Assembly (NCBI GenBank): GCA_036504735.1
Contig: DASXUQ010000005.1
Location: 527,377 to 591,376, forward strand
Origin: a bacterium
Lineage (GTDB): Bacteria; Electryoneota; RPQS01
Length of the DNA: 64,000 nucleotides
Direction: 5' to 3'
Each line of letters starts with the position of its first letter. Position 1 is the stretch's first letter. Below the pieces are notes generated by a model. That model had not been told where the DNA came from. It did not search any database and saw only the letters and a list, made by a program, of their open reading frames with translations. Both the position numbers and the translations under genes were made by a program. Positions 1 to 64,000 of this stretch are shown in pieces.

Positions 1-1
1 C

Positions 2-928
2 TATCGCCGGGCGGAAAGTGCGCTGTTCGATTCCCTGACAATGAATGCGACCGGTTACACCGATGAGTATTCGGCGGCCCCTTCACTCAGCACTGGACGC
101 TGGATTTACTTCATCCGCGCGATGGACAGTGAAAATCAGGCCACGTCAACCGCAACCTTCGCCCTCTCCGTGGCTCCTGCCTGTGGTCTTGCTCTCGCTT
201 ACGATGATGGCACTGCGGAAATGTTCAACTGGTCCGCGGCTGACAGCGTGGCCTGGGCGGTAAAATTCTCACCGGCGCGGACGCCCTTTGTCCTGTGCGA
301 CGCGGATGTTTCCATTGCAGCCTTCCACCCCGATTCCTCCCATACGCCGCTGAAGATTCGCGTCTGGGCAGCGGATGGCCCGAACGGAACACCGGGCACG
401 CTGCTCCGGGAGGTCGTGCGGGGCTCCATCGGAAATGTGGTTGGCGGATTCCCCTCTCCGGGCGCTCAAAATGCAAGGATCGTGCTGCAAGATGATTCTC
501 TGCCGCCTCTCGTCTTCAACTCCGACTTCTACGTTGCGGTTCAGAACACGGCAGCCGGAGTGGAGGCATTCGGTCTGGATACCTCCTCAACCCTTGCAAA
601 CCGGTCTTTTGTATTTGATGCGTGTGACAGCCATTGGTACGCAGAGGATGGTACCCACGCAAACAGCCGCCGGGGCAACCGAATGATCCGTATTCAGGGT
701 TGGACGGAGAGTCCGGTGCAGTTGGTTATTTCCCGGCAAAACAATGACGTGTGCTTGAGCTGGAGTTCAGCAGGATCTGCTTATTACAAAATTTACAGGT
801 CTTTATCGGTGGATTTCGGAACCGCCCAGCATTTGGGAACGGTTTCCGATACCACATTCGTTGTGCCTGAGGATATCGCGACTCAAGCTAAGGCCTTCTA
901 CCTCGTCGTCTCCTCCTCAACGCCGTAG
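2..928 (+). CDS. secreted beta-sandwich protein, 3' part only
   Basis: The reading frame is open to the left edge, so the gene begins outside the window; the first ATG seen (41) is internal. About 308 residues are visible. The middle contains a 'YDDGTAE' segment followed by a roughly 160-residue beta-rich region of a kind common in secreted FCB proteins. The last 70 residues ('LVISRQNNDVCLSW...YYKIYRS...FYLVVSS') look like a fibronectin type III fold. It ends without the YPNPFNS sorting tag seen on other exported proteins here. No catalytic motif is visible, so I assign no function. An extracellular location is inferred from composition only, because the N-terminus is missing. Confidence 0.7.
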   Translation, partial: YRRAESALFDSLTMNATGYTDEYSAAPSLSTGRWIYFIRAMDSENQATSTATFALSVAPACGLALAYDDGTAEMFNWSAADSVAWAVKFSPARTPFVLCDADVSIAAFHPDSSHTPLKIRVWAADGPNGTPGTLLREVVRGSIGNVVGGFPSPGAQNARIVLQDDSLPPLVFNSDFYVAVQNTAAGVEAFGLDTSSTLANRSFVFDACDSHWYAEDGTHANSRRGNRMIRIQGWTESPVQLVISRQNNDVCLSWSSAGSAYYKIYRSLSVDFGTAQHLGTVSDTTFVVPEDIATQAKAFYLVVSSSTP

Positions 929-1021
929 TGTTGCTTCGTGGTCACCCATGAAATGCCCGTGGGACGGTCGATTTTGCCGGATTGTGCGATTTCCGACGCG
1001 GGCGGGGCAATTATGTTTTGC

Positions 1022-1050
1022 TTGCTTCAATGAGCCGAAATTGCTAAATT
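1022..1050 (+). promoter_or_regulatory. possible promoter of tatA
   Basis: TTGCTT (1022-1027), a 17 bp spacer and TAAATT (1045-1050), 32 bp before the tatA ATG. The -10 is a 4/6 match, so this is weaker than the other promoters listed here. Confidence 0.35.
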
Positions 1051-1082
1051 TAGAATAAGCGTTACTTTTAGTGGGGCAGGCC

Positions 1083-1259
1083 ATGCGTCTCGGTTGGGTT
1101 GAGATAGTACTCATTGTGGCCATAATATTGCTACTTTTTGGTGGGAAGAAGATCCCTGAACTGATGCGCGGGTTAGGACAAGGCACCCGGGAGTTCAAGG
1201 AAGGACTTCGCGGCGAAGATAGCAAGAAAGACGACACAAAGGGCAATGACAAGCCGTAG
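1083..1259 (+). CDS. tatA: twin-arginine translocase subunit TatA/TatE
   Basis: A 58-residue protein with the TatA layout: one N-terminal membrane helix (about residues 5-20, '[16 protein letters not shown]'), the FG-KKIPEL hinge, an amphipathic helix ([15 protein letters not shown]) and a charged tail rich in K, D and E. TatA oligomers form the pore that carries folded proteins with twin-arginine signals across the inner membrane. I chose ATG 1083 because it gives the usual short 'LGW.EI' N-terminus; a GTG four codons upstream (1071) is the alternative. No tatB or tatC is in the window, so this is a stand-alone copy and could be called tatE. Confidence 0.9.
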
Positions 1260-1315
1260 CTGAAGTCTGATTCGGGTCACGGGGACAAAAAAGCGACCTG
1301 AATAGGCAGAGTAAC

Positions 1316-1344
1316 TTGACTTTGGGCTGCGGACAATGTATATT
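1316..1344 (+). promoter_or_regulatory. sigma70-type promoter of the MerR-receiver gene
   Basis: TTGACT (1316-1321), 17 bp, TATATT (1339-1344). The expected start of transcription is near 1351, inside the palindrome described next. The coding start is 24 bp beyond the -10. Confidence 0.7.
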
Positions 1345-1346
1345 GC

Positions 1347-1363
1347 ACTATAGTTAATATAGT
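1347..1363 (+). promoter_or_regulatory. palindrome at the +1 region, probable operator
   Basis: ACTATA, 5 nt, TATAGT: a perfect 6-bp inverted repeat immediately after the -10 and ending 4 bp before the ATG. A protein bound here would block transcription start. Autoregulation by the HTH protein encoded next is inferred. Confidence 0.5.
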
Positions 1364-1367
1364 CACG

Positions 1368-1955
1368 ATGTCCACAACGAAATTGGTCATGAGCGACGGA
1401 AAATTCTATTCCTCCAAGGAGGTCTGTGAGCAACTCCAGATCTCGAAATCTACTTTGTTCAAGTGGGAACGTGAAGGGCTAATCACAAAGGTCCGCAGGG
1501 ACTGGCGTGGATGGCGCTTGTACGATCTGCATAATCTTGAAGAGATCAAAGTAAACATTGAAAAGCAGAGGCTTGCTGAGACTGGCCCTCGTTCACGTAC
1601 TGTCTTGGTGGTAGATGACGATACAATGATCCTCCAGGTCATGGCAGACCTTCTGCATGCTGCCGGACACGAGGTTCTGACGGCAACTACGGGCGACGAG
1701 GCCGTCCGGCTTCATGCGGACAAGGCCCCGGCACTTACTTTCCTTGATGTCAAATTGCGCGGGAAGAGCGGAATCGATGTGTTCCGTGAGATCCGTGCGG
1801 TCGATCCGCAGGCCACCGTGGTCATTCTTACGGGCTATCCGAAGATTGAGGACACGGTGCAGGTGATCAAGGAAGGTGCCTACAACTACCTTACAAAACC
1901 CATCAAAACCGAAGAGTTGCTCGCGATGGTCGAGGAGGTACTCGGTCCATCCTGA
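1368..1955 (+). CDS. MerR-type HTH fused to response-regulator receiver domain
   Basis: 195 residues. Residues 10-65 form a MerR/excisionase-like winged HTH (FYSSKEVCEQLQISKSTLFKWEREGL). Residues 78-195 are a complete receiver domain with the acidic cluster D83-D85, phospho-acceptor D127 (TFLDVKL), T155 (ILTGYP) and K177 (LTKPIK). DNA-binding response regulators normally carry the receiver at the N-terminus, so the order is reversed here. It is presumably phosphorylated by an orphan kinase elsewhere, since none is adjacent. A strong promoter and a palindrome at +1 suggest that it controls itself. ATG 1368 was chosen; M8 (1389) is an alternative start. Confidence 0.85.
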   Translation: MSTTKLVMSDGKFYSSKEVCEQLQISKSTLFKWEREGLITKVRRDWRGWRLYDLHNLEEIKVNIEKQRLAETGPRSRTVLVVDDDTMILQVMADLLHAAGHEVLTATTGDEAVRLHADKAPALTFLDVKLRGKSGIDVFREIRAVDPQATVVILTGYPKIEDTVQVIKEGAYNYLTKPIKTEELLAMVEEVLGPS

Positions 1956-2011
1956 GCAGGTGATTTTACGGACTACCAGTCTTGAAGATGAGCCCTTTCT
2001 CCATGTGGATG

Positions 2012-2038
2012 ACGCCCTGAAGCACTGCTTCGGGGCGT
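2012..2038 (+). terminator. hairpin after the regulator gene
   Basis: An 11-bp stem (ACGCCCTGAAG against CTTCGGGGCGT, one G-T pair) with a 5-nt loop, 57 bp after the regulator stop. No T-run follows, so it may be a factor-assisted terminator or an mRNA 3' end structure. The rest of 1956-2151 shows no other feature. Confidence 0.4.
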
Positions 2039-2151
2039 ACTCACTCAAATATTCCAGCTTGGGTCAGGATAAGTTGCGGATTTATCACGGACTTGCTGGT
2101 TACACCTCACCGGAAAGCCTCCCTCAACACCCCCACAACAAGGATTAGCGA

Positions 2152-5100
2152 TTGTCCCACTCCACCCCCAGCACCCTGAACCGCGTGATGCGCCTTATCT
2201 CCGTCTTTCTGTTCGGATTGGTTCTGACCGGTTACGCACATGGCCAAGACTTTGGCGATGGTTTTGGCAAGAACAAGGTCCAATACGACACGTTTGACTG
2301 GCGATTTATTCAGTCGGAGCACTTCGATGTGTACTTTGCTCCGGGTGCCGAGCGTATCGCCGAGTTCTGTGCGGAGACGGCGGAGGCCTCTCTGAGGAAG
2401 GTGGAAAACAGTTTCAACTACCGGCTGGAAGGCCGGGTGACGATCGTTACCTACCGTTCGCATAACGGGTTCGAACAGACCAACGTCTCGTCAGAAATTC
2501 CCGAAGAGTCGGTGGGCGGATTCACCGAGTTCATGAAGAATCGCGTCGTGATTCCGTTTACGGGCAACTATGAATCCTTCCGCCATGTGATTCATCATGA
2601 GTTGACTCACGCCGTGAACATGCGTATGTTCTACGGGACAGGCTTCCAGTCGATTCTGACCGGTGTGGCCACGTCCAACGTTCCCTTGTGGTTCACCGAA
2701 GGTCTGGCCGAGTATGAATCACGCGGCGGCTGGGACGTGGAAGCCGATATGTTCATGCGTGACGCCACCATTTCCGGCTACCTGCCGCCAATAGATTTCC
2801 TGGGCGGATATTTGGCATACAAGGGCGGCCAGTCCGTATTTTACTATATGGACCGGAAGTACGGACCGGAAAAGGTCAGCGAGTTTATCGGCAAGGTGAA
2901 GTCGGCACGCGATGTCAACCGGGCTCTGAAGAGTTCGGTGGGCGTGGATATGAAGGAGTTCAACCGCGAGTGGCAGAACTGGCTGCGCAGCCTCTATTGG
3001 CCGACGATTGCCGATTTGAAGCGGCCCGGTGATTTTGCCGAGCGGATGACGGATCACCGGGAATGGCGTAATTTTGTAAACAACGGCTCCGCGATCTCGC
3101 CGGACGGTACACAGATCGCGCTGTTGTCGGATCGTACGGGTTTCTTCGATATTTGGCTGATGAACATCGATAACGGTCACTTCACGCGGCTTCTACAGGG
3201 AGAGCGCAGCGAAGGATTTGAGCAGCTCAAATGGCTGGACGCGCGGATCTCCTGGTCGCCCGACGGCAAGTTCATCACCTTTGCCTCCAAGGCCGGCAAA
3301 ACGGACGCGGTGAATATTCTCGATGTCAAGCGGCACAAGATCTCGCGTACGCTGCGGTTCGACATGGATGGAGTGTTCAACCCCACCTGGTCGCCCGATG
3401 GCAATAAGATAGCTTTCGTCGGAATGAAGGCTGGCGCATCGGACCTCTACTATTATGATCTGAGCAGCAATTCGCTGGCTCAGGTCACCCATGACGTGTT
3501 CTCGGATGACGATCCGGCATGGTCGCCAGACTCGAAGAGCCTTGTGTTTTCCTCGGATCGAGAAGACTCTCTGCGAACTTGCCGCTATGATTCGACGGTG
3601 AAGATGTGGACGCTGGATTATCACCACTCCCATCTGTACTCGATGGCCCTCGGTGATTCGCTGGCACAGCGGCTGACCAACACACCGTACAGCGAGCGCA
3701 CCCCAACTTATACCGCGGACGGCAAGTTCCTGATCTATGTGTCCGACGCCAATGGCATTCCCAACCTGTACCGGCGTGACTTGGCGACCGGCGAATCGGT
3801 GGCAGTTACCAACTGTCTGACGGGATGCACCCAACCCAGTTACTCGGCCCGCACACAGCGGATGGTGTTCACGTCGCTGCAGGAAGGCGGCTACGACGTC
3901 TATCTGATTAAGAACGCGCCGGAGCTTCCGGGGTTGACCCTGAAACCGACGAATTTCCGGCAGCATGGGTCGCCCGAACCGCAAAACGGACAGGATTCCA
4001 CAGCGGTAGCCGGTCTGGGCGGACGCACGGTGACGGGTTCGGATTCGGTGACCATTCCGGCCGGTGGGAAGCAAGGAGTCGCGCATCATGTCTTTGCCGA
4101 GCGCGGCACACAGGATCCTGAACGGATCGGCGGTCACGCTCTCGGCGATACGGCGCTCACGTCAACGGTCAATACGACGCGGCGGGACGGCGGCGGCTTC
4201 TTCAGCAAGAAATACAAGACGAAGTTCTCGCCGGACTTCTTCTATGCCAATGCGGCTTACAGCTCGTTTCTCGGGGCTCAGGGTACCGGCCAGCTTCTGC
4301 TTTCCGATGTGATGGGAAATCAGTTGTTGTATGTCACGACCGATTTGTATTATGACCTGAAGAATCTGGACAACACGAATTTCTCGCTGCAATACCTGTA
4401 TTTGCCGCACCGGATTAATTACGGGATTGGATTCTACCGGTATGTGTATTATCTTGACGCCGGGAATCTGAAAGATCAAACCATTCAGCTTAATCTGAAT
4501 GCGTCCTATCCTATCTCCAAGTATTCGCGGGCCGATCTCGACGTGAACGCCCTGGCGATTGACCGGTCGAAGTTCGATGATCCGGCGAACGACTATCTGT
4601 TTGATCACCGCCGCCGGGCCGTGGTGCCGTCGCTTTCGTACATCCATGATACAGTATTGTGGGGCTCAACGGGTCCAGTGAACGGCAGCCGTTACCGGTT
4701 TTCGCTGTCGGCCAGCCCGGCTCTCGGGAGCAACACTCCGGGAAATAGCTACCCCTACGCTCAGTTCTATACGGTGAAAGGCGACGTTCGGGATTACTTC
4801 CGGCTTAACAAGGATTTCTCGCTGGCGTCACGGATTACGGCAGGACTCTCCGGCGGACCGAATCCCCAGAGCTTCTATCTGGGCGGTGTATCCAACTGGC
4901 TGAATACCCGTTATGAGAACAGCCGGGTTCCGGACGACATCGATGCCTTCTACTTCTCGAGTTTTGTCACACCGTACCGCGGCGCGAACTACTTTGAGAA
5001 GGCCCACACCGGGAACCGCTTCTTCCTGGTGAACCAGGAACTCCGATTCCCGCTGATTGAACAGATGCAGATGCGTTATCCCTTGCCGGTAGCCTTTTAC

Positions 5101-5337
5101 GACATTCGCGGCGCGGTATTTACGGATATTGGAGCCGCGTGGCAGGATGACGCGTTCAAACTCACAGCCGTTGGCGCCAACGGCAAGCGCGTTTTGAAGG
5201 ATCCGCAGGCGGCCTTTGGTTTGGGAATGCGAGCCAATTTGGGTATGTTTATCCTGCATTGGGATCTCGCATGGTCAACCGACGGTACAAGTGTATCCAA
5301 GCCGCGTTATTTCTTCTCTCTCGGTTCGGAGTATTAA
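2152..5337 (+). CDS. HExxH metalloprotease / PD40 beta-propeller / outer-membrane barrel protein
   Basis: 1061 residues in three blocks. (1) After a signal peptide (RLISVFLFGLVLTGYAHG, about residues 14-31), a gluzincin-like peptidase domain with H149-E150-x-x-H153 and a probable third ligand in 'WFTEGLAEY' (E183). (2) Residues about 305-600: WD40-like PD40 (TolB-type) propeller blades with repeated 'WSPDG' motifs. (3) Residues about 690-1061: aromatic-rich alternating strands ending 'RYFFSLGSEY', typical of a surface-antigen/Omp85-like outer-membrane barrel. TTG 2152 is preceded by AAGGA at 2140-2144 with 7 nt spacing; ATG 2188, directly at the signal peptide, is the alternative. It lies 28 bp before mlaE, which suggests a joint role in outer-membrane maintenance, but the substrate is unknown. 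Confidence 0.8.
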   Translation: MSHSTPSTLNRVMRLISVFLFGLVLTGYAHGQDFGDGFGKNKVQYDTFDWRFIQSEHFDVYFAPGAERIAEFCAETAEASLRKVENSFNYRLEGRVTIVTYRSHNGFEQTNVSSEIPEESVGGFTEFMKNRVVIPFTGNYESFRHVIHHELTHAVNMRMFYGTGFQSILTGVATSNVPLWFTEGLAEYESRGGWDVEADMFMRDATISGYLPPIDFLGGYLAYKGGQSVFYYMDRKYGPEKVSEFIGKVKSARDVNRALKSSVGVDMKEFNREWQNWLRSLYWPTIADLKRPGDFAERMTDHREWRNFVNNGSAISPDGTQIALLSDRTGFFDIWLMNIDNGHFTRLLQGERSEGFEQLKWLDARISWSPDGKFITFASKAGKTDAVNILDVKRHKISRTLRFDMDGVFNPTWSPDGNKIAFVGMKAGASDLYYYDLSSNSLAQVTHDVFSDDDPAWSPDSKSLVFSSDREDSLRTCRYDSTVKMWTLDYHHSHLYSMALGDSLAQRLTNTPYSERTPTYTADGKFLIYVSDANGIPNLYRRDLATGESVAVTNCLTGCTQPSYSARTQRMVFTSLQEGGYDVYLIKNAPELPGLTLKPTNFRQHGSPEPQNGQDSTAVAGLGGRTVTGSDSVTIPAGGKQGVAHHVFAERGTQDPERIGGHALGDTALTSTVNTTRRDGGGFFSKKYKTKFSPDFFYANAAYSSFLGAQGTGQLLLSDVMGNQLLYVTTDLYYDLKNLDNTNFSLQYLYLPHRINYGIGFYRYVYYLDAGNLKDQTIQLNLNASYPISKYSRADLDVNALAIDRSKFDDPANDYLFDHRRRAVVPSLSYIHDTVLWGSTGPVNGSRYRFSLSASPALGSNTPGNSYPYAQFYTVKGDVRDYFRLNKDFSLASRITAGLSGGPNPQSFYLGGVSNWLNTRYENSRVPDDIDAFYFSSFVTPYRGANYFEKAHTGNRFFLVNQELRFPLIEQMQMRYPLPVAFYDIRGAVFTDIGAAWQDDAFKLTAVGANGKRVLKDPQAAFGLGMRANLGMFILHWDLAWSTDGTSVSKPRYFFSLGSEY

Positions 5338-5365
5338 GTTCGATTAACTTCGACGGCAGTACCTT

Positions 5366-6151
5366 ATGGCTCTCACTCTTCCCGGACGCGCAATAGCCTT
5401 TGTTGGCCGTGGCACCATCAGCTTTTTCCGCGAGATGGGGCGGTTTGGCATCCTCATGGCCAGAGTCTTCCGCGAAATGCGGGGAATCCTCGCCGACAGG
5501 GACCTGTTCTTTCAGGAGTGTGTCACGCTGGGAGTAGACAGCCTGCCCCTCGTCATTGTGGTGGGTGTCTTCACCGGAGCCGTAGCCGGATGGCAGGGGC
5601 ATTACCAGCTTCAGGGCTTTGCACCGTATGATCTGATCGGTCCGGCTACCTTTAAGGCAGTGATGCTGGAGTTGGGTCCGGTGCTGACCGCCCTGGTCAT
5701 TGCCGGACGTGTCTCCGCGTCCATCGCCGCCGAGATTGGCACGATGAAGGTCACCGAACAGATCGATGCCCTCGAATCCATGGCCATCTCCAGCGTCCGT
5801 TTTCTGGCCGTGCCGCGCATTGCGGCGATGACCGTGATGATGCCGATGCTGGTGATTCAGGCCGTAACAGTGGCGATGTTCGGCGCGTTCTTCGTGCTCA
5901 CGGTCTTTCTGTCGATGACGTCCCAGCAGTTCTGGGGTCTGATCCCGAATTTCTTTCTAATCTTCGACGTCTTTTCCGGTCTGTTGAAGGCCCTGCTTTT
6001 CGGACTTAGCTCCGCCATGATCGGCTGTTATGTTGGTTTCCGCACCGAGGGTGGCGCGGAAGGCGTGGGACAGGCGACAATCAAGGCGTTCGTCTGGGCA
6101 TGCCTGACGATTCTGGTGTTAGACTTTACATTAGCTCTTATCCTCTTCTAA
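5366..6151 (+). CDS. mlaE: MlaE-type ABC transporter permease
   Basis: 261 residues of the MlaE/YrbE permease family, with a cytoplasmic N-terminal helix and about five membrane segments. The family signature region is clear: 'LGPVLTALVIAGRVSASIAAEIGTMKVTEQIDALESMAI', the coupling helix facing the ATPase. In the Mla system MlaE and MlaF drive phospholipid movement between the inner and outer membranes. The ATPase gene follows 49 bp downstream. No MCE-domain gene (mlaD) is in the window, so the substrate-binding partner must be encoded elsewhere or replaced. Confidence 0.92.
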   Translation: MALTLPGRAIAFVGRGTISFFREMGRFGILMARVFREMRGILADRDLFFQECVTLGVDSLPLVIVVGVFTGAVAGWQGHYQLQGFAPYDLIGPATFKAVMLELGPVLTALVIAGRVSASIAAEIGTMKVTEQIDALESMAISSVRFLAVPRIAAMTVMMPMLVIQAVTVAMFGAFFVLTVFLSMTSQQFWGLIPNFFLIFDVFSGLLKALLFGLSSAMIGCYVGFRTEGGAEGVGQATIKAFVWACLTILVLDFTLALILF

Positions 6152-6200
6152 CTTCCGTGGGTATCCCTGCGGGGGACCTCACTCATCCACATTTTCGGCC

Positions 6201-6968
6201 ATGATTGAAGTTCGTGACCTCTACAAGTCCTTCGGCGACAAACAGGTGCTGAAGGGTGTGAATTTGAATATTGAGACGGGCGAGTCCATTACGATTATTG
6301 GACAGTCCGGCGGGGGCAAGTCTGTGCTCCTCAAGCACCTTGTCGGCCTTCTGGCGCCGGACTCGGGCGCGGTGATTGTAGACGGACGGAATATCACCAG
6401 GGCCCGCCGGCGAGAACTCTACGCGATCCGTAAGAAGATGGGCGTGCTCTTTCAGGGGGCCGCCCTCTTTGACTCCATGACTGTGGAGCAGAACGTGGCC
6501 CTCGGTCTCAGAACCCACACGAAGAAGACCGAAGAAGAGATCGCGGAGCGGGTCAAGTACTGCCTTGAACTGGTCAACATGGACGGCACGCAGAACCTGA
6601 AACCTGCGGAGCTGTCAGGTGGCATGAAGAAGCGCATCGGGCTGGCACGGGCCATCGCCATGGAGCCGGCTTATATTCTTTATGATGAGCCGACCACAGG
6701 TTTGGACCCGATCACGGCGGACGCTATTAACGATCTGATCATCACTATGAACCGCGAACTGCACGTGACGAATATTGTCGTGACGCACGATATGGTATCC
6801 GCCTACAAGGTGTCAGAACGGATTGTGATGCTCTACGATGGCGAGATTGTGTTCTCCGGCACTCCGGAGGAGACACAGAACACGGACATTGACATCGTGC
6901 ATAAATTCGTTACTGGCGAATCCGACAAACCCAACGGCAAACCGTACGTAGTCACTCACTACCGGTAA
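6201..6968 (+). CDS. mlaF: MlaF-type ABC transporter ATP-binding protein
   Basis: 255 residues with all ABC ATPase motifs: Walker A GQSGGGKS, Q-loop region (KKMGVLFQGAALFDSMTV), signature LSGGMKKR, Walker B YILYDEP and the switch histidine in 'VVTHDM'. The 'FQGAALFDSMTV' segment and pairing with MlaE place it in the MlaF/Ttg2A group that energises phospholipid transport across the envelope. It is the last gene before a strong bidirectional terminator, so the transcription unit is probably 2152-6968. Confidence 0.92.
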   Translation: MIEVRDLYKSFGDKQVLKGVNLNIETGESITIIGQSGGGKSVLLKHLVGLLAPDSGAVIVDGRNITRARRRELYAIRKKMGVLFQGAALFDSMTVEQNVALGLRTHTKKTEEEIAERVKYCLELVNMDGTQNLKPAELSGGMKKRIGLARAIAMEPAYILYDEPTTGLDPITADAINDLIITMNRELHVTNIVVTHDMVSAYKVSERIVMLYDGEIVFSGTPEETQNTDIDIVHKFVTGESDKPNGKPYVVTHYR

Positions 6969-6990
6969 CAGATCGTCATTGCTGAGATAG

Positions 6991-7018
6991 CAAAAGCCCC
7001 GCGCGAGCGGGGCTTTTG
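6991..7018. terminator. bidirectional intrinsic terminator
   Basis: Perfect 12-bp inverted repeat (CAAAAGCCCCGC / GCGGGGCTTTTG) with a GCGA loop. It lies between mlaF and the convergent lipoprotein gene, with TTTT on either strand at the stem base. Confidence 0.85.
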
Positions 7019-7043
7019 ATGTATAGGAACTCTCGATGAAAGG

Positions 7044-7994
7044 TCAGTGCGTGATTTCGAGAAGGCCGGTTGTATCCTGCGCCACGATCCGGTTGCCGCT
7101 GGCGGGAATGGCCATGGTGCCCGAATGGGTGATGCGGACGGGAGATTGCCCCGGGGCGGCGGTGAACAGACCATCGAGCCGGTCACCGGACAGTGCGGTG
7201 AAGACGAATCCATTGCCCTGCGGGAAGGGAGCGGGCGCTGCGCCGCCGCCAATGGTGGTGGGTGCCCCGGACACACTGGCTGTGGAGATGGAAGGATTGC
7301 CGTTGGTCGTAGAACCGTACACGAGGGTTCGGGAATCACCCAGCCAATAGTAGACCAGCACTCTTCCTGCGACAGTGTCGCGGGCGGTAGTTTCCACGTT
7401 GGCGACCACCAGTGTACGCCCTTCAATGCCGCCGGGGACCAGATAGGCAATCCGGCTGCCGTCCGGTGACACTTCGGGAGATGTTCCTCGAATGCTGAGG
7501 GGTGTTGGTTCCGTGCCGCTCAAAGGAATCTGAACGATGTCGGAATTGCCGGTGCTGTCTTCAGGACCCGCACAGACAATCCCTCCCGTACCGGGCAGGA
7601 ACCGGGGATGCGAACCGCGATCCCACAATCGGGTCAGTGCGGTCGGCGCGTCCGGATGGCCCAGATAAATGCCGGCATTGGCGCCGCCCGGTGCTCCCGG
7701 GGCAGAAAAACAAAAACGTGTTCCGTCATTGGACCACGCGTAATCGGCACGGGCATCCGGGCCGCTGGGATTGATCAAGGTGGCCGCGCCATTACTCAGC
7801 AGATAAAGTCCCGCAGGGGACTCTTCCTGCATGAACAAAATGGCGTTGCTGGTCGGAGATGGCACCGGATGTGATCCGCGAGGCCAGATCTGCTGCACAG
7901 TCCAGAGAGACGGCGCGGATTGTGTCGAAGACTTGCTGCAGCCGAGGCAGAAAATGAGCACCATAGCAAGCAGAACCGCAACCATCTTACTCAT
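7044..7994 (-). CDS. PD40/TolB-like beta-propeller lipoprotein
   Basis: 316 residues. The N-terminus (MSKMVAVLLAMVLIFCLGCSKSS) is a lipoprotein-like signal with the probable lipidated cysteine at the 'CLGC' end, although C-L at -3/-2 is not the best lipobox. The rest is a run of short WD40-like (PD40) blades, e.g. 'GSHPVPSPTSNAILF', 'DARADYAWSNDGTRFCF', 'GTSPEVSPDGSRIAYL'. Such propellers bind proteins or ligands in the periplasm. No enzyme motif is visible. It is transcribed alone, towards mlaF, and is separated from it by the terminator. Confidence 0.75.
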   Translation of the reverse strand: MSKMVAVLLAMVLIFCLGCSKSSTQSAPSLWTVQQIWPRGSHPVPSPTSNAILFMQEESPAGLYLLSNGAATLINPSGPDARADYAWSNDGTRFCFSAPGAPGGANAGIYLGHPDAPTALTRLWDRGSHPRFLPGTGGIVCAGPEDSTGNSDIVQIPLSGTEPTPLSIRGTSPEVSPDGSRIAYLVPGGIEGRTLVVANVETTARDTVAGRVLVYYWLGDSRTLVYGSTTNGNPSISTASVSGAPTTIGGGAAPAPFPQGNGFVFTALSGDRLDGLFTAAPGQSPVRITHSGTMAIPASGNRIVAQDTTGLLEITH

Positions 7995-8178
7995 GTTTCA
8001 CTACCCCGTAGCTAATCTTAGTTATCCAACACCTAATCGCGGTTTTCCCGGCAGAAATTCACGTGATAGAGGGAGTTTTTCAGCATCTCAAGAGGCATTC
8101 CTCCTCTCTACTATTAACTTATCCTCTATTATACGCGAAATTCACATGCTTATCTCATAAATTTAAGTCCGTTATGAG

Positions 8179-8199
8179 TTATCCACATAGTGTGGATAA
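8179..8199. promoter_or_regulatory. inverted pair of consensus DnaA boxes
   Basis: TTATCCACA (8179-8187), 3 nt, TGTGGATAA (8191-8199): two perfect matches to the strong DnaA box, facing each other. They lie in AT-rich sequence, 13 bp before the mraZ -35. Two 7/9 matches on the plus strand occur at 8022-8030 (TTATCCAAC) and 8119-8127 (TTATCCTCT). Confidence 0.7.
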
Positions 8200-8212
8200 A
8201 CAAATAATTGAC

Positions 8213-8241
8213 TTGACTATCGGAGACGCTTGTCCTATCTT
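8213..8241 (+). promoter_or_regulatory. promoter of the dcw cluster (mraZ)
   Basis: TTGACT (8213-8218), 17 bp, TATCTT (8236-8241). A second TTGACT overlaps it at 8208-8213 but has no good -10. Between here and the ATG, TTGG/GTGG-like pentamers recur every 10 bp (8241, 8261, 8271), which might be MraZ boxes; that part is weak. Confidence 0.6.
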
Positions 8242-8279
8242 TGGTACGGTTTCCCAAAGATTGGCAGAAAGTGGAGCGA

Positions 8280-8756
8280 ATGCCCATACGAGGCAAGATA
8301 CCTTTTCTCGGACACTTCTCCGGACTGATTGACGACAAGGGAAGATTGTCTATCCCCGCTGACTATCGGCATGCATTGCCGGAAGACAGTGGGGGGACCA
8401 TTGTCCTCACGCCCGGCAGCAGCGAGTTCCTGAATGTCTTTCCTCTGGATCTATTCAACAATGTCTGGGAACAGGCGGACTCCAACTCCCTCGGTTTTGC
8501 CAGTGATGACAGTCTGGCGCGAGATACCGCTCTGTTGAGCGAAGCCGTCTACCGCGAAATTGACAGCCAGGGCCGCATCACCGTGCCGCAGAGTCTGCTG
8601 AAGCAGGCGGGCATTGGCCGCGAGGTGGTGTTTATGGGCCGCTGGAACCACTTTGTGATCTGGGATGCCCAGGCTTTCGAAGCCTATCGCACCGGTCACA
8701 AGCTGACGGCAGGAGATGCCTGGAAAACTCTACTTGATCACCGCCAAAAGGCCTGA
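8280..8756 (+). CDS. mraZ: MraZ, transcriptional regulator of the dcw cluster
   Basis: 158 residues with two SpoVT/AbrB-like half domains, each with the DxxGR signature: 'LIDDKGRLSIPADYR' and 'EIDSQGRITVPQSLL'. MraZ forms ring-shaped oligomers and binds repeats upstream of its own gene to control division and wall genes. I chose ATG 8280 with GGAG just upstream (8273-8276); a TTG at 8241 would add 13 residues but lies on the -10. First gene of the cluster. The family identity is clear. Confidence 0.93.
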   Translation: MPIRGKIPFLGHFSGLIDDKGRLSIPADYRHALPEDSGGTIVLTPGSSEFLNVFPLDLFNNVWEQADSNSLGFASDDSLARDTALLSEAVYREIDSQGRITVPQSLLKQAGIGREVVFMGRWNHFVIWDAQAFEAYRTGHKLTAGDAWKTLLDHRQKA

Positions 8757-8759
8757 ACC

Positions 8760-9083
8760 ATGGGACTGCACGCACACATCCATCAGCATGATCGCGACGT
8801 AAGCATTGCCTTGCAGGGCGAGTTCCGGACTCCGGAACTGACGCAGCTTGAGGCGATTATCTCCCATTTTCATGGTCGCGGCTGCCGGAAATTTGTGCTC
8901 GATCTACGCCACGTCGCCCCGCTTACCCCCGCCGCCGAAGCTACTTTGAACTGCCTCCTCGGGCAACCCGGCCTCTCGTCTGACAAAGCATTAAGAGGAA
9001 GCGCCATCCGCCTTTTGGCGGAATCTCCCGCAGCTCAGCCGCAGACGGGCTGCGGGAGCCTCTTTTTTTCCGCAGCGTCATAA
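8760..9083 (+). CDS. STAS-like domain protein inserted in the dcw cluster
   Basis: 107 residues starting 3 bp after mraZ. The pattern 'DVSIALQGEFRTPELTQLEAIISHFHGRGCRKFVLDLRHVAPLTPAAEATLNCLL' matches a STAS (anti-sigma-factor antagonist) fold: strand, helix, then a 'VLDL..V..L' strand. Where phosphorylatable antagonists have D-S-S-G, this protein has L-T-P-A, so phospho-switching is unlikely. A gene here is not part of the classical dcw order. Its last 20 codons run through a terminator hairpin (9025-9069), so the C-terminal 'AAQPQTGCGSLFFSAAS' may be selected as RNA rather than protein. The partner is unknown. Confidence 0.6.
   Translation: MGLHAHIHQHDRDVSIALQGEFRTPELTQLEAIISHFHGRGCRKFVLDLRHVAPLTPAAEATLNCLLGQPGLSSDKALRGSAIRLLAESPAAQPQTGCGSLFFSAAS
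9025..9069 (+). terminator. intrinsic terminator/attenuator inside the STAS gene end
   Basis: CTCCCGCAGC (9025-9034), 14-nt loop, GCTGCGGGAG (9049-9058), then CC and a T-rich tract with seven T at 9063-9069. It lies between mraZ-STAS and rsmH, on the coding strand, and overlaps the end of the STAS reading frame. It could limit transcription into the rest of the dcw cluster. Confidence 0.75.
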
Positions 9084-9103
9084 TTTAGTAACTTTGGCTC
9101 AAT

Positions 9104-9124
9104 TGTCCAAGTGTTTCTTGGACA
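9104..9124. promoter_or_regulatory. 8-bp palindrome before rsmH
   Basis: TGTCCAAG, 5 nt, CTTGGACA: a perfect inverted repeat in the gap after the terminator. It overlaps the upstream GTG (9111) that could start rsmH, which argues against that start. It may be a protein operator or an RNA hairpin in the rsmH leader. Confidence 0.5.
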
Positions 9125-9203
9125 TCTCGACATTTCTCATCGCCGTTTTTGTAGTCCTACGTACCTCAACGGGCCACACAGAACCGGTTCCTCTCCACCC
9201 CCT

Positions 9204-10139
9204 TTGACTGACACCTCTTTCGAACAGAATTACCACAGGCCTGTGCTGGCTGAGCCTGCGGTGGATCTGCTGGTGACCAATCCCGACGGCATCTACCTCG
9301 ATGGCACGGTCGGGGGAGGCGGTCACAGCCTGCTGATTGCCAAAAAACTGTCGAAGAGAGGCACTCTGATCGGTTGCGACCGGGACGCCGACGCCATTGC
9401 CCAGTCGCGCAAGGTGTTGCCCGAGACCGCAGTACTGATCCAGTGCCGGTTTTCGGAGATCAAAGAGGCAACAAGAGAGTTCACGCAGCGCGGTGTCTGG
9501 GGGGTGCTGCTTGACTTAGGAGTTTCCAGCTTTCAGTTGGACACGGCAGAGCGCGGTTTCAGCCACAGATTCTCTGGACCGCTGGATTTGAGAATGGACC
9601 CTTCGAGAGGAGAAACCGCGGCGGATCTGCTGAAGGATATCGACCTGAGCGATCTTACCCGGATAATTTTTGCCTACGGCGAGGATTCGCAGGCACGACG
9701 CATCGCCAAGGCCATTCTCGAAACCCGCGCGCGGCATCCCATCGAAACCACGGACGACTTGGCGCAGATCATTGATAGAAGTGTTCCGGCGACCCGCGCC
9801 AAGAGTCTGGCCCGAGTGTTTCAGGCCCTGCGGATTGCCGTAAACCATGAGCTTGAAGAATTAGAGCAAGGGCTGGTGGATTGCTGGGATATGCTGATTC
9901 CGGGAGGACGACTGGTAGTGATCAGCTACCATTCTCTCGAAGATCGGATTGTGAAGACCTTTATGAGGTCCAAAGCCGAGCCACCGCAACCACCTGCCTA
10001 TTTGCCAATGGCACCGACTGAACCACCGGAAGGAAAGCTGCCCTTTAGAAAGCCGCTCCTCCCTTCTGAGACCGAGATCGACGAAAATCCCCGCGCTCGC
10101 AGCGCTAAACTTCGGGTCGTAGAAAAAATCCTATCCTGA
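9204..10139 (+). CDS. rsmH: 16S rRNA (cytosine1402-N4)-methyltransferase RsmH
   Basis: About 311 residues from TTG 9204, close to the usual RsmH length. It uses S-adenosylmethionine to N4-methylate C1402 in the ribosomal decoding site. Clear family blocks: 'YHRPVLAEPAVDLL', SAM-binding 'YLDGTVGGGGHS', 'LLDLGVSSFQLD', 'RGFSHRFSGPLDLRMD', 'ALRIAVNHELEEL' and 'YHSLEDRIVK'. No ATG and no convincing ribosome site precede it. GTG 9111 would add 31 non-conserved residues and overlaps a palindrome, so I prefer TTG 9204; both are uncertain. ftsL follows after 2 bp. Confidence 0.9.
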   Translation: MTDTSFEQNYHRPVLAEPAVDLLVTNPDGIYLDGTVGGGGHSLLIAKKLSKRGTLIGCDRDADAIAQSRKVLPETAVLIQCRFSEIKEATREFTQRGVWGVLLDLGVSSFQLDTAERGFSHRFSGPLDLRMDPSRGETAADLLKDIDLSDLTRIIFAYGEDSQARRIAKAILETRARHPIETTDDLAQIIDRSVPATRAKSLARVFQALRIAVNHELEELEQGLVDCWDMLIPGGRLVVISYHSLEDRIVKTFMRSKAEPPQPPAYLPMAPTEPPEGKLPFRKPLLPSETEIDENPRARSAKLRVVEKILS

Positions 10140-10141
10140 CC

Positions 10142-10543
10142 ATGGCCTACGCATCGCAATCCTTACCGTCTTCCCTGTATCGTCCCCGCAAGCTGCCGCG
10201 AGTTCTCCGGCGGCAACTTCCTGTAGTATGGATCGTAGCAACCCTCGTTTGTGTAGGGCTGCTGGCGGTGGCGGTGACATGGCGCAACCTGACGTATGAA
10301 AAGCTCTCGCTGGATGTAGGCCGGCAGCAGATTGCCATTCAGCAATTGAATAAGGAATTGGTGCAGCTCAGCGGTCAGGTGGAGACAGAAGCCTCCTATA
10401 CGAAGGTTTCGCGCTGGATGCGAGACAGGCATGGATGGTGGACGCGCACGAACCATGTGGGGACCATCGTCATTCCCGAAGCGGAATTGACTCCGGCTGC
10501 CCGTGAGGACGCCAGACTGCTCGGAGCGCCTGAGCATGAGTGA
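10142..10543 (+). CDS. ftsL: FtsL-like septum protein
   Basis: 133 residues: a basic cytoplasmic tail (RPRKLPRVLRRQ), one membrane helix (about 26-47, VVWIVATLVCVGLLAVAVTW) and a periplasmic coiled coil (YEKLSLDVGRQQIAIQQLNKELVQLSGQVE). Sequence identity in this family is low; the call rests on topology, size and position between rsmH and ftsI. FtsL works with FtsB/DivIC and FtsQ to activate septal wall synthesis. It overlaps ftsI by 8 bp. Confidence 0.8.
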   Translation: MAYASQSLPSSLYRPRKLPRVLRRQLPVVWIVATLVCVGLLAVAVTWRNLTYEKLSLDVGRQQIAIQQLNKELVQLSGQVETEASYTKVSRWMRDRHGWWTRTNHVGTIVIPEAELTPAAREDARLLGAPEHE

Positions 10544-12554
10544 AGGGCACCGCAAAGTCCCGCGGGAACGTTTTCTCGCCTGCGTCCTGTTGGCGATCTT
10601 GTGCGCCTTCGGCATGCGGTTGGTGCAGCTCCAGGTCTTCCAGCATGGCCAGTGGCAGACCATTGCCCGCAACCAGTCGATGACGACCAAGTATCAGAAG
10701 CCAAGCCGCGGGGAAATTCGGGACAAGAACGGCCTGACGCTGGCGGTGACGCTTCCCTTAACCTACGCCGTAGGATACCGCCCGCAGTACGCGCTGGACA
10801 TGAATGCCCTCGCAGGCACGCTATCCACCTACTTGCAGAAACCGAAGCGCGAAATGCGGGAGAAGCTCGAGACCACCAGCTTCACCTACCTTGCGCGCCG
10901 TGTGGATTGGCAGACCAAGGAGAAGCTGGAAGCGCTGAACCTGTCCTGTTTGCAGTTTGATGAGGAGCCGCGCCGCGCCTATCCTTCCAATACCTATGCC
11001 TCCACCGTGGTCGGATTTACCAACCGCGACGGCAAGGGCATGGAAGGCGTGGAAGGGTTCATGAATGATGAACTCTCCGGCGAAGGCTATCAGGAGCTAT
11101 GCCGCGTTGATGCCCTGCGCGAAGCGTCTGCCGCCCTCTCCCCCGCCCCGGTGGAGACGAAGGGCGCGGACATTACTCTGACGATTGACCTGCAGTTGCA
11201 GACCATTGTCGAAGAAAAGATGCGCGAAGGACTGAAGGATCGCACCTTCGAGCGCGCGTGCGCGGTAATGGTAGATCCGCAGACCGGCGCCGTTCTCGCG
11301 CTGTCCACGTATCCATCGTTCGATCCCAATCAACCGGGCGACGGCAAAGCAGACTATCGCCGCTGCTGGCCTGTTACCGATGTGTACGAGCCGGGCTCCA
11401 TCTTCAAGATCGTGGCGATTTCCAAGGCGCTGGAGAGTGGACGGTTCAAGCGGACGTCGCTGATCAATTGCGAAGGCGGCAAATATTCCGTCGGCGGCAT
11501 TACGATTCACGATTCCCACGCGCATGGCACCATCTCCGTGGATGACGTGCTGGCGTATTCAAGCAACATCGGGACGGCGAAGATCGCGCGGGCATTCAGT
11601 CCGGCTGAGATTTATGACAAGGTGCGTGCGTACGGTTTCGGCAACCTGACTCTGGTGGGAATTCCCATGGAGCAGCCGGGCGAAGTTCCGGTGCCGGAAC
11701 GGTGGAGCGGTTCGACGCAGGCGACGGTGGCCTTCGGGCAGGGAATATCCTGCACCGCGTTGCAGGTTACGATGGCCTACGCGGCTGTAGCCAACGGCGG
11801 CCTGTTGATGAAACCGCGTCTCGTGCAATCCGTGCGTTTCCCGTCGGGAGCGCACACCGATTATCCGGCGGAGATTATCCGCCGCGTGATGCCGGCGGAG
11901 ATCGCCTCGCAGATCAATGAGATGCTGGTGAATGTCGTCGAGTACGGCACAGGCACCAAAGCCAAGGTGGACGGCATGCGCATCGCGGGCAAGACCGGCA
12001 CTGCCGAGAAGGTCGACTATGTGCACCACACCTATTTTAAAGGACGCTTCATGTCGTCCTTTGTCGGCTTTTTCCCGGCGGAACACCCGCAATATGTGCT
12101 GCTGATTACGGTGGATGACCCGCGCGGTGAGCACTACGGCGGCTCGGTGGCAGGACCGATCTTCAAGGCCATTGTCGAAGACATGCGCATGATGTCCACG
12201 CCGAGTCCCGCGCCTTCTCCGTCCACGACTCCTGTACCGCTGGAAATGACGGTGAACCACAGTACGCAGAAAGACGCGTCGTCTGGCCGCGTGCAACCGC
12301 CGCGAACTGCCGCCTATGTACCGGTTTCGCTGGCTTCTGTAACCACCTATCAGAGTCAAACCACAACGGATTCGACGCTGGTAGCCGTGCCATCCCTGCA
12401 GGGATGGTCGCTGCGGCCGGCCGTCGAGGAACTCTCCAAGCGGAAGTTGAGTTTCAAACTCCTTGGAAGCCGCACCGTTGTGACTCAATTTCCTCCCGCC
12501 GGAACGATGGTTCCCGTCGGCACAGTCTGTGAACTGTACGGCGTTACGGAATAA
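10536..12554 (+). CDS. ftsI: septal peptidoglycan transpeptidase FtsI/PBP with PASTA domain
   Basis: 672 residues. Single N-terminal membrane anchor (RFLACVLLAILCAFGMRLVQLQV), a PBP dimerisation/linker domain, then the transpeptidase with S288-x-x-K291 (GSIFK), S342-S-N344 and K486-T-G (AGKTGTAEK). After a Pro/Ser/Thr-rich linker, the last about 60 residues (VAVPSLQGWSLRPAVEELSKRKL...) form one PASTA domain, which is absent in enterobacterial FtsI but common in Gram-positive class B PBPs. It cross-links septal peptidoglycan and pairs with FtsW, encoded downstream. ATG 10536 has GGAG upstream (10522-10525); the GTG at 10503 is rejected. Confidence 0.93.
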   Translation: MSEGHRKVPRERFLACVLLAILCAFGMRLVQLQVFQHGQWQTIARNQSMTTKYQKPSRGEIRDKNGLTLAVTLPLTYAVGYRPQYALDMNALAGTLSTYLQKPKREMREKLETTSFTYLARRVDWQTKEKLEALNLSCLQFDEEPRRAYPSNTYASTVVGFTNRDGKGMEGVEGFMNDELSGEGYQELCRVDALREASAALSPAPVETKGADITLTIDLQLQTIVEEKMREGLKDRTFERACAVMVDPQTGAVLALSTYPSFDPNQPGDGKADYRRCWPVTDVYEPGSIFKIVAISKALESGRFKRTSLINCEGGKYSVGGITIHDSHAHGTISVDDVLAYSSNIGTAKIARAFSPAEIYDKVRAYGFGNLTLVGIPMEQPGEVPVPERWSGSTQATVAFGQGISCTALQVTMAYAAVANGGLLMKPRLVQSVRFPSGAHTDYPAEIIRRVMPAEIASQINEMLVNVVEYGTGTKAKVDGMRIAGKTGTAEKVDYVHHTYFKGRFMSSFVGFFPAEHPQYVLLITVDDPRGEHYGGSVAGPIFKAIVEDMRMMSTPSPAPSPSTTPVPLEMTVNHSTQKDASSGRVQPPRTAAYVPVSLASVTTYQSQTTTDSTLVAVPSLQGWSLRPAVEELSKRKLSFKLLGSRTVVTQFPPAGTMVPVGTVCELYGVTE

Positions 12555-12564
12555 GCTGCTGTTG

Positions 12565-14043
12565 ATGACTCCTGCTCCGAAAAGACTCCATGATCTGACA
12601 GTTGAACTGCGGGACTGCCGCCGGTTCGGCGACGGCGATCCGCTGGTCCACTCTCTGGCCTATGACTCCCGCGCCGTCCAGGAAGGCAGCCTGTTTGTCG
12701 CCCTGCGCGGCCTCAAAGCGGACGGCGCTCAGTTCATTCGGGATGCCATCGCACGCGGCGCCGCCGCCATCGTTGCGGACACCGCGCCGGAAAGTGGATT
12801 GCAGGTTCCCTTCATTAGGGTGCAGGACGGACGCAAAGCCCTCGCCGAGTTGGCGTGGAGCTTCTATGATCACCCCGAACGTTCTTTGACTCTGGCCGGC
12901 ATCACCGGCACCAACGGCAAGACGACGGTCGCCACGCAGTTGCGCGCGGTGCTGGATTTTGCGGGACATCGCACCGGGTTGATCGGCACGTTGGGCATCT
13001 ATTATGGAGAGGTCGCCGCTGAATCGCCGCGCACCACGCCCGAGTCCGCCGACCTTGCCGCTCACTTTGCCGCAATGCGCGCGCTGGGATTTACTCACGC
13101 CGTCATGGAAGCGACATCCATCGGCATTGATTTGCAGCGCACATGGAAGCTTCCCTTCCGTGCGACGGTCTTCACCAATCTCACGCGCGACCATCTCGAC
13201 TATCACGGTTCCGTGGAAGCCTATCGCGATGCCAAACTGCGGTTGTTTCAGGAGCAGGAACCGGATGGCGCGGCGGTTATTAATCTGGACGATCCGGCGG
13301 CCAACGATTTTGTGAAGGCTGCACGGGCCAAGGTGCTGACCTATTCTCTGTTGACGAATGCGGATTTCCGCGCAACGAACCTCCGGTTGACCCGCCAGTC
13401 CACGAGCTTCGATCTGGTGACCGCCCACGGTACACTGCCGATTGAAGCTCCACTGATCGGACACTTCAACGCACAGAATCTACTCGCCGTTATTGCCACC
13501 GCCTTCGCCCTGGGAGTTCCCCTTGAGATCACAAAGCAGGCGCTCGCGCAAGCCGTCCCTGTCCCTGGCCGTGCTGAGATGGTGCGATCATCCGCGCCTT
13601 TCACGGTCGTCGTGGATTACGCTCACACACCCGACGCTCTGGAAAAGATCCTGAGCACCCTTCAGGCTTTGGAGCACAACCGCATCTTCACGGTGGTTGG
13701 CGCGGGCGGTGACCGTGACCACGGCAAGCGCCCGCTGATGGCTGAAGTCGCGCACCGTTTGAGCGACCAATTGTTTTTGACCAGCGATAATCCGCGCAGT
13801 GAAGATCCCGAAGTCATTCTGAATGAGATGGCCGCCGGACTCAGCGCAGAGAATCATTACTTCCGCAATGCCGACCGGCGACTGACGATTGAGACGGCTC
13901 TGGCGGAAGCACGCAACGGTGACATTGTCTTGATTGCAGGCAAGGGCCATGAATCCTATCAAGAGATTCAGGGCGTCAAGCATCCGTTTGATGATCGGCT
14001 TGTGGCCGCAGCGTACCTTTCGCGCGCCGGGTACGCACTATGA
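12565..14043 (+). CDS. murE: UDP-MurNAc-L-Ala-D-Glu:meso-diaminopimelate ligase
   Basis: 492 residues. Mur-ligase P-loop 'GITGTNGKTTVATQ', then 'RTTPESADL', the central 'NLTRDHLDYHGSVEAYRDAKLRLF' block and the C-terminal 'DNPRSEDP' motif. The DNPR motif reads meso-diaminopimelate rather than lysine, which predicts Gram-negative-type peptidoglycan. It adds the third residue of the stem peptide. ATG 12565 is 11 bp after ftsI; a GTG at 12529 inside ftsI gives a less likely longer form. It overlaps murF by ATGA. Confidence 0.95.
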   Translation: MTPAPKRLHDLTVELRDCRRFGDGDPLVHSLAYDSRAVQEGSLFVALRGLKADGAQFIRDAIARGAAAIVADTAPESGLQVPFIRVQDGRKALAELAWSFYDHPERSLTLAGITGTNGKTTVATQLRAVLDFAGHRTGLIGTLGIYYGEVAAESPRTTPESADLAAHFAAMRALGFTHAVMEATSIGIDLQRTWKLPFRATVFTNLTRDHLDYHGSVEAYRDAKLRLFQEQEPDGAAVINLDDPAANDFVKAARAKVLTYSLLTNADFRATNLRLTRQSTSFDLVTAHGTLPIEAPLIGHFNAQNLLAVIATAFALGVPLEITKQALAQAVPVPGRAEMVRSSAPFTVVVDYAHTPDALEKILSTLQALEHNRIFTVVGAGGDRDHGKRPLMAEVAHRLSDQLFLTSDNPRSEDPEVILNEMAAGLSAENHYFRNADRRLTIETALAEARNGDIVLIAGKGHESYQEIQGVKHPFDDRLVAAAYLSRAGYAL

Positions 14044-15425
14044 GTCTTCCTACGATTGGCTGGTTCGGTAATATTGTCGGAGCACATTTCCCATCTTTAT
14101 TCTCCGATTTCTCCCTCGGCCCGATTTCCATTGACACGCGCACGCTGAAACCCGGTGACACGTTTTGGGCAATTAAGTCCAGCCGTGACGGCCACGACTT
14201 TGTCCCTGCGGCGTTCACGTCCGGTGCCAAAGCGGCGGTGGTGAATTTCGATTGGATGCAGTCGCCGGATGCTGAACCTTACCGCGAACGGTTGATCGCC
14301 GTTCCCGAAACAACCCTCGCGCTGACTCACGCCGCGCGGGCATGGCGCAATTCGCTGCCCTTTCCGCAGATCGGCATCACCGGCACCAACGGCAAGACGT
14401 CCACAAAGGATATTCTGCTGCGGATCCTGTCGGTGAAACGGAAGGCGACGGGGACGCCGGGGAATTTCAACAATGAGATTGGTGTGCCGCTGACGCTGCT
14501 GGCTACGCCGTCGGATTGCGATGCAGCTGTGATTGAAATGGGTGCGTCTCATCCGGGAGAAATTGCGGATCTTTGCCAACTGGTTAGGCCCACGCACGGC
14601 CTGGTCACATCCATTGGCCGGGCGCATCTGGCGGGCTTCGGCACACTCGAAGAAATTGCGCGCACTAAAGGCGCGCTGTATGATGCCGTTGCCGAAAACG
14701 GAATTGCTTACGTGCCGACGGATGATGCTCTTTGCCTTACAGAAGCGACAGAGTGCCGGCACAAAATCGGCTACGGCTTTTCCGGTAAGCCTGCAGATTG
14801 GAAAGCAGAATTCTACCAAGGCACAAAGCTGACGTTTGATTCGTCCGGTTGTGCGCGGTTTGAATTTGAACGTGTGGAGATCGAACTATCGGTGCCGGGC
14901 CGTCCGGCTGCGCTGTCCGCGCTGGCGGCACTGACTATTGCGCGCAACTTCGGTCTTTATGCCGAAGAGGTCCGCAAGGTCATTCAGGCTTGGCAGGGCG
15001 TCGGCGGGCGGGTAAGCATTGAACGGTTAGGCGGGATTACCGTGATGGATGATTCTTACAACGCCAACCCCATGAGCATGCGCGCCGCACTGGAGACGCT
15101 GTCCTTCCTTCCGGCCCGGAGACACGTGGCGATTCTGGGCGACATGAACGAACTGGGAAGCGACGCCGAAAGCGAGCACCGTGCGCTGGGCCGGGATCTG
15201 AAACAGTTTGATCTCTCGCTGAGTTTATTTGTAGGGGCTTTCGCCCCGCTGGCGGCAAGCGAGGCGCGGGGGCAAGGCATCGAAGCCAAGGCGTTCGCCA
15301 CCTATGAAGAGTGTGATGCGGAATTGGCGACACTGATTTGTGCTGGCGATGCGGTGCTGGTCAAGGGATCGCGGTCCATGCGCCTTGAACGGGCTGTGCA
15401 GAAACTGAAAACGTTATATACCTGA
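14040..15425 (+). CDS. murF: UDP-MurNAc-tripeptide--D-alanyl-D-alanine ligase
   Basis: 461 residues. P-loop 'GITGTNGKTSTKDIL', 'FNNEIGVPLTLL', 'EMGASHPGEIADLCQLVRPTHGLVTSIGRAHLAGFG' and 'MDDSYNANPMSMRAALETL' are all typical of MurF. It joins D-Ala-D-Ala to the UDP-MurNAc-tripeptide in the cytoplasm. The ligase that makes D-Ala-D-Ala (ddl) is not in the window. Start by ATGA overlap with murE; ends in a TGATG overlap with mraY. Confidence 0.95.
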   Translation: MSLPTIGWFGNIVGAHFPSLFSDFSLGPISIDTRTLKPGDTFWAIKSSRDGHDFVPAAFTSGAKAAVVNFDWMQSPDAEPYRERLIAVPETTLALTHAARAWRNSLPFPQIGITGTNGKTSTKDILLRILSVKRKATGTPGNFNNEIGVPLTLLATPSDCDAAVIEMGASHPGEIADLCQLVRPTHGLVTSIGRAHLAGFGTLEEIARTKGALYDAVAENGIAYVPTDDALCLTEATECRHKIGYGFSGKPADWKAEFYQGTKLTFDSSGCARFEFERVEIELSVPGRPAALSALAALTIARNFGLYAEEVRKVIQAWQGVGGRVSIERLGGITVMDDSYNANPMSMRAALETLSFLPARRHVAILGDMNELGSDAESEHRALGRDLKQFDLSLSLFVGAFAPLAASEARGQGIEAKAFATYEECDAELATLICAGDAVLVKGSRSMRLERAVQKLKTLYT

Positions 15426-16543
15426 TGCTCTACCATCTCTTTCTGCCGCTTCGCGATGTCATCAGCGGTGCCAATCTGTTCCGTTACCTCACGTTTCGCT
15501 CCGCGATGGCGGCTGTGTTTGCTCTGCTGATCTCGTTTGTGGTCGGCCCGTGGATGATCCGCACCCTGCGCAAGCACCAGATCGGCGAGGAAATCCGAAC
15601 AGACGGACCGAAGACCCACTTGAGCAAGGCCGGTACCCCGACCATGGGTGGGCTGATGGTGCTGGTGGCGGTAGCCGTACCTACCCTACTCTTTGCCAAT
15701 CTGACGAATTTCTATGTGCTGCTCACACTGCTGGCGTTTCTGTGGATGGGCGCAGTCGGATTTCTCGATGACTATCTGAAGGCCGTGCGCAAGACGAAGA
15801 AAGGGCTGGTTGCGCGCTACAAGCTGCTCGGGCAGTTCGGCATCGGAGCACTCATCGCCGCCTTCATTATGATCTACCCTGAGCTTTTCGGCCATAATTT
15901 CGCGGCGCAGTCGACGCTCACTACCCTGCCGTTCTTGAAGAACGTGATGTTCAATTTCGGCATTCTGTACCCGATCATTGTGCTGCTCGTGGTCACGGGG
16001 ACATCCAACGGGGTGAATCTGACGGACGGTCTCGATGGGCTCGCCATCGGTGTAACATCGATTGCGGCGGCGGCGTTTGCGGCGATCAGCTATGTCACCG
16101 GCAACGTGAAGTTCGCCGAATACCTCAATATCATCTACCTCGAAGGCGCCGGAGAGCTGACGATCTTCTGTGCGGCCGTGCTGGGTGCGGGTCTGGGGTT
16201 CCTCTGGTACAATGGCTATCCGGCGCAGGTGTTCATGGGGGACACGGGAGCGCTGGCGCTGGGAGCGGGTCTCGGCACGATGGCAATTCTGCTGAAGAAG
16301 GAATTCTTCCTCGTGGTGATCGGCGGCATTTTCGTGATCGAAGCGGTGAGCGTCATCATTCAACGGCTCTATTTCAAGTATACGAAGAAACGATATGGGA
16401 CGGGGCAACGGGTTTTCCTGATGGCTCCCCTCCACCATCATTTCGAACAGCTCGGCTGGCATGAGTCCAAGGTGGTCGTTCGTTTCTGGATCGTGCAGGT
16501 GTTGCTGGTTCTGGTCAGTCTTACGATGTTCAAGGTCCGCTAA
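15425..16543 (+). CDS. mraY: phospho-N-acetylmuramoyl-pentapeptide transferase
   Basis: 372 residues, about ten membrane helices. It makes lipid I by moving phospho-MurNAc-pentapeptide to undecaprenyl phosphate. Signatures: 'THLSKAGTPTMGG', 'GFLDDYLK', 'NLTDGLDGLAIG', 'WYNGYPAQVFMGDTGALALG' and the histidine box 'APLHHHFEQLGWHE'. It starts within the murF stop (TGATG) and ends within the murD start (TAATG), showing tight translational coupling. Confidence 0.96.
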   Translation: MLYHLFLPLRDVISGANLFRYLTFRSAMAAVFALLISFVVGPWMIRTLRKHQIGEEIRTDGPKTHLSKAGTPTMGGLMVLVAVAVPTLLFANLTNFYVLLTLLAFLWMGAVGFLDDYLKAVRKTKKGLVARYKLLGQFGIGALIAAFIMIYPELFGHNFAAQSTLTTLPFLKNVMFNFGILYPIIVLLVVTGTSNGVNLTDGLDGLAIGVTSIAAAAFAAISYVTGNVKFAEYLNIIYLEGAGELTIFCAAVLGAGLGFLWYNGYPAQVFMGDTGALALGAGLGTMAILLKKEFFLVVIGGIFVIEAVSVIIQRLYFKYTKKRYGTGQRVFLMAPLHHHFEQLGWHESKVVVRFWIVQVLLVLVSLTMFKVR

Positions 16544-17886
16544 TGGCTCTGGATTTGAATGGCAAGCGAGTCGCCGTCATCGGCGGTGCTCGCAGTGGGA
16601 TCGGCGCGGCGAAGCTTGTAAAACGGCTCGGCGGGTATGCGCTGGTTTCGGATACCAAGCCGGCAGAAGCCGTGTCGTCCGCGCTGGAGGAGCTGCGGTC
16701 GGCGGGAATCGAGATGGAGACGGGCGAACACCGGCGCGTGGTTACCGAGAATTTCGACCTCGTGGTGCTGTCCCCCGGTGTGGTTCCCAAGCCGGACCTC
16801 GAGCAGGCATGGCAGGCGAAGGGCATTCCCGTCTGGTCGGAGCTGGAACTGTCGGCACGGGCAAGCACAAACCGTTGGATCGGAGTGACCGGGTCCAACG
16901 GCAAGACAACGACCGTGCACCTGATTGCGGATATGTTGAAGCAGGCCGGTATGGACGTCATGATGGCCGGCAACGTCGGCACGGCGTGGAGTGGGCTGCT
17001 GCCTGCGCCGGAGTCCCGCGTGTTTGTGGTCGAGGTCTCAAGTTTCCAGTTGGAAACCTCGCCGACCGTGCACCCCCATGTAGCGGTGCTGCTGAATCTG
17101 TATGAAAACCACCTTGACCGCCACGGGACGATGGACGTTTATGCCGGGCTGAAGGCGAAGCTGTTTCGCAACCAGACCCCCGGCGACGTGGCGGTTTTCA
17201 ATGGCGAAGACATTCGAGTGCGGGAGATTGAGCGCGCTGTTTCAAGTCGCGTAGTAAGATTCGGCCTTTCGTCGGAGTTTGAGTTTTGGGCCGAACCGGA
17301 CCGCCTGGCGTGCCGTATCGACGGACGTGAACAGGCGCTCATTTCCCGGGCCGATTTCCCCCTGATCGGCCATCACAATGCGCTGAATGCGGCGGCGGCC
17401 TCCGCCGCGGCTTACAGCTTTGGCGCGGATCTGGACGCGATTCGCCGCGCGCTCAAAGAGGCGAAGGCCGTGGAGCACCGCATCGAGTACGTGACCACCC
17501 GCAACGGCGTGGCCTACTACAACGATTCGAAGAGCACCAATATGGTGGCCACCATGACTGCCCTGAACTCCTTCCAGCGCGACGTGATTCTGCTGTTCGG
17601 CGGCCGTCCGAAAAAGGAATCGTTCGCGCCACTGGCCACCCGGATTCCGTCGCCGGTCAAAAAACTGATTATTTTCGGAGAGGCTCTGCCGAAGCTGCAT
17701 GCGGATTTGCCCGCAGGCCTGCCGCTTGAAGAGGCGGCAACGATGGAAGCGGCGGTGTCACTGGCGCAGCGCGCGGCGCGCGACGGGGACACGGTGCTCT
17801 TGTCCCCCGGCTGCACGTCCTTCGACGAGTTCAACAACTTCGAAGAACGCGGCCGCATTTTCAAAGCTCTGGTCAAAGGCGCATGA
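16543..17886 (+). CDS. murD: UDP-N-acetylmuramoyl-L-alanine--D-glutamate ligase
   Basis: 447 residues. N-terminal dinucleotide-like fold ('GKRVAVIGGARSGIGAAKLV'), P-loop 'GVTGSNGKTTTVHLI', then 'VEVSSFQLE', 'NLYENHLDRHGTMDVY', 'NDSKSTNMVATMTAL' and the late 'LLSPGCTSFDEFNNFEERGRIF' block diagnostic of MurD. It adds D-glutamate to UDP-MurNAc-L-Ala. It starts by TAATG with mraY and overlaps ftsW by ATGA. Confidence 0.95.
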   Translation: MALDLNGKRVAVIGGARSGIGAAKLVKRLGGYALVSDTKPAEAVSSALEELRSAGIEMETGEHRRVVTENFDLVVLSPGVVPKPDLEQAWQAKGIPVWSELELSARASTNRWIGVTGSNGKTTTVHLIADMLKQAGMDVMMAGNVGTAWSGLLPAPESRVFVVEVSSFQLETSPTVHPHVAVLLNLYENHLDRHGTMDVYAGLKAKLFRNQTPGDVAVFNGEDIRVREIERAVSSRVVRFGLSSEFEFWAEPDRLACRIDGREQALISRADFPLIGHHNALNAAAASAAAYSFGADLDAIRRALKEAKAVEHRIEYVTTRNGVAYYNDSKSTNMVATMTALNSFQRDVILLFGGRPKKESFAPLATRIPSPVKKLIIFGEALPKLHADLPAGLPLEEAATMEAAVSLAQRAARDGDTVLLSPGCTSFDEFNNFEERGRIFKALVKGA

Positions 17887-19067
17887 CCACTCCCTTTGCC
17901 GGCACCCCTCAAACCTCCTCGAACCTCGAACGCCGCGCGGGCTATGATGTCTGGTTGCTGGCGGCAACCATCGGGCTCTGCATCTGCGGTGCGATTTTCG
18001 TGTGGACCTCCTCCGCCGCTCACGCCTGGAAGATGGCGGGCGGGGATTCGGCGACCATTTTCTGGAGCCATATCGGCAGAATGGGCTGGGGGCTGGTCTG
18101 CATGACCGTGCTCTCCTTTGTAGACTACCACATTCTAAACAAGCAGGCCGCACGCTTTGCGATCCTGCTGGCGCTCGCCGCCCTCGTGGCCGTCCTGTTC
18201 ATTCCCCAGCCTGCGGGCGCAACCGCCCACCGCTGGATCTACATCCGCGGCTTCAGTTTTCAGCCCGCCGAACTTGCCAAGTTCGCCCTCATTAACTACC
18301 TCGCCTTCCGCTTCGGCGAACACTTCGATGATCCCTTCTCTTCGGATCGCCGCAAGGTGTACGTCGGCTCGCTGATCATCTCGGTCTTCGTGATCGGTCT
18401 GATTCTGGTCGAGCCCAACCTGTCCATGACCGTGCTGGTTTTCGGCACGGCCGCTCTCCTCTTCTTCCTCTCCGGCATCCGCTTGAAGCCCCTGCTGATC
18501 CTGGCCGGAGCCAGCGCAATTCCGCTGAGTCTGGCGGCTTGGCTGACCCCGTATATGCGCAGCCGCCTCACGGCCTACGTGGACGGCATCGTTGATCCGC
18601 TCCGCGCCGGCTACCATGTGAAGCAGTCGCTCATCGGTATCGGGCATGGCGGCGTGACAGGGCTTGGCCTCGGCGGCTCAACCCAGAAGCATTTCTTCCT
18701 GCCCGAGCCCTACAAAGATTTCATCTTCAGCATCGTGGGCGAGGAGGCAGGATTGATCGGCAGCCTCCTGCTGCTGGCGGGCTTCGGGCTCTTTCTGGCT
18801 CGCGCCTGGAAGATCGCGCGTCACGCGCCGGACAGCTACGGCTATTATCTGGCGGCGGGAATCACCTGCGCGATTGCGATTTCCCTCACCATCAACGTCG
18901 GCGTCACCCTCGGTCTGCTTCCCGCGACAGGACAACCTTTGCCCTTCATCAGCTATGGCGGCTCTTCACTGATGATGACACTCGGAGCGGTCGGCGTCCT
19001 GCTCAATATTTCGAAACAGTCCCAGCGCCACTCCGATTCCCCACACCAACCCTACCGGTTCAAGTGA
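17883..19067 (+). CDS. ftsW: septal peptidoglycan glycosyltransferase FtsW
   Basis: 394 residues of the SEDS family with about ten membrane helices. Characteristic blocks: 'HRWIYIRGFSFQPAELAKFALINYLA', 'EPNLSMTVLVFGTAALLFF', 'GGVTGLGLGGSTQKHFFLPEPYKDFIFSIVGEEAGLIG' and 'LGLLPATGQPLPFISYGGSSLM'. FtsW polymerises lipid II at the septum together with FtsI. Starts by ATGA overlap with murD and ends by GTGA overlap with murG. Confidence 0.95.
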   Translation: MTTPFAGTPQTSSNLERRAGYDVWLLAATIGLCICGAIFVWTSSAAHAWKMAGGDSATIFWSHIGRMGWGLVCMTVLSFVDYHILNKQAARFAILLALAALVAVLFIPQPAGATAHRWIYIRGFSFQPAELAKFALINYLAFRFGEHFDDPFSSDRRKVYVGSLIISVFVIGLILVEPNLSMTVLVFGTAALLFFLSGIRLKPLLILAGASAIPLSLAAWLTPYMRSRLTAYVDGIVDPLRAGYHVKQSLIGIGHGGVTGLGLGGSTQKHFFLPEPYKDFIFSIVGEEAGLIGSLLLLAGFGLFLARAWKIARHAPDSYGYYLAAGITCAIAISLTINVGVTLGLLPATGQPLPFISYGGSSLMMTLGAVGVLLNISKQSQRHSDSPHQPYRFK

Positions 19068-20188
19068 GCGGTCCGCGAAACAACCCAGTTCGGGTCCTGA
19101 TTGCCGGAGGCGGCACCGGCGGCCATGTCTTCCCGGCCCTCGCCATTAAGCAGGCCATCGTGCGCAAGACTCCTCAGGCACAGGTGATCTTCGCCGGAAC
19201 CGCAAGCGGCCTTGAGGCCAAGGTGATGCCGCGGGAAGGCGAGACGCTGAAGACCTTCTGGATCTCGGGCTTCTCGCGCCGCCACGTGCTTCAGAATCTC
19301 CTGTTGCCCCTGAAGCTCGCCGTGAGCTTCTCGCAGAGCCTCAAGCTGCTGCTGTCCTTTCGCCCGCAAGTGGTCATCGGGACGGGTGGCTATGTGATGG
19401 GACCTGTTCTTTGGACCGCGCAGAAGCTCGGCATTCCCACCGTGCTGCAGGAGCAGAACTCGCATCCGGGCTGGACTACTCGAGCCCTCGCGCCGAAGGC
19501 CGGCATGGTCTGCCTCGGGTTCGAAGAGGCCAAGGCCCGGCTGGGCTCTGCGCGAATGGAGTTCACCGGCAACCCGCTGCGATTGTCCTTCCGGGAAGAG
19601 GACTCAAGAGAGGCACGCCAGAGATGGACTCTCGATCCGAGTCGCCGCACGGTACTCGTCTTTGGAGGCTCTGCGGGAGCGCGGTCGATCAATCAGGCCA
19701 TAGCGGGCGCGCTTGAAAATCTCACGGCGGTTTTCAATGTGATCTGGCAGACGGGCCGACTGGGAGTTCCGGAGTCCGCAAATCAGCATCTCATCGAAGC
19801 AGCGAATCACTCAGGGAATCTGAAAGTACTCGAATTTATCGATGATATGCCCGGCGCGTACGCGGTTTCGGACCTTGCCATCTGCCGCGCCGGAGCGATG
19901 ACGCTGGCCGAATTGGCTATGACGGGCGTCCCCGCGGTGCTGATCCCCTACCCTTTTGCCACCGATGACCATCAGACAGCCAATGCAAAAGCGGTCGAGA
20001 CACGCGGCGCGGCACTGTTGATTAAGGACGCTGACCTCACGTCACAAAATGTTTTTTCTGCTGTTCAGCATTGCATGAGTTCAGAAGAAGTATTATCTTC
20101 CATGTCTATAAAGATGAAGTCACTGGCCCATCCCGAAGCGGCGTCGCGCATAGCGGACATCGCGCTTTCTCTCACGGAGAAACCATGA
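19064..20188 (+). CDS. murG: UDP-GlcNAc:lipid I N-acetylglucosaminyltransferase MurG
   Basis: 374 residues, GT-B fold. N-terminal 'LIAGGGTGGHVFPALAI' glycine-rich loop binds lipid I; 'VLVFGGSAGARSIN' and 'CRAGAMTLAELAMTGVPAVLIPYPFATDDHQTANA' form the UDP-GlcNAc site. It turns lipid I into lipid II on the inner face of the membrane. GTG start 19064 overlaps the ftsW stop; no nearby ATG gives the conserved N-terminus. Confidence 0.95.
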   Translation: MSGPRNNPVRVLIAGGGTGGHVFPALAIKQAIVRKTPQAQVIFAGTASGLEAKVMPREGETLKTFWISGFSRRHVLQNLLLPLKLAVSFSQSLKLLLSFRPQVVIGTGGYVMGPVLWTAQKLGIPTVLQEQNSHPGWTTRALAPKAGMVCLGFEEAKARLGSARMEFTGNPLRLSFREEDSREARQRWTLDPSRRTVLVFGGSAGARSINQAIAGALENLTAVFNVIWQTGRLGVPESANQHLIEAANHSGNLKVLEFIDDMPGAYAVSDLAICRAGAMTLAELAMTGVPAVLIPYPFATDDHQTANAKAVETRGAALLIKDADLTSQNVFSAVQHCMSSEEVLSSMSIKMKSLAHPEAASRIADIALSLTEKP

Positions 20189-21582
20189 GCGCGCCCAAAC
20201 TCTTCCGCCGCGTCCGCCACGTGCACATGGTCGGCATCGCCGGCGCCGGCATGAGCGGCATCGCCGAGGTGCTGCTCAACATGGGCTTCGTGGTTTCGGG
20301 CAGCGACCTTCAACTGTCCGATATTACGAACCGCCTCGCCCGCCTGGGCGCCGTGATGCACGAGGGGCACACGGCGGACGCCATCCACGGCGCAGATGTG
20401 GTGGTATACTCGTCGGCGGTCAGGCCCGAGAATGTGGAGATTAGAGCAGCCCGCGAGCAGCACATCCCCACCATTCCCCGCAGTGAGATGCTGGCGGAGC
20501 TGATGCGGCTGAAGGTAGGGATCGGGGTTTCCGGGACCCACGGAAAGACCACGACGACGTCTATCGTCGGGGCCATTCTCCAGCGGGCGGAGCTGAATCC
20601 CACCCTGATCGTGGGCGGCATCGTAAGATCCCTGCAGTCGGGCGTGAAGATGGGCTCGGGAGAGTTGCTGGTGGTTGAAGCGGACGAGTTCGACCGCTCC
20701 TTCTTGAAATTGACCCCGACCCTTGCGGTGATTACGACCATCGAGCCCGAGCATCTGGACACCTATACGGATTTGGCCGGTGTGCAGGATGCTTTCGTGG
20801 AATTTGCCAACAAGGTCCCGTTCTATGGCAGCGTGATCGTCTGCGGCGACGAGCCGAACATTCAGGCGATCCTGCCCCGCATCAAGCGCCCGGTGGTGAG
20901 CTACGGGTTCTCCGAAGGCTGCGATTTCCGCGCCGTTCAGGTCGCCTTCAGCGGGCACCATGCGCGATTCAGCGTGGAAGGCGGCAAGTGCCAGGGGACG
21001 AGCTTTGAACTTCAGGTTCCGGGCCGTCACAATGTGCTGAATGCTCTGGCGTCGATTGCCGTGGCCGACGAGCTGGATGTGCCGCCGGATGTCACCCGCG
21101 CCGCGCTGGCCGAGTTTACCGGCGTTCACCGCAGGTTCGAGATCAAGGGCGAGTTCGACGGCGTGGTGGTGGTAGATGACTACGCGCATCACCCGACCGA
21201 GGTCGAAAACACTCTCCGAACCGCACGGACCTGCTGGCCGGACCGACGGATCGTCGCCCTCTTCCAGCCCCATCTGTTTACCCGCACCCGCGATTTTGCG
21301 GCCGATTTCGGGCAGGTGCTGCGCCTGGCGGATGTGATTCTGCTCACCGACATCTACCCTTCCCGCGAACGGCCCATCCCCGGCATCACGTCCGAACTGA
21401 TTGCCACAGCGGCACGGCAGGAGGGTGCGGACCGGGTTCAGATTTTGAGTGGCGACATCCCGGCGGCCAGCGTAAGGGCGTTGCTTCGGTCGGGCGATGT
21501 GTTGATTGTGATGGGGGCGGGCTCGATTACGAAGGTGGCTCACGAACTTTCCGCCGGGGCTCATGATTCCCGCGCGTTGTGA
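20185..21582 (+). CDS. murC: UDP-N-acetylmuramate--L-alanine ligase
   Basis: 465 residues. 'VHMVGIAGAGMSGIAEVLLNMGF' at the N-terminus, P-loop 'GVSGTHGKTTTTSIV' (the THGKTTT form is typical of MurC), 'VVEADEFDRSFLKL', 'EPEHLDTY' and 'VDDYAHHPTEVENTL'. It adds the first residue of the stem peptide. ATG 20185 has GGAGA at 20176-20180 and overlaps the murG stop as ATGA; the frame is open to 20071 but that extension is not conserved. The last 20 bp overlap murB. Confidence 0.95.
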   Translation: MSAPKLFRRVRHVHMVGIAGAGMSGIAEVLLNMGFVVSGSDLQLSDITNRLARLGAVMHEGHTADAIHGADVVVYSSAVRPENVEIRAAREQHIPTIPRSEMLAELMRLKVGIGVSGTHGKTTTTSIVGAILQRAELNPTLIVGGIVRSLQSGVKMGSGELLVVEADEFDRSFLKLTPTLAVITTIEPEHLDTYTDLAGVQDAFVEFANKVPFYGSVIVCGDEPNIQAILPRIKRPVVSYGFSEGCDFRAVQVAFSGHHARFSVEGGKCQGTSFELQVPGRHNVLNALASIAVADELDVPPDVTRAALAEFTGVHRRFEIKGEFDGVVVVDDYAHHPTEVENTLRTARTCWPDRRIVALFQPHLFTRTRDFAADFGQVLRLADVILLTDIYPSRERPIPGITSELIATAARQEGADRVQILSGDIPAASVRALLRSGDVLIVMGAGSITKVAHELSAGAHDSRAL

Positions 21583-22492
21583 ACGCCTGCTGCGGCAGAT
21601 AAGCTGCCCGGCCAAAGCGCTGGAGCCGCTGGCTCCGTTGACAACCTTCCACATCGGCGGTCCGGCGCAGATTCTGGCCGAAGTGCGAAGCACGGATGAC
21701 GTCGTTGAGCTGATGAAGCTCCTCACGCAGGAGCAGGTTCCGTTCTTTTACCTCGGATTGGGCTCGAACCTCCTTGTCTCTGACGCGGGATTCGACGGCG
21801 TAGTGATTCGGGCTACTGGCGAGCTTTGCCGGATCGAGCTTTCCCATGGCCATATCCGCGCAGGATCCGGCGCCAGACTGCTGGATGTGACGATTTTCGC
21901 CGCGGCGCAGGGTCTGTCGGGAATGGAAACTCTGTGCGGCATCCCCGGTTCGGTGGGCGGCGGGCTGTACATGAACGCCGGGGCCTATGGCGGGGAGATC
22001 GCCGACACCTTTGTCGCAGCCGACGCGCTGACCGCCGACGGTCGCATCGTCACCCTGACCAAGGACGAGATCGGATTTGGGTATCGCAGTGCCCCGGCTC
22101 TGCAAAATGTGCTGATTCTTGAAAGCCGCTACGCGTTAGCCAAAGGCGAACCGGGCAAAATCTACAGCGAAATGCGCCGCGTGTGGAAACTACGCCGCGA
22201 AAAGCAGCCGCTGGACTTCCCTTCCGCCGGGTCCATGTTTAAGCGGCCCCCCGGAGACTATGCGGGACGGTTGATTGAAGCGGTGGGCGGCAAGGGGTTG
22301 CAGATCGGCGGCGCCAGGGTGTCTCCCAAGCACGCCGGGATCTTTGTAAATGCCGGAAACGCCACGGCCGCAGACGTCACCGCACTGGTGCGCGAGATCC
22401 GCCGCCGTGTCTATGAGAAGTTCGGCATCATGCTCCAAACTGAGGTCAAGCCCGTTGGCTTTGAAGCAGACCCGTTTACCATCGAAAGCTGA
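21563..22492 (+). CDS. murB: UDP-N-acetylenolpyruvoylglucosamine reductase
   Basis: 309 residues, FAD-dependent. 'LTTFHIGGPAQIL', FAD-binding 'YLGLGSNLLVSDAGFDGVVI', 'GMETLCGIPGSVGGGLYMNAGAYGGEIAD', 'GFGYRSAPAL', and 'SAGSMFKRPPGDYAGRLIEA' with the catalytic serine of the GSxF motif. It reduces the enolpyruvyl group to form UDP-MurNAc. Placing murB after murC in a dcw cluster is common outside Enterobacteria. It overlaps the N-terminal codons of ftsQ. Confidence 0.95.
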   Translation: MIPARCERLLRQISCPAKALEPLAPLTTFHIGGPAQILAEVRSTDDVVELMKLLTQEQVPFFYLGLGSNLLVSDAGFDGVVIRATGELCRIELSHGHIRAGSGARLLDVTIFAAAQGLSGMETLCGIPGSVGGGLYMNAGAYGGEIADTFVAADALTADGRIVTLTKDEIGFGYRSAPALQNVLILESRYALAKGEPGKIYSEMRRVWKLRREKQPLDFPSAGSMFKRPPGDYAGRLIEAVGGKGLQIGGARVSPKHAGIFVNAGNATAADVTALVREIRRRVYEKFGIMLQTEVKPVGFEADPFTIES

Positions 22493-23288
22493 AAAGCGCC
22501 GCCGGACTCGCCGGGTTACGCTGATCTCGATCGTGGCCGTACTGCTGGTGGTGGGCACGCTTCCGCTCTGGAGCAACTGGATCGCACGGATGTGCGCGGG
22601 CCAATTGGTGGACTGGAGCAGCAGATTTCGGGTTCAACACGTGCTGATCTCCGGCAACCATGTGGTCGCCACGGAAACGATTGAAAAGCTGGCAAGCATC
22701 CCCAAGGGAACATCGCTGTTCAACGTGCCGGTTCACGCCGCCAAGACGCGGATCGAGAGCCAGGCGTGGATCAAAACCGTGGTGGTTCGCCGGCGGCTTC
22801 CCGATGCGATTGAAATCCGGATTGTCGAACGCGAGCCGATTGCCGCCGTGCGCAGCGACAAATTGCTGATTCTCACCTCCGACAGCGTGGCACTGGCGCC
22901 AGTCACCGATAACTGGGTCTGGGACTTTCCGCTGCTCACTCCTCCCCGCCCCGTCAGGTTAAAGGCCGGCGCGACGGTCAGCGACAGTTGCACGCTCGCC
23001 CTGTTACGGGAAGCCCTCAAACTGCACGCGGTCTCGAAAGACGCGTGGCACAACCTCAGCGAATTGTATTATGCCGACGGGCAAATGCACGCGGCACTCT
23101 CCCGTCCCGCCGTGGACGTCTTGCTTGGACACGGCACCAGCGAGCTGGCCTGGACCGGCGCATTGAAGATCCTGAATGGAAAAAGCTCAGCGGATCTGGC
23201 GCGCTATCAGAGCATTGACTTGCGCATACCTGGGAAGATTATTGTGGCAGAGGGCTCAGCGGCGACCGGAGAGCAAACACACGGATGA
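22413..23288 (+). CDS. ftsQ: FtsQ/DivIB-type division protein
   Basis: About 291 residues: basic N-terminal tail (KAEKRRRTRR), one membrane helix (VTLISIVAVLLVVGTLPLW), a POTRA domain ('FRVQHVLISGNHVVATETIEKLASIPKGTSLFNVPVHAAKTRIESQAWIKTVVVRRRLPDAIEIRIVEREPIA') and a C-terminal beta domain. It links FtsL/B to the rest of the divisome. The start is uncertain: ATG 22413 lies inside murB; TTG 22455, with GAGGT at 22442-22446, is equally plausible. Position between murB and ftsA supports the call. ddl, often found here, is absent. Confidence 0.87.
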   Translation: MRSSASCSKLRSSPLALKQTRLPSKAEKRRRTRRVTLISIVAVLLVVGTLPLWSNWIARMCAGQLVDWSSRFRVQHVLISGNHVVATETIEKLASIPKGTSLFNVPVHAAKTRIESQAWIKTVVVRRRLPDAIEIRIVEREPIAAVRSDKLLILTSDSVALAPVTDNWVWDFPLLTPPRPVRLKAGATVSDSCTLALLREALKLHAVSKDAWHNLSELYYADGQMHAALSRPAVDVLLGHGTSELAWTGALKILNGKSSADLARYQSIDLRIPGKIIVAEGSAATGEQTHG

Positions 23289-24544
23289 AAAAGATCGGAA
23301 GCACTATGGACCTGTTGTGCGGCCTCGATATCGGAACCACTAAGATCGTGACCGTGATTGCCGAGCCGGTGGGCGAGGACGAAGTCCAGTTGCTGGGAAT
23401 CGGGTGCGTGCCTTCCCGCGGCCTGCGGCGCGGAGTGGTCATCAACCTCGAACAGACCACCGAAGACATCGAACGCTCCGTGGCCATGGCGGAAGAAGCG
23501 GCGCAGACCACGGTGCATGCGGCCTGGGTGGGATTGGCCGGCGAGCACGTCAAAAGCATCAATTCGCGCGGCGCGATTCCCATCAGCAAGCTGCGCGGCG
23601 AACCGACGGGCGAAGTCACCCAAACCGATGTGGACCGGGTGGTTGAAGCGGCCCGGGCCGTGGCGCTGCCGATGGACCGCCGCATCCTGCACATCCTCCC
23701 GCAGGAATACGTCGTGGATACCGAGCGCGGCATTCGCGCTCCGGTCGGCATGGCCGGTGTGCGCCTTGAAGCCAATGTCCACATCGTCACCTGCGCCGTT
23801 TCCTCTGCGCAGAACATCATGACCTGCTGCAAGCGCGCGGGTCTGACGGTCAATGAACTGGTATTGGAGCCTTTGGCGTCGGCGGCGAGCGTGCTCACCA
23901 AAGACGAGACCGAACTGGGCGCCGTGCTGCTGGATTTCGGCGGCGGTACGACCGATCTTGCCGTCTTCCACAATGGCTTTATCCGCCATTCGGCGGTCAT
24001 CGGGTACGGCGGAGACTATATTACCCGGGACATCGCGGTCGGCCTGCGCACTCCCGTGGAATCCGCCGAGCACATCAAGATCGAAAACGGCGCGGCGCAC
24101 ATGCGCGTCATCGGTCAAAGCGAATTTCTGGAAATCCCCGGCGTGGGCGGCCGCGAGCCGCGCGAGATGAGCCGCTCCATGCTGGTCTCCATTATCGCAC
24201 CGCGTGTGGAAGAGATTCTGACGCTGGCGCGTGACGAATTGGTTCGTTCCCGGACGATGGATTACATCGGAGGGGGCGTGGTCCTCAGCGGTGGCGGCGC
24301 CTCCATGCCGGGCATGGCGGAAATCACCGAAGAGATCTTTACCTTGCCGGTGCGCATCGGCGCGCCGCGCGATGCCGCACCTGGTGATGGCCTTGGGCTC
24401 GGCCCCAAGTTCGCCACCGCCGTCGGTCTTGTACGCTACGCTCATCAGCAGACGCGGCGCGGCGAGACCACAAACAACAACGGCCGTTCCTGGAAGCTTC
24501 GCGCTCCCGGCCGCGTTAAAGAGTGGTTTCAAGGAATCTTTTAA
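23285..24544 (+). CDS. ftsA: cell division protein FtsA
   Basis: 419 residues, actin-like ATPase. Phosphate-1 loop '[16 protein letters not shown]', 1C-domain region, phosphate-2 '[14 protein letters not shown]' and adenosine motif '[15 protein letters not shown]'. The C-terminal '[11 protein letters not shown]' forms the amphipathic helix that anchors FtsA and tethers FtsZ to the membrane. ATG 23285 overlaps the ftsQ stop as ATGA. Confidence 0.95.
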
Positions 24545-24573
24545 TAGGCAACGAGGTCAAGGAGAGGAAGCAC

Positions 24574-25815
24574 ATGGACTCTAACCGGTTTCAATTTGCC
24601 GAAGAGATCATTGGCAGCGCCAAGATGAAGGTGGTCGGTGTGGGCGGCGCGGGCGGAAACGCGTTGAATTGCATGATTGAGGCGGGGCTGGCCTGCGTGG
24701 ACTTCGTCGCCGTCAACACGGATGCGCAGGCGCTTCAGCAGAATGGCGCCGCCAAGCGCATCCAGATCGGTCGCGAAACGACTCGCGGTCTGGGTGCCGG
24801 AGCAAATCCCGATGTGGGCCGGATTGCCGTTGAAGAAAACCGCGATGAAATCCGTGCCAGCCTCGAAGGGGCCGACATGGTATTCATCACGGCGGGTATG
24901 GGCGGCGGCACGGGCACGGGCGCGGCTCCGATCGTGGCGGAAATCGCCAAGGAACTCGGCGCACTCACCGTCGGCATCGTCACCAAGCCCTTCGCCTTTG
25001 AAGGTAAGAAGCGCTCGGCGGCGGCGGAACGCGGTCTGCTCGAACTTAAGCAGCACGTAGATACGCTGATTGTCATCCCGAACCAGCGCCTGATTTCCAT
25101 CGTCGAACGCGACACTACGTTGAAAGACGCCTTCAAGATGGCGGACAACGTGCTGCTGCAGGCAACCAAAGGCATCTCCGACCTGATCGCGGTGCCCGGC
25201 ATCGTCAATGTGGACTTCGCCGATGTGCGCACCGTCATGGCGCAGCGCGGCGACGCTCTGATGGGCGTGGGCGTGGGGCGCGGCGACCATCGTGCGGTGG
25301 AAGCGGCGCAGCAGGCGATCTCCTCCCCCCTGCTCGAAGAAGTTTCGATTCGCGGCGCGCGGGCGATTCTCATCAACATTACCGGCGGCGATGATCTGGC
25401 GCTGCATGACGTGTCCGAAGCCACGTCGGCGATTTATGAAGCCGCGGGCGAAGACGCCGAAGTGATTTTCGGCGCGGTGTCCGATTCATCCATCACGGGC
25501 GAACTGCGCGTCACGGTCATTGCTACGGGCTTCAATCAGATCGACGTCAAGGCCGGCCCGCAGCGCGTCATGACCAGCACCAACGGGAACGGCAATGGAA
25601 ACGGTAACGGCAACGGCAATGGCGGCACCAAGCTGTACGAGCCGCTGCGCTCAGCGCCCATTGAAGTCCGCAGCTTTGAGCCGCGCGTGGTGCGCATGCC
25701 CGACACGTCCAACGTGCAACCGTTGATGCGCGAGACCAACGGCAAAATGGAGCAGGTAGTGGTCGGCGAAGATTCCTTCGAAATTCCCACCTTCCTCCGT
25801 CACCAGATGGACTGA
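24574..25815 (+). CDS. ftsZ: cell division GTPase FtsZ
   Basis: 413 residues, tubulin-like. GTP-binding '[13 protein letters not shown]' and signature '[10 protein letters not shown]', T7 loop region '[11 protein letters not shown]', then a flexible linker with seven Asn-Gly pairs (DNA 25582-25623) and the C-terminal peptide '[12 protein letters not shown]' that binds FtsA and other partners. It polymerises into the Z-ring. ATG 24574 has AAGGAG at 24559-24564 with 9 nt spacing, the strongest ribosome site in the cluster, suited to the high expression of FtsZ. Last gene of the cluster. Confidence 0.97.
25582..25623 (+). repeat. hexanucleotide-type repeat encoding the FtsZ Asn-Gly linker
   Basis: Seven tandem AAY-GGN units (AACGGG, AACGGC, AATGGA, AACGGT and so on). 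Third positions vary, so selection appears to be on the (NG)7 protein linker, or the expansion is old. Length may vary between strains. Confidence 0.8.
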
Positions 25816-25843
25816 TCAGCTAACGTATTTCTGTCCGAACAGG

Positions 25844-25872
25844 CAACCGCCGCGTGTATAGCGCGGCGGTTG
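25844..25872. terminator. GC-rich hairpin after ftsZ
   Basis: Perfect 11-bp stem (CAACCGCCGCG / CGCGGCGGTTG), 7-nt loop, 28 bp after the ftsZ stop. It has no T-run and probably stabilises the mRNA end ahead of the second hairpin at 25934. Confidence 0.55.
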
Positions 25873-25933
25873 TCTATTGAGTACGGTATGGAGAATCGAA
25901 TTTCTTCATTCGCTCCGGTAGCAGTCAAACGAA

Positions 25934-25959
25934 AAAACCCGGCAGTGATGCCGGGTTTT
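25934..25959. terminator. bidirectional intrinsic terminator
   Basis: AAAACCCGGCA, GTGA loop, TGCCGGGTTTT: perfect 11-bp stem between ftsZ and the convergent lipoprotein gene. It is flanked by six A on the plus strand, i.e. a T-run for the minus-strand transcript. Confidence 0.85.
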
Positions 25960-25979
25960 CCGATTCAGGACTTACGCTG

Positions 25980-26945
25980 CTACTTCGCGGCGCTTGTGCC
26001 CGCGTTGCTCACCTGTTCCGCCGGCGCATCAGAGTAGTTAGGAATGTACTTCTTCACCAGCGCAACCATCTTAGCATCCACCGGACCCGAAACGGTCGTG
26101 TTCAGAGCAGTGGCGCTATAGGTCTTGATCTTGGCATCCGGTCCGAAAACCATATCCATGCGGCCCATCGAGCGGCCATCGCGTGGCGTGCGAACGACGC
26201 GGGTCTTGCCCAGCACCCACGGAGCGGTTACATTCGGGCGGAAGGTTCGGCCCCCGATAATCAGGTCAATCCCCGGCACATTCAGCGCGAGCAGTGAATC
26301 CATAGCGTCGCCGCACGTGGACAGAACGACGATCAGGTCCGCCTTCTTTTCGAGCGAGACAATCGCGCGGCGGGTTTCGGCCACCGGATCTTCGACGGAA
26401 ACTTCCGCCGGGAGCGTCAAGCTGTCATAACGCATCAGGTCTTTAGAGCCGCACAGGCCGATGAATGCCACGCGCGCCTCTTTCACCTTTTTCACCGTAA
26501 AGGGTTGAGCGACCATCGCGCCCTTATGCCGCAGGTTCGCCGACACGAAGTCGAACTTCGCATCCTTCTTGGCCGCATTGAACGCGTCCATGCCGAACGC
26601 CAGTTCGCGCTCGGAAACGTTTACCACGTTCGCCTTCATCTGGTTGTACACTTCCACCGCCACCGCGCCCTTAGACTTATCCACTTCCGGCGTGCCACTC
26701 ATGAAGTTGCCTGCATCGCAGAAGACAACGGACGGATCCTCTTCCTGCGCCTTGACGACCTCGCCGCTGCGGCGGGCTACGCCGCCTCCGCTGTTTTGAC
26801 ATCCGCAGCCTTCCAGCTTGCCTCGCACATCCGACGAATAGATAATGGACACAACCGTGCCGTCCGGAATATCCTTGGCGCCGCAGCCGGCCAGAAACAG
26901 GGCCAATGTCGCGGCGAACAGGATCAGTGCTGTGGTGCTCTTCAT
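25980..26945 (-). CDS. metallophosphatase-like (5'-nucleotidase family) lipoprotein, degenerate site
   Basis: 321 residues. Lipoprotein signal 'MKSTTALILFAATLALFLAGCGAKD' with a good lipobox (LAGC). The fold follows UshA/5'-nucleotidase metallophosphatases: 'IIYSSDVRGKLEGCGCQNSGGGVARRSG', 'VVFCDAGNFMSG', 'ANVVNVSERELAFGMDAF'. Canonical metal ligands are changed: DAGD reads DAGN and GNHE reads SERE, so hydrolysis is doubtful. The 'LEGCGCQ' motif marks a Cys-containing subgroup. I chose ATG 26945 because it gives a perfect lipoprotein start. It follows pyrC at 67 bp and may be co-transcribed; a link to nucleotide salvage is only suggestive. Confidence 0.75.
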   Translation of the reverse strand: MKSTTALILFAATLALFLAGCGAKDIPDGTVVSIIYSSDVRGKLEGCGCQNSGGGVARRSGEVVKAQEEDPSVVFCDAGNFMSGTPEVDKSKGAVAVEVYNQMKANVVNVSERELAFGMDAFNAAKKDAKFDFVSANLRHKGAMVAQPFTVKKVKEARVAFIGLCGSKDLMRYDSLTLPAEVSVEDPVAETRRAIVSLEKKADLIVVLSTCGDAMDSLLALNVPGIDLIIGGRTFRPNVTAPWVLGKTRVVRTPRDGRSMGRMDMVFGPDAKIKTYSATALNTTVSGPVDAKMVALVKKYIPNYSDAPAEQVSNAGTSAAK

Positions 26946-27012
26946 GCGTAATGCCTCACCGATTATCTGCGTTTTTGGGTTCAGCGAAACTTCGATTTCT
27001 TCGGAAACGGGA

Positions 27013-28332
27013 CTATGCGCTCCGGCCATTCTTTATGACAGCAAAACCGCGGTTGACGATGCCCCGGGCACTGCCTTTGAGAGTCATGCCTTTGAAGGAA
27101 CTGTTGCGGGATCTCGAGCGGAACTTGGCGGGATCAACGGTCCACACCGCCTTGGGATCGATGATCGTCAGATTAGCGGGCGCACCGTTGGCGATTTGCG
27201 GAATCGGTTGCTGCAAAATTTCGCGTGGGCCGTACACAGTGCGCTCGAGCAGAGCGGCCAGGTCCATCACATTCGGCACCAGATGGGTGAATGCCAGCCC
27301 CAGCGCCGTTTCCAGACCGACCACGCCGAACGGCGCCACGTCGAACTCCTGCATCTTGACTTCCCAGGAATGCGGCGCGTGATCCGTACAGTAGGCATCC
27401 AGTGTCCCGTCGACAAGGCCCGCAAGACAGGCCATGCGGTCGGCCTCGGTGCGCAGCGGCGGACTCATCTTGTAGTCCGTGTCGAAATCCTTGCAGCTTT
27501 CTTCCGTCTGGAAGAGATGATGCGGGCAGACTTCAGCCGTCACCGGCAGTTTGTGCTCCTTGGCCCAGCGGATCCACTGCACCGAATCCTTCGTGGAAAC
27601 GTGGCAGATGTGCACGGCGGCGCCGGTATATTCGGCCAGCAGAATGCAGCGCAGCACATCGGCCGTCTCGCCGACAGAAGGTATTCCGGGCAGTCCGAGG
27701 CGTGTGGACCATTCGCCTTCATTCATTGCGCCGCCCGAGGACAAATCCGGATCGTCGGCATGTTGAAAGACGCGGGCACCGAGCATGTTCGCGTACTCCA
27801 TCGCGTGGCGCAGCACCGCCGTATTGCGAATCGGTGCGCCGTCATCGCTGAAGCCACGCACGCCGACTTCCACCAGTTCGGACATGTCGACCAGTTCCTT
27901 GCCTGCGCGCTCGCGTGTCGCCGCGGCAATCACGCTCACATCCACCGGCCACTTGGCGGCCTTCTCCATCACCCATTGCACTCGTCCCACGTCATCAAGG
28001 GGCGGATCGGTATTGGGCATGCAGGCGACGCCGGTAAAACCGCCGTTCATTGCGGCCTGGCAGCCGGACTCGACGGTTTCAGCGACTTCCCTGCCGGGCT
28101 CGCGTAAATGCACGTGCAGATCGAACCAGCCGGGAGTAATAATGTGTCCTCGCAGGTCGATGACATCTGCATCCGCGGGAACGTCCGCCGGGGCCACCGT
28201 CAGAATTCCGTCGTGGACGTGCAGGTTCACCGCCGCGTCGAGTTTGAGTCGCGGATCCACCACACGCGCGCCTTCGAGAATCAGATTGCGGGCGCGAGCA
28301 GGGTCTTCGAAATTGGAATAATTGCGTTGCAT
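27013..28332 (-). CDS. pyrC: dihydroorotase
   Basis: 439 residues, class I dihydroorotase of the amidohydrolase superfamily. Metal site H73-x-H75 in 'FDLHVHLREPG', 'GGFTGVACMPNTDPPLD', 'HICHVSTKDSV', 'AEVCPHHL' and 'YCTDHAPH' with the catalytic aspartate. It closes N-carbamoyl-aspartate to dihydroorotate in pyrimidine synthesis. It lies 20 bp after pyrB, in the pyrR-pyrB-pyrC unit, and so should be controlled by the PyrR leader. Confidence 0.94.
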   Translation of the reverse strand: MQRNYSNFEDPARARNLILEGARVVDPRLKLDAAVNLHVHDGILTVAPADVPADADVIDLRGHIITPGWFDLHVHLREPGREVAETVESGCQAAMNGGFTGVACMPNTDPPLDDVGRVQWVMEKAAKWPVDVSVIAAATRERAGKELVDMSELVEVGVRGFSDDGAPIRNTAVLRHAMEYANMLGARVFQHADDPDLSSGGAMNEGEWSTRLGLPGIPSVGETADVLRCILLAEYTGAAVHICHVSTKDSVQWIRWAKEHKLPVTAEVCPHHLFQTEESCKDFDTDYKMSPPLRTEADRMACLAGLVDGTLDAYCTDHAPHSWEVKMQEFDVAPFGVVGLETALGLAFTHLVPNVMDLAALLERTVYGPREILQQPIPQIANGAPANLTIIDPKAVWTVDPAKFRSRSRNSSFKGMTLKGSARGIVNRGFAVIKNGRSA

Positions 28333-28352
28333 AGGGGGAATTGCGGCTTGGT

Positions 28353-29288
28353 TCAGGCAGGCTGCGGCTGTGCACCGGCCAAAAGATACAGCACGGCCAT
28401 GCGCACGGCGACGCCATTGGTGACTTGTTGAAGGATGACGGAGTGTTCACTGTCCGCCACGTCGGACGTGATTTCCACGCCCCGGTTCATCGGGCCGGGA
28501 TGCAAAATCGTCAGCGGAGATGACGCCTTGGCGAGTCGCTCCCGGGTCAGGCCGAAGTATTTCTGATATTCCCGCAGCGACGGGAACAGGCCGGCGGTCT
28601 GGCGCTCGAGTTGGATGCGCAGAATGTTCAGGGCGTCGCAGTTTTGAATGGCTTCGTCGAGATTATGCGTGATGTCCACACCGAATTTCTGCACGTCACG
28701 CGGAATCAGCGTCGCCGGCGCGCAGAGTGTCACATTCGCGCCCATCGTCTTCAGGCCGATAATATTGGAGAGCGCCACGCGGGAGTGGGAAATGTCCCCC
28801 ACCAGACAGACGCGAAGCCCTTTCAGCGTGCCGAACTTCTCGCGCAGCGTGAGCATATCGAGCAGCGCCTGCGTGGGATGTTCGTGCGTGCCGTCACCCG
28901 CGTTGACAATCACCGAGTCAAGGTGCCGCGCCAGAAAATGCGGGCTGCCCGGAGACTTGTGGCGCATCACCACCACGTCGATCTTCATGGCTTCGATGTT
29001 CAGCGCGGTGTCCAGCAGAGTCTCGCCCTTGGAAAGCGAACTGCCCGACGCGGAAAAATTCAGCGTATCAGCGGACAGGCGCTTTTCCGCCAGCTCAAAA
29101 CTGATGCGCGTGCGCGTCGAAGCTTCGAAGAACAGATTGACCACCGTGACGCCACGCAGCGTAGGAACCTTCTTTACCGGCCGGTCGAGGATGTCTTTCA
29201 TCCGCATGGCGGTATCAAGGATCATGGTGATTTCCTGCTCGGAATAGTCCACCAGTCCGAGCATGTGCTTGTGGGCAAGCAGGCTCAT
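28353..29288 (-). CDS. pyrB: aspartate carbamoyltransferase catalytic subunit
   Basis: 311 residues. Carbamoyl-phosphate site S57-T-R-T-R61, 'HEHPTQALLDMLTL' and 'HPGPMNRGVEI' near the C-terminus. It makes carbamoyl-aspartate, the committed step of pyrimidine synthesis. No regulatory subunit gene (pyrI) follows; pyrC does. Its start overlaps the pyrR stop, a common arrangement in PyrR-regulated operons. Confidence 0.95.
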   Translation of the reverse strand: MSLLAHKHMLGLVDYSEQEITMILDTAMRMKDILDRPVKKVPTLRGVTVVNLFFEASTRTRISFELAEKRLSADTLNFSASGSSLSKGETLLDTALNIEAMKIDVVVMRHKSPGSPHFLARHLDSVIVNAGDGTHEHPTQALLDMLTLREKFGTLKGLRVCLVGDISHSRVALSNIIGLKTMGANVTLCAPATLIPRDVQKFGVDITHNLDEAIQNCDALNILRIQLERQTAGLFPSLREYQKYFGLTRERLAKASSPLTILHPGPMNRGVEITSDVADSEHSVILQQVTNGVAVRMAVLYLLAGAQPQPA

Positions 29289-29836
29289 GATTGGGTTACC
29301 TCCACCAGCAGAATCGAGTCTTCATCGTCAACCTCCGACATCAGCACGCGCACTTCTTCATTCATGCTCGTGGGCACATTGCGGCCCACGAAATCCGGCT
29401 TGATCGGCAGTTCGCGGTGGCCCCGGTCCACCAGCACGGCAAGCTGGATCCGCTTGGGACGTCCGATGTCCATCAAGGCATCCAACGCAGCGCGTACAGT
29501 GCGGCCCGTGTAGAGCACGTCGTCCACCAGCACGACGTTCATGTTGTACAGATCGAACGGGATCTCGGTGGCCTGCACCTTCGGCTGCTTGAGCGCGGTG
29601 CGGTAGTCATCGCGATACATGGTGGTATCCAGGACGCCGACAGGCACGTTCATCTGCTCGATCTCGGCGATCTTCTGGGCAAGCCGGCGCGCCAGATAGA
29701 CGCCGCGAGTCTGCATGCCCACAAACGCCAGGTCCGCGGTGCCGCGATTGCGTTCGATGATCTCGTGCGCCAGCCGCGTAATGGTGCGATTAAACCCGGC
29801 CGCGTCCACGAGCACAGATTTGACTTTGTAATCCAT
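29285..29836 (-). CDS. pyrR: PyrR, RNA-binding regulator / uracil phosphoribosyltransferase
   Basis: 183 residues. PRPP-binding motif 'VVLVDDVLYTGRT' (101-113), 'GMQTRGVYLARRLA' and 'LDTTMYRDDY', all typical of PyrR. In Firmicutes it senses UMP/UTP and binds a stem-loop in the pyr leader, favouring termination; some homologues keep uracil phosphoribosyltransferase activity. A matching leader is visible just upstream (29874-29967), so RNA-based control is likely kept in this lineage. Confidence 0.94.
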   Translation of the reverse strand: MDYKVKSVLVDAAGFNRTITRLAHEIIERNRGTADLAFVGMQTRGVYLARRLAQKIAEIEQMNVPVGVLDTTMYRDDYRTALKQPKVQATEIPFDLYNMNVVLVDDVLYTGRTVRAALDALMDIGRPKRIQLAVLVDRGHRELPIKPDFVGRNVPTSMNEEVRVLMSEVDDEDSILLVEVTQS

Positions 29837-29873
29837 GGTTGTAAGAGAGCCTATGGAAGGTGCAAAGAGAGAG

Positions 29874-29967
29874 AATCCCTCCGGGGAGAGCCAAAGGGAT
29901 TGTATTCTAAAAAGGATGGATTCATAGGAAGAACCCTTTCTGTTCTCACAGGGAACGGCTTAAAGGG
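29874..29967 (-). promoter_or_regulatory. probable PyrR attenuator leader
   Basis: Read on the minus strand: CCCTTT (29967-29962), 5 nt, GTTC (29956-29953), loop CCTGTGA, GAAC (29945-29942), AG, AAAGGG (29939-29934). This is a two-tier stem with a purine-containing bulge, and the loop contains CTGTGA, a match to the CNGNGA loop bound by PyrR. The same AAAGGG can instead pair with CCCTTT at 29898-29893, the 5' arm of a terminator-like stem (AATCCCT, 14 nt, AGGGATT; 29901-29874) followed by CTCTCTCTTT. This gives three mutually exclusive pairings, directly before pyrR. Confidence 0.55.
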
Positions 29968-30006
29968 ATAGAAGGGATGCGCGGGAGCGAAGCGGCGGAA
30001 CGGCGG

Positions 30007-30309
30007 TCACATCAGGCCAAGGCGCATCCGCGCCTCATCGGACATCATATCGATCGACCACGGCGGATCCCAGATGATTTCCACGGTGGCATCTTCGATG
30101 CCCGGCACAGTCTGGATAATCGCACGCTTGGCCATGTCGGTAATGGACCCCGCCATCGGGCAGCCCATTGTGGTCAAGGTCATCTTGACTTCCGCGCGGT
30201 TCTCCACGACTTGGATGTCATATACCAGTCCGAGGTCCGTCACGGGCAGCGCCAGTTCGGGATCATACACTTTGGCTAAGGCATTGTACACGTCTTCAGG
30301 GGTCGCCAT
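30007..30309 (-). CDS. DUF59/MIP18-family iron-sulfur assembly protein (SufT-like)
   Basis: 100 residues made of one DUF59 domain: 'VYDPELALPVTDLGLVYDIQV', then 'VKMTLTTMGCPMAGSITDMAKRAI' with the conserved reactive cysteine, and 'VEIIWDPPWSIDMMSDEARMRLGL'. Members (SufT, PaaD) help mature Fe-S proteins. It lies 28 bp after mrp, whose product carries the same domain at its N-terminus, which supports a common role in Fe-S cluster delivery. Paralogue type cannot be fixed from sequence alone. Confidence 0.88.
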   Translation of the reverse strand: MATPEDVYNALAKVYDPELALPVTDLGLVYDIQVVENRAEVKMTLTTMGCPMAGSITDMAKRAIIQTVPGIEDATVEIIWDPPWSIDMMSDEARMRLGLM

Positions 30310-30337
30310 AGGATTCTCAATTATCTGCGCGAATACA

Positions 30338-31432
30338 TTATTTCGATACCGTAAGACCGATCTTCTGCATCACCTTCTCGGCCATTTCCGTAAACACTTT
30401 GGACAGTGCGGGAATGGATTCAATGGCACGCGAGGGGTCGCCTTCATCGGCGGCCTGCACCAGAGCGGGAATCAGGGGGATTCTGGCCAGCAGCGGAACA
30501 TCCAATGCCTGAGCTTCACGCTCCGCGCCGCCATGCCCGAAAATGTAAGTGGTCTCGCCGCAATGCGGGCAGGTGAAACCGGACATGTTCTCGACCATAC
30601 CGAGGATCGGCACGTTGAGCTTCTCGAACATCGCTACGCCTTTGCGGGCGTCAATCAGCGCCAAATCCTGCGGCGTGGAGACAATGACCGCTCCCTGCAA
30701 CTGTACCTTCTGCGACAACGTCATCTGCGCATCGCCGGTGCCGGGAGGAAGATCTACGATCAGAATATCCAGCTCACCCCAGTCCACATCCCGCAGAAAC
30801 TGCTCGGTCGCCTGGTGAACCATGGGGCCGCGCCAGATCATCGGCGTACCCTGATCCACGAGGAAACCCATGGACATCAGTTTCAGTCCGCCGCGGTCCA
30901 GCGGCATAATCTTATTGTCCACCACGCGCGGCGTCTCGTTGATGCCCATAATCGTGGGAACGCTGGGACCGTAAATATCGAAGTCCACCAGCCCGACCTT
31001 GAAGCCCTGCTTTTGCAGCATAAGCGCAAGGCCGGCGGCCACGGTGCTCTTCCCTACTCCACCCTTACCGGAGGCAACGGCGATCTTCATCTTCACGCCG
31101 GGAAGCAGCGGCTCAGTCGACGGCGGCGATGCATGAGGATCATGGTGCGCCTGCGGAGCAGCGTGCGGCGCAGCACCGTCGGGCTGTGCCCAGTGCATCT
31201 CCACGCGGACTTCCTGAATCCCTGCCACATGCTTCAGCGCCTTGGTAACGTCATTCTCAATCGTCACCGGCACATTGGGATCCCGCGACGAGACATGAAT
31301 GTCCACCCGCACGACGCCATCTTCAACGTCCACTCCCTTTACCAGACCGAATGAAACGATGTCCCGGGAGAGCTTGGGAAATTTCACCGTTTTCAGCGCA
31401 TCAAGAATTTGTTCTTGTGTGGGGCTTGCCAA
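30338..31432 (-). CDS. mrp: Mrp/ApbC-family Fe-S cluster carrier ATPase
   Basis: 364 residues. Residues 1-80 are a DUF59 domain; a His/Pro-rich linker (about 84-110) follows; residues 115-364 are a MinD-like P-loop ATPase with deviant Walker A 'GKGGVGKST' (122-130), 'DFDIYGPSVP', 'VDLPPGTGD' and the CPHC motif that holds a bridging 4Fe-4S cluster between two subunits. It transfers clusters to apoproteins. It heads the minus-strand unit mrp-sufT-pyrR-pyrB-pyrC, with a near-consensus promoter at 31466-31494. Confidence 0.93.
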   Translation of the reverse strand: MASPTQEQILDALKTVKFPKLSRDIVSFGLVKGVDVEDGVVRVDIHVSSRDPNVPVTIENDVTKALKHVAGIQEVRVEMHWAQPDGAAPHAAPQAHHDPHASPPSTEPLLPGVKMKIAVASGKGGVGKSTVAAGLALMLQKQGFKVGLVDFDIYGPSVPTIMGINETPRVVDNKIMPLDRGGLKLMSMGFLVDQGTPMIWRGPMVHQATEQFLRDVDWGELDILIVDLPPGTGDAQMTLSQKVQLQGAVIVSTPQDLALIDARKGVAMFEKLNVPILGMVENMSGFTCPHCGETTYIFGHGGAEREAQALDVPLLARIPLIPALVQAADEGDPSRAIESIPALSKVFTEMAEKVMQKIGLTVSK

Positions 31433-31465
31433 GGTTCACGACTCTCTAATAATTCGCATCTTTTG

Positions 31466-31494
31466 AATATAGCCAAAACGGCTTATGTTGTCAA
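31466..31494 (-). promoter_or_regulatory. promoter of mrp
   Basis: On the minus strand TTGACA (31494-31489), 17 bp, TATATT (31471-31466): the closest to consensus in the window, 33 bp before the mrp start. Confidence 0.75.
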
Positions 31495-31685
31495 GCTCTC
31501 GTCATCGAGCACGGGGCGGCATCGGACAGGCACTTTGGGCACCTATTTCACCTTTGAGAACGATTGGATGCCGCAGATGTTTCAGGAACTCTATACAAAG
31601 ATAGGGTTTAGGGCAATATTCCCCTGCGCGAAAAATTGCACGACCGGACGAAAATTCGTTCGACTCTAAATAGTACACGAAAAAA

Positions 31686-32159
31686 TCATTTATGGTAAGG
31701 CAAACCTTTCCATAGTGTTAGAGCCCGATAGATTTGTTCGGCCAGCACAAGCCGCGCAAGTTCGTGGGGAAAGGTCATCGGCGAGAGGCTGAGCTTCAGG
31801 TTTGCCCGTTCGCTGACGCTGGACGCCAGTCCCCACGCACCGCCAATCACGAAGTTCACCCGAGGCACCGACGTATTCATGGCTTCCTGAAGCCAGCGGG
31901 AGAACTCTTCGGTGGACATCAGCTTTCCGGCCGGGTCCAGCGCCACCACGCGGCTATCGGCGGACAGACGATTCTCAATCGATGCCGCTTCCTTCCCAAG
32001 AGCGCCTTTGCCCTTGCCGTTGGACTCTTCGCCCGTCCCGGTTGGCACCTCAATTTGCTCGATGGGCAGAAAGCGGCGGATGCGCATCAAATATTCATCG
32101 ACTCCCGCGCGGTAAAACGGCTCGCGCAACTTTCCCACCGCAACTATGGCAAGATTCAT
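31686..32159 (-). CDS. rlmH: 23S rRNA (pseudouridine1915-N3)-methyltransferase RlmH
   Basis: 157 residues, SPOUT fold. Family blocks: 'VGKLREPFYRAGVDEYLMRI', 'VALDPAGKLMSTEEFSRWL', the SAM-binding 'FVIGGAWGLASSV' and the C-terminal 'FPHELARLVLAEQIYRALTLWKGLPYHK' ending exactly where the family ends. It methylates pseudouridine 1915 in helix 69 of 23S rRNA. The 253 bp between it and mrp hold only the mrp promoter. Confidence 0.95.
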   Translation of the reverse strand: MNLAIVAVGKLREPFYRAGVDEYLMRIRRFLPIEQIEVPTGTGEESNGKGKGALGKEAASIENRLSADSRVVALDPAGKLMSTEEFSRWLQEAMNTSVPRVNFVIGGAWGLASSVSERANLKLSLSPMTFPHELARLVLAEQIYRALTLWKGLPYHK

Positions 32160-32182
32160 TTTTCCCCGACTTGCAATGTGGA

Positions 32183-34144
32183 CTATTTAAGGAACAAGGC
32201 TTTGGTGACGCGGCGGCTGCCGCTGGATTCGAGCGCAATCAGGTACACTCCACTGGCCATTCCCGGCGTGGCCGTGTAGACCGCTTCGTGCCGTCCAGCA
32301 GCGACCGTGCCCGGACGCAGCGTCTGAACCAGTCGGCCCAGCACATCGTAGATCTCGATTTTCACGTTTCCGGTGCGGGCGAGTTCGTACGGAATACGCG
32401 CCACCGAATTGAACGGATTCGGGTAGACCGCGCCAAGTTCGAAACGATCAGCAGTAACTGGCGGGAATGACGGCACATTGACCGGTGTGCCTTCGAACAG
32501 CACGTCCTGAAACGGGAGAAGGTCCGCCGATTGAACGTCCGCCGGAAAGCTGTCGGTTACCGTCTGAAACTCTTGAGCGTTAAACCAGTAAGGACGGGTC
32601 ACCGTCTGGCCACTTGTGAGATGCACGTTCAGCATCAACGGGAAGCGGAAGTAAGGCGTTTGCGTGGACGGATTGTACTGGGTCTGGTGGACAAATACAC
32701 TCACATCGCGCGAGGCAGGAGATCCCGTCTGGATCGTGTATTCGATGGCCGGGTGCCCGGCATGGTACACCCACTGATCGAAGAACCAGTGCAGATCCTG
32801 GCCGGACACATCGTTCATCGCCTGGATGAAATCCTCGGTATTGACCGTTCCTCCCCCGTGCACGGCCACGTAGTGCCGCATGCCCGCAAAGAAAAGGCTG
32901 TCACCTAAGACCTGTCTCCGCAGCATATGCAGCACCCACCCGCCCTTATCATACTCTACGGTGCCGAACAGTACCTGAGGAGGCGGATTGTAGATGGCAT
33001 AGCGGAGCACATTCCTGTCTTCGTAGAAGTAGTATCGTTCACTGTTCGACATCAGCGTATCGAACAGCGCTTCACTGCCCGTGGCTTCATAGAACAACGA
33101 TGCGCAGTACGTGGCAAAGCCTTCATTGAGCCAGATATTCCGAAAATCAACACACGTCAAGTGATCGCCGAACCATTGGTGCGATAGTTCATGGGCTACG
33201 CCACCTTCGGCGGCGCGATTGCCAGTAATCCAGTTCTGATCGATCGTGGTGAAGGTCTGGTGTTCCATTCCACCCCCAAAGGCCGCTTCCGCCATGCCGT
33301 ACTGCTCAAAGGGATACGGTCCGAAGAGGCTGTCATAGACCTGCACCATGAGCGGCGTTCGGCCCCAGTCATAAGCGGCATTGGCCGAATCCACCGGAAA
33401 CGCAAAGTAACGGAACTCCACATTATTGACGGTCTCATACCGGCGAGTGTAATCACCCGCCGTTACCACCACAAGATACGTGCTGATGGGATGAGAATGA
33501 TGATAAACCTGCCGTTTGCGGCCTGATGACGGGTAGGTGGTCTCAATCAGCGCCCCGTTCGATGCGAGATTCCAGTTATCCGGCATGTTCACCGCGGTTG
33601 TGACTTCGTTGAACTTGTCGAACGGCTGGTCGAAGCAGGGAAACCACCAGCGCGCGCCGTACGGCTCGGCAAAGGTGTAGGCGTGATGGGCACGGGCCGT
33701 GGCGTAGTTCAGGCCGTAGGAATTGGTCCGCGCGGGAACAGAAACCTCGATATCCAGCGTCACGGTGTCGTTAGGCTGCACCGTGCGCGTCACGTACAGC
33801 GTGTCGTTGCTGAGAGAAAACGGCAACGGTGAACCGTGTTCGCTGACCTGAGAGATGGTCATAGCATGGGCGTCCAGCGAAATCTGGGACATCGCCGACC
33901 TCCCGACCAGCGTCAGATACGCGTGGCCGGTCATGGGAACGAGAGCGTCCTCCACACGGTAATCCAGCGACAAAGCGATTTGATCATAACTATGGGCGCT
34001 GTCCACATCCAGCGAGAACCAGCGTCCCCGGCTTTGGGCCTCGGCTTGGCGAATGTAGTCCGTCTGCATGGGACTCAGAGGCGCCGCCTGCGCCCAGCAA
34101 ATTCCGCCAAAGGTGCACAGAAGAGCGATCAATAGGGAAGCCAT
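32183..34144 (-). CDS. secreted M1-family aminopeptidase with C-terminal sorting domain
   Basis: 653 residues. Signal peptide 'MASLLIALLCTFGGICWAQA'. M1 peptidase: substrate motif G290-G-G-M-E-H (family GxMEN), zinc site H318-E-L-S-H322 and E341 in 'LNEGFATY'. The C-terminal 80 residues, from 'ELGAVYPNPFNS' to 'SGVYLIALESSGSRRVTKALFLK', are the type A sorting domain that directs proteins to type IX secretion and the cell surface. It probably trims peptides outside the cell. It is shorter than full PepN (no large helical C-domain), as in secreted FCB members. Confidence 0.92.
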   Translation of the reverse strand: MASLLIALLCTFGGICWAQAAPLSPMQTDYIRQAEAQSRGRWFSLDVDSAHSYDQIALSLDYRVEDALVPMTGHAYLTLVGRSAMSQISLDAHAMTISQVSEHGSPLPFSLSNDTLYVTRTVQPNDTVTLDIEVSVPARTNSYGLNYATARAHHAYTFAEPYGARWWFPCFDQPFDKFNEVTTAVNMPDNWNLASNGALIETTYPSSGRKRQVYHHSHPISTYLVVVTAGDYTRRYETVNNVEFRYFAFPVDSANAAYDWGRTPLMVQVYDSLFGPYPFEQYGMAEAAFGGGMEHQTFTTIDQNWITGNRAAEGGVAHELSHQWFGDHLTCVDFRNIWLNEGFATYCASLFYEATGSEALFDTLMSNSERYYFYEDRNVLRYAIYNPPPQVLFGTVEYDKGGWVLHMLRRQVLGDSLFFAGMRHYVAVHGGGTVNTEDFIQAMNDVSGQDLHWFFDQWVYHAGHPAIEYTIQTGSPASRDVSVFVHQTQYNPSTQTPYFRFPLMLNVHLTSGQTVTRPYWFNAQEFQTVTDSFPADVQSADLLPFQDVLFEGTPVNVPSFPPVTADRFELGAVYPNPFNSVARIPYELARTGNVKIEIYDVLGRLVQTLRPGTVAAGRHEAVYTATPGMASGVYLIALESSGSRRVTKALFLK

Positions 34145-34185
34145 AAATCACCCCGCATAATTAGACCGGATTGACATTATCGGAG

Positions 34186-34214
34186 AATATAGGCTCGATC
34201 CTCGGGAAAAGCAA
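34186..34214 (-). promoter_or_regulatory. promoter of the M1 aminopeptidase
   Basis: Minus strand TTGCTT (34214-34209), 17 bp, TATATT (34191-34186), 41 bp before the ATG. It lies back to back with the EnvC-like promoter. Confidence 0.65.
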
Positions 34215-34220
34215 CCTCTC

Positions 34221-34249
34221 TTGCATTTTCCGCAAGGTTATGATATCTT
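34221..34249 (+). promoter_or_regulatory. promoter of the EnvC-like gene
   Basis: TTGCAT (34221-34226), 17 bp, TATCTT (34244-34249), 27 bp before the ATG. Both hexamers are identical to those before the acyl-CoA dehydrogenase gene. Confidence 0.65.
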
Positions 34250-34276
34250 AGTGATTTAGTATTCTCCTCTGAGGCT

Positions 34277-35500
34277 ATGCGGTTAACTATTGTTATAGCA
34301 ATACTTTGCACCCTTGTGTGGACCATCACGGCGGCACCGAAACCGTCCCCGAATGATCCTCAAGCGGTCTTAGACTCCCTCCGCAGGGAGATTGATCGCA
34401 TTGATCGGGAGCTGGAGGCGCGCCAAAGCCGGGAGCAGGATGTACTGCGGGACGCCGCCGCCGCGAGGCAGAGGGCGGCGCTGATTGAGCAGATGATCCA
34501 CAATCAGAGCACTCAGGTGGACGGTTTGCGCGACAGTATTGCCGCTTTAGAATCCGAAATCGCGCCGCGCAATGCCGAACTGGCCGACTTGGGCACACGC
34601 CTGATTGGACTGGAGGATGAGCAGCAGCGGATTGCCGCCTCGCTGGCCAAGTCCTTCCTTGTGGAGAGGCGGTTGACAGGCTGGGCTTCCCTCGAATTCC
34701 TCCTTGGCTCCCGCTCCTGGAGGGAATTGCTGGCCCGCCGCGAGCTGCTGAAACGGCTGCAGACGGTCGAGCGCCACTCGCTTACCGCTTTGAACTCGGT
34801 CAAAGACAGCCTGCAACTGACGGAAGGCGCGATCTTCGAGAGCGCGCGCAACCTGCGTGAGCGGCAGAGCGACCTCGAACAGTCGCGGGGACTGGCGGCC
34901 GCCAAGGAAGAGACTTATCGCGCCGACTTGCAGAAGCTCGATGCCGAGAAATCCGAATTGCAGGACCGATTGAGCGATCTGCGCCGCGAACGGAAGTCCC
35001 TCTCCGCCCGCCGCAAGGAGGTTTCCAAGGCCCAGCGCGAGATCGGACATATGATTGACCGCGCCACCGAACGCGCGCCGCTGGCCGGGACCTCGCTCGA
35101 TCTGCGCAAAGGTTCACTTCCCTGGCCGGTAGATGGCCAGGTGGTGGAGAGGTTCGGGCTGGTTCACAATCGCAAGCTGGATACCGTCACAGAGAATCCG
35201 GGAATCGAACTGTCGACCGCTGCGGATGCCTCGGTCACATCGGTCGCGGACGGGCGCGTGTCCTCGGTGACGTGGCTGCGGGGATATGGAACGGTATGCA
35301 TTGTCGAGCACCCGGGCTCCATTTACACGGTGTATGCCAAGCTCGACAAGGTTGTGGTGAAGGCGAACGAGAGTATCAAGAGCGGTGCGCTGCTGGGCCA
35401 GCCGGCCTATGATGCCGGGGCCAGGGACTACCGCGTACACTTTGAAGTATGGTCAGGGAAAGAGAAAAAGGATCCGATCGAGTGGCTGCAAGCCCGTTGA
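34277..35500 (+). CDS. EnvC-like coiled-coil protein with degenerate LytM/M23 domain
   Basis: 407 residues. Short signal peptide (RLTIVIAILCTLVWTITAA), a coiled coil from about 28 to 260 (rich in E, R, L, Q heptads), then a LytM/M23 domain (about 275-407: 'LPWPVDGQVVERFGLVHNRKL...'). The first zinc ligand motif HxGxD is replaced by N-P-G-I-E and only 'VHFEVW' remains, so the domain should be catalytically dead, as in EnvC, which activates amidases that split the septum. It starts a plus-strand run with holB, ricT and metG. Confidence 0.82.
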   Translation: MRLTIVIAILCTLVWTITAAPKPSPNDPQAVLDSLRREIDRIDRELEARQSREQDVLRDAAAARQRAALIEQMIHNQSTQVDGLRDSIAALESEIAPRNAELADLGTRLIGLEDEQQRIAASLAKSFLVERRLTGWASLEFLLGSRSWRELLARRELLKRLQTVERHSLTALNSVKDSLQLTEGAIFESARNLRERQSDLEQSRGLAAAKEETYRADLQKLDAEKSELQDRLSDLRRERKSLSARRKEVSKAQREIGHMIDRATERAPLAGTSLDLRKGSLPWPVDGQVVERFGLVHNRKLDTVTENPGIELSTAADASVTSVADGRVSSVTWLRGYGTVCIVEHPGSIYTVYAKLDKVVVKANESIKSGALLGQPAYDAGARDYRVHFEVWSGKEKKDPIEWLQAR

Positions 35501-36744
35501 AGATACCGTTCTGGTCACGCATTGTGGGGCAGAGAGAGGTGCGGGTGCATCTTGCCGGGAATCTGCGCGTAGACCATGCCGCCCATGCCGCCCTGTTCAG
35601 CGGCCCGCGCGGCATTGGCAAAGCGGCAGTTGCCCTCGAGTATGCCACTCTGCTGCTGTGTGACCGCGACGAGCTTGCACCTTGCGGCGTCTGCCCGCAG
35701 TGTATTGCATCCGCGCGGCTCCAGCACCCGGATTTGCATTTTGTGTTTCCGCTGCCGCCGGTAAAGGCAAAGAAGCGTGCCGCCGACGAGGGGGATTTCG
35801 ATACGCGCGGCGATTCGTCGGACGACGATCCGGCTAAGGCCCTTGCCGACCGTGTGGCCTTGCTAACGAACGCACTGGCGGAAGATCCTTATGCGCCGAT
35901 TGTGCTGCCCAAGGTGCGTGGCAAGAAGGATCAGGACGAATCCAAAAGCAAGATCGAGACTCTGGCGATCAAGATCCCGCAGGTTCGCGCCTTGCTGCGC
36001 GCCGCGGCGATGAAGCCGTTTCAGGCTCGGCGCAAGGTATTTGTGATTGTGCAGGCCGACTCCATGAATGAGGCGGCGCAGAACGCGCTGCTGAAGGCGC
36101 TTGAGGAGCCCGGGCCGGAGGCCTTCTTCCTGCTAACCACGGAAAACGAAACCGGGTTGCTGCCGACGATCCGCTCCCGCTGCCAGCGGGTTCGGATGGC
36201 TCCGCTGCCCCGCGAAGAGATTATTTCCGCCTTGACGGCGGAGAAGGTTCCTGCCGAGCGCGCGGAGACCGCCGCGGCATTGTCCAGCGGAAGTTTTTCG
36301 CATGCGCGTGAGCTGTCGGGCAGCGATCTGGAAACCATGCAGAGTCACGTCATTGATTATCTACGCGCCGCCGCCGTGTGCGACCCGCTCAAGCTCCCAT
36401 CGGTGACGGATGCCCTGTTGGAAACGGGCAAACTTCCGGAAAGCACGGCGCTGGAACTGCTCGGACTCTTTTTGCGTGATGTGGCGATTCGCCGTGCCAC
36501 CAACGGTCCGAGTTCTTTTCCGATCACCTTTCGCAATTTCGAGGATCCGATCAAGGCGCTGCTGGCTTCATATCCCGCGGCGGACCTTGACGAGGCGGCC
36601 AGAGCCGTTGACCAATACGCCGATTACCTGTCCCGTGGCTACACGCAGGATTTCGTACTCTACTCATTGGCCATTAGCCTGAACACCGCGCTCGGTCCAC
36701 GGACGACCACCAAGGCCAAACCAGCCCAGACCAAACATGCTTGA
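35449..36744 (+). CDS. holB: DNA polymerase III delta prime subunit (clamp loader)
   Basis: 431 residues. AAA+ clamp-loader fold: 'FWSRIVGQREVRVHLAGNL', P-loop 'GPRGIGKAAVAL', a zinc knuckle of four cysteines ending 'CGVCPQC', 'KVFVIVQADSMNEAAQNALLKALEEP' and the sensor 'TIRSRCQRVRM'. A charged insert of about 70 residues (about 115-180, 'KKRAADEGDFDTRGDSSDDDP') lengthens the usual fold. It loads the sliding clamp. ATG 35449 overlaps the previous gene by 52 bp; GTG 35482 or TTG 35497 would also leave the domain whole. Confidence 0.87.
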   Translation: MVREREKGSDRVAASPLKIPFWSRIVGQREVRVHLAGNLRVDHAAHAALFSGPRGIGKAAVALEYATLLLCDRDELAPCGVCPQCIASARLQHPDLHFVFPLPPVKAKKRAADEGDFDTRGDSSDDDPAKALADRVALLTNALAEDPYAPIVLPKVRGKKDQDESKSKIETLAIKIPQVRALLRAAAMKPFQARRKVFVIVQADSMNEAAQNALLKALEEPGPEAFFLLTTENETGLLPTIRSRCQRVRMAPLPREEIISALTAEKVPAERAETAAALSSGSFSHARELSGSDLETMQSHVIDYLRAAAVCDPLKLPSVTDALLETGKLPESTALELLGLFLRDVAIRRATNGPSSFPITFRNFEDPIKALLASYPAADLDEAARAVDQYADYLSRGYTQDFVLYSLAISLNTALGPRTTTKAKPAQTKHA

Positions 36745-37894
36745 CGTACTGGAAATAGAATTCAAGGGTCGCCGCAAAGAATATGCGTTGAACCCGATGC
36801 AATTCCCCTTTCTCGTCGGCGATATCGCTATCGTCGAGGTGGAGCGCGGGCACGACATGGGAAAGGTCAGTCACCTTGGCTGGCGGGCGGGCATGGAAAG
36901 CGACGAGACGCCGACCATCTCCGTCATTCGCAAGGCAGCAATCGCCGACTGCAAGGTGCTCGACCAGAATGCCCAACGGGAACAGGAAGCACGCGGCATA
37001 GCCCGGCAGAAGATTACCGACCACCATCTGGATATGAAACTGGTGGACGTGGAACTGCAATGGGACGGACGAAAGATGACGTTCTACTTCACCGCCGAAG
37101 GCCGTGTGGACTTCCGCGAACTGGTGAAGGACCTCGCGTCTACCTTCCGGACCCGGATTGACCTGCGGCAAATCGGCGCGCGCGACGAAACAAAACGCGC
37201 GGGCGGCTATGGCGTCTGCGGACGCCAATTGTGCTGTTCGACATTCCTGAATGAGTTCAAGCCGATCACCACTCAGATGCCGCGCGACCAGTTCCTGCCG
37301 CTTAATCCTTCCAAGCTGTCGGGAGTGTGCGGCAGATTGAAGTGCTGCCTGCGCTATGAACTCGACGTATACCGCGATTTCCAGAGATCCTGCCCCAAGG
37401 TCGGTCATCCGGTGCGCGATGAAGTCAAGGGCGATGGTGTGATCGAAAAGCTGGACGTGGTCCGCGAGCAGATTCAGGTCCGGTACGGCAGCGGCGACAC
37501 GGAGAAGTTCTCGCAGGAAGAGTTTGTGCAGATCACCAATTGGAAGCCGGAGATGCCGAAGAATGAGTGCATCTGCACCTGTGGCCGCAAGCCTGCGGCT
37601 CCTCAGGCTGCACCGGTGACCACGGTAGAAGAGCATTCGATTCCCGGCGTGCAGGTGCGCAGCGGCGAGAAGGTCAGCCTGCTTGCCGGCGGCGGCCTCG
37701 GTATGCAGTCGGGCACCAAGGGCGAGGAAATTCAGGTCGGTACGGACTTGAATGTGCCGGCCAAAGCCGCTCAGCCCAAGAAAAAGCGTAAACGCCGCCG
37801 TCACAAGAAACCCGGCGATCCGAATGCCACCGCGAAGGGCGGCGAGGACAAACCCGGCCAGGACGAGCCGGAATCGGAAGGTGATGACGAATAG
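36737..37894 (+). CDS. PSP1/RicT-family protein
   Basis: 385 residues. The PSP1 core (about 25-290) has the family cysteines in 'GGYGVCGRQLCCSTFL' and 'LSGVCGRLKCCLRYELDVY', which in Bacillus RicT take part in Fe-S binding within the RicAFT complex that tunes RNase Y and mRNA processing. A low-complexity tail (about 290-385) ends in Lys/Arg-rich then Glu/Asp-rich stretches, not part of the family. The holB-PSP1-metG order (overlap 8 bp, then 31 bp) is conserved in many bacteria and supports the call. Confidence 0.88.
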   Translation: MLDVLEIEFKGRRKEYALNPMQFPFLVGDIAIVEVERGHDMGKVSHLGWRAGMESDETPTISVIRKAAIADCKVLDQNAQREQEARGIARQKITDHHLDMKLVDVELQWDGRKMTFYFTAEGRVDFRELVKDLASTFRTRIDLRQIGARDETKRAGGYGVCGRQLCCSTFLNEFKPITTQMPRDQFLPLNPSKLSGVCGRLKCCLRYELDVYRDFQRSCPKVGHPVRDEVKGDGVIEKLDVVREQIQVRYGSGDTEKFSQEEFVQITNWKPEMPKNECICTCGRKPAAPQAAPVTTVEEHSIPGVQVRSGEKVSLLAGGGLGMQSGTKGEEIQVGTDLNVPAKAAQPKKKRKRRRHKKPGDPNATAKGGEDKPGQDEPESEGDDE

Positions 37895-37925
37895 TCTCCC
37901 ACCGACAAACCACATTGCACTCTAC

Positions 37926-39854
37926 ATGAACACTTACTACATAACCACCCCCATCTACTACGTCAACGCCGATCCGCACATCGGCACGGCCTATACCACC
38001 GTGCTCGCGGACGTCGTGGCGCGTTACCACCGGCTGCTCGGCAATCAGACGTTCTTTCTGACCGGCACCGATGAGCACGGCGATAAGATCGCGCGCAGCG
38101 CCGCGGCCAAGGGTGTTGCCCCGCAGGCCTTTGTCGACGAAATCAGCTCGCGTTTCCACACGCTGTGGCCGCAACTGCTGGTGTTTCCGGACCGCTTCAT
38201 CCGCACCACGGATCCGGATCACGTCAAGCTGGTGCAGGATGTTTTGCAGCGCGTGTATGACAGCGGCGATATTTATTTCGGCGAGTACCGTGGATTCTAT
38301 TGCACCGGCTGTGAGCGGTTCCTCACGGAAAAGGAAGTCGTCGACGGCAAGTGTCCGATCCACCAGACCCCCGTGGAGATCATCGAAGAGAAGAACTATT
38401 TCTTCAAGATGAGCCGCTACCAGGAATGGCTGATCGATCACATCAACCGCAATCCGCAGTTTATCCGTCCGGAGCGCTATCGCAATGAGGTGCTGGGGTT
38501 CTTGCGCGAGCCGCTGGAAGATTTGTGCATTTCCCGGCCCAAGTCTCGGCTAACGTGGGGCATTGAGATTCCCTTTGACCGCGACTATGTAACCTACGTG
38601 TGGTTTGACGCGCTGCTCAACTACTTGACGGGAATCGGTTATGGCACAAATCCGCAGTGGGCGGGCTACTGGAACAACGTCGAGCATCTGATCGGCAAGG
38701 ACATTCTGAAGCCGCACGCGATCTACTGGCCGACCATGTTGAAGGCGGCAGGAATCGATCCCTTCTGTCATCTGACCGTGCACGGTTATTGGAATTTCAA
38801 AGACGCGAAGATTTCCAAGTCGACCGGCAAGCCGGTAAATGTCGAACCGCTGCTGCGGGCATTCGGAGCCGACGCCGTGCGCTACTTTTTAATGCGCGAC
38901 ATGGTGGTGGGCCTCGATGCCAAGTTCACACCCGATCTGCTGGTGCAGCGCATCAACAGTGATTTGGCGAATGACCTGGGGAATTTGCTCTCGCGTATTG
39001 CCAAGCTGGTCGGCGACTATTTCGACGGCGTGATTCCCGCGCCGCCGGCCGACTGCTGCGACCTGAAGCCGATGACGGAGAACCTCGTGCGCGCGGTTCC
39101 CGACTATCTTGCCGACTTCCGCCTGCATACGCTGATTGAAGAGACCCTGCAGGTGGTGCGGGCGACCAACCGCTACTTCGAATCGTCCGCGCCCTGGGCG
39201 CTGGCCAAGACGGATAAGCAACGCTGCGGCGAAGTGTTGTATGAATGTGCCGAGACGCTGCGCATCGCCTCCGTGATTTTGTACCCCGTAATGCCGGCGA
39301 AGATGGCCGAACTTCTGGGGCGGCTCGGTGAACCGGTTGAGAATTTCCGGCTGGATGAAGCGACGGCTTGGGGACGGCTGCGCTCCGGCGCCAAGTTCGT
39401 CGCGGGCGAACCGCTCTTCCCGCGCGTGGATGAAAAACTGCTGCCGCAGATTCTGCCCGAGTTGTACTCGGGTGAACCTGTCCCGGCAACAGCGGCGGCT
39501 TCCGCGCCCAAGCAGGCAGAAGCGCCGGCCGGTCTGATTGAGATTCAGGATTTTGCCAAGGTGCAGTTGCGCGTGGCCAAGGTGATCAGCGCCGAGCGGC
39601 TGGCCAACACGGACAAGTTGCTGAAGCTGAACGTGGACGTCGGCGGCAGCACGCGGCAGATCGTCGCGGGCATCGCGCAGTTTTACAAGCCGGAGGAGAT
39701 CATCGGAAGGCTGATTATCGTGGTCGCGAATCTGAAACCCGCCAAATTGCGCGGCGAGATGTCAGAGGGCATGTTACTGGCGGCGAAAGCCGACGGCAAA
39801 TTGGTCCTGCTCACGGTGGATTCCGATATCCCAACGGGCGCGGCAATCAGTTAA
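37926..39854 (+). CDS. metG: methionyl-tRNA synthetase
   Basis: 642 residues, class I synthetase. HIGH-type motif 'ADPHIGTAY' near the start, a zinc knuckle of the CxxC...CxxH form ('CTGCERFLTEKEVVDGKCPIH'), the KMSKS loop as 'KISKST', then the anticodon-binding helices. Residues about 535-642 form a C-terminal tRNA-binding domain ('DFAKVQLRVAKV...SEGMLLAA') that promotes dimerisation. I chose ATG 37926 for 'MNTYYITTPIYYVN', the usual N-terminus; ATG 37884 in ricT is an alternative. Confidence 0.95.
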   Translation: MNTYYITTPIYYVNADPHIGTAYTTVLADVVARYHRLLGNQTFFLTGTDEHGDKIARSAAAKGVAPQAFVDEISSRFHTLWPQLLVFPDRFIRTTDPDHVKLVQDVLQRVYDSGDIYFGEYRGFYCTGCERFLTEKEVVDGKCPIHQTPVEIIEEKNYFFKMSRYQEWLIDHINRNPQFIRPERYRNEVLGFLREPLEDLCISRPKSRLTWGIEIPFDRDYVTYVWFDALLNYLTGIGYGTNPQWAGYWNNVEHLIGKDILKPHAIYWPTMLKAAGIDPFCHLTVHGYWNFKDAKISKSTGKPVNVEPLLRAFGADAVRYFLMRDMVVGLDAKFTPDLLVQRINSDLANDLGNLLSRIAKLVGDYFDGVIPAPPADCCDLKPMTENLVRAVPDYLADFRLHTLIEETLQVVRATNRYFESSAPWALAKTDKQRCGEVLYECAETLRIASVILYPVMPAKMAELLGRLGEPVENFRLDEATAWGRLRSGAKFVAGEPLFPRVDEKLLPQILPELYSGEPVPATAAASAPKQAEAPAGLIEIQDFAKVQLRVAKVISAERLANTDKLLKLNVDVGGSTRQIVAGIAQFYKPEEIIGRLIIVVANLKPAKLRGEMSEGMLLAAKADGKLVLLTVDSDIPTGAAIS

Positions 39855-39885
39855 GACGTGAACGATTGACGGAGACGGCAGCGAT

Positions 39886-41346
39886 ATGGATTTCGCACAA
39901 ACACTCGAAACTCTGGGCCGACTTGGCGGACGGCGAGCCCTCATCATAGAAAGCGGCAGCGGTAAGTATATTGCGCCGGTAGCGAAGTACTTTGAAGAGG
40001 TTGAGGTCTTATCCACTTCGGCTTCCGCCGGACGCATTGCCGCGGATATTCCTCCCAGCGTGCGGCGCACGCCCTGGCCGGGCCGGGGCGATCTTCCCTA
40101 TGACAGCGCAAGTTTCGATGCGGTATTCCTGCTGCGCGTGCTGACCTCCCGCGCGGAGTGGGCGGATATTTTGAAAGAGGCCATGCGGCTGTTGAAGCAA
40201 CGCGGACACCTTGTGGTGGCTGAAGACAGCGCCATCGCCGCCACGCAGACGCAGATTATTCTGATGGAATTGGAGAAGCTGCTCTGCGACCGCGACCATG
40301 CGCTGCTGGACGTGCCTTCTCCTTCCGTCTCGGTAGACGACATTCGCCGGGAGTTGAAATTGCTTGAGCTGAATCACTTCCGCTCGGTCGAACTTTCTCC
40401 CGATGATCTGAGTGGCGGCACCCCTTGGCAGACGCTCTTGAAGCGGGAGTGCCTGGACCGGATCAAACTTGATTTGCTGCCATCGCTCAGCCGGCTCGGC
40501 GACCGTCGCCGGGGATTTGAGCAGCGGTTAATGGACTTGAAACGCCGCATCGAGGTGTACGGTGTGGCACCGCTCGGCCTTGTGGTGCTGCATGGCGTCA
40601 AGAAGACCGTCTACGCCGCCGCCGAGGGATCCCTGTTTGCTTCGGAAATTTTGACGGCAGACGCTCCGCCGATTCTGCTTGAAGCTGAGGACGGCGAGGT
40701 CGAACTGCTGGAGCCGGAATCCGATTCGAATTCCGAAATGGAAACAATGGCGTCCGCCAAGCTCCTCTCATTGGTGATGTCCGGTGGTGAGTCCCACAGC
40801 CGGCTTGAAAAACTGGCACAGCGAATTCTGAAGGAATATGGATCACGCGCGGTGGCTGACGAACGTGATCCGCAGAAGCTGGTGGAGAATTTCGGCATCA
40901 GCGCTCCCCATGCCGCGCAGATCGTAGCCGCCTTCGAACTGGGCCGCCGCTTCTTTGCCTCCGATGAGGAGGCACCCGTGCTGCGCGGGCCGGAAGACAT
41001 TTACGCCCACACGGCGGACATGGGCAAACTCAAGCGCGAACAGTTCCGCGGCCTCTACCTTGATAACCGCCAGCGGCTGGTTGCCGATGAGGTCATTTCG
41101 ATCGGGACACTGACCAGCGCCATTTTGCACCCGCGCGAGGTCTTCCGCCCAGCCCTCACGCACCGCGCGGTTTCCGTCATTCTCGTGCACAATCATCCCA
41201 GCGGCGACTCCGAGCCTTCGGTGGAGGACATCGAGATGACGCGGCAGCTTTACGAAGCCGGACGAATTCTGGGCATTGAACTGCTCGACCACGTGATTGT
41301 CGGCGGCGACGGCTGGTTCAGTATGAAGAACGTGGATCTGATTTAA
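39886..41346 (+). CDS. methyltransferase-like domain fused to a RadC (JAMM/MPN) domain
   Basis: 486 residues. Residues 1-170 resemble a class I SAM methyltransferase: 'ALIIESGSGKYIAPVAKYFEEVEVLS' (motif I region, altered), 'LPYDSASFDAVFLLRVL' and 'EAMRLLKQRGHLVVAED'. Residues about 285-360 are the UPF0758 helical domain and about 365-486 the RadC JAB1/MPN domain, with E385, H435-x-H437 and D441 ('VHNHPSGD') intact. RadC proteins are normally about 225 residues. RadC function is unsettled; the DNA-repair name is historical. The fusion could be a modified nucleic-acid or protein-processing enzyme. The gene is whole, with no frameshift, and ends before a strong terminator. Confidence 0.85.
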   Translation: MDFAQTLETLGRLGGRRALIIESGSGKYIAPVAKYFEEVEVLSTSASAGRIAADIPPSVRRTPWPGRGDLPYDSASFDAVFLLRVLTSRAEWADILKEAMRLLKQRGHLVVAEDSAIAATQTQIILMELEKLLCDRDHALLDVPSPSVSVDDIRRELKLLELNHFRSVELSPDDLSGGTPWQTLLKRECLDRIKLDLLPSLSRLGDRRRGFEQRLMDLKRRIEVYGVAPLGLVVLHGVKKTVYAAAEGSLFASEILTADAPPILLEAEDGEVELLEPESDSNSEMETMASAKLLSLVMSGGESHSRLEKLAQRILKEYGSRAVADERDPQKLVENFGISAPHAAQIVAAFELGRRFFASDEEAPVLRGPEDIYAHTADMGKLKREQFRGLYLDNRQRLVADEVISIGTLTSAILHPREVFRPALTHRAVSVILVHNHPSGDSEPSVEDIEMTRQLYEAGRILGIELLDHVIVGGDGWFSMKNVDLI

Positions 41347-41367
41347 GTATCTTCCCCATCTGAATAG

Positions 41368-41395
41368 AAAACGCGAGCCGCAGGGCTCGCGTTTT
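41368..41395. terminator. bidirectional intrinsic terminator
   Basis: AAAACGCGAGCC, GCAG loop, GGCTCGCGTTTT: perfect 12-bp stem between the RadC fusion and the convergent C25 gene. Confidence 0.88.
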
Positions 41396-41419
41396 GTTTA
41401 TTCGATAAGGGATCGCTGC

Positions 41420-44400
41420 CTAACGCAGCAGCATCAGTTTCCGGGTCTGATCGAAAGAGCCGCTGCTGAGGCGGTACAGATACACGCCGCTGGGCAGGCC
41501 GTTCATGTTGTAGCTTCGCGTGTAGGAGCCTGCCTGTTCGAGGCGATCCACCAGCGTGGCGACCTCCTGCCCGAGCAGGTTATAGATTCTCAGCGTGGTA
41601 TGCCCCGGCTGCTTGAGGTCATAGCGGAACGTCGTCTCGCTGTTGAAGGGATTGGGATAGTTCTGCAACAGGCTGTATTCGACCGGAATGTCCTTCTTTA
41701 CCTTCGACTCGAGCCGCTCAACCGTCAACGCCACCGGCAGCACGATGGTGCCGGCGGCTGCGTTGTTGCTGATGGTCAAATTGACATGATAGGTGGCGGG
41801 GCGCAGCGTCGTAGCGTTGAAGTCAATCATCACCTCGCGCGTATTGGCGCCGGGCACGGTAGCCATCATCGGCGTGACCGTGATCCATTGGGTGTTGAAG
41901 TCCAGTTCCCAAATACCGAGGCGCGCACCGGAACTGCCGCGTACGATTCCGCCAAAGACCAGCAGAGTGCTGTTCCATGCCGGAGTGATCGCGCAGCCCG
42001 CGGAGCGGTCGCCCTGCGCGCGGTCCAACGTGGTCACAAATTGCTGATCGCCTGACACCGGATGCATCCGATACAGCAGCGAATGCCCGTTCGTTTCATC
42101 CCGCCCGAATACATAGAGATTGTATCCCAGCGGATCGGAGGCGTTCCACGCGAGACCCGTGACCTGACACTCGGTCGAGAAATGGCGCACCACCGTCCCC
42201 GTGCGGGTGAGTTCGTACACACCGCTCGCATAGTCCGCCGCAAAGAAGTGATCGCTCTGCGGGCTATACGCCAGCGCCCGGCTGGGATTCAGCGGGCTGG
42301 GCACGGTGTCCCGCGCGACGCCGTTGAGATCCACGCCGATAATCCCGTGTCCGTTCGACCCATAAATGTACTGTCCGTCGTAAGCCATGTCGAACCAGCC
42401 CATGCCGCTATCGGATGGCTGGGGAACCCGGTCCACATAGTTGCCTTCGAGGTCAAAGCGGTAGAGGTACTTCGGCCCTTCGCCATTGTTCCCGCCAGTC
42501 ACCCACCAGTAATCGCCGACAAATTCGCAGCCCCAGATCATGTTATCACCGGACAGCGACGACACGTTGACGCTGTCGAGGTAGTCCCAGGCATCGTCCA
42601 GCGGGCCACTCGCTGAATAGCTGATCCGGATCTGATAATCCAGCGGACCGTTGCCTGCATTCTGAATATTGAACGATGTCTGCGGAGGCTCCGAGGGCAA
42701 CGACACGTTGATATGATCGGTGGAAAGGGCAATCTCCGGATGCGGCAGCGCGAAGTTTATGGCCAGTGTGTCGTTCAGTTCGATGACGGTGTTGGGGTTG
42801 AGGCCGTCATTGTATCCGAACTTGTGCGCGCGGAGAACATAGGTGCCCAGCAGCACATTGGGAATGAAGTACCGGCCTTCAGCATCCGTGGTATCGCGAT
42901 ACATCTGACCGTCGATGGTGACGGCTACCGCGGACATCGGCGCGTGGGATGCGCTATCGGTGATGACTCCCGTAATGGAGCCGAAGGCGCTGCGCCCTTC
43001 GGTCGTAAAGGCGATACTGCGTCCCGCAACAAGTGTCGCCGCGCCCGGTTGCGGCTGGTTATTGAAACGGTATTCCAGTCCGACCCGGCAGCCCGGAGCT
43101 TCGATGCCGATTGTCGAATATGGGACGTCGTTGTTCGGCCCCTGCGCCTCGGCAACGTTATTATACTGGAAGAGGACGATGCCGTTGCCGTCACGGGTCG
43201 GGTAGTGCGCCGGGTCAAGCAGCACGATTTCGAACTGCTCGGTCTGCGCGAAACTGTAGCCGTCGTTGCAGGCCTGCGCTTTCCACTGAATGACGTAGGC
43301 GTTGGTGTCCGCATCGTAGTGAGCCCACACGCCGTTTCCGGTCCCCTGTGTTTTCAGATCATCCCAGAAGGGAGCCAGCAATGCGTCGGGGGCCTGCTCG
43401 CCGGGGATCGAGTAGTTCCGGAACTGGTCCATGTCATGCTGATCGCCGAATGCCGCCCAACCGTTGGAGCAGATCGTGATCTGATTGTAGGTCTGGCCGT
43501 AGAAGGTGAACGCGAAGGGCAAGTTGCGCGCGGTGGAATAGGTCGGACCTCCCGCCGATTCTTCGCCCGGGTCATTGAGGTTCAGATTCTCCCCTACTCC
43601 ATTCTGCGAGATGTCTATGTAGCGGTATGTGGGATGCATCTCATAGCTGACATCGGTATTGTCATAGGCATAGTAGCCGAAGGAGTCGGGGCCGGTGGGG
43701 TCGGTGGGCGAGATCTGGCCCAGCGAAAGCGTAAAGAACACGGTGTCGATGTAGCCGCCGCCCGTCGTTAGAATCAGCATCATGCGCGCGGGAAATCCGC
43801 GATAGGTGAGGGGGTTGCAGGCAACCGGGAATTCGTGTCCCGCATTGTTGCCCGTGCCTTGGACCGCGATATTCCCGAACGGCTGCGCGTCGAGGCCGCA
43901 GGTTACGAAACTCGTGGTCGAGCGGAGGACGCCGGTCACATTGTCCAGGGCCAGATCGCCTTCGTTGCGAATCGTGACTTGCAGCGAGGCATTTTCATTG
44001 GGATCCAGCCGGCCATTACCGTCTCCCCCCACCACAGTTTCGTTTTGGAACAGCGCGTGTCCGGCCTTGCAAATCAACCGCACGGAACTGTGAGTCGTAT
44101 TGCTGCCGGTGGTCAGCGCAAACGACAGGACCACTTCCTCATTTTCCTGCATATCAGGCGCAACGGAGATGCGGAACGGCGCGGCTGCCAGTGCAGTATC
44201 GCCCGGCGCAATCACCGGATAGGCACGCGTTCCATTCACCACGGTTACGTCCGTGTTATCCACGGTGAGCACCGCTTGCCCCGCCGCCGAGGTTTGAGTG
44301 GTGCCGAAATTGCGCATGGCAACGGACAGGTCAATGATCTCGCCGGGGTTCAGGATGCCGTTGGAATTGCCCTGCGTTCCCCCGCCGTTATCATCATCCA

Positions 44401-46414
44401 GCGTCAGGCTGGACACCGTAACCATCTCCGCCGCATCCACGCAGGAAATATTGGCAAGGAAAGGTTTGTGGTTATGCTTGGTCACCGTCAGCGTCATCGT
44501 ACCGGACGTATTCACAGTCACCGGGACATCGGCAAATCCGCCCTCATCCGTAAAGGCCTGCGCGTAGCATTCCGTACCCTTCCAGAGTACCACAAGGGCA
44601 TCCTGAATGGGCTGGCCTGTAAGGCTATCGGTCACCTGTGGCTGAACGCGGCGGGTGCCGACGTTCACTGTACCGGGAAAGGTCACGTTGAGAATCACCG
44701 GCTTTTGCGTCCACATGGACAGCGCCGGATCTCCCATCAAATTGTTCCAGTTGGAGAAATTGACCGCGCCCGCGTCCGACGGGAATGCCGCGTGGAGCTG
44801 TACTTTGGCCGCGGACAGCGCAGGCCCGAGATGCTCGATCCCGAGGTTGCAAATACCGTAGATAAGCCCCCCGGCCACGGTATTGTTGAAGTGCACATGC
44901 GTATTCCACGTGGCTGTTCCGATGCCGCAGACTCCGCCTTTAGGCGTGGTGCCCTCCGCCGCTCGCAGCCACGATTCCGTGACGGATTCACCCTGCGAAT
45001 CAAAGTCACCTGTGCCGCAGGTAATGGTCAGACATACCGGCAGGCGCGTGCCGTTACTCGGCGCGTAGGCCGCCGTCGTCTGTATTTCGCCGACGACAGA
45101 TCCGCGCCAGAAGAAGAAGGCCACGCCCTGATTCAAATGCGACGCGACGACACCTTCATCTACTGAGCCTGAGGTTACAACCGTATCGGCGTTGGGAATA
45201 CCGGTGAAATGGCGAAACTGCTGGCGGGCCCAGATCATGGTAATCACGTTCGAACTAAGATTGCCGCCGCCGGTTCCGGCATAGAGGAATGCGCGGTGGT
45301 ACCACGTTGTGTCCGCCATGTAAGGCGTCCGCTCGTAGGAAAGCACCTTGTTGATCACGATCGACATCTGCTGGCCCGAGGTGACGGACAGGCGGCCAAT
45401 ACCGACATCTTCGAGATCATCGCCTCCGGCAAGGAGAGCATATCCGTGATCATACGAGCCGCCATTAGTAGGAATAGCGAACGTCCCCGACACGTCGCCC
45501 AGCAGGCAGATGTATTCGAGCGGAGGACTTGAGTTATTGTAGAGATCTTGCGCGCGTGCTATAATATTCGTCGCGCTCCAGGTCGGGCGGGCATCCACCA
45601 CGACCGAATACCCCGCACGGCGCTTCCATGTCGCCAGCGTGTCGGCCCAGCGGAGCGATACGGAGTCGTTGTGACAGACCAACAGATAGGAGCCGGGCAC
45701 ATTGCTCAAGTCGTCCAGCGTCGCGTCGGAAAGATTCGGGATGAGGTTGCGGTAGACGGCGGCAAAATCCCGCGAAGGCCGGCGGGGATTCAGGAGTTCG
45801 TTTTCGCCGGGAGTGTCATTCGCCACAACATTGGCCTCAAGGCGGCGATAGATGCGCGCCTGATGAGTGACGGGATTGACCTGCACGGGGTACAGCGTTA
45901 CCGCCACGACCCGGACATCGCGCCAGATCATCGGTGAAGTCATCACGGCGACATCCCGAGGATACCACTCGTTTTTCCCGTACTGTAGCGCGTCCTTGAC
46001 CAACTGATTCGGAAACGTGCCATCGTCCGGCTGGACTGGATAGGCATTGTAATTCTCCACCAGTTCGTACTCCGCGGCGGTGATTTCCAGTGTCACGGAG
46101 CCGGTGTTGGGAATGTGGTAGAACCGGGAGACCTGTGGCACCGTTGGCGTACCGCTCGCCTGACTGAGGGGTTCTCCCAGCACGACCGGAATCTGGTAGG
46201 TCTCGAAGTTCACCGTCGAATCGATGACGATGATTTCGGGATTCACCAACCGGATAGATGTCCGCTGGATGTTGTCCGACGAGACGGCGAGGCTGGGGTT
46301 CATGTGCGAAAAATCCACCTCGCCGAGCGGGAGTGCGCCGGTCGAAGCCACGATGTGACCTGACAGGCACAGCAGTGCCACCAAAGTACAAAGCTGTCTA
46401 ACAGTGTGTTTCAT
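41420..46414 (-). CDS. gingipain-like C25 family surface protein with sorting domain
   Basis: 1664 residues. Signal peptide (MKHTVRQLCTLVALLCLSGHIVAS), a propeptide-like region to about 215, and a C25-like domain at about 240-570 with 'YICLLGDVSG', 'GIGRLSV' and the expected nucleophile C466 in 'LTITCGTGDFDSQGESVTESW'. At the usual GHG histidine site the sequence reads 'FFFWRGS' (433-439), so a dyad histidine is not evident. Beyond lie Ig/CARDB-like domains, a large lectin-like block, a carboxypeptidase-regulatory-like domain ('SITGVITDSASHAPMSAVAVTIDG') and, from about 1585, the 'NYPNPFNS' type A sorting domain. Probably a surface protease or a protease-derived adhesin. Confidence 0.85.
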   Translation of the reverse strand: MKHTVRQLCTLVALLCLSGHIVASTGALPLGEVDFSHMNPSLAVSSDNIQRTSIRLVNPEIIVIDSTVNFETYQIPVVLGEPLSQASGTPTVPQVSRFYHIPNTGSVTLEITAAEYELVENYNAYPVQPDDGTFPNQLVKDALQYGKNEWYPRDVAVMTSPMIWRDVRVVAVTLYPVQVNPVTHQARIYRRLEANVVANDTPGENELLNPRRPSRDFAAVYRNLIPNLSDATLDDLSNVPGSYLLVCHNDSVSLRWADTLATWKRRAGYSVVVDARPTWSATNIIARAQDLYNNSSPPLEYICLLGDVSGTFAIPTNGGSYDHGYALLAGGDDLEDVGIGRLSVTSGQQMSIVINKVLSYERTPYMADTTWYHRAFLYAGTGGGNLSSNVITMIWARQQFRHFTGIPNADTVVTSGSVDEGVVASHLNQGVAFFFWRGSVVGEIQTTAAYAPSNGTRLPVCLTITCGTGDFDSQGESVTESWLRAAEGTTPKGGVCGIGTATWNTHVHFNNTVAGGLIYGICNLGIEHLGPALSAAKVQLHAAFPSDAGAVNFSNWNNLMGDPALSMWTQKPVILNVTFPGTVNVGTRRVQPQVTDSLTGQPIQDALVVLWKGTECYAQAFTDEGGFADVPVTVNTSGTMTLTVTKHNHKPFLANISCVDAAEMVTVSSLTLDDDNGGGTQGNSNGILNPGEIIDLSVAMRNFGTTQTSAAGQAVLTVDNTDVTVVNGTRAYPVIAPGDTALAAAPFRISVAPDMQENEEVVLSFALTTGSNTTHSSVRLICKAGHALFQNETVVGGDGNGRLDPNENASLQVTIRNEGDLALDNVTGVLRSTTSFVTCGLDAQPFGNIAVQGTGNNAGHEFPVACNPLTYRGFPARMMLILTTGGGYIDTVFFTLSLGQISPTDPTGPDSFGYYAYDNTDVSYEMHPTYRYIDISQNGVGENLNLNDPGEESAGGPTYSTARNLPFAFTFYGQTYNQITICSNGWAAFGDQHDMDQFRNYSIPGEQAPDALLAPFWDDLKTQGTGNGVWAHYDADTNAYVIQWKAQACNDGYSFAQTEQFEIVLLDPAHYPTRDGNGIVLFQYNNVAEAQGPNNDVPYSTIGIEAPGCRVGLEYRFNNQPQPGAATLVAGRSIAFTTEGRSAFGSITGVITDSASHAPMSAVAVTIDGQMYRDTTDAEGRYFIPNVLLGTYVLRAHKFGYNDGLNPNTVIELNDTLAINFALPHPEIALSTDHINVSLPSEPPQTSFNIQNAGNGPLDYQIRISYSASGPLDDAWDYLDSVNVSSLSGDNMIWGCEFVGDYWWVTGGNNGEGPKYLYRFDLEGNYVDRVPQPSDSGMGWFDMAYDGQYIYGSNGHGIIGVDLNGVARDTVPSPLNPSRALAYSPQSDHFFAADYASGVYELTRTGTVVRHFSTECQVTGLAWNASDPLGYNLYVFGRDETNGHSLLYRMHPVSGDQQFVTTLDRAQGDRSAGCAITPAWNSTLLVFGGIVRGSSGARLGIWELDFNTQWITVTPMMATVPGANTREVMIDFNATTLRPATYHVNLTISNNAAAGTIVLPVALTVERLESKVKKDIPVEYSLLQNYPNPFNSETTFRYDLKQPGHTTLRIYNLLGQEVATLVDRLEQAGSYTRSYNMNGLPSGVYLYRLSSGSFDQTRKLMLLR

Positions 46415-46504
46415 GGCGGGTCCCCATACAAGTTGATGTGGTGATCGGAAGAATGGCGTGCATGCAAAGCGGGATAGGCAGTCCGGGAAAGCCTGGCATT
46501 AGCT

Positions 46505-46532
46505 ATTCTATAGCTTGCAAAATCCGGGGCAA
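46505..46532 (-). promoter_or_regulatory. possible promoter of the C25 gene
   Basis: Minus strand TTGCCC (46532-46527), 16 bp, TAGAAT (46510-46505), leaving a leader of roughly 85 nt. The -10 matches 5/6; the spacer is one shorter than in the other promoters. Confidence 0.35.
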
Positions 46533-46741
46533 CGACCTTAAGACAAAAATATCAATTAGTTGCGATGGGTTTTCCGTGCGCACATGTGCAATAAGCCACA
46601 TTCATCCGTGCAGACCTTGCATGGTGGGGGCAGGAGTGAAGAGATAGCGGGACATAATGAGGGATAGCTGACAACGGTAGACGATGTTGAGGCGTGGAGC
46701 ATTGCTTCCGGAGATGAAGGCGGAAGTTTTTCGCGTTAGCC

Positions 46742-46761
46742 ACGATTTCGATTGAAATCGT
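46742..46761. terminator. palindrome after the SDR gene
   Basis: ACGATTTC, 4-nt loop GATT, GAAATCGT: perfect 8-bp inverted repeat, 28 bp past the SDR stop on the minus strand. No T-run; a weak terminator or a protein site. Confidence 0.35.
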
Positions 46762-46789
46762 TAAATTGCCGCAGTATATTACGGGTTAG

Positions 46790-47545
46790 CTACACCCAAA
46801 GTCCTCCGTGGATATTAAGCACGGTGCCGTTAACGTAGGAAGCCCGGTCGGAGACGAGGAACGCCACTGCGTCACCGATGTTCGCAGGAGTGCCGACGCG
46901 CCCGAGGGGCACTTCGTGGGGCATCCATTCCCGCATTCGCGGGGTCATGGAATCGTTTTCGATGTAGCCCGGGTTGACCACGTTGACGCGGATGCCCTTG
47001 GTTCCCAGGTCGCGGGCCAAGGTCAGAGCCAGAATCACCACGCCGGTTTTAGCAATGGAGTAGGTACAGGATTCGCTTTGAGATCCAACTCGCTCGGCAT
47101 TCGGCGCGCCAATAAAGATGATATTGCCACCGGCTTCGCCGCGGTCGAACAGTGTGACGGCTTCCCGTGCCACAAGAAAAGCGCTCGTAAGATTGGCCGT
47201 AATCATCAGGTTCCATTCCTCGACCGACATCTTCAATACCTTGCGCACGAGGAACGGGCCGACATTATTAACCAGAATATCGAGGTGACCGAACTCGGTT
47301 ACAATGTTCTTGAACATATCGTGAACCTGAACGGGATCGCACACATCTGCCTTGGCCAGCAACACGCGCCGGCCCATTCCCCGGATCCAATCGGCGACCT
47401 CATGCGCCGCATCTTCCCGTTCCAGATAGTTGATCACCAGATCGGCTCCATCCTGGGCAAGTTTCAGCGCAATACCGCGGCCGATTCCGCGCGCACCGCC
47501 GGTAACAAGGGCGACTTTCCCTGCAAGCTCTTGGGCGTTGACCAT
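46790..47545 (-). CDS. SDR-family oxidoreductase (FabG-like)
   Basis: 251 residues, classical short-chain dehydrogenase. NADP-binding 'VALVTGGARGIGRGIALKL', 'LVNNVGP' (NNAG variant) and the catalytic Y-x-x-x-K in 'CTYSIAKTG', with a serine just before. The C-terminal 'DAVAFLVSDRASYVNGTVLNIHGGLWV' is typical of 3-ketoacyl-ACP reductase-like members. The substrate cannot be read; it stands alone and away from fatty-acid genes. I chose ATG 47545; the frame is open upstream to 47728, but that would run across the start of the divergent hydrolase gene. Confidence 0.88.
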   Translation of the reverse strand: MVNAQELAGKVALVTGGARGIGRGIALKLAQDGADLVINYLEREDAAHEVADWIRGMGRRVLLAKADVCDPVQVHDMFKNIVTEFGHLDILVNNVGPFLVRKVLKMSVEEWNLMITANLTSAFLVAREAVTLFDRGEAGGNIIFIGAPNAERVGSQSESCTYSIAKTGVVILALTLARDLGTKGIRVNVVNPGYIENDSMTPRMREWMPHEVPLGRVGTPANIGDAVAFLVSDRASYVNGTVLNIHGGLWV

Positions 47546-47624
47546 AATTTTGAACTCCGTAAGGCAAATACCTGACTGCAATGCTCTCGGCCGGGCATCA
47601 CCGGCAAACATCAGGAGACCGGCA

Positions 47625-49166
47625 ATGAAGAAACTCCTACTTGGCGTACTGCTGCTCTTGGCTGTGCTGTCACTCCAGGCGATTGCGCAGACCGAGTATG
47701 CTCTCTTCGACACCACTGCGACCGACACCTTTGAGTTCTGGTTGCGGACGCCAGTGAACTATGATCGAACGCATCCACCCGCCATTCTCGTCTGGTGGCA
47801 CGGGTATGGAGCCAACTCGCTGGAACTGCGGGCAACCAACTTTCCCGCTCTGTGCGATGAGCGCGGCTGGATGGCGGCATCGATCCGCGGGCCGTTTGAT
47901 GGAAAGCACTACCAGGGACGCCGGGGGCAGCATCAGATGGATTCCATGCTGACGTGGGCTATGGACACTGCCCCTTTCAGCATGGACTCGATCTATATGG
48001 CAGGAAGCTCGATGGGCGCCGCGGCAGGCCTGGTCTGGCACAACAACCATTGCGGAATCCATGATTTCATGCCGGCAGCCGTGGTCGGTGGATCACCCAT
48101 TCTGGACTGCGAACTGCGGCAACAGCAGTATGTCGATTCCGGTCACACGCTGGATGCCATGCGGGCGGTATTTGGCGGTTTCCCGTGGGACAGCGACAGC
48201 ATCGCTCATGAGTATCACCGGGCCAGCGCCATTCGCATTTCGGATACTCTTGAATCCATGCACTTCAACGCCCTGCATTTGCCCGCCTACAATACATGGG
48301 GCACTTCGGACAACGCCTGGAATGCAGAGTGGTTTGCCTATGGCAGGCCCGCTCAGGCTCTGGATTCGCTGCGCCGCGCTGATCATGCCGACACGACAAA
48401 GACCTTCTGCTCCGGCATTAACGCGCACGGATACCCGGTGCTTTATCAGGATTCGGTGATGATGTGGCTCAGTGGCTTCCGCGCTAACCGGTATCCGGAC
48501 AACATCTCCATCAATGCGGATGAATACGACGAGTACTATTGGACCAAGGCCAGCCTTGACACTCAGCGGTTCACCATGGGGCGGTACGGCGCGGTAAAAG
48601 ATTCCGCCCATAAACGGCTGGACATCAATCTTGTGCGCAATGTTGCCGCCTTGGACGTCGAATTCCTGTTTCCGTGGGGACGGTTCGATACGCTGAACGG
48701 CCACTGGATTAACCGTGACTCGGTCGCCATTCCGCACGCGACCATCCAACTGACCAGTGTTCCCGCCGTGCGCGAAGTTCGCCGCAACGGAGCAACCTGG
48801 GCGTTCACTTATGCCAATGATACGCTGACAGTAGTGATTCCGGGCAGCGGTGATTACACGGTCATCTTCCAGCCGAACGCCGCGGACAGGCCCACCGCCT
48901 TGCAGCCGCTGGAAATCGCCCTTTCCGCCGCGTATCCCAACCCGTTCAATTCGCAGATGGTGCTGGAGATTCAGAGCAATATTTCCGCCCGACGGGAAAT
49001 CCGGTTGTTCGACGTTACGGGGCGGCTGGCAAAGACGATCATGGCGAACCTGAACCCCGGAACGCAGCGGATCATGTTGTCGGGTGACGGGCTCTCCTCG
49101 GGCATCTACTTTGTGTCGATACCGGGAACGCATCAGGCGCCCGCGAAGATCGTATTGCTCAAATAG
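47625..49166 (+). CDS. secreted alpha/beta-hydrolase with sorting domain, copy 1
   Basis: 513 residues. Signal peptide 'MKKLLLGVLLLLAVLSLQAIAQ', an alpha/beta-hydrolase domain with oxyanion-type 'LVWWHGYGANS', nucleophile S129 in G-S-S-M-G ('YMAGSSMGAAAGLVWHNNHCGI') and a probable catalytic histidine in 'NAHGYPVLYQDSV'. From about 435 the sorting domain begins ('AAYPNPFNSQMVLEI'), ending 'PAKIVLLK'. It resembles polymer-degrading esterases (PHB depolymerase/feruloyl esterase group), but the substrate is open. AGGAG at 47613-47617 sets the start. It is followed after 14 bp by a paralogue of the same length. Confidence 0.85.
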   Translation: MKKLLLGVLLLLAVLSLQAIAQTEYALFDTTATDTFEFWLRTPVNYDRTHPPAILVWWHGYGANSLELRATNFPALCDERGWMAASIRGPFDGKHYQGRRGQHQMDSMLTWAMDTAPFSMDSIYMAGSSMGAAAGLVWHNNHCGIHDFMPAAVVGGSPILDCELRQQQYVDSGHTLDAMRAVFGGFPWDSDSIAHEYHRASAIRISDTLESMHFNALHLPAYNTWGTSDNAWNAEWFAYGRPAQALDSLRRADHADTTKTFCSGINAHGYPVLYQDSVMMWLSGFRANRYPDNISINADEYDEYYWTKASLDTQRFTMGRYGAVKDSAHKRLDINLVRNVAALDVEFLFPWGRFDTLNGHWINRDSVAIPHATIQLTSVPAVREVRRNGATWAFTYANDTLTVVIPGSGDYTVIFQPNAADRPTALQPLEIALSAAYPNPFNSQMVLEIQSNISARREIRLFDVTGRLAKTIMANLNPGTQRIMLSGDGLSSGIYFVSIPGTHQAPAKIVLLK

Positions 49167-49180
49167 GAAATCAGGATTCG

Positions 49181-50722
49181 ATGCGACAGATTCTTCTGCC
49201 GTTTGCGCTGGTGTTGGTTACGGGCTGTGTCCTTTGGGCGCAGCCCGTGCCCATTGACACCTTTTTGGTCCTTGCCGAAGGAGACACCGACCGTTTCTGG
49301 ATGCAAGTCCCGGACCAGTACGCTTCATCTGCGCCCCCGGCGATACTCATCTGGTGGCACCAATTGGGCGGCACACAGTATGAGATGCGGGACTACACCC
49401 GCTTCGATGATCTGGCGAATCAGCACGGCTGGATCGCCGCGTCGCACTTCGGCCCCAATGACCGCCATTGGGATACGCGGAAGGCTCAGGATCACTGCCG
49501 CGCCATGCTCGACTGGATCATGCAGCGCTATCCCTTCAGCAGGGATTCCATCTACATGATCGGGGGTTCCATGGGCGGCGCGGCGGGGCAGGTCTGGCAC
49601 AACAACCATTGCGGGATTTCGGACTACCTGATTGCCGCCAGCGCAGGGGGCTCCCAGATCCTCGATTGCCAACTGCGCCAGGAGCAGTACCTCGCGTCAG
49701 GTGACACCAACCGTTCGATGCGCACCGCCTTCGGTGGCGTGCCGGGAGACCCGGACTCCGCCGCATTTCTGTATGAGTACCACCGCTACAGCGCGGTGCA
49801 TCTGCGGGATACCACTCAGTCCATGCACTTCAACAGCCTGCATCTGCCGGTCTACAATACGTGGGGCAGCACAGACTTCGAATGGCAGGCGTACGGATAT
49901 CCCGCGCAAGCGTGGGATACGCTCCGAATCAACAGTTCCGCAGATACAACCGTCTGCCAACCGTCGGGAATCCCCGGTCATGGCTTGGAAGTGCTCACTC
50001 AGGACAGCGTGGTGCGCTGGCTGTCAGGATTCTCGGTTAACCGCTTCCCCAGAGATCTGTCGATCAACGCCGATGAGGATGATGAGTACTACTGGACACG
50101 CGTAACGCTCGCCAGCCACGAGCACACTTTTGGCCGCTATGGAGCGACGCAGGACTTTGCCGGCCGCCGGTTAGATATTCACCTGCTGCGCAATATTGCG
50201 TCGGTGGAGATTGAATTCGCTTTCCCGTGGCCAGATTTCGACTCCCTATCGGGGATCTGGCAGAATGATGATTCCAGCGCGACGCCAACCATTACGGTGA
50301 CGCTTCGGGACGTGCCGGCTATCCGCAGCGTTCAAGGCCCGGATGGCGAACCGGTTCCGTTCAGCTACATGTACCCGACCGCCACTATTGCTGTGGGGCA
50401 CAGCGGCCACTATTCCGTCCTGTTTGAACCGCAGCGTGTGGAGCCACGCGGAGCGGCAACGCCTGCCGAGATGCGTCTTGTCTCCGCCTATCCCAATCCG
50501 TTCAATTCGCAAATAACGCTTGAGATTGAGTGCTCCGGCGCGGTCAGGCAGGCCATTCGGATATACGACATTACGGGACGAGCGGTTAAGACAGTGGAAG
50601 TGGCATTGAATCCGGGCGTGCAGCGCGTGATGGTGTCGGGCGAGGGGCTGGCTTCGGGAGTCTACTTTGTGGCGACCGGAAGGAATGGTCAGTCACCTCT
50701 GAAAATTGTTCTGCTGAAATAG
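49181..50722 (+). CDS. secreted alpha/beta-hydrolase with sorting domain, copy 2
   Basis: 513 residues, a tandem paralogue of the gene before it. Shared blocks: 'AILIWWH', 'DSIYMIGGSMGGAAGQVWHNNHCGI' with S130 as nucleophile, 'MHFNSLHLPVYNTWGS', 'GHGLEVLTQDSV', 'LSINADEDDEYYW', and the 'SAYPNPFNSQITLEI' sorting domain ending 'LKIVLLK'. The N-terminus 'MRQILLPFALVLVTGCVLWAQ' also fits a lipobox (VTGC), which copy 1 lacks, so anchoring may differ. The two copies clearly arose by duplication and have since diverged across the whole length. Confidence 0.85.
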   Translation: MRQILLPFALVLVTGCVLWAQPVPIDTFLVLAEGDTDRFWMQVPDQYASSAPPAILIWWHQLGGTQYEMRDYTRFDDLANQHGWIAASHFGPNDRHWDTRKAQDHCRAMLDWIMQRYPFSRDSIYMIGGSMGGAAGQVWHNNHCGISDYLIAASAGGSQILDCQLRQEQYLASGDTNRSMRTAFGGVPGDPDSAAFLYEYHRYSAVHLRDTTQSMHFNSLHLPVYNTWGSTDFEWQAYGYPAQAWDTLRINSSADTTVCQPSGIPGHGLEVLTQDSVVRWLSGFSVNRFPRDLSINADEDDEYYWTRVTLASHEHTFGRYGATQDFAGRRLDIHLLRNIASVEIEFAFPWPDFDSLSGIWQNDDSSATPTITVTLRDVPAIRSVQGPDGEPVPFSYMYPTATIAVGHSGHYSVLFEPQRVEPRGAATPAEMRLVSAYPNPFNSQITLEIECSGAVRQAIRIYDITGRAVKTVEVALNPGVQRVMVSGEGLASGVYFVATGRNGQSPLKIVLLK

Positions 50723-50731
50723 GCAATTACG

Positions 50732-50761
50732 GCGCGGGCGGGTTGTGAGACCCGCCCGCGC
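50732..50761. terminator. GC-rich bidirectional hairpin
   Basis: GCGCGGGCGGGT, 6-nt loop, ACCCGCCCGCGC: perfect 12-bp stem between convergent genes. No T-run on either side, unlike the other convergent terminators here. Confidence 0.65.
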
Positions 50762-50771
50762 AGCGTCTACA

Positions 50772-51209
50772 CTATGGCATGGGCCGTCCGGAAGGCTCCT
50801 CGTAAGGGGGGCCTTCCCTTCTCTGACCTTCTTCACCAGAAGGTTTGCGGCGGAAATCCTGAGCGATGTGGCCGATCTTGTCCAGAAGTTCGGGCAAGCT
50901 TTCTACAACCCAATCGAACCGTGAATGCTTGGGCGTAATCAGCAGAGCGCGCTTCTCATCCACGACGAGAAATCCGATCGGGGTAATTGAGATGCCGCCA
51001 CCGCCGCCGCCACCGCCGCCTGCTCCATTTTCGCCGGGTTTCTCGCCGCCGCCCGCCCCGGCTCCGAACCCGAGAGCTACCTTCATGACCGGAAGAATCG
51101 TGGTCGAACCGTTCTGGATGGGCTCCCCAACGACGGTCTTGGTAGAGATGATGTCCCGCATGTTACGCATGAGGGCATCGAGGATTTCAGTAGCACCGGA
51201 ATTTGCCAT
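50772..51209 (-). CDS. GerW/YtfJ-family protein
   Basis: 145 residues. 'DALMRNMRDIISTKTVVGEPIQNGSTTILPVMKVALGFGAGAGGG' and 'ISITPIGFLVVDEKRALLI' match the GerW (YtfJ) family, first known from Bacillus spore germination but widespread in non-spore-formers. A run of nine glycines sits in the loop between the two conserved strands. The gene follows a DUF2953-like gene, the same pairing as ytfI-ytfJ in Bacillus. Nothing here suggests sporulation. ATG 51209 begins the conserved region; the longer open frame upstream overlaps the neighbour and is rejected. Confidence 0.85.
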   Translation of the reverse strand: MANSGATEILDALMRNMRDIISTKTVVGEPIQNGSTTILPVMKVALGFGAGAGGGEKPGENGAGGGGGGGGGISITPIGFLVVDEKRALLITPKHSRFDWVVESLPELLDKIGHIAQDFRRKPSGEEGQRREGPPYEEPSGRPMP

Positions 51210-51262
51210 GATAATGTTCCTGTTTTTGTAAGTGGAAAGATATGGATAAACCGTCGGTATAG

Positions 51263-51838
51263 TCAGGCAAAGGCTCGTCTCCACAGAAAGCCGGTGAGCA
51301 CCGCCAGGGCGCGCACCGGAACGACACTGACTTCCACCCGATACGTAAACTGCGGCACGTTGCCGGACCAGTCCGCCTCCACCGAGACCGGCCACTCCGG
51401 CGGCAGGGCACCAATCGCGGCGCAGGCCATCCCGTAAGCCACTCCCGTCCATGCGGGATCAGGCGATGCAATCACAATGTGGAGCCGGTGAACCCGTATG
51501 CGCAGGATGTGGAGTATGCGGATGACTGTGTCCAGCGTGGTCCTCAAGTCATTGAGGCGGAAGCCTTCATCTTGAGACCTCTGTTTACTCCGTAAACCGC
51601 GCAGTTTGCCCGCAAGATCCTGCCATATGCTCTTCCTCTTGGATACCTCTTGCTTCTCGTACTTCTGCCTCATCCTGCGCCGCGCACGCTCGATGATCGG
51701 CTTGGGGACAGGAATATGCAGTCCGGCAAGGATGAGATACCAGCGACGGACTCCGGCGGCGGATGCGACCTCCATGCCGAGAGGCAAGAGCAGCACGGCC
51801 AGCAAGATCAGCAGCAGTATGGCAAGGGTAATCCACAT
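51263..51838 (-). CDS. DUF2953-like membrane protein (YtfI-like)
   Basis: About 191 residues from ATG 51838 (a GTG one codon earlier is possible). One N-terminal membrane helix (MWITLAILLLILLAVLLLPLG), a Lys/Arg-rich middle, and a C-terminal domain ('RVHRLHIVIASPDPAWTGVAYGMACAAIGALPP' ... 'TYRVEVSVVPVRAL') with the layout of DUF2953. Genes of this kind pair with GerW/YtfJ genes, as here. The start is joined to the M42 stop by a TGATG overlap. Function unknown. Confidence 0.72.
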   Translation of the reverse strand: MWITLAILLLILLAVLLLPLGMEVASAAGVRRWYLILAGLHIPVPKPIIERARRRMRQKYEKQEVSKRKSIWQDLAGKLRGLRSKQRSQDEGFRLNDLRTTLDTVIRILHILRIRVHRLHIVIASPDPAWTGVAYGMACAAIGALPPEWPVSVEADWSGNVPQFTYRVEVSVVPVRALAVLTGFLWRRAFA

Positions 51839-52914
51839 CACTCAAGCAGCCGGTGAATGCGGCTGACCGATTCGAACGCCAGACGCTCGGTGTGCACAAA
51901 GTCAGGCCAATACATAGTGGCATTCGGCGAATGAATGTAACGGCAGGGCACCGACACCACCCCCGTCAGCACGCCCGCGCGGGTCTGATGAATGGCGCCG
52001 CCGTCGGTACCGCCGTAAATCGGCATCTTAATCTGATACGGCACACCGGCGCGTTCGGCGCAATCAAACAGGAATTCGGACATGCGGCGCGGAACAATCA
52101 TGCTCGAGTCGATCACGGAAATCACCGGGCCTTTGCGCTGGCTGCACGGGCGGCGGTCCGCCGGAACTCCGGGGAAATCCGAGCCGATGGTCCCTTCGAA
52201 GGCCAGCGCCACTTGAGGATCGATGCCGAACGCGGCCACCTTCGCACCACGCAGCCCCAGTTCTTCCGACGTCGAGAAGCTGGCATAGACCGTTAGCGGA
52301 GTCTTGATCTTGCCGTCGGCAAGGGCTTTGAGCAGGCCGATGACGATGGTGCATCCGGCGCGGTCATCGAAGGCCTTGCCCATAAAGTGATCCGGCGCGA
52401 ATTCGAAAAACGGATCGTCGAGCACTCCTACATCACCAACGCGCACACCGCGCGCTGCGGCATCTTCGAAAGATAACGCGCCAATATCGATGAAATAATC
52501 TTCCGCGGCAATGGGCTTCTTCCGCTGCTCATCGGAGAGGACATGAGGGGGAGACATACCGATGGTACCGTGATAGAAGCCGCCGTCCCGTTTGCGCAGT
52601 TTAACGCGATGGCTGGGGAAGATCCGGTCATCCCATCCGCCGATCTTAGCAAACTTGAGAAAGCCGTGCTCATCGATGTACCTGACCATAACACCCACTT
52701 CATCCGTATGCGCATCAAGCATCAGCTTCTTCTTGCTGCTGCCCTTGCGCAGGCATATCAGGTTTCCGGTGGCATCTTCCCACATATCATCCACCAGCGG
52801 ACGTACCAAGTCGGTAATACAGGCGCGAACATCATCTTCATGCCCTGAGGGGCCGAAGGCATCACTGAGAAGATGCAGAATGTCGAGCGACGAAGGAAAG
52901 GCTTTGCGTGCCAT
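51838..52914 (-). CDS. M42-family metallo-aminopeptidase
   Basis: 358 residues. Co-catalytic metal ligands: H69 ('LDAHTDEVG'), D183 ('MGKAFDDRAG'), E218 with catalytic E217 ('STSEELGLRGA'), and H328 ('CRYIHSP'). 'IYGGTDGGAIHQTRAGV' is also typical. M42 enzymes (TET peptidases/YsdC) are large self-compartmentalised particles that trim peptides in the cytoplasm; no signal peptide is present, in keeping with this. 'Endoglucanase M' is a misleading old name for the family. It lies 9 bp after the repeat protein gene. Confidence 0.92.
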   Translation of the reverse strand: MARKAFPSSLDILHLLSDAFGPSGHEDDVRACITDLVRPLVDDMWEDATGNLICLRKGSSKKKLMLDAHTDEVGVMVRYIDEHGFLKFAKIGGWDDRIFPSHRVKLRKRDGGFYHGTIGMSPPHVLSDEQRKKPIAAEDYFIDIGALSFEDAAARGVRVGDVGVLDDPFFEFAPDHFMGKAFDDRAGCTIVIGLLKALADGKIKTPLTVYASFSTSEELGLRGAKVAAFGIDPQVALAFEGTIGSDFPGVPADRRPCSQRKGPVISVIDSSMIVPRRMSEFLFDCAERAGVPYQIKMPIYGGTDGGAIHQTRAGVLTGVVSVPCRYIHSPNATMYWPDFVHTERLAFESVSRIHRLLE

Positions 52915-52923
52915 AATGTACCG

Positions 52924-55743
52924 TTACCTCAGAGTCTTGTCAAGTTCTTTTAGCCGTGCAGCCAGCACGGGATCGTTCGATGCAGCCAATCGCCGGCGCA
53001 CGGCCTCAAGGTCCCGTTTCTCGAGGACCTTCGATGCCGCAAACACCGCCGCCGCCTGCACACGCGGATTATCGGATTTCAGGGCGGCCCGCACCACAGG
53101 CGCCAGCCGCCGTACATTCTTCTTCAGGCTATCTACCGCCGCCCACCTCTCCCCCATCTTCTTCACGGACGCCAGAAGGGCCTCCTGCCGCTGAGGTGTC
53201 GCGGCGCGGAATTCGCGGTCGACCACGGGAATCGCCGCTGGACTCTGCGCGCCAAGCGCAATGATGGCCGCACTGCTCACGGTAAAAAGAGTGTCGGTGA
53301 GGCGCGGGATGATCGCCTCGAACACGCGCGGATTCCGAAGTTTGCCAAGGCTCACCGTGGCGCCGATCCGTTCCCGCTCGACCTTGCTTGCGCTGTAGCG
53401 CAGAACGGTCGAGGTGGCGGACGTGTCGCCGATGTCGCCCAGAGCATACAGAAGGGTGGGGCGCAAAAACGCGTAGGTTTCGTCGGGAATCTTGGAGATG
53501 AGCGCCTTCACCGCGCCGCGATACTTCATCTCACCCAAGGTTGTAATCGCCGTTCGCCGCGTGCCCCGGTCCTTGGAATCCAAGGCGGCAATGAGATACG
53601 GCGCAGCGGAATCGGGATGAGCCTTGTAGAGTTCGACAATGGCACGGCGTTCAAGACCGTCCATGGTATTCAGCTTGTGCGCCGCGACCCAAGGGATCGC
53701 TTCCCGCCATTTGGCTTCAAGGGACATTCTGCCGCGCTTCACACGTTCACGGTAGTCCGTGACTTCCCATAGCGCGGCGTCGTGGAAGATCTGCTCCACC
53801 GTGCGCTGAGTGTCCGCGGGAACAAGCGTGATCGTGATGGGGGCTTCGCGCGGACGAACCGGGCTGCGCGGGACGTCATAGCCGACGCCGTACAAACCGA
53901 GAAACCAGACAGTGGAATCGCTCTTCATGGGATCGGAGTAGACGTCGTGCCCGCCCGCATCCACAAATACACCCATGTTTCCGAAGCCGCGTGCCTCGGC
54001 AGTTCCACCTTCGCCCAAGGCGGATACGGTTACATGGTAATCGTCATTTCCACCGCCATCGAGGAACAGCGCCGCGCTGTTGTTGATCGCCATGCCGTGC
54101 CCGCCGGAAAGCAGATACTGGTCATCGCCGCTATGATCATAGAGCAAACCCACCGCCAGATCATGCGCGCCGCCCTGGCCGGGACCGTACCGCGAAATGT
54201 AATGATCGTCGCCGGCGCCATCTTCCAGCACGCCCGCCGCAAGGTGAATGCCCGCGCCCTGGCAATACTGCGATGTTGAGTAGGCGTCGCTGCCGGAATC
54301 GTCGAGCAGGCAGCCGAGGCTGTACCAATATCCAACTCCCTGACCATAGATTTCGGCATCGTAGAAGTCATTTCCGCTCAGATCATGCAGCAAGGCAAAT
54401 CCGCCTCCGCCGCGTGGACGTGAACCTGTAGCGAACCCCTGAGCATATGAATTGTAATCTTCAGGCCTCAGCGGCAGATCGTTCTCCAATCCGCCGGCCC
54501 GATACAGGTCGTTGCCCGCGCCATCCACCAGCGCCGCTGCGCCGAATGTGGAGGCGAATCCCTGCCCGTACTCTCCGAGGTCGTAAACATCGCGGCCTTC
54601 TCCATCGGCCAACACCGCCATGCCGCACGCCGCCGCACCTTGGGCAAACATCTGGGCGCGATAGGTGTCGTTGCCGCTCTTGTCGAAGAACAGCGCGGCT
54701 CCGCAGAAGGCAGCCCCCTGGCTGAAGGAACCCGCGCGGTACTCGTCATTACCGCCCAGATCTACCAAGCCACCGAAACCCAAGATGCCGCAGGCCTGAT
54801 CGCAACTCTTTCCCGAAATGTAGAGATCGTTTCCGGAATAATCGATGACCGCTGCAACCGGATGGCTGAGTACGCCGACGCCGCACCCGACGCGGGACAG
54901 ATAGCGATCATCGCCGCCCACATCCAGTATGGCCGCAAAGTCGCCGCTATAGGTATTCGTTCCGTCCCCGCCGATGACAAACGTGCCGTAGGGAGTCTGC
55001 CGCGTTGCCAGCACATTTCCTTCTACACCCGCCACTTTCAGAGGCTTCTTCGGAGGTGCAACTGCCGGGGTTTTCTGAGCAGTCAAAGAGACGCCGCGCG
55101 CGAAGGCATAGGTGGCGGCGGAGAGCGCCTGCCGGTCAACGAGAGCAAGAAGCGTCAACACGCTGTCGGCATCCACTTTCTGCGTCGTGTCCACGGGCAA
55201 ACCGAAGGACCTGTGCAACGCGCCCTTCAGTGAATCCTGCGCCGGAAGTTCGCTGTTGCGAAACCACAGCGGCAATGCCACCAGAAAGGATTGCTGCTGC
55301 GCGTGGGACAGCCGTGAAAAGGCTTGAGTGCGGTAGCGTTCCGTCAGCGCAAAGGCGCTGAGCAGCGGCTCGAAAGGATCTGAAGATGGAGCCAGCGCCA
55401 GCGCGGAGTCGATACTGCGGCAGACCTCTTCCGGGCAGCGCGCGGACAAAAAAGCCGCCATGTCATTGACATGCGCGGCGTCGGCAATTCCGGACGGGAT
55501 GCTGCTGGAAAACTCGTGGGTGACTCGATACGCCGCCAGCGGAGACTGCAACGCCTCGCGAATCTTGGGAAGAAGAAACGTGTCGTCTTCGGCCCAGATG
55601 CGGTCGGATACGAAATCCGATTCATGCAAGCCGATGAAGCTGAGGGCGGTGTCCAGATCGGCGGAATGAAAATCCGTCTGCGCGGATACACAGAACGCCG
55701 CACAGAGCAGCGCCGTCAGAAGGGCAAGAGATTTGAAGAGCAT
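52924..55743 (-). CDS. secreted DGND-repeat / HEAT-repeat protein, family not recognised
   Basis: 939 residues. Signal peptide 'MLFKSLALLTALLCAAFCVSAQ'; the ATG at 55743 gives it, while an upstream GTG (55785) does not. Residues 25-240: mostly helical and unassigned. Residues about 268-603: at least 12 imperfect units of 25-28 residues (one 47), pattern [AG]-x-[LF]-x-D-x-x-G-[ND]-D-x-Y-x(6,9)-Q-G. Residues about 695-935: HEAT-like helical repeats ('GTRRTAITTLGEMKYRGAVKALI'). The units recall calcium-binding RTX or other beta-solenoids, but without the GGxG spacing. No sorting tag, so probably periplasmic. It lies between thiamine pyrophosphokinase and M42 in one probable operon. Confidence 0.8.
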   Translation of the reverse strand: MLFKSLALLTALLCAAFCVSAQTDFHSADLDTALSFIGLHESDFVSDRIWAEDDTFLLPKIREALQSPLAAYRVTHEFSSSIPSGIADAAHVNDMAAFLSARCPEEVCRSIDSALALAPSSDPFEPLLSAFALTERYRTQAFSRLSHAQQQSFLVALPLWFRNSELPAQDSLKGALHRSFGLPVDTTQKVDADSVLTLLALVDRQALSAATYAFARGVSLTAQKTPAVAPPKKPLKVAGVEGNVLATRQTPYGTFVIGGDGTNTYSGDFAAILDVGGDDRYLSRVGCGVGVLSHPVAAVIDYSGNDLYISGKSCDQACGILGFGGLVDLGGNDEYRAGSFSQGAAFCGAALFFDKSGNDTYRAQMFAQGAAACGMAVLADGEGRDVYDLGEYGQGFASTFGAAALVDGAGNDLYRAGGLENDLPLRPEDYNSYAQGFATGSRPRGGGGFALLHDLSGNDFYDAEIYGQGVGYWYSLGCLLDDSGSDAYSTSQYCQGAGIHLAAGVLEDGAGDDHYISRYGPGQGGAHDLAVGLLYDHSGDDQYLLSGGHGMAINNSAALFLDGGGNDDYHVTVSALGEGGTAEARGFGNMGVFVDAGGHDVYSDPMKSDSTVWFLGLYGVGYDVPRSPVRPREAPITITLVPADTQRTVEQIFHDAALWEVTDYRERVKRGRMSLEAKWREAIPWVAAHKLNTMDGLERRAIVELYKAHPDSAAPYLIAALDSKDRGTRRTAITTLGEMKYRGAVKALISKIPDETYAFLRPTLLYALGDIGDTSATSTVLRYSASKVERERIGATVSLGKLRNPRVFEAIIPRLTDTLFTVSSAAIIALGAQSPAAIPVVDREFRAATPQRQEALLASVKKMGERWAAVDSLKKNVRRLAPVVRAALKSDNPRVQAAAVFAASKVLEKRDLEAVRRRLAASNDPVLAARLKELDKTLR
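53935..54942 (-). repeat. coding repeat array, 12 DGND units
   Basis: DNA for residues about 268-603 of the repeat protein. Units share the D-x-x-G-[ND]-D-x-Y core, e.g. 'LVDLGGNDEYRAGSFSQGA', 'FFDKSGNDTYRAQMFAQGA', 'LVDGAGNDLYRAG'. A degenerate thirteenth unit (GGDGTNTYSG) may precede them. Confidence 0.75.
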
Positions 55744-55791
55744 GTTCGCGAGAAGTTGGATGTAACTGCTCGAGGTGTGCCGCAAACGTCC

Positions 55792-56484
55792 TCAGGGTCG
55801 CGTCTGGGGACGAAGACTCACAACCAGAAGAGAGCGGCCGGCGCGCTGGAACAACTGCACCACGGGCTCCACCGGCAAGTTCGACAGACTGTGAAAGCCG
55901 TCCGCCGTCAGCAGGCGATTGCGGAACGGCCAGCGGACGCCGCGCAGCGCGCATGGGCCCGCCTTGGGAAATGCAAACCATGACAACGTGTGACCGCGCG
56001 GCACGGCAAATTCACGCTCCACCCGGCCACGTAAGGGCATCACCAGCACATCATCGGTAATCAACTCCACTTCTACTCCCCGCACCCGAAACGCAAAGGT
56101 GAGGGATGACAGTACATGGTCGGTGCGCGCACCGGAGAATCCTGCGACCAGAACATTTCGGCATCCTAGTCCGCGACAGAACTCCATCCCCTTGGCCATG
56201 TCCGGCGACTCCTGCGACAGCAGCTTGCGCACGGCCGAGCCGTTCTCCCGCGCCCACGCCAAGGACTGAGGAGTCGCTGAGTCCAGATCACCAGCCACCC
56301 AATCGGGAGCTGTCTTGTACCGGAAAAGAGCATTCACGCCGCCATCGAGCGCAATCAGCAGCCCGGAGCGTTTGCGCAATTGACTGAAGAGTCTGCGCGA
56401 GATGGGTGCACCATTGGCCACAAGCAGCGCATCATAATGGTCGCGCAAAAGGTTCAGGCCATATGGCGCCAAAGGTTCAGGCAT
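55792..56484 (-). CDS. thiamine pyrophosphokinase
   Basis: 230 residues. TPK family blocks: 'LLIALDGGVNALFRYKTAPDWVAGDLDSA' with the magnesium-binding D-L-D-S, 'SPDMAKGMEFCRGLG', and 'VAGFSGARTDHVLSSLTFA' (family G-x-R-x-D-H). It converts thiamine to thiamine diphosphate, the cofactor. ATG 56484 overlaps the end of gdhA by 8 bp; the open frame continues to 56592, but that part is dehydrogenase sequence in another frame. Confidence 0.88.
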   Translation of the reverse strand: MPEPLAPYGLNLLRDHYDALLVANGAPISRRLFSQLRKRSGLLIALDGGVNALFRYKTAPDWVAGDLDSATPQSLAWARENGSAVRKLLSQESPDMAKGMEFCRGLGCRNVLVAGFSGARTDHVLSSLTFAFRVRGVEVELITDDVLVMPLRGRVEREFAVPRGHTLSWFAFPKAGPCALRGVRWPFRNRLLTADGFHSLSNLPVEPVVQLFQRAGRSLLVVSLRPQTRP

Positions 56485-57868
56485 AGAGCCCGCGAAGTTC
56501 GGCAGCACGCGACACGCGCTGAATGCCGACGATGAAGGCTCCGATGCGCAGGCTGACGTTGAATTGCTGGGCGGTAGCGTAGACTGAATCAAAGGCTTTG
56601 TTCACGATCCGCTCAAGGTCCTCGTTGACCTTCTCCTCTGTCCAGTAGTATCCCATGCGGTTCTGCACCCATTCAAGATAACTGACCGCCACACCGCCCG
56701 CATTGCAGAGAATATCGGGAATGATGAATACTCCCTTCTGATCGAGAATCTTGTCCGCGGTGTGATCGAGCGGGCCATTGGCGCCCTCGGCGATATAACG
56801 GGCGCGGACCTTGGCCGCATTGCGTCCCGTGATCACCAGTTCCAGCGCGCAAGGCGACAGCACATCCACATCCAATTCCAACAGGTCTTCAGGCTTCTTG
56901 AGCTGTTTTGCCAGACCGGTGCTCTCAAAACCTTTCAGTCCGCCATGGTCCCGCGCGTATTTCTGTGCTTCCCGGATGTCAATTCCCTTGGGGCCGTAAA
57001 ACGCGCCGAACACATCGGAGATCCCCTGCACCACGCAGCCGTCGTCATGCAGCAGCAGCGCGGCATTACTGCCGACATTGCCGAAGCCCTGCACGGCAAC
57101 CGTGAGGCCTTTCATCTGTTCGCCTTTAGCGGCTACGGCACGGCGAAGATTAAACAGCAGGCCGCGCGACGTTGCCAGCACACGCCCCTGGCTGCCACCG
57201 ATCTCCAGCGGCTTGCCCGTCACTACAGCGGGAACATAGTCCTTGCCGCGATGCATCGAATAGGTATCCATGAACCAGGCCATGATCTGCGGCGTGGTGT
57301 TTACGTCGGGAGCGGGCACATCACGATCCGGACCGAAAATATCTTCCAGTTCCGCGAAGTAGCGGCGCGACAGCCGCTCCATTTCCCCAACACTAAGCTT
57401 GGATGGATCCACAATAATTCCACCTTTGCCGCCGCCCATGGGAATATCCACCACAGCGCATTTGTAAGTCATCCAGAAGGCCAGCGCCTTGACTTCATCC
57501 AGCGTCACATTCTGATGAAACCGCACGCCGCCTTTGGCCGGGCCGCGCATGATATTGTGCTGCACCCGGTAGCCGACAAACGTCTGAATGGAACCGTCAT
57601 CCATGCGTACAGGCAGTGTCACTTCCGTAATACGCCTCGGCTGACGAATCATCGCCACCTGACTGGGCGTCAGCTTCAAAATCATTGCCGCTTCGTCGAA
57701 CTGCGCCATGGCGTTGTCGAAGGCGGAAGCATTCTGCACGCCTTCGGTACGCTGCAAATAGCCGCGCGACAGCTCATTCACGGTCTTGTCGTGGTTTTCC
57801 GCCGCCTGCCTGATGGCAGTACGTGACGAACGGGACTTCTTAACGGGAGGCTTCGTAGACTTTGGCAT
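56477..57868 (-). CDS. gdhA: Glu/Leu/Phe/Val dehydrogenase (probably glutamate dehydrogenase)
   Basis: 463 residues. Substrate site 'VQHNIMRGPAKGGVRFHQNVTLDEVKALAFWMTYKCAVVDIPMGGGKGGI' with the catalytic lysine, 'FGPDRDVPAPDVNTTPQIMAWFMD', Rossmann 'VAVQGFGNVGSNAA', and 'YIAEGANGPLDHTAD'. It links 2-oxoglutarate and ammonia to glutamate. The lysine-rich N-terminal 40 residues are an extension. First gene of a minus-strand group (gdh, TPK, repeat protein, M42, ytfI, ytfJ) with short gaps; the promoter is at 57927-57955. Confidence 0.93.
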   Translation of the reverse strand: MPKSTKPPVKKSRSSRTAIRQAAENHDKTVNELSRGYLQRTEGVQNASAFDNAMAQFDEAAMILKLTPSQVAMIRQPRRITEVTLPVRMDDGSIQTFVGYRVQHNIMRGPAKGGVRFHQNVTLDEVKALAFWMTYKCAVVDIPMGGGKGGIIVDPSKLSVGEMERLSRRYFAELEDIFGPDRDVPAPDVNTTPQIMAWFMDTYSMHRGKDYVPAVVTGKPLEIGGSQGRVLATSRGLLFNLRRAVAAKGEQMKGLTVAVQGFGNVGSNAALLLHDDGCVVQGISDVFGAFYGPKGIDIREAQKYARDHGGLKGFESTGLAKQLKKPEDLLELDVDVLSPCALELVITGRNAAKVRARYIAEGANGPLDHTADKILDQKGVFIIPDILCNAGGVAVSYLEWVQNRMGYYWTEEKVNEDLERIVNKAFDSVYATAQQFNVSLRIGAFIVGIQRVSRAAELRGLYA

Positions 57869-57926
57869 ACGATTCTGCGGGTTGGGTGAACTGCTCTGCC
57901 ACTAATGGCAATAGTGCACAGGACAA

Positions 57927-57955
57927 AAGATAAGGATTTGCCTGCTCCAACGCAA
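57927..57955 (-). promoter_or_regulatory. promoter of the gdhA group
   Basis: Minus strand TTGCGT (57955-57950), 17 bp, TATCTT (57932-57927), 58 bp before the dehydrogenase ATG. Confidence 0.6.
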
Positions 57956-57974
57956 GCGATTTCAGCGGATTACT

Positions 57975-58730
57975 TCACATCATGCGAAGCCAGGAGAGCA
58001 TCGAGCGGGCAGGTGCTCCATCCCTGCGGTAAGAGGCATACAGCGGGTTCGTCGCTGTACAGGGCGGACGGGCCGGAATCCGTGATGGATTAAGACCTGC
58101 TTCGAGCAAGTCGACCATAATTGCCGCCACTAAGTCCAGATAGGTGCAGTCATCCTGATGCCACACAACCTGCTGCCCAAACCGTACGGCAAATTCCTCC
58201 GCTACCAAAAGCGAGACTTCATAGGCCTGAGTGCAAATCGTCGGGCCGATGGCCACGTGCACATTGCCGGGAATCGAGCCGAACTCCTTGGACATAGCTT
58301 GTAGGGTCTTCCCCGCGACCCCCGCCAGAATGCCGCGCCGCCCGGCATGGGCCAGACCAATGGCGTGGTTTTTGGGGTCGGCAAAGAAGACAGGCGCGCA
58401 GTCCGCGTGCAATGTGGTCAGCGTCAGGCCGCGCTCGTTGGTGATCAGGGCATCGGTGCCGCTGACTCGGGTTTCCCGGTCCAGTATCCCCCGACCAGCG
58501 TCCTTCATGGTCACGCGGTACACCTCCGCCCCGTGCACCTGATCGGCCCCCACGGCAAATCGCGGATCCAGCCCCACAATCTCAAAGTAGCGGCGGCGGT
58601 TTTGGACAATTTCGTCCGGCAACTGGCCGTTCCATGACATGCTGCCGTCCCGCTTAAGGGAGATTCCGCCCGGAAATCCTGCAAGATCCTCAAAGGGCTG
58701 CCAGTTGGCCTCTGTTGACGGCGGTTGCAT
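57975..58730 (-). CDS. pgeF: YfiH/PgeF-family purine nucleoside phosphorylase (multicopper-oxidase-like)
   Basis: 251 residues from ATG 58730. 'VGADQVHGAEVYRV', zinc-binding 'TTLHADCAPVFFAD', 'IGLAHAGRRGILAGVAGKTLQAM' and 'VAIGPTICTQAYEV' define the family. Members were called laccases or polyphenol oxidases but act on purine nucleosides, and one edits peptidoglycan precursors. The frame is open to ATG 58775, but that start would overlap the ribosome site of the divergent gene; 58730 is preferred though not certain. Confidence 0.87.
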   Translation of the reverse strand: MQPPSTEANWQPFEDLAGFPGGISLKRDGSMSWNGQLPDEIVQNRRRYFEIVGLDPRFAVGADQVHGAEVYRVTMKDAGRGILDRETRVSGTDALITNERGLTLTTLHADCAPVFFADPKNHAIGLAHAGRRGILAGVAGKTLQAMSKEFGSIPGNVHVAIGPTICTQAYEVSLLVAEEFAVRFGQQVVWHQDDCTYLDLVAAIMVDLLEAGLNPSRIPARPPCTATNPLYASYRRDGAPARSMLSWLRMM

Positions 58731-58753
58731 GTTTTCCGGCGATGTCGTATCTT
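58725..58753 (+). promoter_or_regulatory. promoter of the acyl-CoA dehydrogenase gene
   Basis: TTGCAT (58725-58730), 17 bp, TATCTT (58748-58753), 26 bp before the chosen ATG. The -35 overlaps the pgeF start codon on the other strand. Confidence 0.6.
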
Positions 58754-58779
58754 GCTCTAATACTTTGGAGGACATGGTT

Positions 58780-59946
58780 ATGCCCTATAAGGCTTTGGAT
58801 TACTACCAGATTACTGATTTGCTCTCAGAAGAAGAGCGGATGGTGCAGGAAACCGTTCGTGACTTTGTCACGGATAACCTGATGCCCATTATCGAACACT
58901 GCAACCGTGACGCGCGCTTTCCCAAGGAACTGATTCCGAAGCTTGCGGAGTTGGGCCTGCTGGGCGCTCCCTATCCCGAAAAATATGGCTGCGCGAATTT
59001 GGGCGCGATCGCCTATGGTCTGATCAATCAGGAACTCGAGCGCGGCGACTCCGGGATGCGTTCCTTTGTATCCGTGCAGACCGGGCTCGTCATGTACCCG
59101 ATCTACGCTTTCGGCACCGATGCTCAGAAGGATTACTGGCTGCCGCTCCTGGCTCGCGGCGAGAAGATCGGCTGCTTCGGGCTCACAGAGCCGGATTTCG
59201 GTTCCAATCCCGGCGGCATGCTGACGCGCGCCGAGGACAAGGGCAGCCACTATCTTCTGAACGGCTCCAAAGCGTGGATTACCAGCGGCACCGTGTCAGA
59301 CGTCGCCATTATCTGGGCCAAGCTCGATGGCGAGATCCGCGGCTTTATTGTGGATACCAAGAGCGAAGGTTTCTCCGCGCCGGAAATCAAGAACAAGTTC
59401 TCGCTGCGCGCCAGTGTAACCTCGGACCTGATTCTTCAGGGTGTGGAAGTTCCCAAGGAGAATATCTTTCCCACTGTCAAAGGCCTCAAGGGGCCGCTGT
59501 CGTGCCTGACACAGGCCCGCTACGGTATTGCCTGGGGAGCGATGGGAGCGGCGCAAGCAGTTTACGACGAGGTGCTGCAATACAGCCTGTCGCGCATCCA
59601 GTTCGACAAGCCCATCGCCAGCTTCCAACTCGTGCAAAACAAACTGGCGTGGATGGCGACCGAAATTACCAAAGGGCAGTTGCTCGCCTATCGTCTCGGA
59701 CAACTGCGGCAGGCGGGGAAACTGCGCCCGCAGCACGTGTCCATGGCCAAGCGCAATAATGTGGGCATGGCGCTGGAGATTGCACGCGTAGGCCGGGACA
59801 TCTTAGGCGCGAACGGAATCTCCAGCGAGTACCATACCTTCCGCCACATGAACAATCTCGAATCCGTCAATACCTATGAAGGCACCTTCGATATTCACAC
59901 GCTGATTATCGGCGAAGACCTGACGGGCATTCCGGCCTATGTGTGA
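58780..59946 (+). CDS. acyl-CoA dehydrogenase, glutaryl-CoA dehydrogenase-like
   Basis: 388 residues, FAD enzyme. 'IGCFGLTEPDFGSNPGG' and 'NGSKAWITSG' are typical of acyl-CoA dehydrogenases. The catalytic glutamate lies in 'ESVNTYEGTFDIHTLIIGEDLTG', and 'DSGMRSFVSVQTGLVMYPIYAFG' keeps the arginine that in glutaryl-CoA dehydrogenase binds the distal carboxylate. That makes glutaryl-CoA, or a close relative, the best guess. GGAGG (58767-58771) is 8 nt from ATG 58780 but only 2 nt from ATG 58774, so 58780 is the start. Confidence 0.9.
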   Translation: MPYKALDYYQITDLLSEEERMVQETVRDFVTDNLMPIIEHCNRDARFPKELIPKLAELGLLGAPYPEKYGCANLGAIAYGLINQELERGDSGMRSFVSVQTGLVMYPIYAFGTDAQKDYWLPLLARGEKIGCFGLTEPDFGSNPGGMLTRAEDKGSHYLLNGSKAWITSGTVSDVAIIWAKLDGEIRGFIVDTKSEGFSAPEIKNKFSLRASVTSDLILQGVEVPKENIFPTVKGLKGPLSCLTQARYGIAWGAMGAAQAVYDEVLQYSLSRIQFDKPIASFQLVQNKLAWMATEITKGQLLAYRLGQLRQAGKLRPQHVSMAKRNNVGMALEIARVGRDILGANGISSEYHTFRHMNNLESVNTYEGTFDIHTLIIGEDLTGIPAYV

Positions 59947-59981
59947 TTTACAAGCGGCGTGTTGCACAGCTTGCTGTGGGA

Positions 59982-61826
59982 TTACGTGTCGAGGTCCAGC
60001 GCCTTCAGCACCTCCACCGCCATTTCGAACTTGTTGAAGGGCGGCATAAGGTAAGCACCCTGCGCCATGGGCTTCATGGCGTGGAGCAGAGTCTGAGCGA
60101 TTTCCACACCGACACGCGGGCCTTCTGTGCCGGAATCGGCCATCCTTTTGCGGATCGGTTCCGGCACAAACATGTCCGGGATTTCATTGTGAATGAATTC
60201 CGCGTGCTTGGCACTGCGCAGCGGCATGATGCCCACAAAGACGGGAATCTTGCAGAAGCCGGAAATGTCGTTGCGGAACTTCTCGAGAGTCGCGGCATCG
60301 AATAGCGGCTGCGTGAACGCGAACTGCGCGCCGGCATCCATCTTCTTGCGGAAGCGGTCATACTCGAGTTCCAGATTGGTCGCCGTGGGATTGACGCCCA
60401 CTCCCAGCAGAAAGCGCGTGTTCTCTTCCATCTCGCGGCCCGTGAGGTCCCGCCCGGCATTCAACTGCGTCACCAGCTTGGAAAGACCGATGGAATCCAA
60501 TTCGAACACACCCTTGGCAAAGGGATAATCTCCGACGGCAGTGGGGTCTCCCGTCACCGCCAGAATGTTGAGCACCCCGAGGGCGTGAGCACCGAGTAAC
60601 TCCGATTGCAGCGCCAGAGCGTTGCGGTCGCGGCAGGAGATGTGCAGCAGCACTTCCGCACCGGCGTCGCGGTGCACCAGATGTGCCATGGCCAGCGCGC
60701 TTAAGCGCGAACGCGCCAGAGGGGAATCGGCGACATTGATCAGATCCACGCCGTGGGATTTCAGCATCTGCGCACTGCGGATGAACGGCTCGGCGTTGAA
60801 GCCGCGCGGCGGATCGATTTCCACCGAAATCTGAAAGCGTTTGCCGAGGTTGGCGCGGAAATCGCTGCGCGGCACGTGCGTTGTGACGGAGTGCGTCAAG
60901 CGCTCTTCATCAGGATCATGCAGCAGCGCGCCGTGCACCGTCACGCGGCGTTTGCCCTTGACCGCTTCGGCCACCGCGCGGATATGCTCCGCAGTGGTTC
61001 CGCAGCATCCGCCGACAATTGAAACACCGGCGTCGACGAAGCGCCGCGCGTAATCGGCAAAATACTGCGGCGACGCAAGGTAAATATACCGTCCTCCCAC
61101 CACACGCGGCAAGCCTGCGTTGGGCTGGGCGGAGAGCGGGATTCCGTCGCCCATCCGCTCGATGACATCCAGAATCGGCTGCGGTCCTACGGAGCAATTA
61201 GCGCCGATTGCATTGGCGCCGAATTCGGCCAAGGCTCGACGCACTTCCGACGGTTTGTCCCCCACCAGGGTTTTCCCGTCTTCGGTGAAGGTCATTGACG
61301 CAATCACCGGCAGGTCACACAGTTCGCGGATCGCTCCAATGGCCTCGCGGATTTCCGCAAGGCTCGACATGGTTTCCACGACGAACAGATCCACGCCGCC
61401 TTCAAGCAGTCCTGCGATCTGAGTTCGAAAAGCCTCCCGGGCGTCGGACAGGGACAAGGTGCCGATGGGCTCGAGCACGCGATTAAGCGGACCAATGGAA
61501 CCTGCGACGAAGACCGAGTCTCCTGCCGCACGGCGCGCGATCTGTGCCCCGACGCGGTTGATCTGACGGACGCGCTTCTCGAAGCCATGCTCGGCAAGCC
61601 GCAAGGCACTGGCGCCGAAGGTGTTCGTTTCGATCAGATCCGCTCCGGCGGCGATGTACTCGCGATGCAGAGCTTCAACGACTTCCGGATCGGATTCGTT
61701 CAGTTCCTCAAAGCAGGAGCGATAGGAGTAACCGCGCGAGTAGAGAGCGGTTCCCGTCGCGCCATCGGCCACGAGGACATCGTTCTGGATGCGGTCCAGG
61801 AAGCTGCGGGATTTAGAAGTGGACAT
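59982..61826 (-). CDS. homocysteine S-methyltransferase fused to methylenetetrahydrofolate reductase
   Basis: 614 residues. Residues 1-295: zinc-dependent homocysteine methyltransferase with C211 ('GANCSVGP') and C274-C275 ('VGGCCGTTAEHI'). Residues about 320-614: MetF-type flavoprotein reductase ('FQISVEIDPPRGFNAEPFIRSAQML', 'NILAVTGDPTAVGDYPFAKGVFELD', 'FAFTQPLFD'). The pairing resembles Bacillus YitJ: one arm makes methyl-THF, the other methylates homocysteine. It contains no cobalamin domain, so the methyl donor for the first half is not clear. It is convergent with the acyl-CoA dehydrogenase gene. Confidence 0.92.
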   Translation of the reverse strand: MSTSKSRSFLDRIQNDVLVADGATGTALYSRGYSYRSCFEELNESDPEVVEALHREYIAAGADLIETNTFGASALRLAEHGFEKRVRQINRVGAQIARRAAGDSVFVAGSIGPLNRVLEPIGTLSLSDAREAFRTQIAGLLEGGVDLFVVETMSSLAEIREAIGAIRELCDLPVIASMTFTEDGKTLVGDKPSEVRRALAEFGANAIGANCSVGPQPILDVIERMGDGIPLSAQPNAGLPRVVGGRYIYLASPQYFADYARRFVDAGVSIVGGCCGTTAEHIRAVAEAVKGKRRVTVHGALLHDPDEERLTHSVTTHVPRSDFRANLGKRFQISVEIDPPRGFNAEPFIRSAQMLKSHGVDLINVADSPLARSRLSALAMAHLVHRDAGAEVLLHISCRDRNALALQSELLGAHALGVLNILAVTGDPTAVGDYPFAKGVFELDSIGLSKLVTQLNAGRDLTGREMEENTRFLLGVGVNPTATNLELEYDRFRKKMDAGAQFAFTQPLFDAATLEKFRNDISGFCKIPVFVGIMPLRSAKHAEFIHNEIPDMFVPEPIRKRMADSGTEGPRVGVEIAQTLLHAMKPMAQGAYLMPPFNKFEMAVEVLKALDLDT

Positions 61827-61906
61827 AATTCGATTTGAGATCCCCGATAAGCCAGCGCGGGATCGACGGAACTTTTTGCGGTCGCTGCGCGATTAATAAT
61901 ACTGTG

Positions 61907-61925
61907 CCCAGTTGATCTTACTGGG
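61907..61925. promoter_or_regulatory. short palindrome before the peroxiredoxin gene
   Basis: CCCAGT, 7 nt, ACTGGG, 57 bp before the ATG in the gap shared with the divergent methyltransferase/reductase gene. It might be an operator; no named regulator consensus is recognised. Confidence 0.3.
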
Positions 61926-61982
61926 ACTGAATTCATGAACATTTCCCACCATCAGCTAAAACCATAATCATCAGGAGGAAAG

Positions 61983-62504
61983 ATGTCCGTACAAGTCGCC
62001 AAGCCCGCCCCGAAATTTATGATGGACGCTTTGCACGGCGAGGACTTTACTAAAGTATCGCTGGAGGATTACAAAGGAAAGTGGCTGGTTCTGTTTTTTT
62101 ACCCGCTGGATTTCACCTTCGTCTGCCCCACCGAGATCAAGGCGTTCTCCCAGGCGTATGAAGAGTTCACCAAGCGCGGCGCCGATATCCTCGGCTGCTC
62201 GGTAGACAGCACGCATAGCCATAAGGCGTGGACGAAGGATGGTCTCGGCAAGATCCGCTTCCCCTTGCTCTCCGATTTGAATCACACGGTCAGCCGGGAA
62301 TACGGTGTGCTTGACGAAGACGCCGGATTTGCCCAGCGCGGCACCTTCATTATTGACCCGGACGGCATTCTGCGCTGGAAGGTCGTGCATGACACCGGCA
62401 TTGGCCGCAACATCGAAGAGGTGCTGCGCGTGCTGGATGCTCTTCAGGCGGGTGGCCTTTGCGCCGCCAACTGGAGAGCCGGCGAAAAACTTATAAACGC
62501 ATAA
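61983..62504 (+). CDS. typical 2-Cys peroxiredoxin
   Basis: 173 residues. Peroxidatic C48 in 'PLDFTFVCPTEI' and resolving C160 in 'AGGLCAANW', so a typical 2-Cys enzyme of the AhpC/Prx1 group. It reduces hydrogen peroxide and alkyl hydroperoxides and is recycled by thioredoxin or AhpF; neither gene is adjacent. It is slightly shorter than E. coli AhpC. A strong ribosome site AGGAGG (61973-61978) and an own terminator suggest a highly expressed single-gene unit. Confidence 0.94.
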   Translation: MSVQVAKPAPKFMMDALHGEDFTKVSLEDYKGKWLVLFFYPLDFTFVCPTEIKAFSQAYEEFTKRGADILGCSVDSTHSHKAWTKDGLGKIRFPLLSDLNHTVSREYGVLDEDAGFAQRGTFIIDPDGILRWKVVHDTGIGRNIEEVLRVLDALQAGGLCAANWRAGEKLINA

Positions 62505-62530
62505 ACCTCAGACGCAAGCGATAGGGTTTG

Positions 62531-62562
62531 AAGCGCGGCAAAGATATTTGCCGCGCTTTTTT
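62531..62562 (+). terminator. intrinsic terminator of the peroxiredoxin gene
   Basis: AAGCGCGGCAAA, GATA loop, TTTGCCGCGCTT, running into six T (62557-62562). Classical strong terminator 26 bp after the stop codon; the flanking A's also make it partly usable for the convergent gene. Confidence 0.9.
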
Positions 62563-62569
62563 CCATGTC

Positions 62570-63415
62570 CTAAATCACGACGTTCTCGCCGCGCGTCACA
62601 TAGCCCTGCTCGTGTAACACCAGATGGCTGGCCGGGACCGCAGGGTCGTGCTCGAAAACCGCAATCCACCGCTCATCCGCGGCCTGCTTCAGATACTTTT
62701 TCTTTTCTTCGAGAGTCGTCAGCGGAAAAAGATCATACCCCATAATGTAGGGCAGAGGCACATGGGCCGACATGGGAATCAGATCGGCGGCAAACCAGAT
62801 CGTTTTGTCATCGGACTGAATGGTCACCATCTGCATGGCGGGCGTATGGCCATCCACCATGATGAGCTTGATTCCGGGGAAGATTTCGGTGTCGCCATCG
62901 ATGAGGTTCAGCAGACCGGATTCATGCACCGGCACGTAGTTGGCCGGAATGAAACTGGCGCGGTCGCGCTCTGTTGGCTTCAGCGCGTGCTCCCAATGCC
63001 GTTTCTGAACGTAGTGCTGCGCCTTGGGAAAGACCGGAACCGTTATGCCTTCGACCACACGCGTGGATCCGCCCGCATGGTCGAAATGCAGGTGGGTGTA
63101 GATGACATCCGTGATCTCTTGGGGTTTCACGCCGCGGACCTTCAGCGACGTCAGCAGCGACCGCTCGTGGGTGTCGATTCCGTAGATTTCCCGGAAGCGC
63201 AGGCTGTCTTTGTCGCCGCACCCCGTATCCACAAGAATCTTGCGATCCGCCGTTTCGATCAGCAGGCAGTGCATGGTCATGTCGATGCGGTTAAGATCAT
63301 CAGCGGGACAGGCGCGGCTCCACAGCGGTTTTGGCACCACGCCGAACATCGCGCCGCCATCCAATTTGAAATCGCCGGATTCGATCAGCGAGACAGCATA
63401 CGGTCCAAGAATCAT
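62570..63415 (-). CDS. MBL-fold metallo-hydrolase
   Basis: 281 residues. Metallo-beta-lactamase motif H-x-H-x-D-H in 'YTHLHFDHAGG', preceded by 'KILVDTGCGDK', with further ligands in 'VDGHTPAMQMV' and 'FAADLIP'. It resembles quorum-quenching lactonase and other N-acyl-homoserine-lactonase-like hydrolases, but that group covers many substrates and I assign none. ATG 63415 overlaps the end of the upstream gene by 4 bp, so the two are probably co-translated. Confidence 0.87.
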   Translation of the reverse strand: MILGPYAVSLIESGDFKLDGGAMFGVVPKPLWSRACPADDLNRIDMTMHCLLIETADRKILVDTGCGDKDSLRFREIYGIDTHERSLLTSLKVRGVKPQEITDVIYTHLHFDHAGGSTRVVEGITVPVFPKAQHYVQKRHWEHALKPTERDRASFIPANYVPVHESGLLNLIDGDTEIFPGIKLIMVDGHTPAMQMVTIQSDDKTIWFAADLIPMSAHVPLPYIMGYDLFPLTTLEEKKKYLKQAADERWIAVFEHDPAVPASHLVLHEQGYVTRGENVVI

Positions 63416-64000
63416 CCTTGCGCTCCACCCTTCACATGATCTGTTGGCCACGGCAGGCCTTCCCACACGCGGCGCGGATTATCCACTACCATTTTTCGAG
63501 TCGCATCCAGTCCCACAATCGCCGCCGTCGCATCCACACTGGCTTGAAGGCAGAAGCCATGCGAGCCGTCATCGTGCGCGTCGCTGGTCAGAATGTCTAC
63601 CACATTCCACGCGAGAAGCTGCTTGCTGCGTTTGACAAGCACATTGCCGAATTGCCCAAGAATCGACCCCGCATCCAGCGTCAGCACGGCGCCCGCATCA
63701 CGCAAGGCCTGCGGCTGATCCATAGTGCGTTGCGCGCGGGAAAAGCGCTCGTAATGCGCCAGCACCGGATGAATATTCTGCCGCCGGATTGCCTTGACGA
63801 CGTTCTGAATAATTTCGAAGGGCGTTTCGATGGGAAACTCAATCAGACAGTATTTCCCTTTGCCGCCGAAGCTGCTGGAAGGCAGCGCAAGCACTTTCAG
63901 AATGCCCGCCCCCACCATCAGTTCCGAAGCCAGAATCAGTTCCACGGGGATCTGCCGCTGTTTTGCGGCTTCCTTCACATGCGAAAAAACCGACTGAAAC
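63412..64000 (-). CDS. PHP-domain tyrosine phosphatase (CpsB/YwqE-like), 5' end outside window
   Basis: At least 195 C-terminal residues; the frame is open to the right edge (codons for 'FQSVFSHV' precede the first internal GTG at 63978). 'FPIETPFEIIQNVVKAIRRQNIHPVLAHYERF' and 'WNVVDILTSDAHDDGSHGF' are the late metal-binding blocks of the CpsB/CapC PHP phosphatases, which dephosphorylate the tyrosine kinases that control polysaccharide export. The N-terminal H-x-H metal motif would lie beyond the window. Confidence 0.8.
   Translation of the reverse strand, partial: FQSVFSHVKEAAKQRQIPVELILASELMVGAGILKVLALPSSSFGGKGKYCLIEFPIETPFEIIQNVVKAIRRQNIHPVLAHYERFSRAQRTMDQPQALRDAGAVLTLDAGSILGQFGNVLVKRSKQLLAWNVVDILTSDAHDDGSHGFCLQASVDATAAIVGLDATRKMVVDNPRRVWEGLPWPTDHVKGGAQG

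Follow-up and report, generated by a model that had tools for sequence, protein, structure and literature searches.

How bacteria tie division to the initiation of replication is still an open question, and the locus described here raises it in a specific form: does an inverted pair of DnaA boxes, found directly before the promoter of a dcw cluster, allow DnaA to regulate that promoter, or does it belong to an origin or to another regulatory system?

An inverted DnaA-box pair upstream of the promoter of a complete dcw cluster

The window, the whole 64,000-nt stretch of DNA that was analysed, comes from contig C5 in the genome of an uncultured bacterium (4.16 Mb, 19 contigs), whose closest named relatives are MAGs that carry the labels candidate division KSB1 bacterium and Calditrichaeota bacterium. 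The pair, TTATCCACA-TAG-TGTGGATAA (window 8179-8199), lies upstream of the mraZ promoter and consists of two 9/9 DnaA boxes, one on the plus strand (8179-8187) and the other, its perfect inverted copy, on the minus strand (8191-8199), separated by a 3-nt spacer. Together with a conserved 5' GAG, the left box forms the 12-mer GAGTTATCCACA (8176-8187, plus strand). The end of the dyad is separated by 13 bp from the -35 hexamer of a sigma-70-type promoter (8213-8241, plus strand; TTGACT at 8213-8218, 17-nt spacer, TATCTT at 8236-8241) that is found in the same place in relatives. The arrangement described in the sequence-only reading was therefore recovered in full. The dyad centre is near -59 relative to the probable transcription start and the whole dyad is upstream of the -35.

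The first gene of the cluster, mraZ (8280-8756, plus strand), was recognized by Pfam MraZ (E 1e-23), and the remaining dcw genes occupy 8760-25815 on the same strand. Their order after mraZ is a small ORF, rsmH, an ORF in the ftsL position, a PBP in the ftsI position, murE, murF, mraY, murD, ftsW, murG, murC, murB, ftsQ, ftsA and ftsZ. NCBIfam supports nine of these genes (rsmH, murE, ftsW, murG, murC, murB, ftsQ, ftsA and ftsZ), while murF, mraY, murD, the ftsL-position ORF and the ftsI-position PBP were identified by reading translations and from gene order. The cluster is complete from mraZ to ftsZ, ending at 25.8 kb, and since all its genes are on the plus strand up to 25815, the mraZ promoter heads all of it. 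The small ORF between mraZ and rsmH (8760-9083) looks STAS-like by eye and has no Pfam hit at E 0.001. On the other side, mraZ shares its intergenic region with a divergent PD40 beta-propeller lipoprotein-like gene (7044-7994, minus strand).

This intergenic region also holds a short inverted repeat, AGAGGC-N-CCTCT (8091-8107). Nearly all family members have similar GAGAGGC..CCTCTC repeats about 130-200 bp upstream of mraZ, where these are commoner than the DnaA box.

The perfect boxes exceed chance, unlike their surroundings

Dinucleotide shuffles of the 280-bp gap gave 0.005 expected perfect boxes against the 2 observed, and 0.013 expected inverted repeats with 9-bp arms against the 1 observed, so consensus DnaA boxes stand at this promoter beyond chance, as expected of a DnaA-regulated one. 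A search of the 4.16-Mb genome that allowed up to 2 mismatches gave no second copy of the dyad and no match for reversed controls. Perfect single boxes number 34 in the genome versus 20 for the reversed control word, indicating that the box motif is not abundant and answering the concern that the sequence might simply be common in this genome.

Two other features put forward in the sequence-only reading carry less weight. The 7/9 strings upstream are present, at 8022 (TTATCCAAC) and 8119 (TTATCCTCT), but chance alone would give the gap about one site with up to 2 mismatches and neither string is kept in relatives, and they were given no weight as DnaA sites. Likewise, the surroundings are AT-rich as described, with a GC content of 0.40, but this is ordinary for promoter gaps in this genome.

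The exact dyad was also seen in genome G020, away from mraZ and apparently within a gene. The neighbours of other intergenic perfect boxes in the present genome were inspected and showed no clear cell-cycle theme.

The replication origin lies between dnaA and dnaN on another contig

That the boxes might be part of a chromosomal replication origin, or the remnant of one, had been suggested on the basis of the DNA alone, and only the two perfect boxes and the low GC speak for such a role. Both dnaA and dnaN were located, together, on contig C9. The gap between them reads TTTTCCACA and then CTACTACTATTACGA, that is, a DnaA box followed by a DnaA-trio (TACTACTATTAC trio), and a similar box and trio arrangement recurs in nearly all genomes of the same family in which the dnaA-dnaN gap is readable. 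The trio is absent from the mraZ gap on either strand. At dnaA, the local GC skew changes from -0.05 to +0.10, and no comparable switch was found near C5:535 kb, in a noisy skew profile for which C5 was only sampled. The mraZ site was consequently rejected as an origin, and we regard this role as hardly conceivable.

One box is kept upstream of mraZ in part of the family

The conservation of the dyad in relatives was followed in the family, where mraZ was located in all 10 other genomes (11 family genomes with our own), the alignment being anchored on the -35 hexamer. In G009 and G006 (genus g7), the left box aligned gap-free with one mismatch each (GAGTTATCCACC and GAGGTTGTCCACA, respectively), and the distance from box start to TTGAC is 34 nt in both genomes as it is here. 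In G003 (genus g4), GAGTTATCCACAGAG is found at 43 nt from the -35, and in G008 (genus g3) the 12-mer GAGTTATCCACA is inverted and more distal, about 240 bp upstream. The left box is near the -35 in 4 of the 11 family genomes (our own, G003, G006 and G009) and no box was found upstream of mraZ in 6 (G001, G002, G004, G005, G007 and G010), of which G002 belongs to the same genus as G008. Only in this species is the right arm perfect, with partial arms (GTGAACA) in G009 and G006, and the perfect palindrome occurs in none of the other family genomes examined. Conservation as anticipated for the dyad is thus not observed for the palindrome and is observed in part, in other genera, for the left box.

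The rest of the mraZ gap has diverged while the distance from box to -35 was kept (34, 34, 34 and 43 nt). Within 300 bp before mraZ, TTNTCCACA occurs in 4 of 12 regions, with 5 boxes versus 0.14 expected, to which G003 is added. An unbiased k-mer listing returned GAGTTATCC/TTATCCACA among the few words common to at least 4 family members; the remaining words come from promoters and MraZ sites. On these alignments, the conserved element is one box in one place, and the palindrome is a local elaboration specific to this species.

We also considered whether DnaA boxes before mraZ are a common trait across phyla. This idea was dropped despite 9 hits in 80 mraZ loci versus 0 for the reversed word: at least 4 of the hits lie in MraZ-type AGTGG repeats and 3 come from the family members described above. 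Since an MraZ operator can look like a DnaA box, counts of this kind are misleading if the repeats are not inspected.

The 12-mer recurs outside the dcw promoter

The 12-mer GAGTTATCCACA occurs 17 times in 13 genomes versus 0 for its reversed form; of the two copies in G008, one is at mraZ, as is the single copy in G003. Copies also form most of a tandem with a 12-bp period inside lpxK (L050 9764-9784, G000:C5:933763-933783; also L255, L254 and L253). The sequence of this tandem is GAGTTATCCACAGAGTTATCCACA in the present genome and, at the corresponding place in G006, GAGTTATCCACAGGCTTATCCACA; its first box is kept in G008, G002 has a partial counterpart, and the tandem is absent in G001, G007 and G011. 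As the tandem is kept in an otherwise variable stretch of the LpxK protein (ELST..ST), the 12-mer seems to be under selection as DNA outside the dcw promoter too. Genomes of three genera, G007 (L277), G001 (L281) and G002 (L282), also have a perfect DnaA box at 190-310 bp before uvrA; no perfect box precedes uvrA in the present genome. The lpxK and uvrA boxes, unrelated to the dcw promoter, suggest that this word serves the group as a DnaA site.

The genome encodes one full DnaA, in which domains I, III and IV were found. Its motif GGRDHSTVIHA aligns with the motif by which domain IV of E. coli DnaA (1j1v) binds DNA, indicating an intact DNA-binding domain, as expected where DnaA regulates a promoter. 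Judged by motif identity, we infer that this protein binds the dyad. A second DnaA-type ATPase domain (PF00308) was noticed, fused to an N-terminal MshEN domain (L049 8048-9379, G000:C16). This protein has no Pfam hit to the DnaA DNA-binding domain, and related matches are found in G002 (L190) and G012 (L188).

DnaA regulation compared with other readings of the dyad

Could the dyad instead be an operator of MraZ? MraZ operators have been described for Mollicutes as direct repeats, AAAGTG[T/G] (PMC8475190), and MraZ boxes made of AGTGG repeats can contain TGTGGATAA; indeed, TGTGGATAA or TGTGGAAAA was found amid AGTGG repeats before mraZ in Patescibacteria and others (L061, L079, L080 and L088). 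However, MraZ sites are direct repeats at 10-11 bp, and the dyad is inverted and isolated. It is 40 bp upstream of the genome's own MraZ-like repeats (TTTGG / (TTCCC) / ATTGG / AGTGG in steps of about 10 bp; 8240-8275, plus strand), which span the -10 to the start codon of mraZ, show the spacing that the dyad lacks, are matched in pattern in relatives and form the probable MraZ operator. The conserved copies in relatives, moreover, read TTATCCACA on the top strand and are free of AGTGG repeats. An MraZ operator at the dyad is very unlikely on these grounds. An inverted repeat, CCTATCTTTGG / CCAAAGATTGG (8234-8264), was also noted; it overlaps these MraZ-like repeats as well as the -10 hexamer.

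Dimeric proteins typically bind sites of the kind of this perfect 21-bp dyad, and the palindrome could be the operator of another dimeric transcription factor that resembles two DnaA boxes, a reading with which the partial right arms (GTGAACA) of G009 and G006 and the enrichment of a GAG flank outside the classical 9-mer agree. Such a factor would have no regulon, since the dyad is unique in the genome even with 2 mismatches allowed; relatives preserve the left arm better than the right, single asymmetric copies are conserved at lpxK, and the 9-mer is the exact DnaA consensus, all of which make this explanation unlikely. It is also possible, if rather doubtful, that DnaA binds the site without controlling transcription, the dyad being one of several titration or reservoir sites on the chromosome and preceding mraZ only by accident. 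In B. subtilis, DnaA binds within genes in many regions (PMC4447404), and other conserved DnaA-box sites in the family, such as the lpxK tandem, are also inside genes, where promoter control is less obvious. Titration needs no constancy in the spacing between box and -35, yet this spacing was maintained while the sequence around it diverged.

We therefore favour the reading in which the dyad is a DnaA binding site regulating the mraZ/dcw promoter, to which we give a probability of about 0.62. The proposal that DnaA acts as a dcw transcription factor is the best supported, with one box conserved in position in other genera and a rare motif, although within the family the dyad itself is found only here. 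A separate oriC and a canonical DnaA in the genome were counted in its favour; the lack of the palindrome in other family genomes and of any mraZ box in 6 of 11 was counted against it.

A predicted model and its relation to known systems

A position fully upstream of the -35, like that of the dyad, is one that activators use. DnaA would bind both boxes, which, being inverted and 12 bp apart, would place two DnaA molecules on about the same face. Because the site is wholly upstream of the -35, DnaA would activate or modulate RNA polymerase from there and not act as a roadblock, and we infer that activation is more likely than repression, at about 60:40. MraZ, on its repeats between the -10 and the start codon, would give autorepression. 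The promoter would then respond to two inputs, autorepression by MraZ and modulation by DnaA from upstream, and the level of free or ATP-loaded DnaA, which changes at replication start, would set dcw transcription. Through regulation by DnaA, whatever its sign, the site may provide a link between replication and division in the cell cycle.

The orthologous division operon of B. subtilis has the order mraZ-rsmH-ftsL-pbpB. DnaA was reported to be bound in vivo at the promoter of this ftsL division operon (Goranov 2005, as cited in PMC8203912 and PMC11019786), as predicted here from the motif. Unlike in B. subtilis, the present site consists of two consensus boxes in perfect inverted arrangement before the -35, in a distant phylum, and it heads the full dcw cluster through ftsZ. 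When DnaA binding to oriC boxes 6 and 7 was blocked by CRISPRi in B. subtilis, RsmH and PbpB, two products of this operon, looked unchanged (PMC11019786), which we counted against DnaA regulation of dcw. In Caulobacter crescentus, DnaA is a transcription factor for a division gene, as predicted here: the ftsZ, gcrA and podJ promoters are DnaA-dependent, and DnaA binds the ftsZ promoter in vitro (PMC8203912); it acts there at ftsZ alone and not at the head of a cluster.

DnaA and MraZ inputs at one promoter, as predicted here, are known from E. coli mioC, where an MraZ site overlaps a DnaA box and two DnaA boxes repress until initiation (PMC4446571); unlike the present promoter, mioC adjoins oriC outside dcw, and here the DnaA and MraZ sites are separate. 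The E. coli DnaA boxes in ftsQA, upstream of ftsZ, are also near dcw genes, but they are inside genes and proved not to control ftsZ (PMC8203912), a warning case that we counted against DnaA regulation here. The concept is already known from B. subtilis ftsL and Caulobacter ftsZ, and the present candidate differs in its unusual geometry and its unusually complete target cluster. With a perfect box pair before a whole division cluster and one of the two boxes kept across genera, the locus offers a compact system in which to test how division is linked to initiation.

More speculatively, GAGTTATCCACA could mark a lineage-specific DnaA regulon that includes dcw and perhaps, via the lpxK tandem, lipid A synthesis, a tentative idea that we hold to be improbable as it stands. 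If true, two hard-wired sites would let one initiator couple the start of replication to the synthesis of both envelope and septum. Finally, two secreted-protein genes of this genome were seen to have a perfect DnaA box within, or 36 nt before, a promoter-like sequence (L207 ~590-625; L201 ~628-690).
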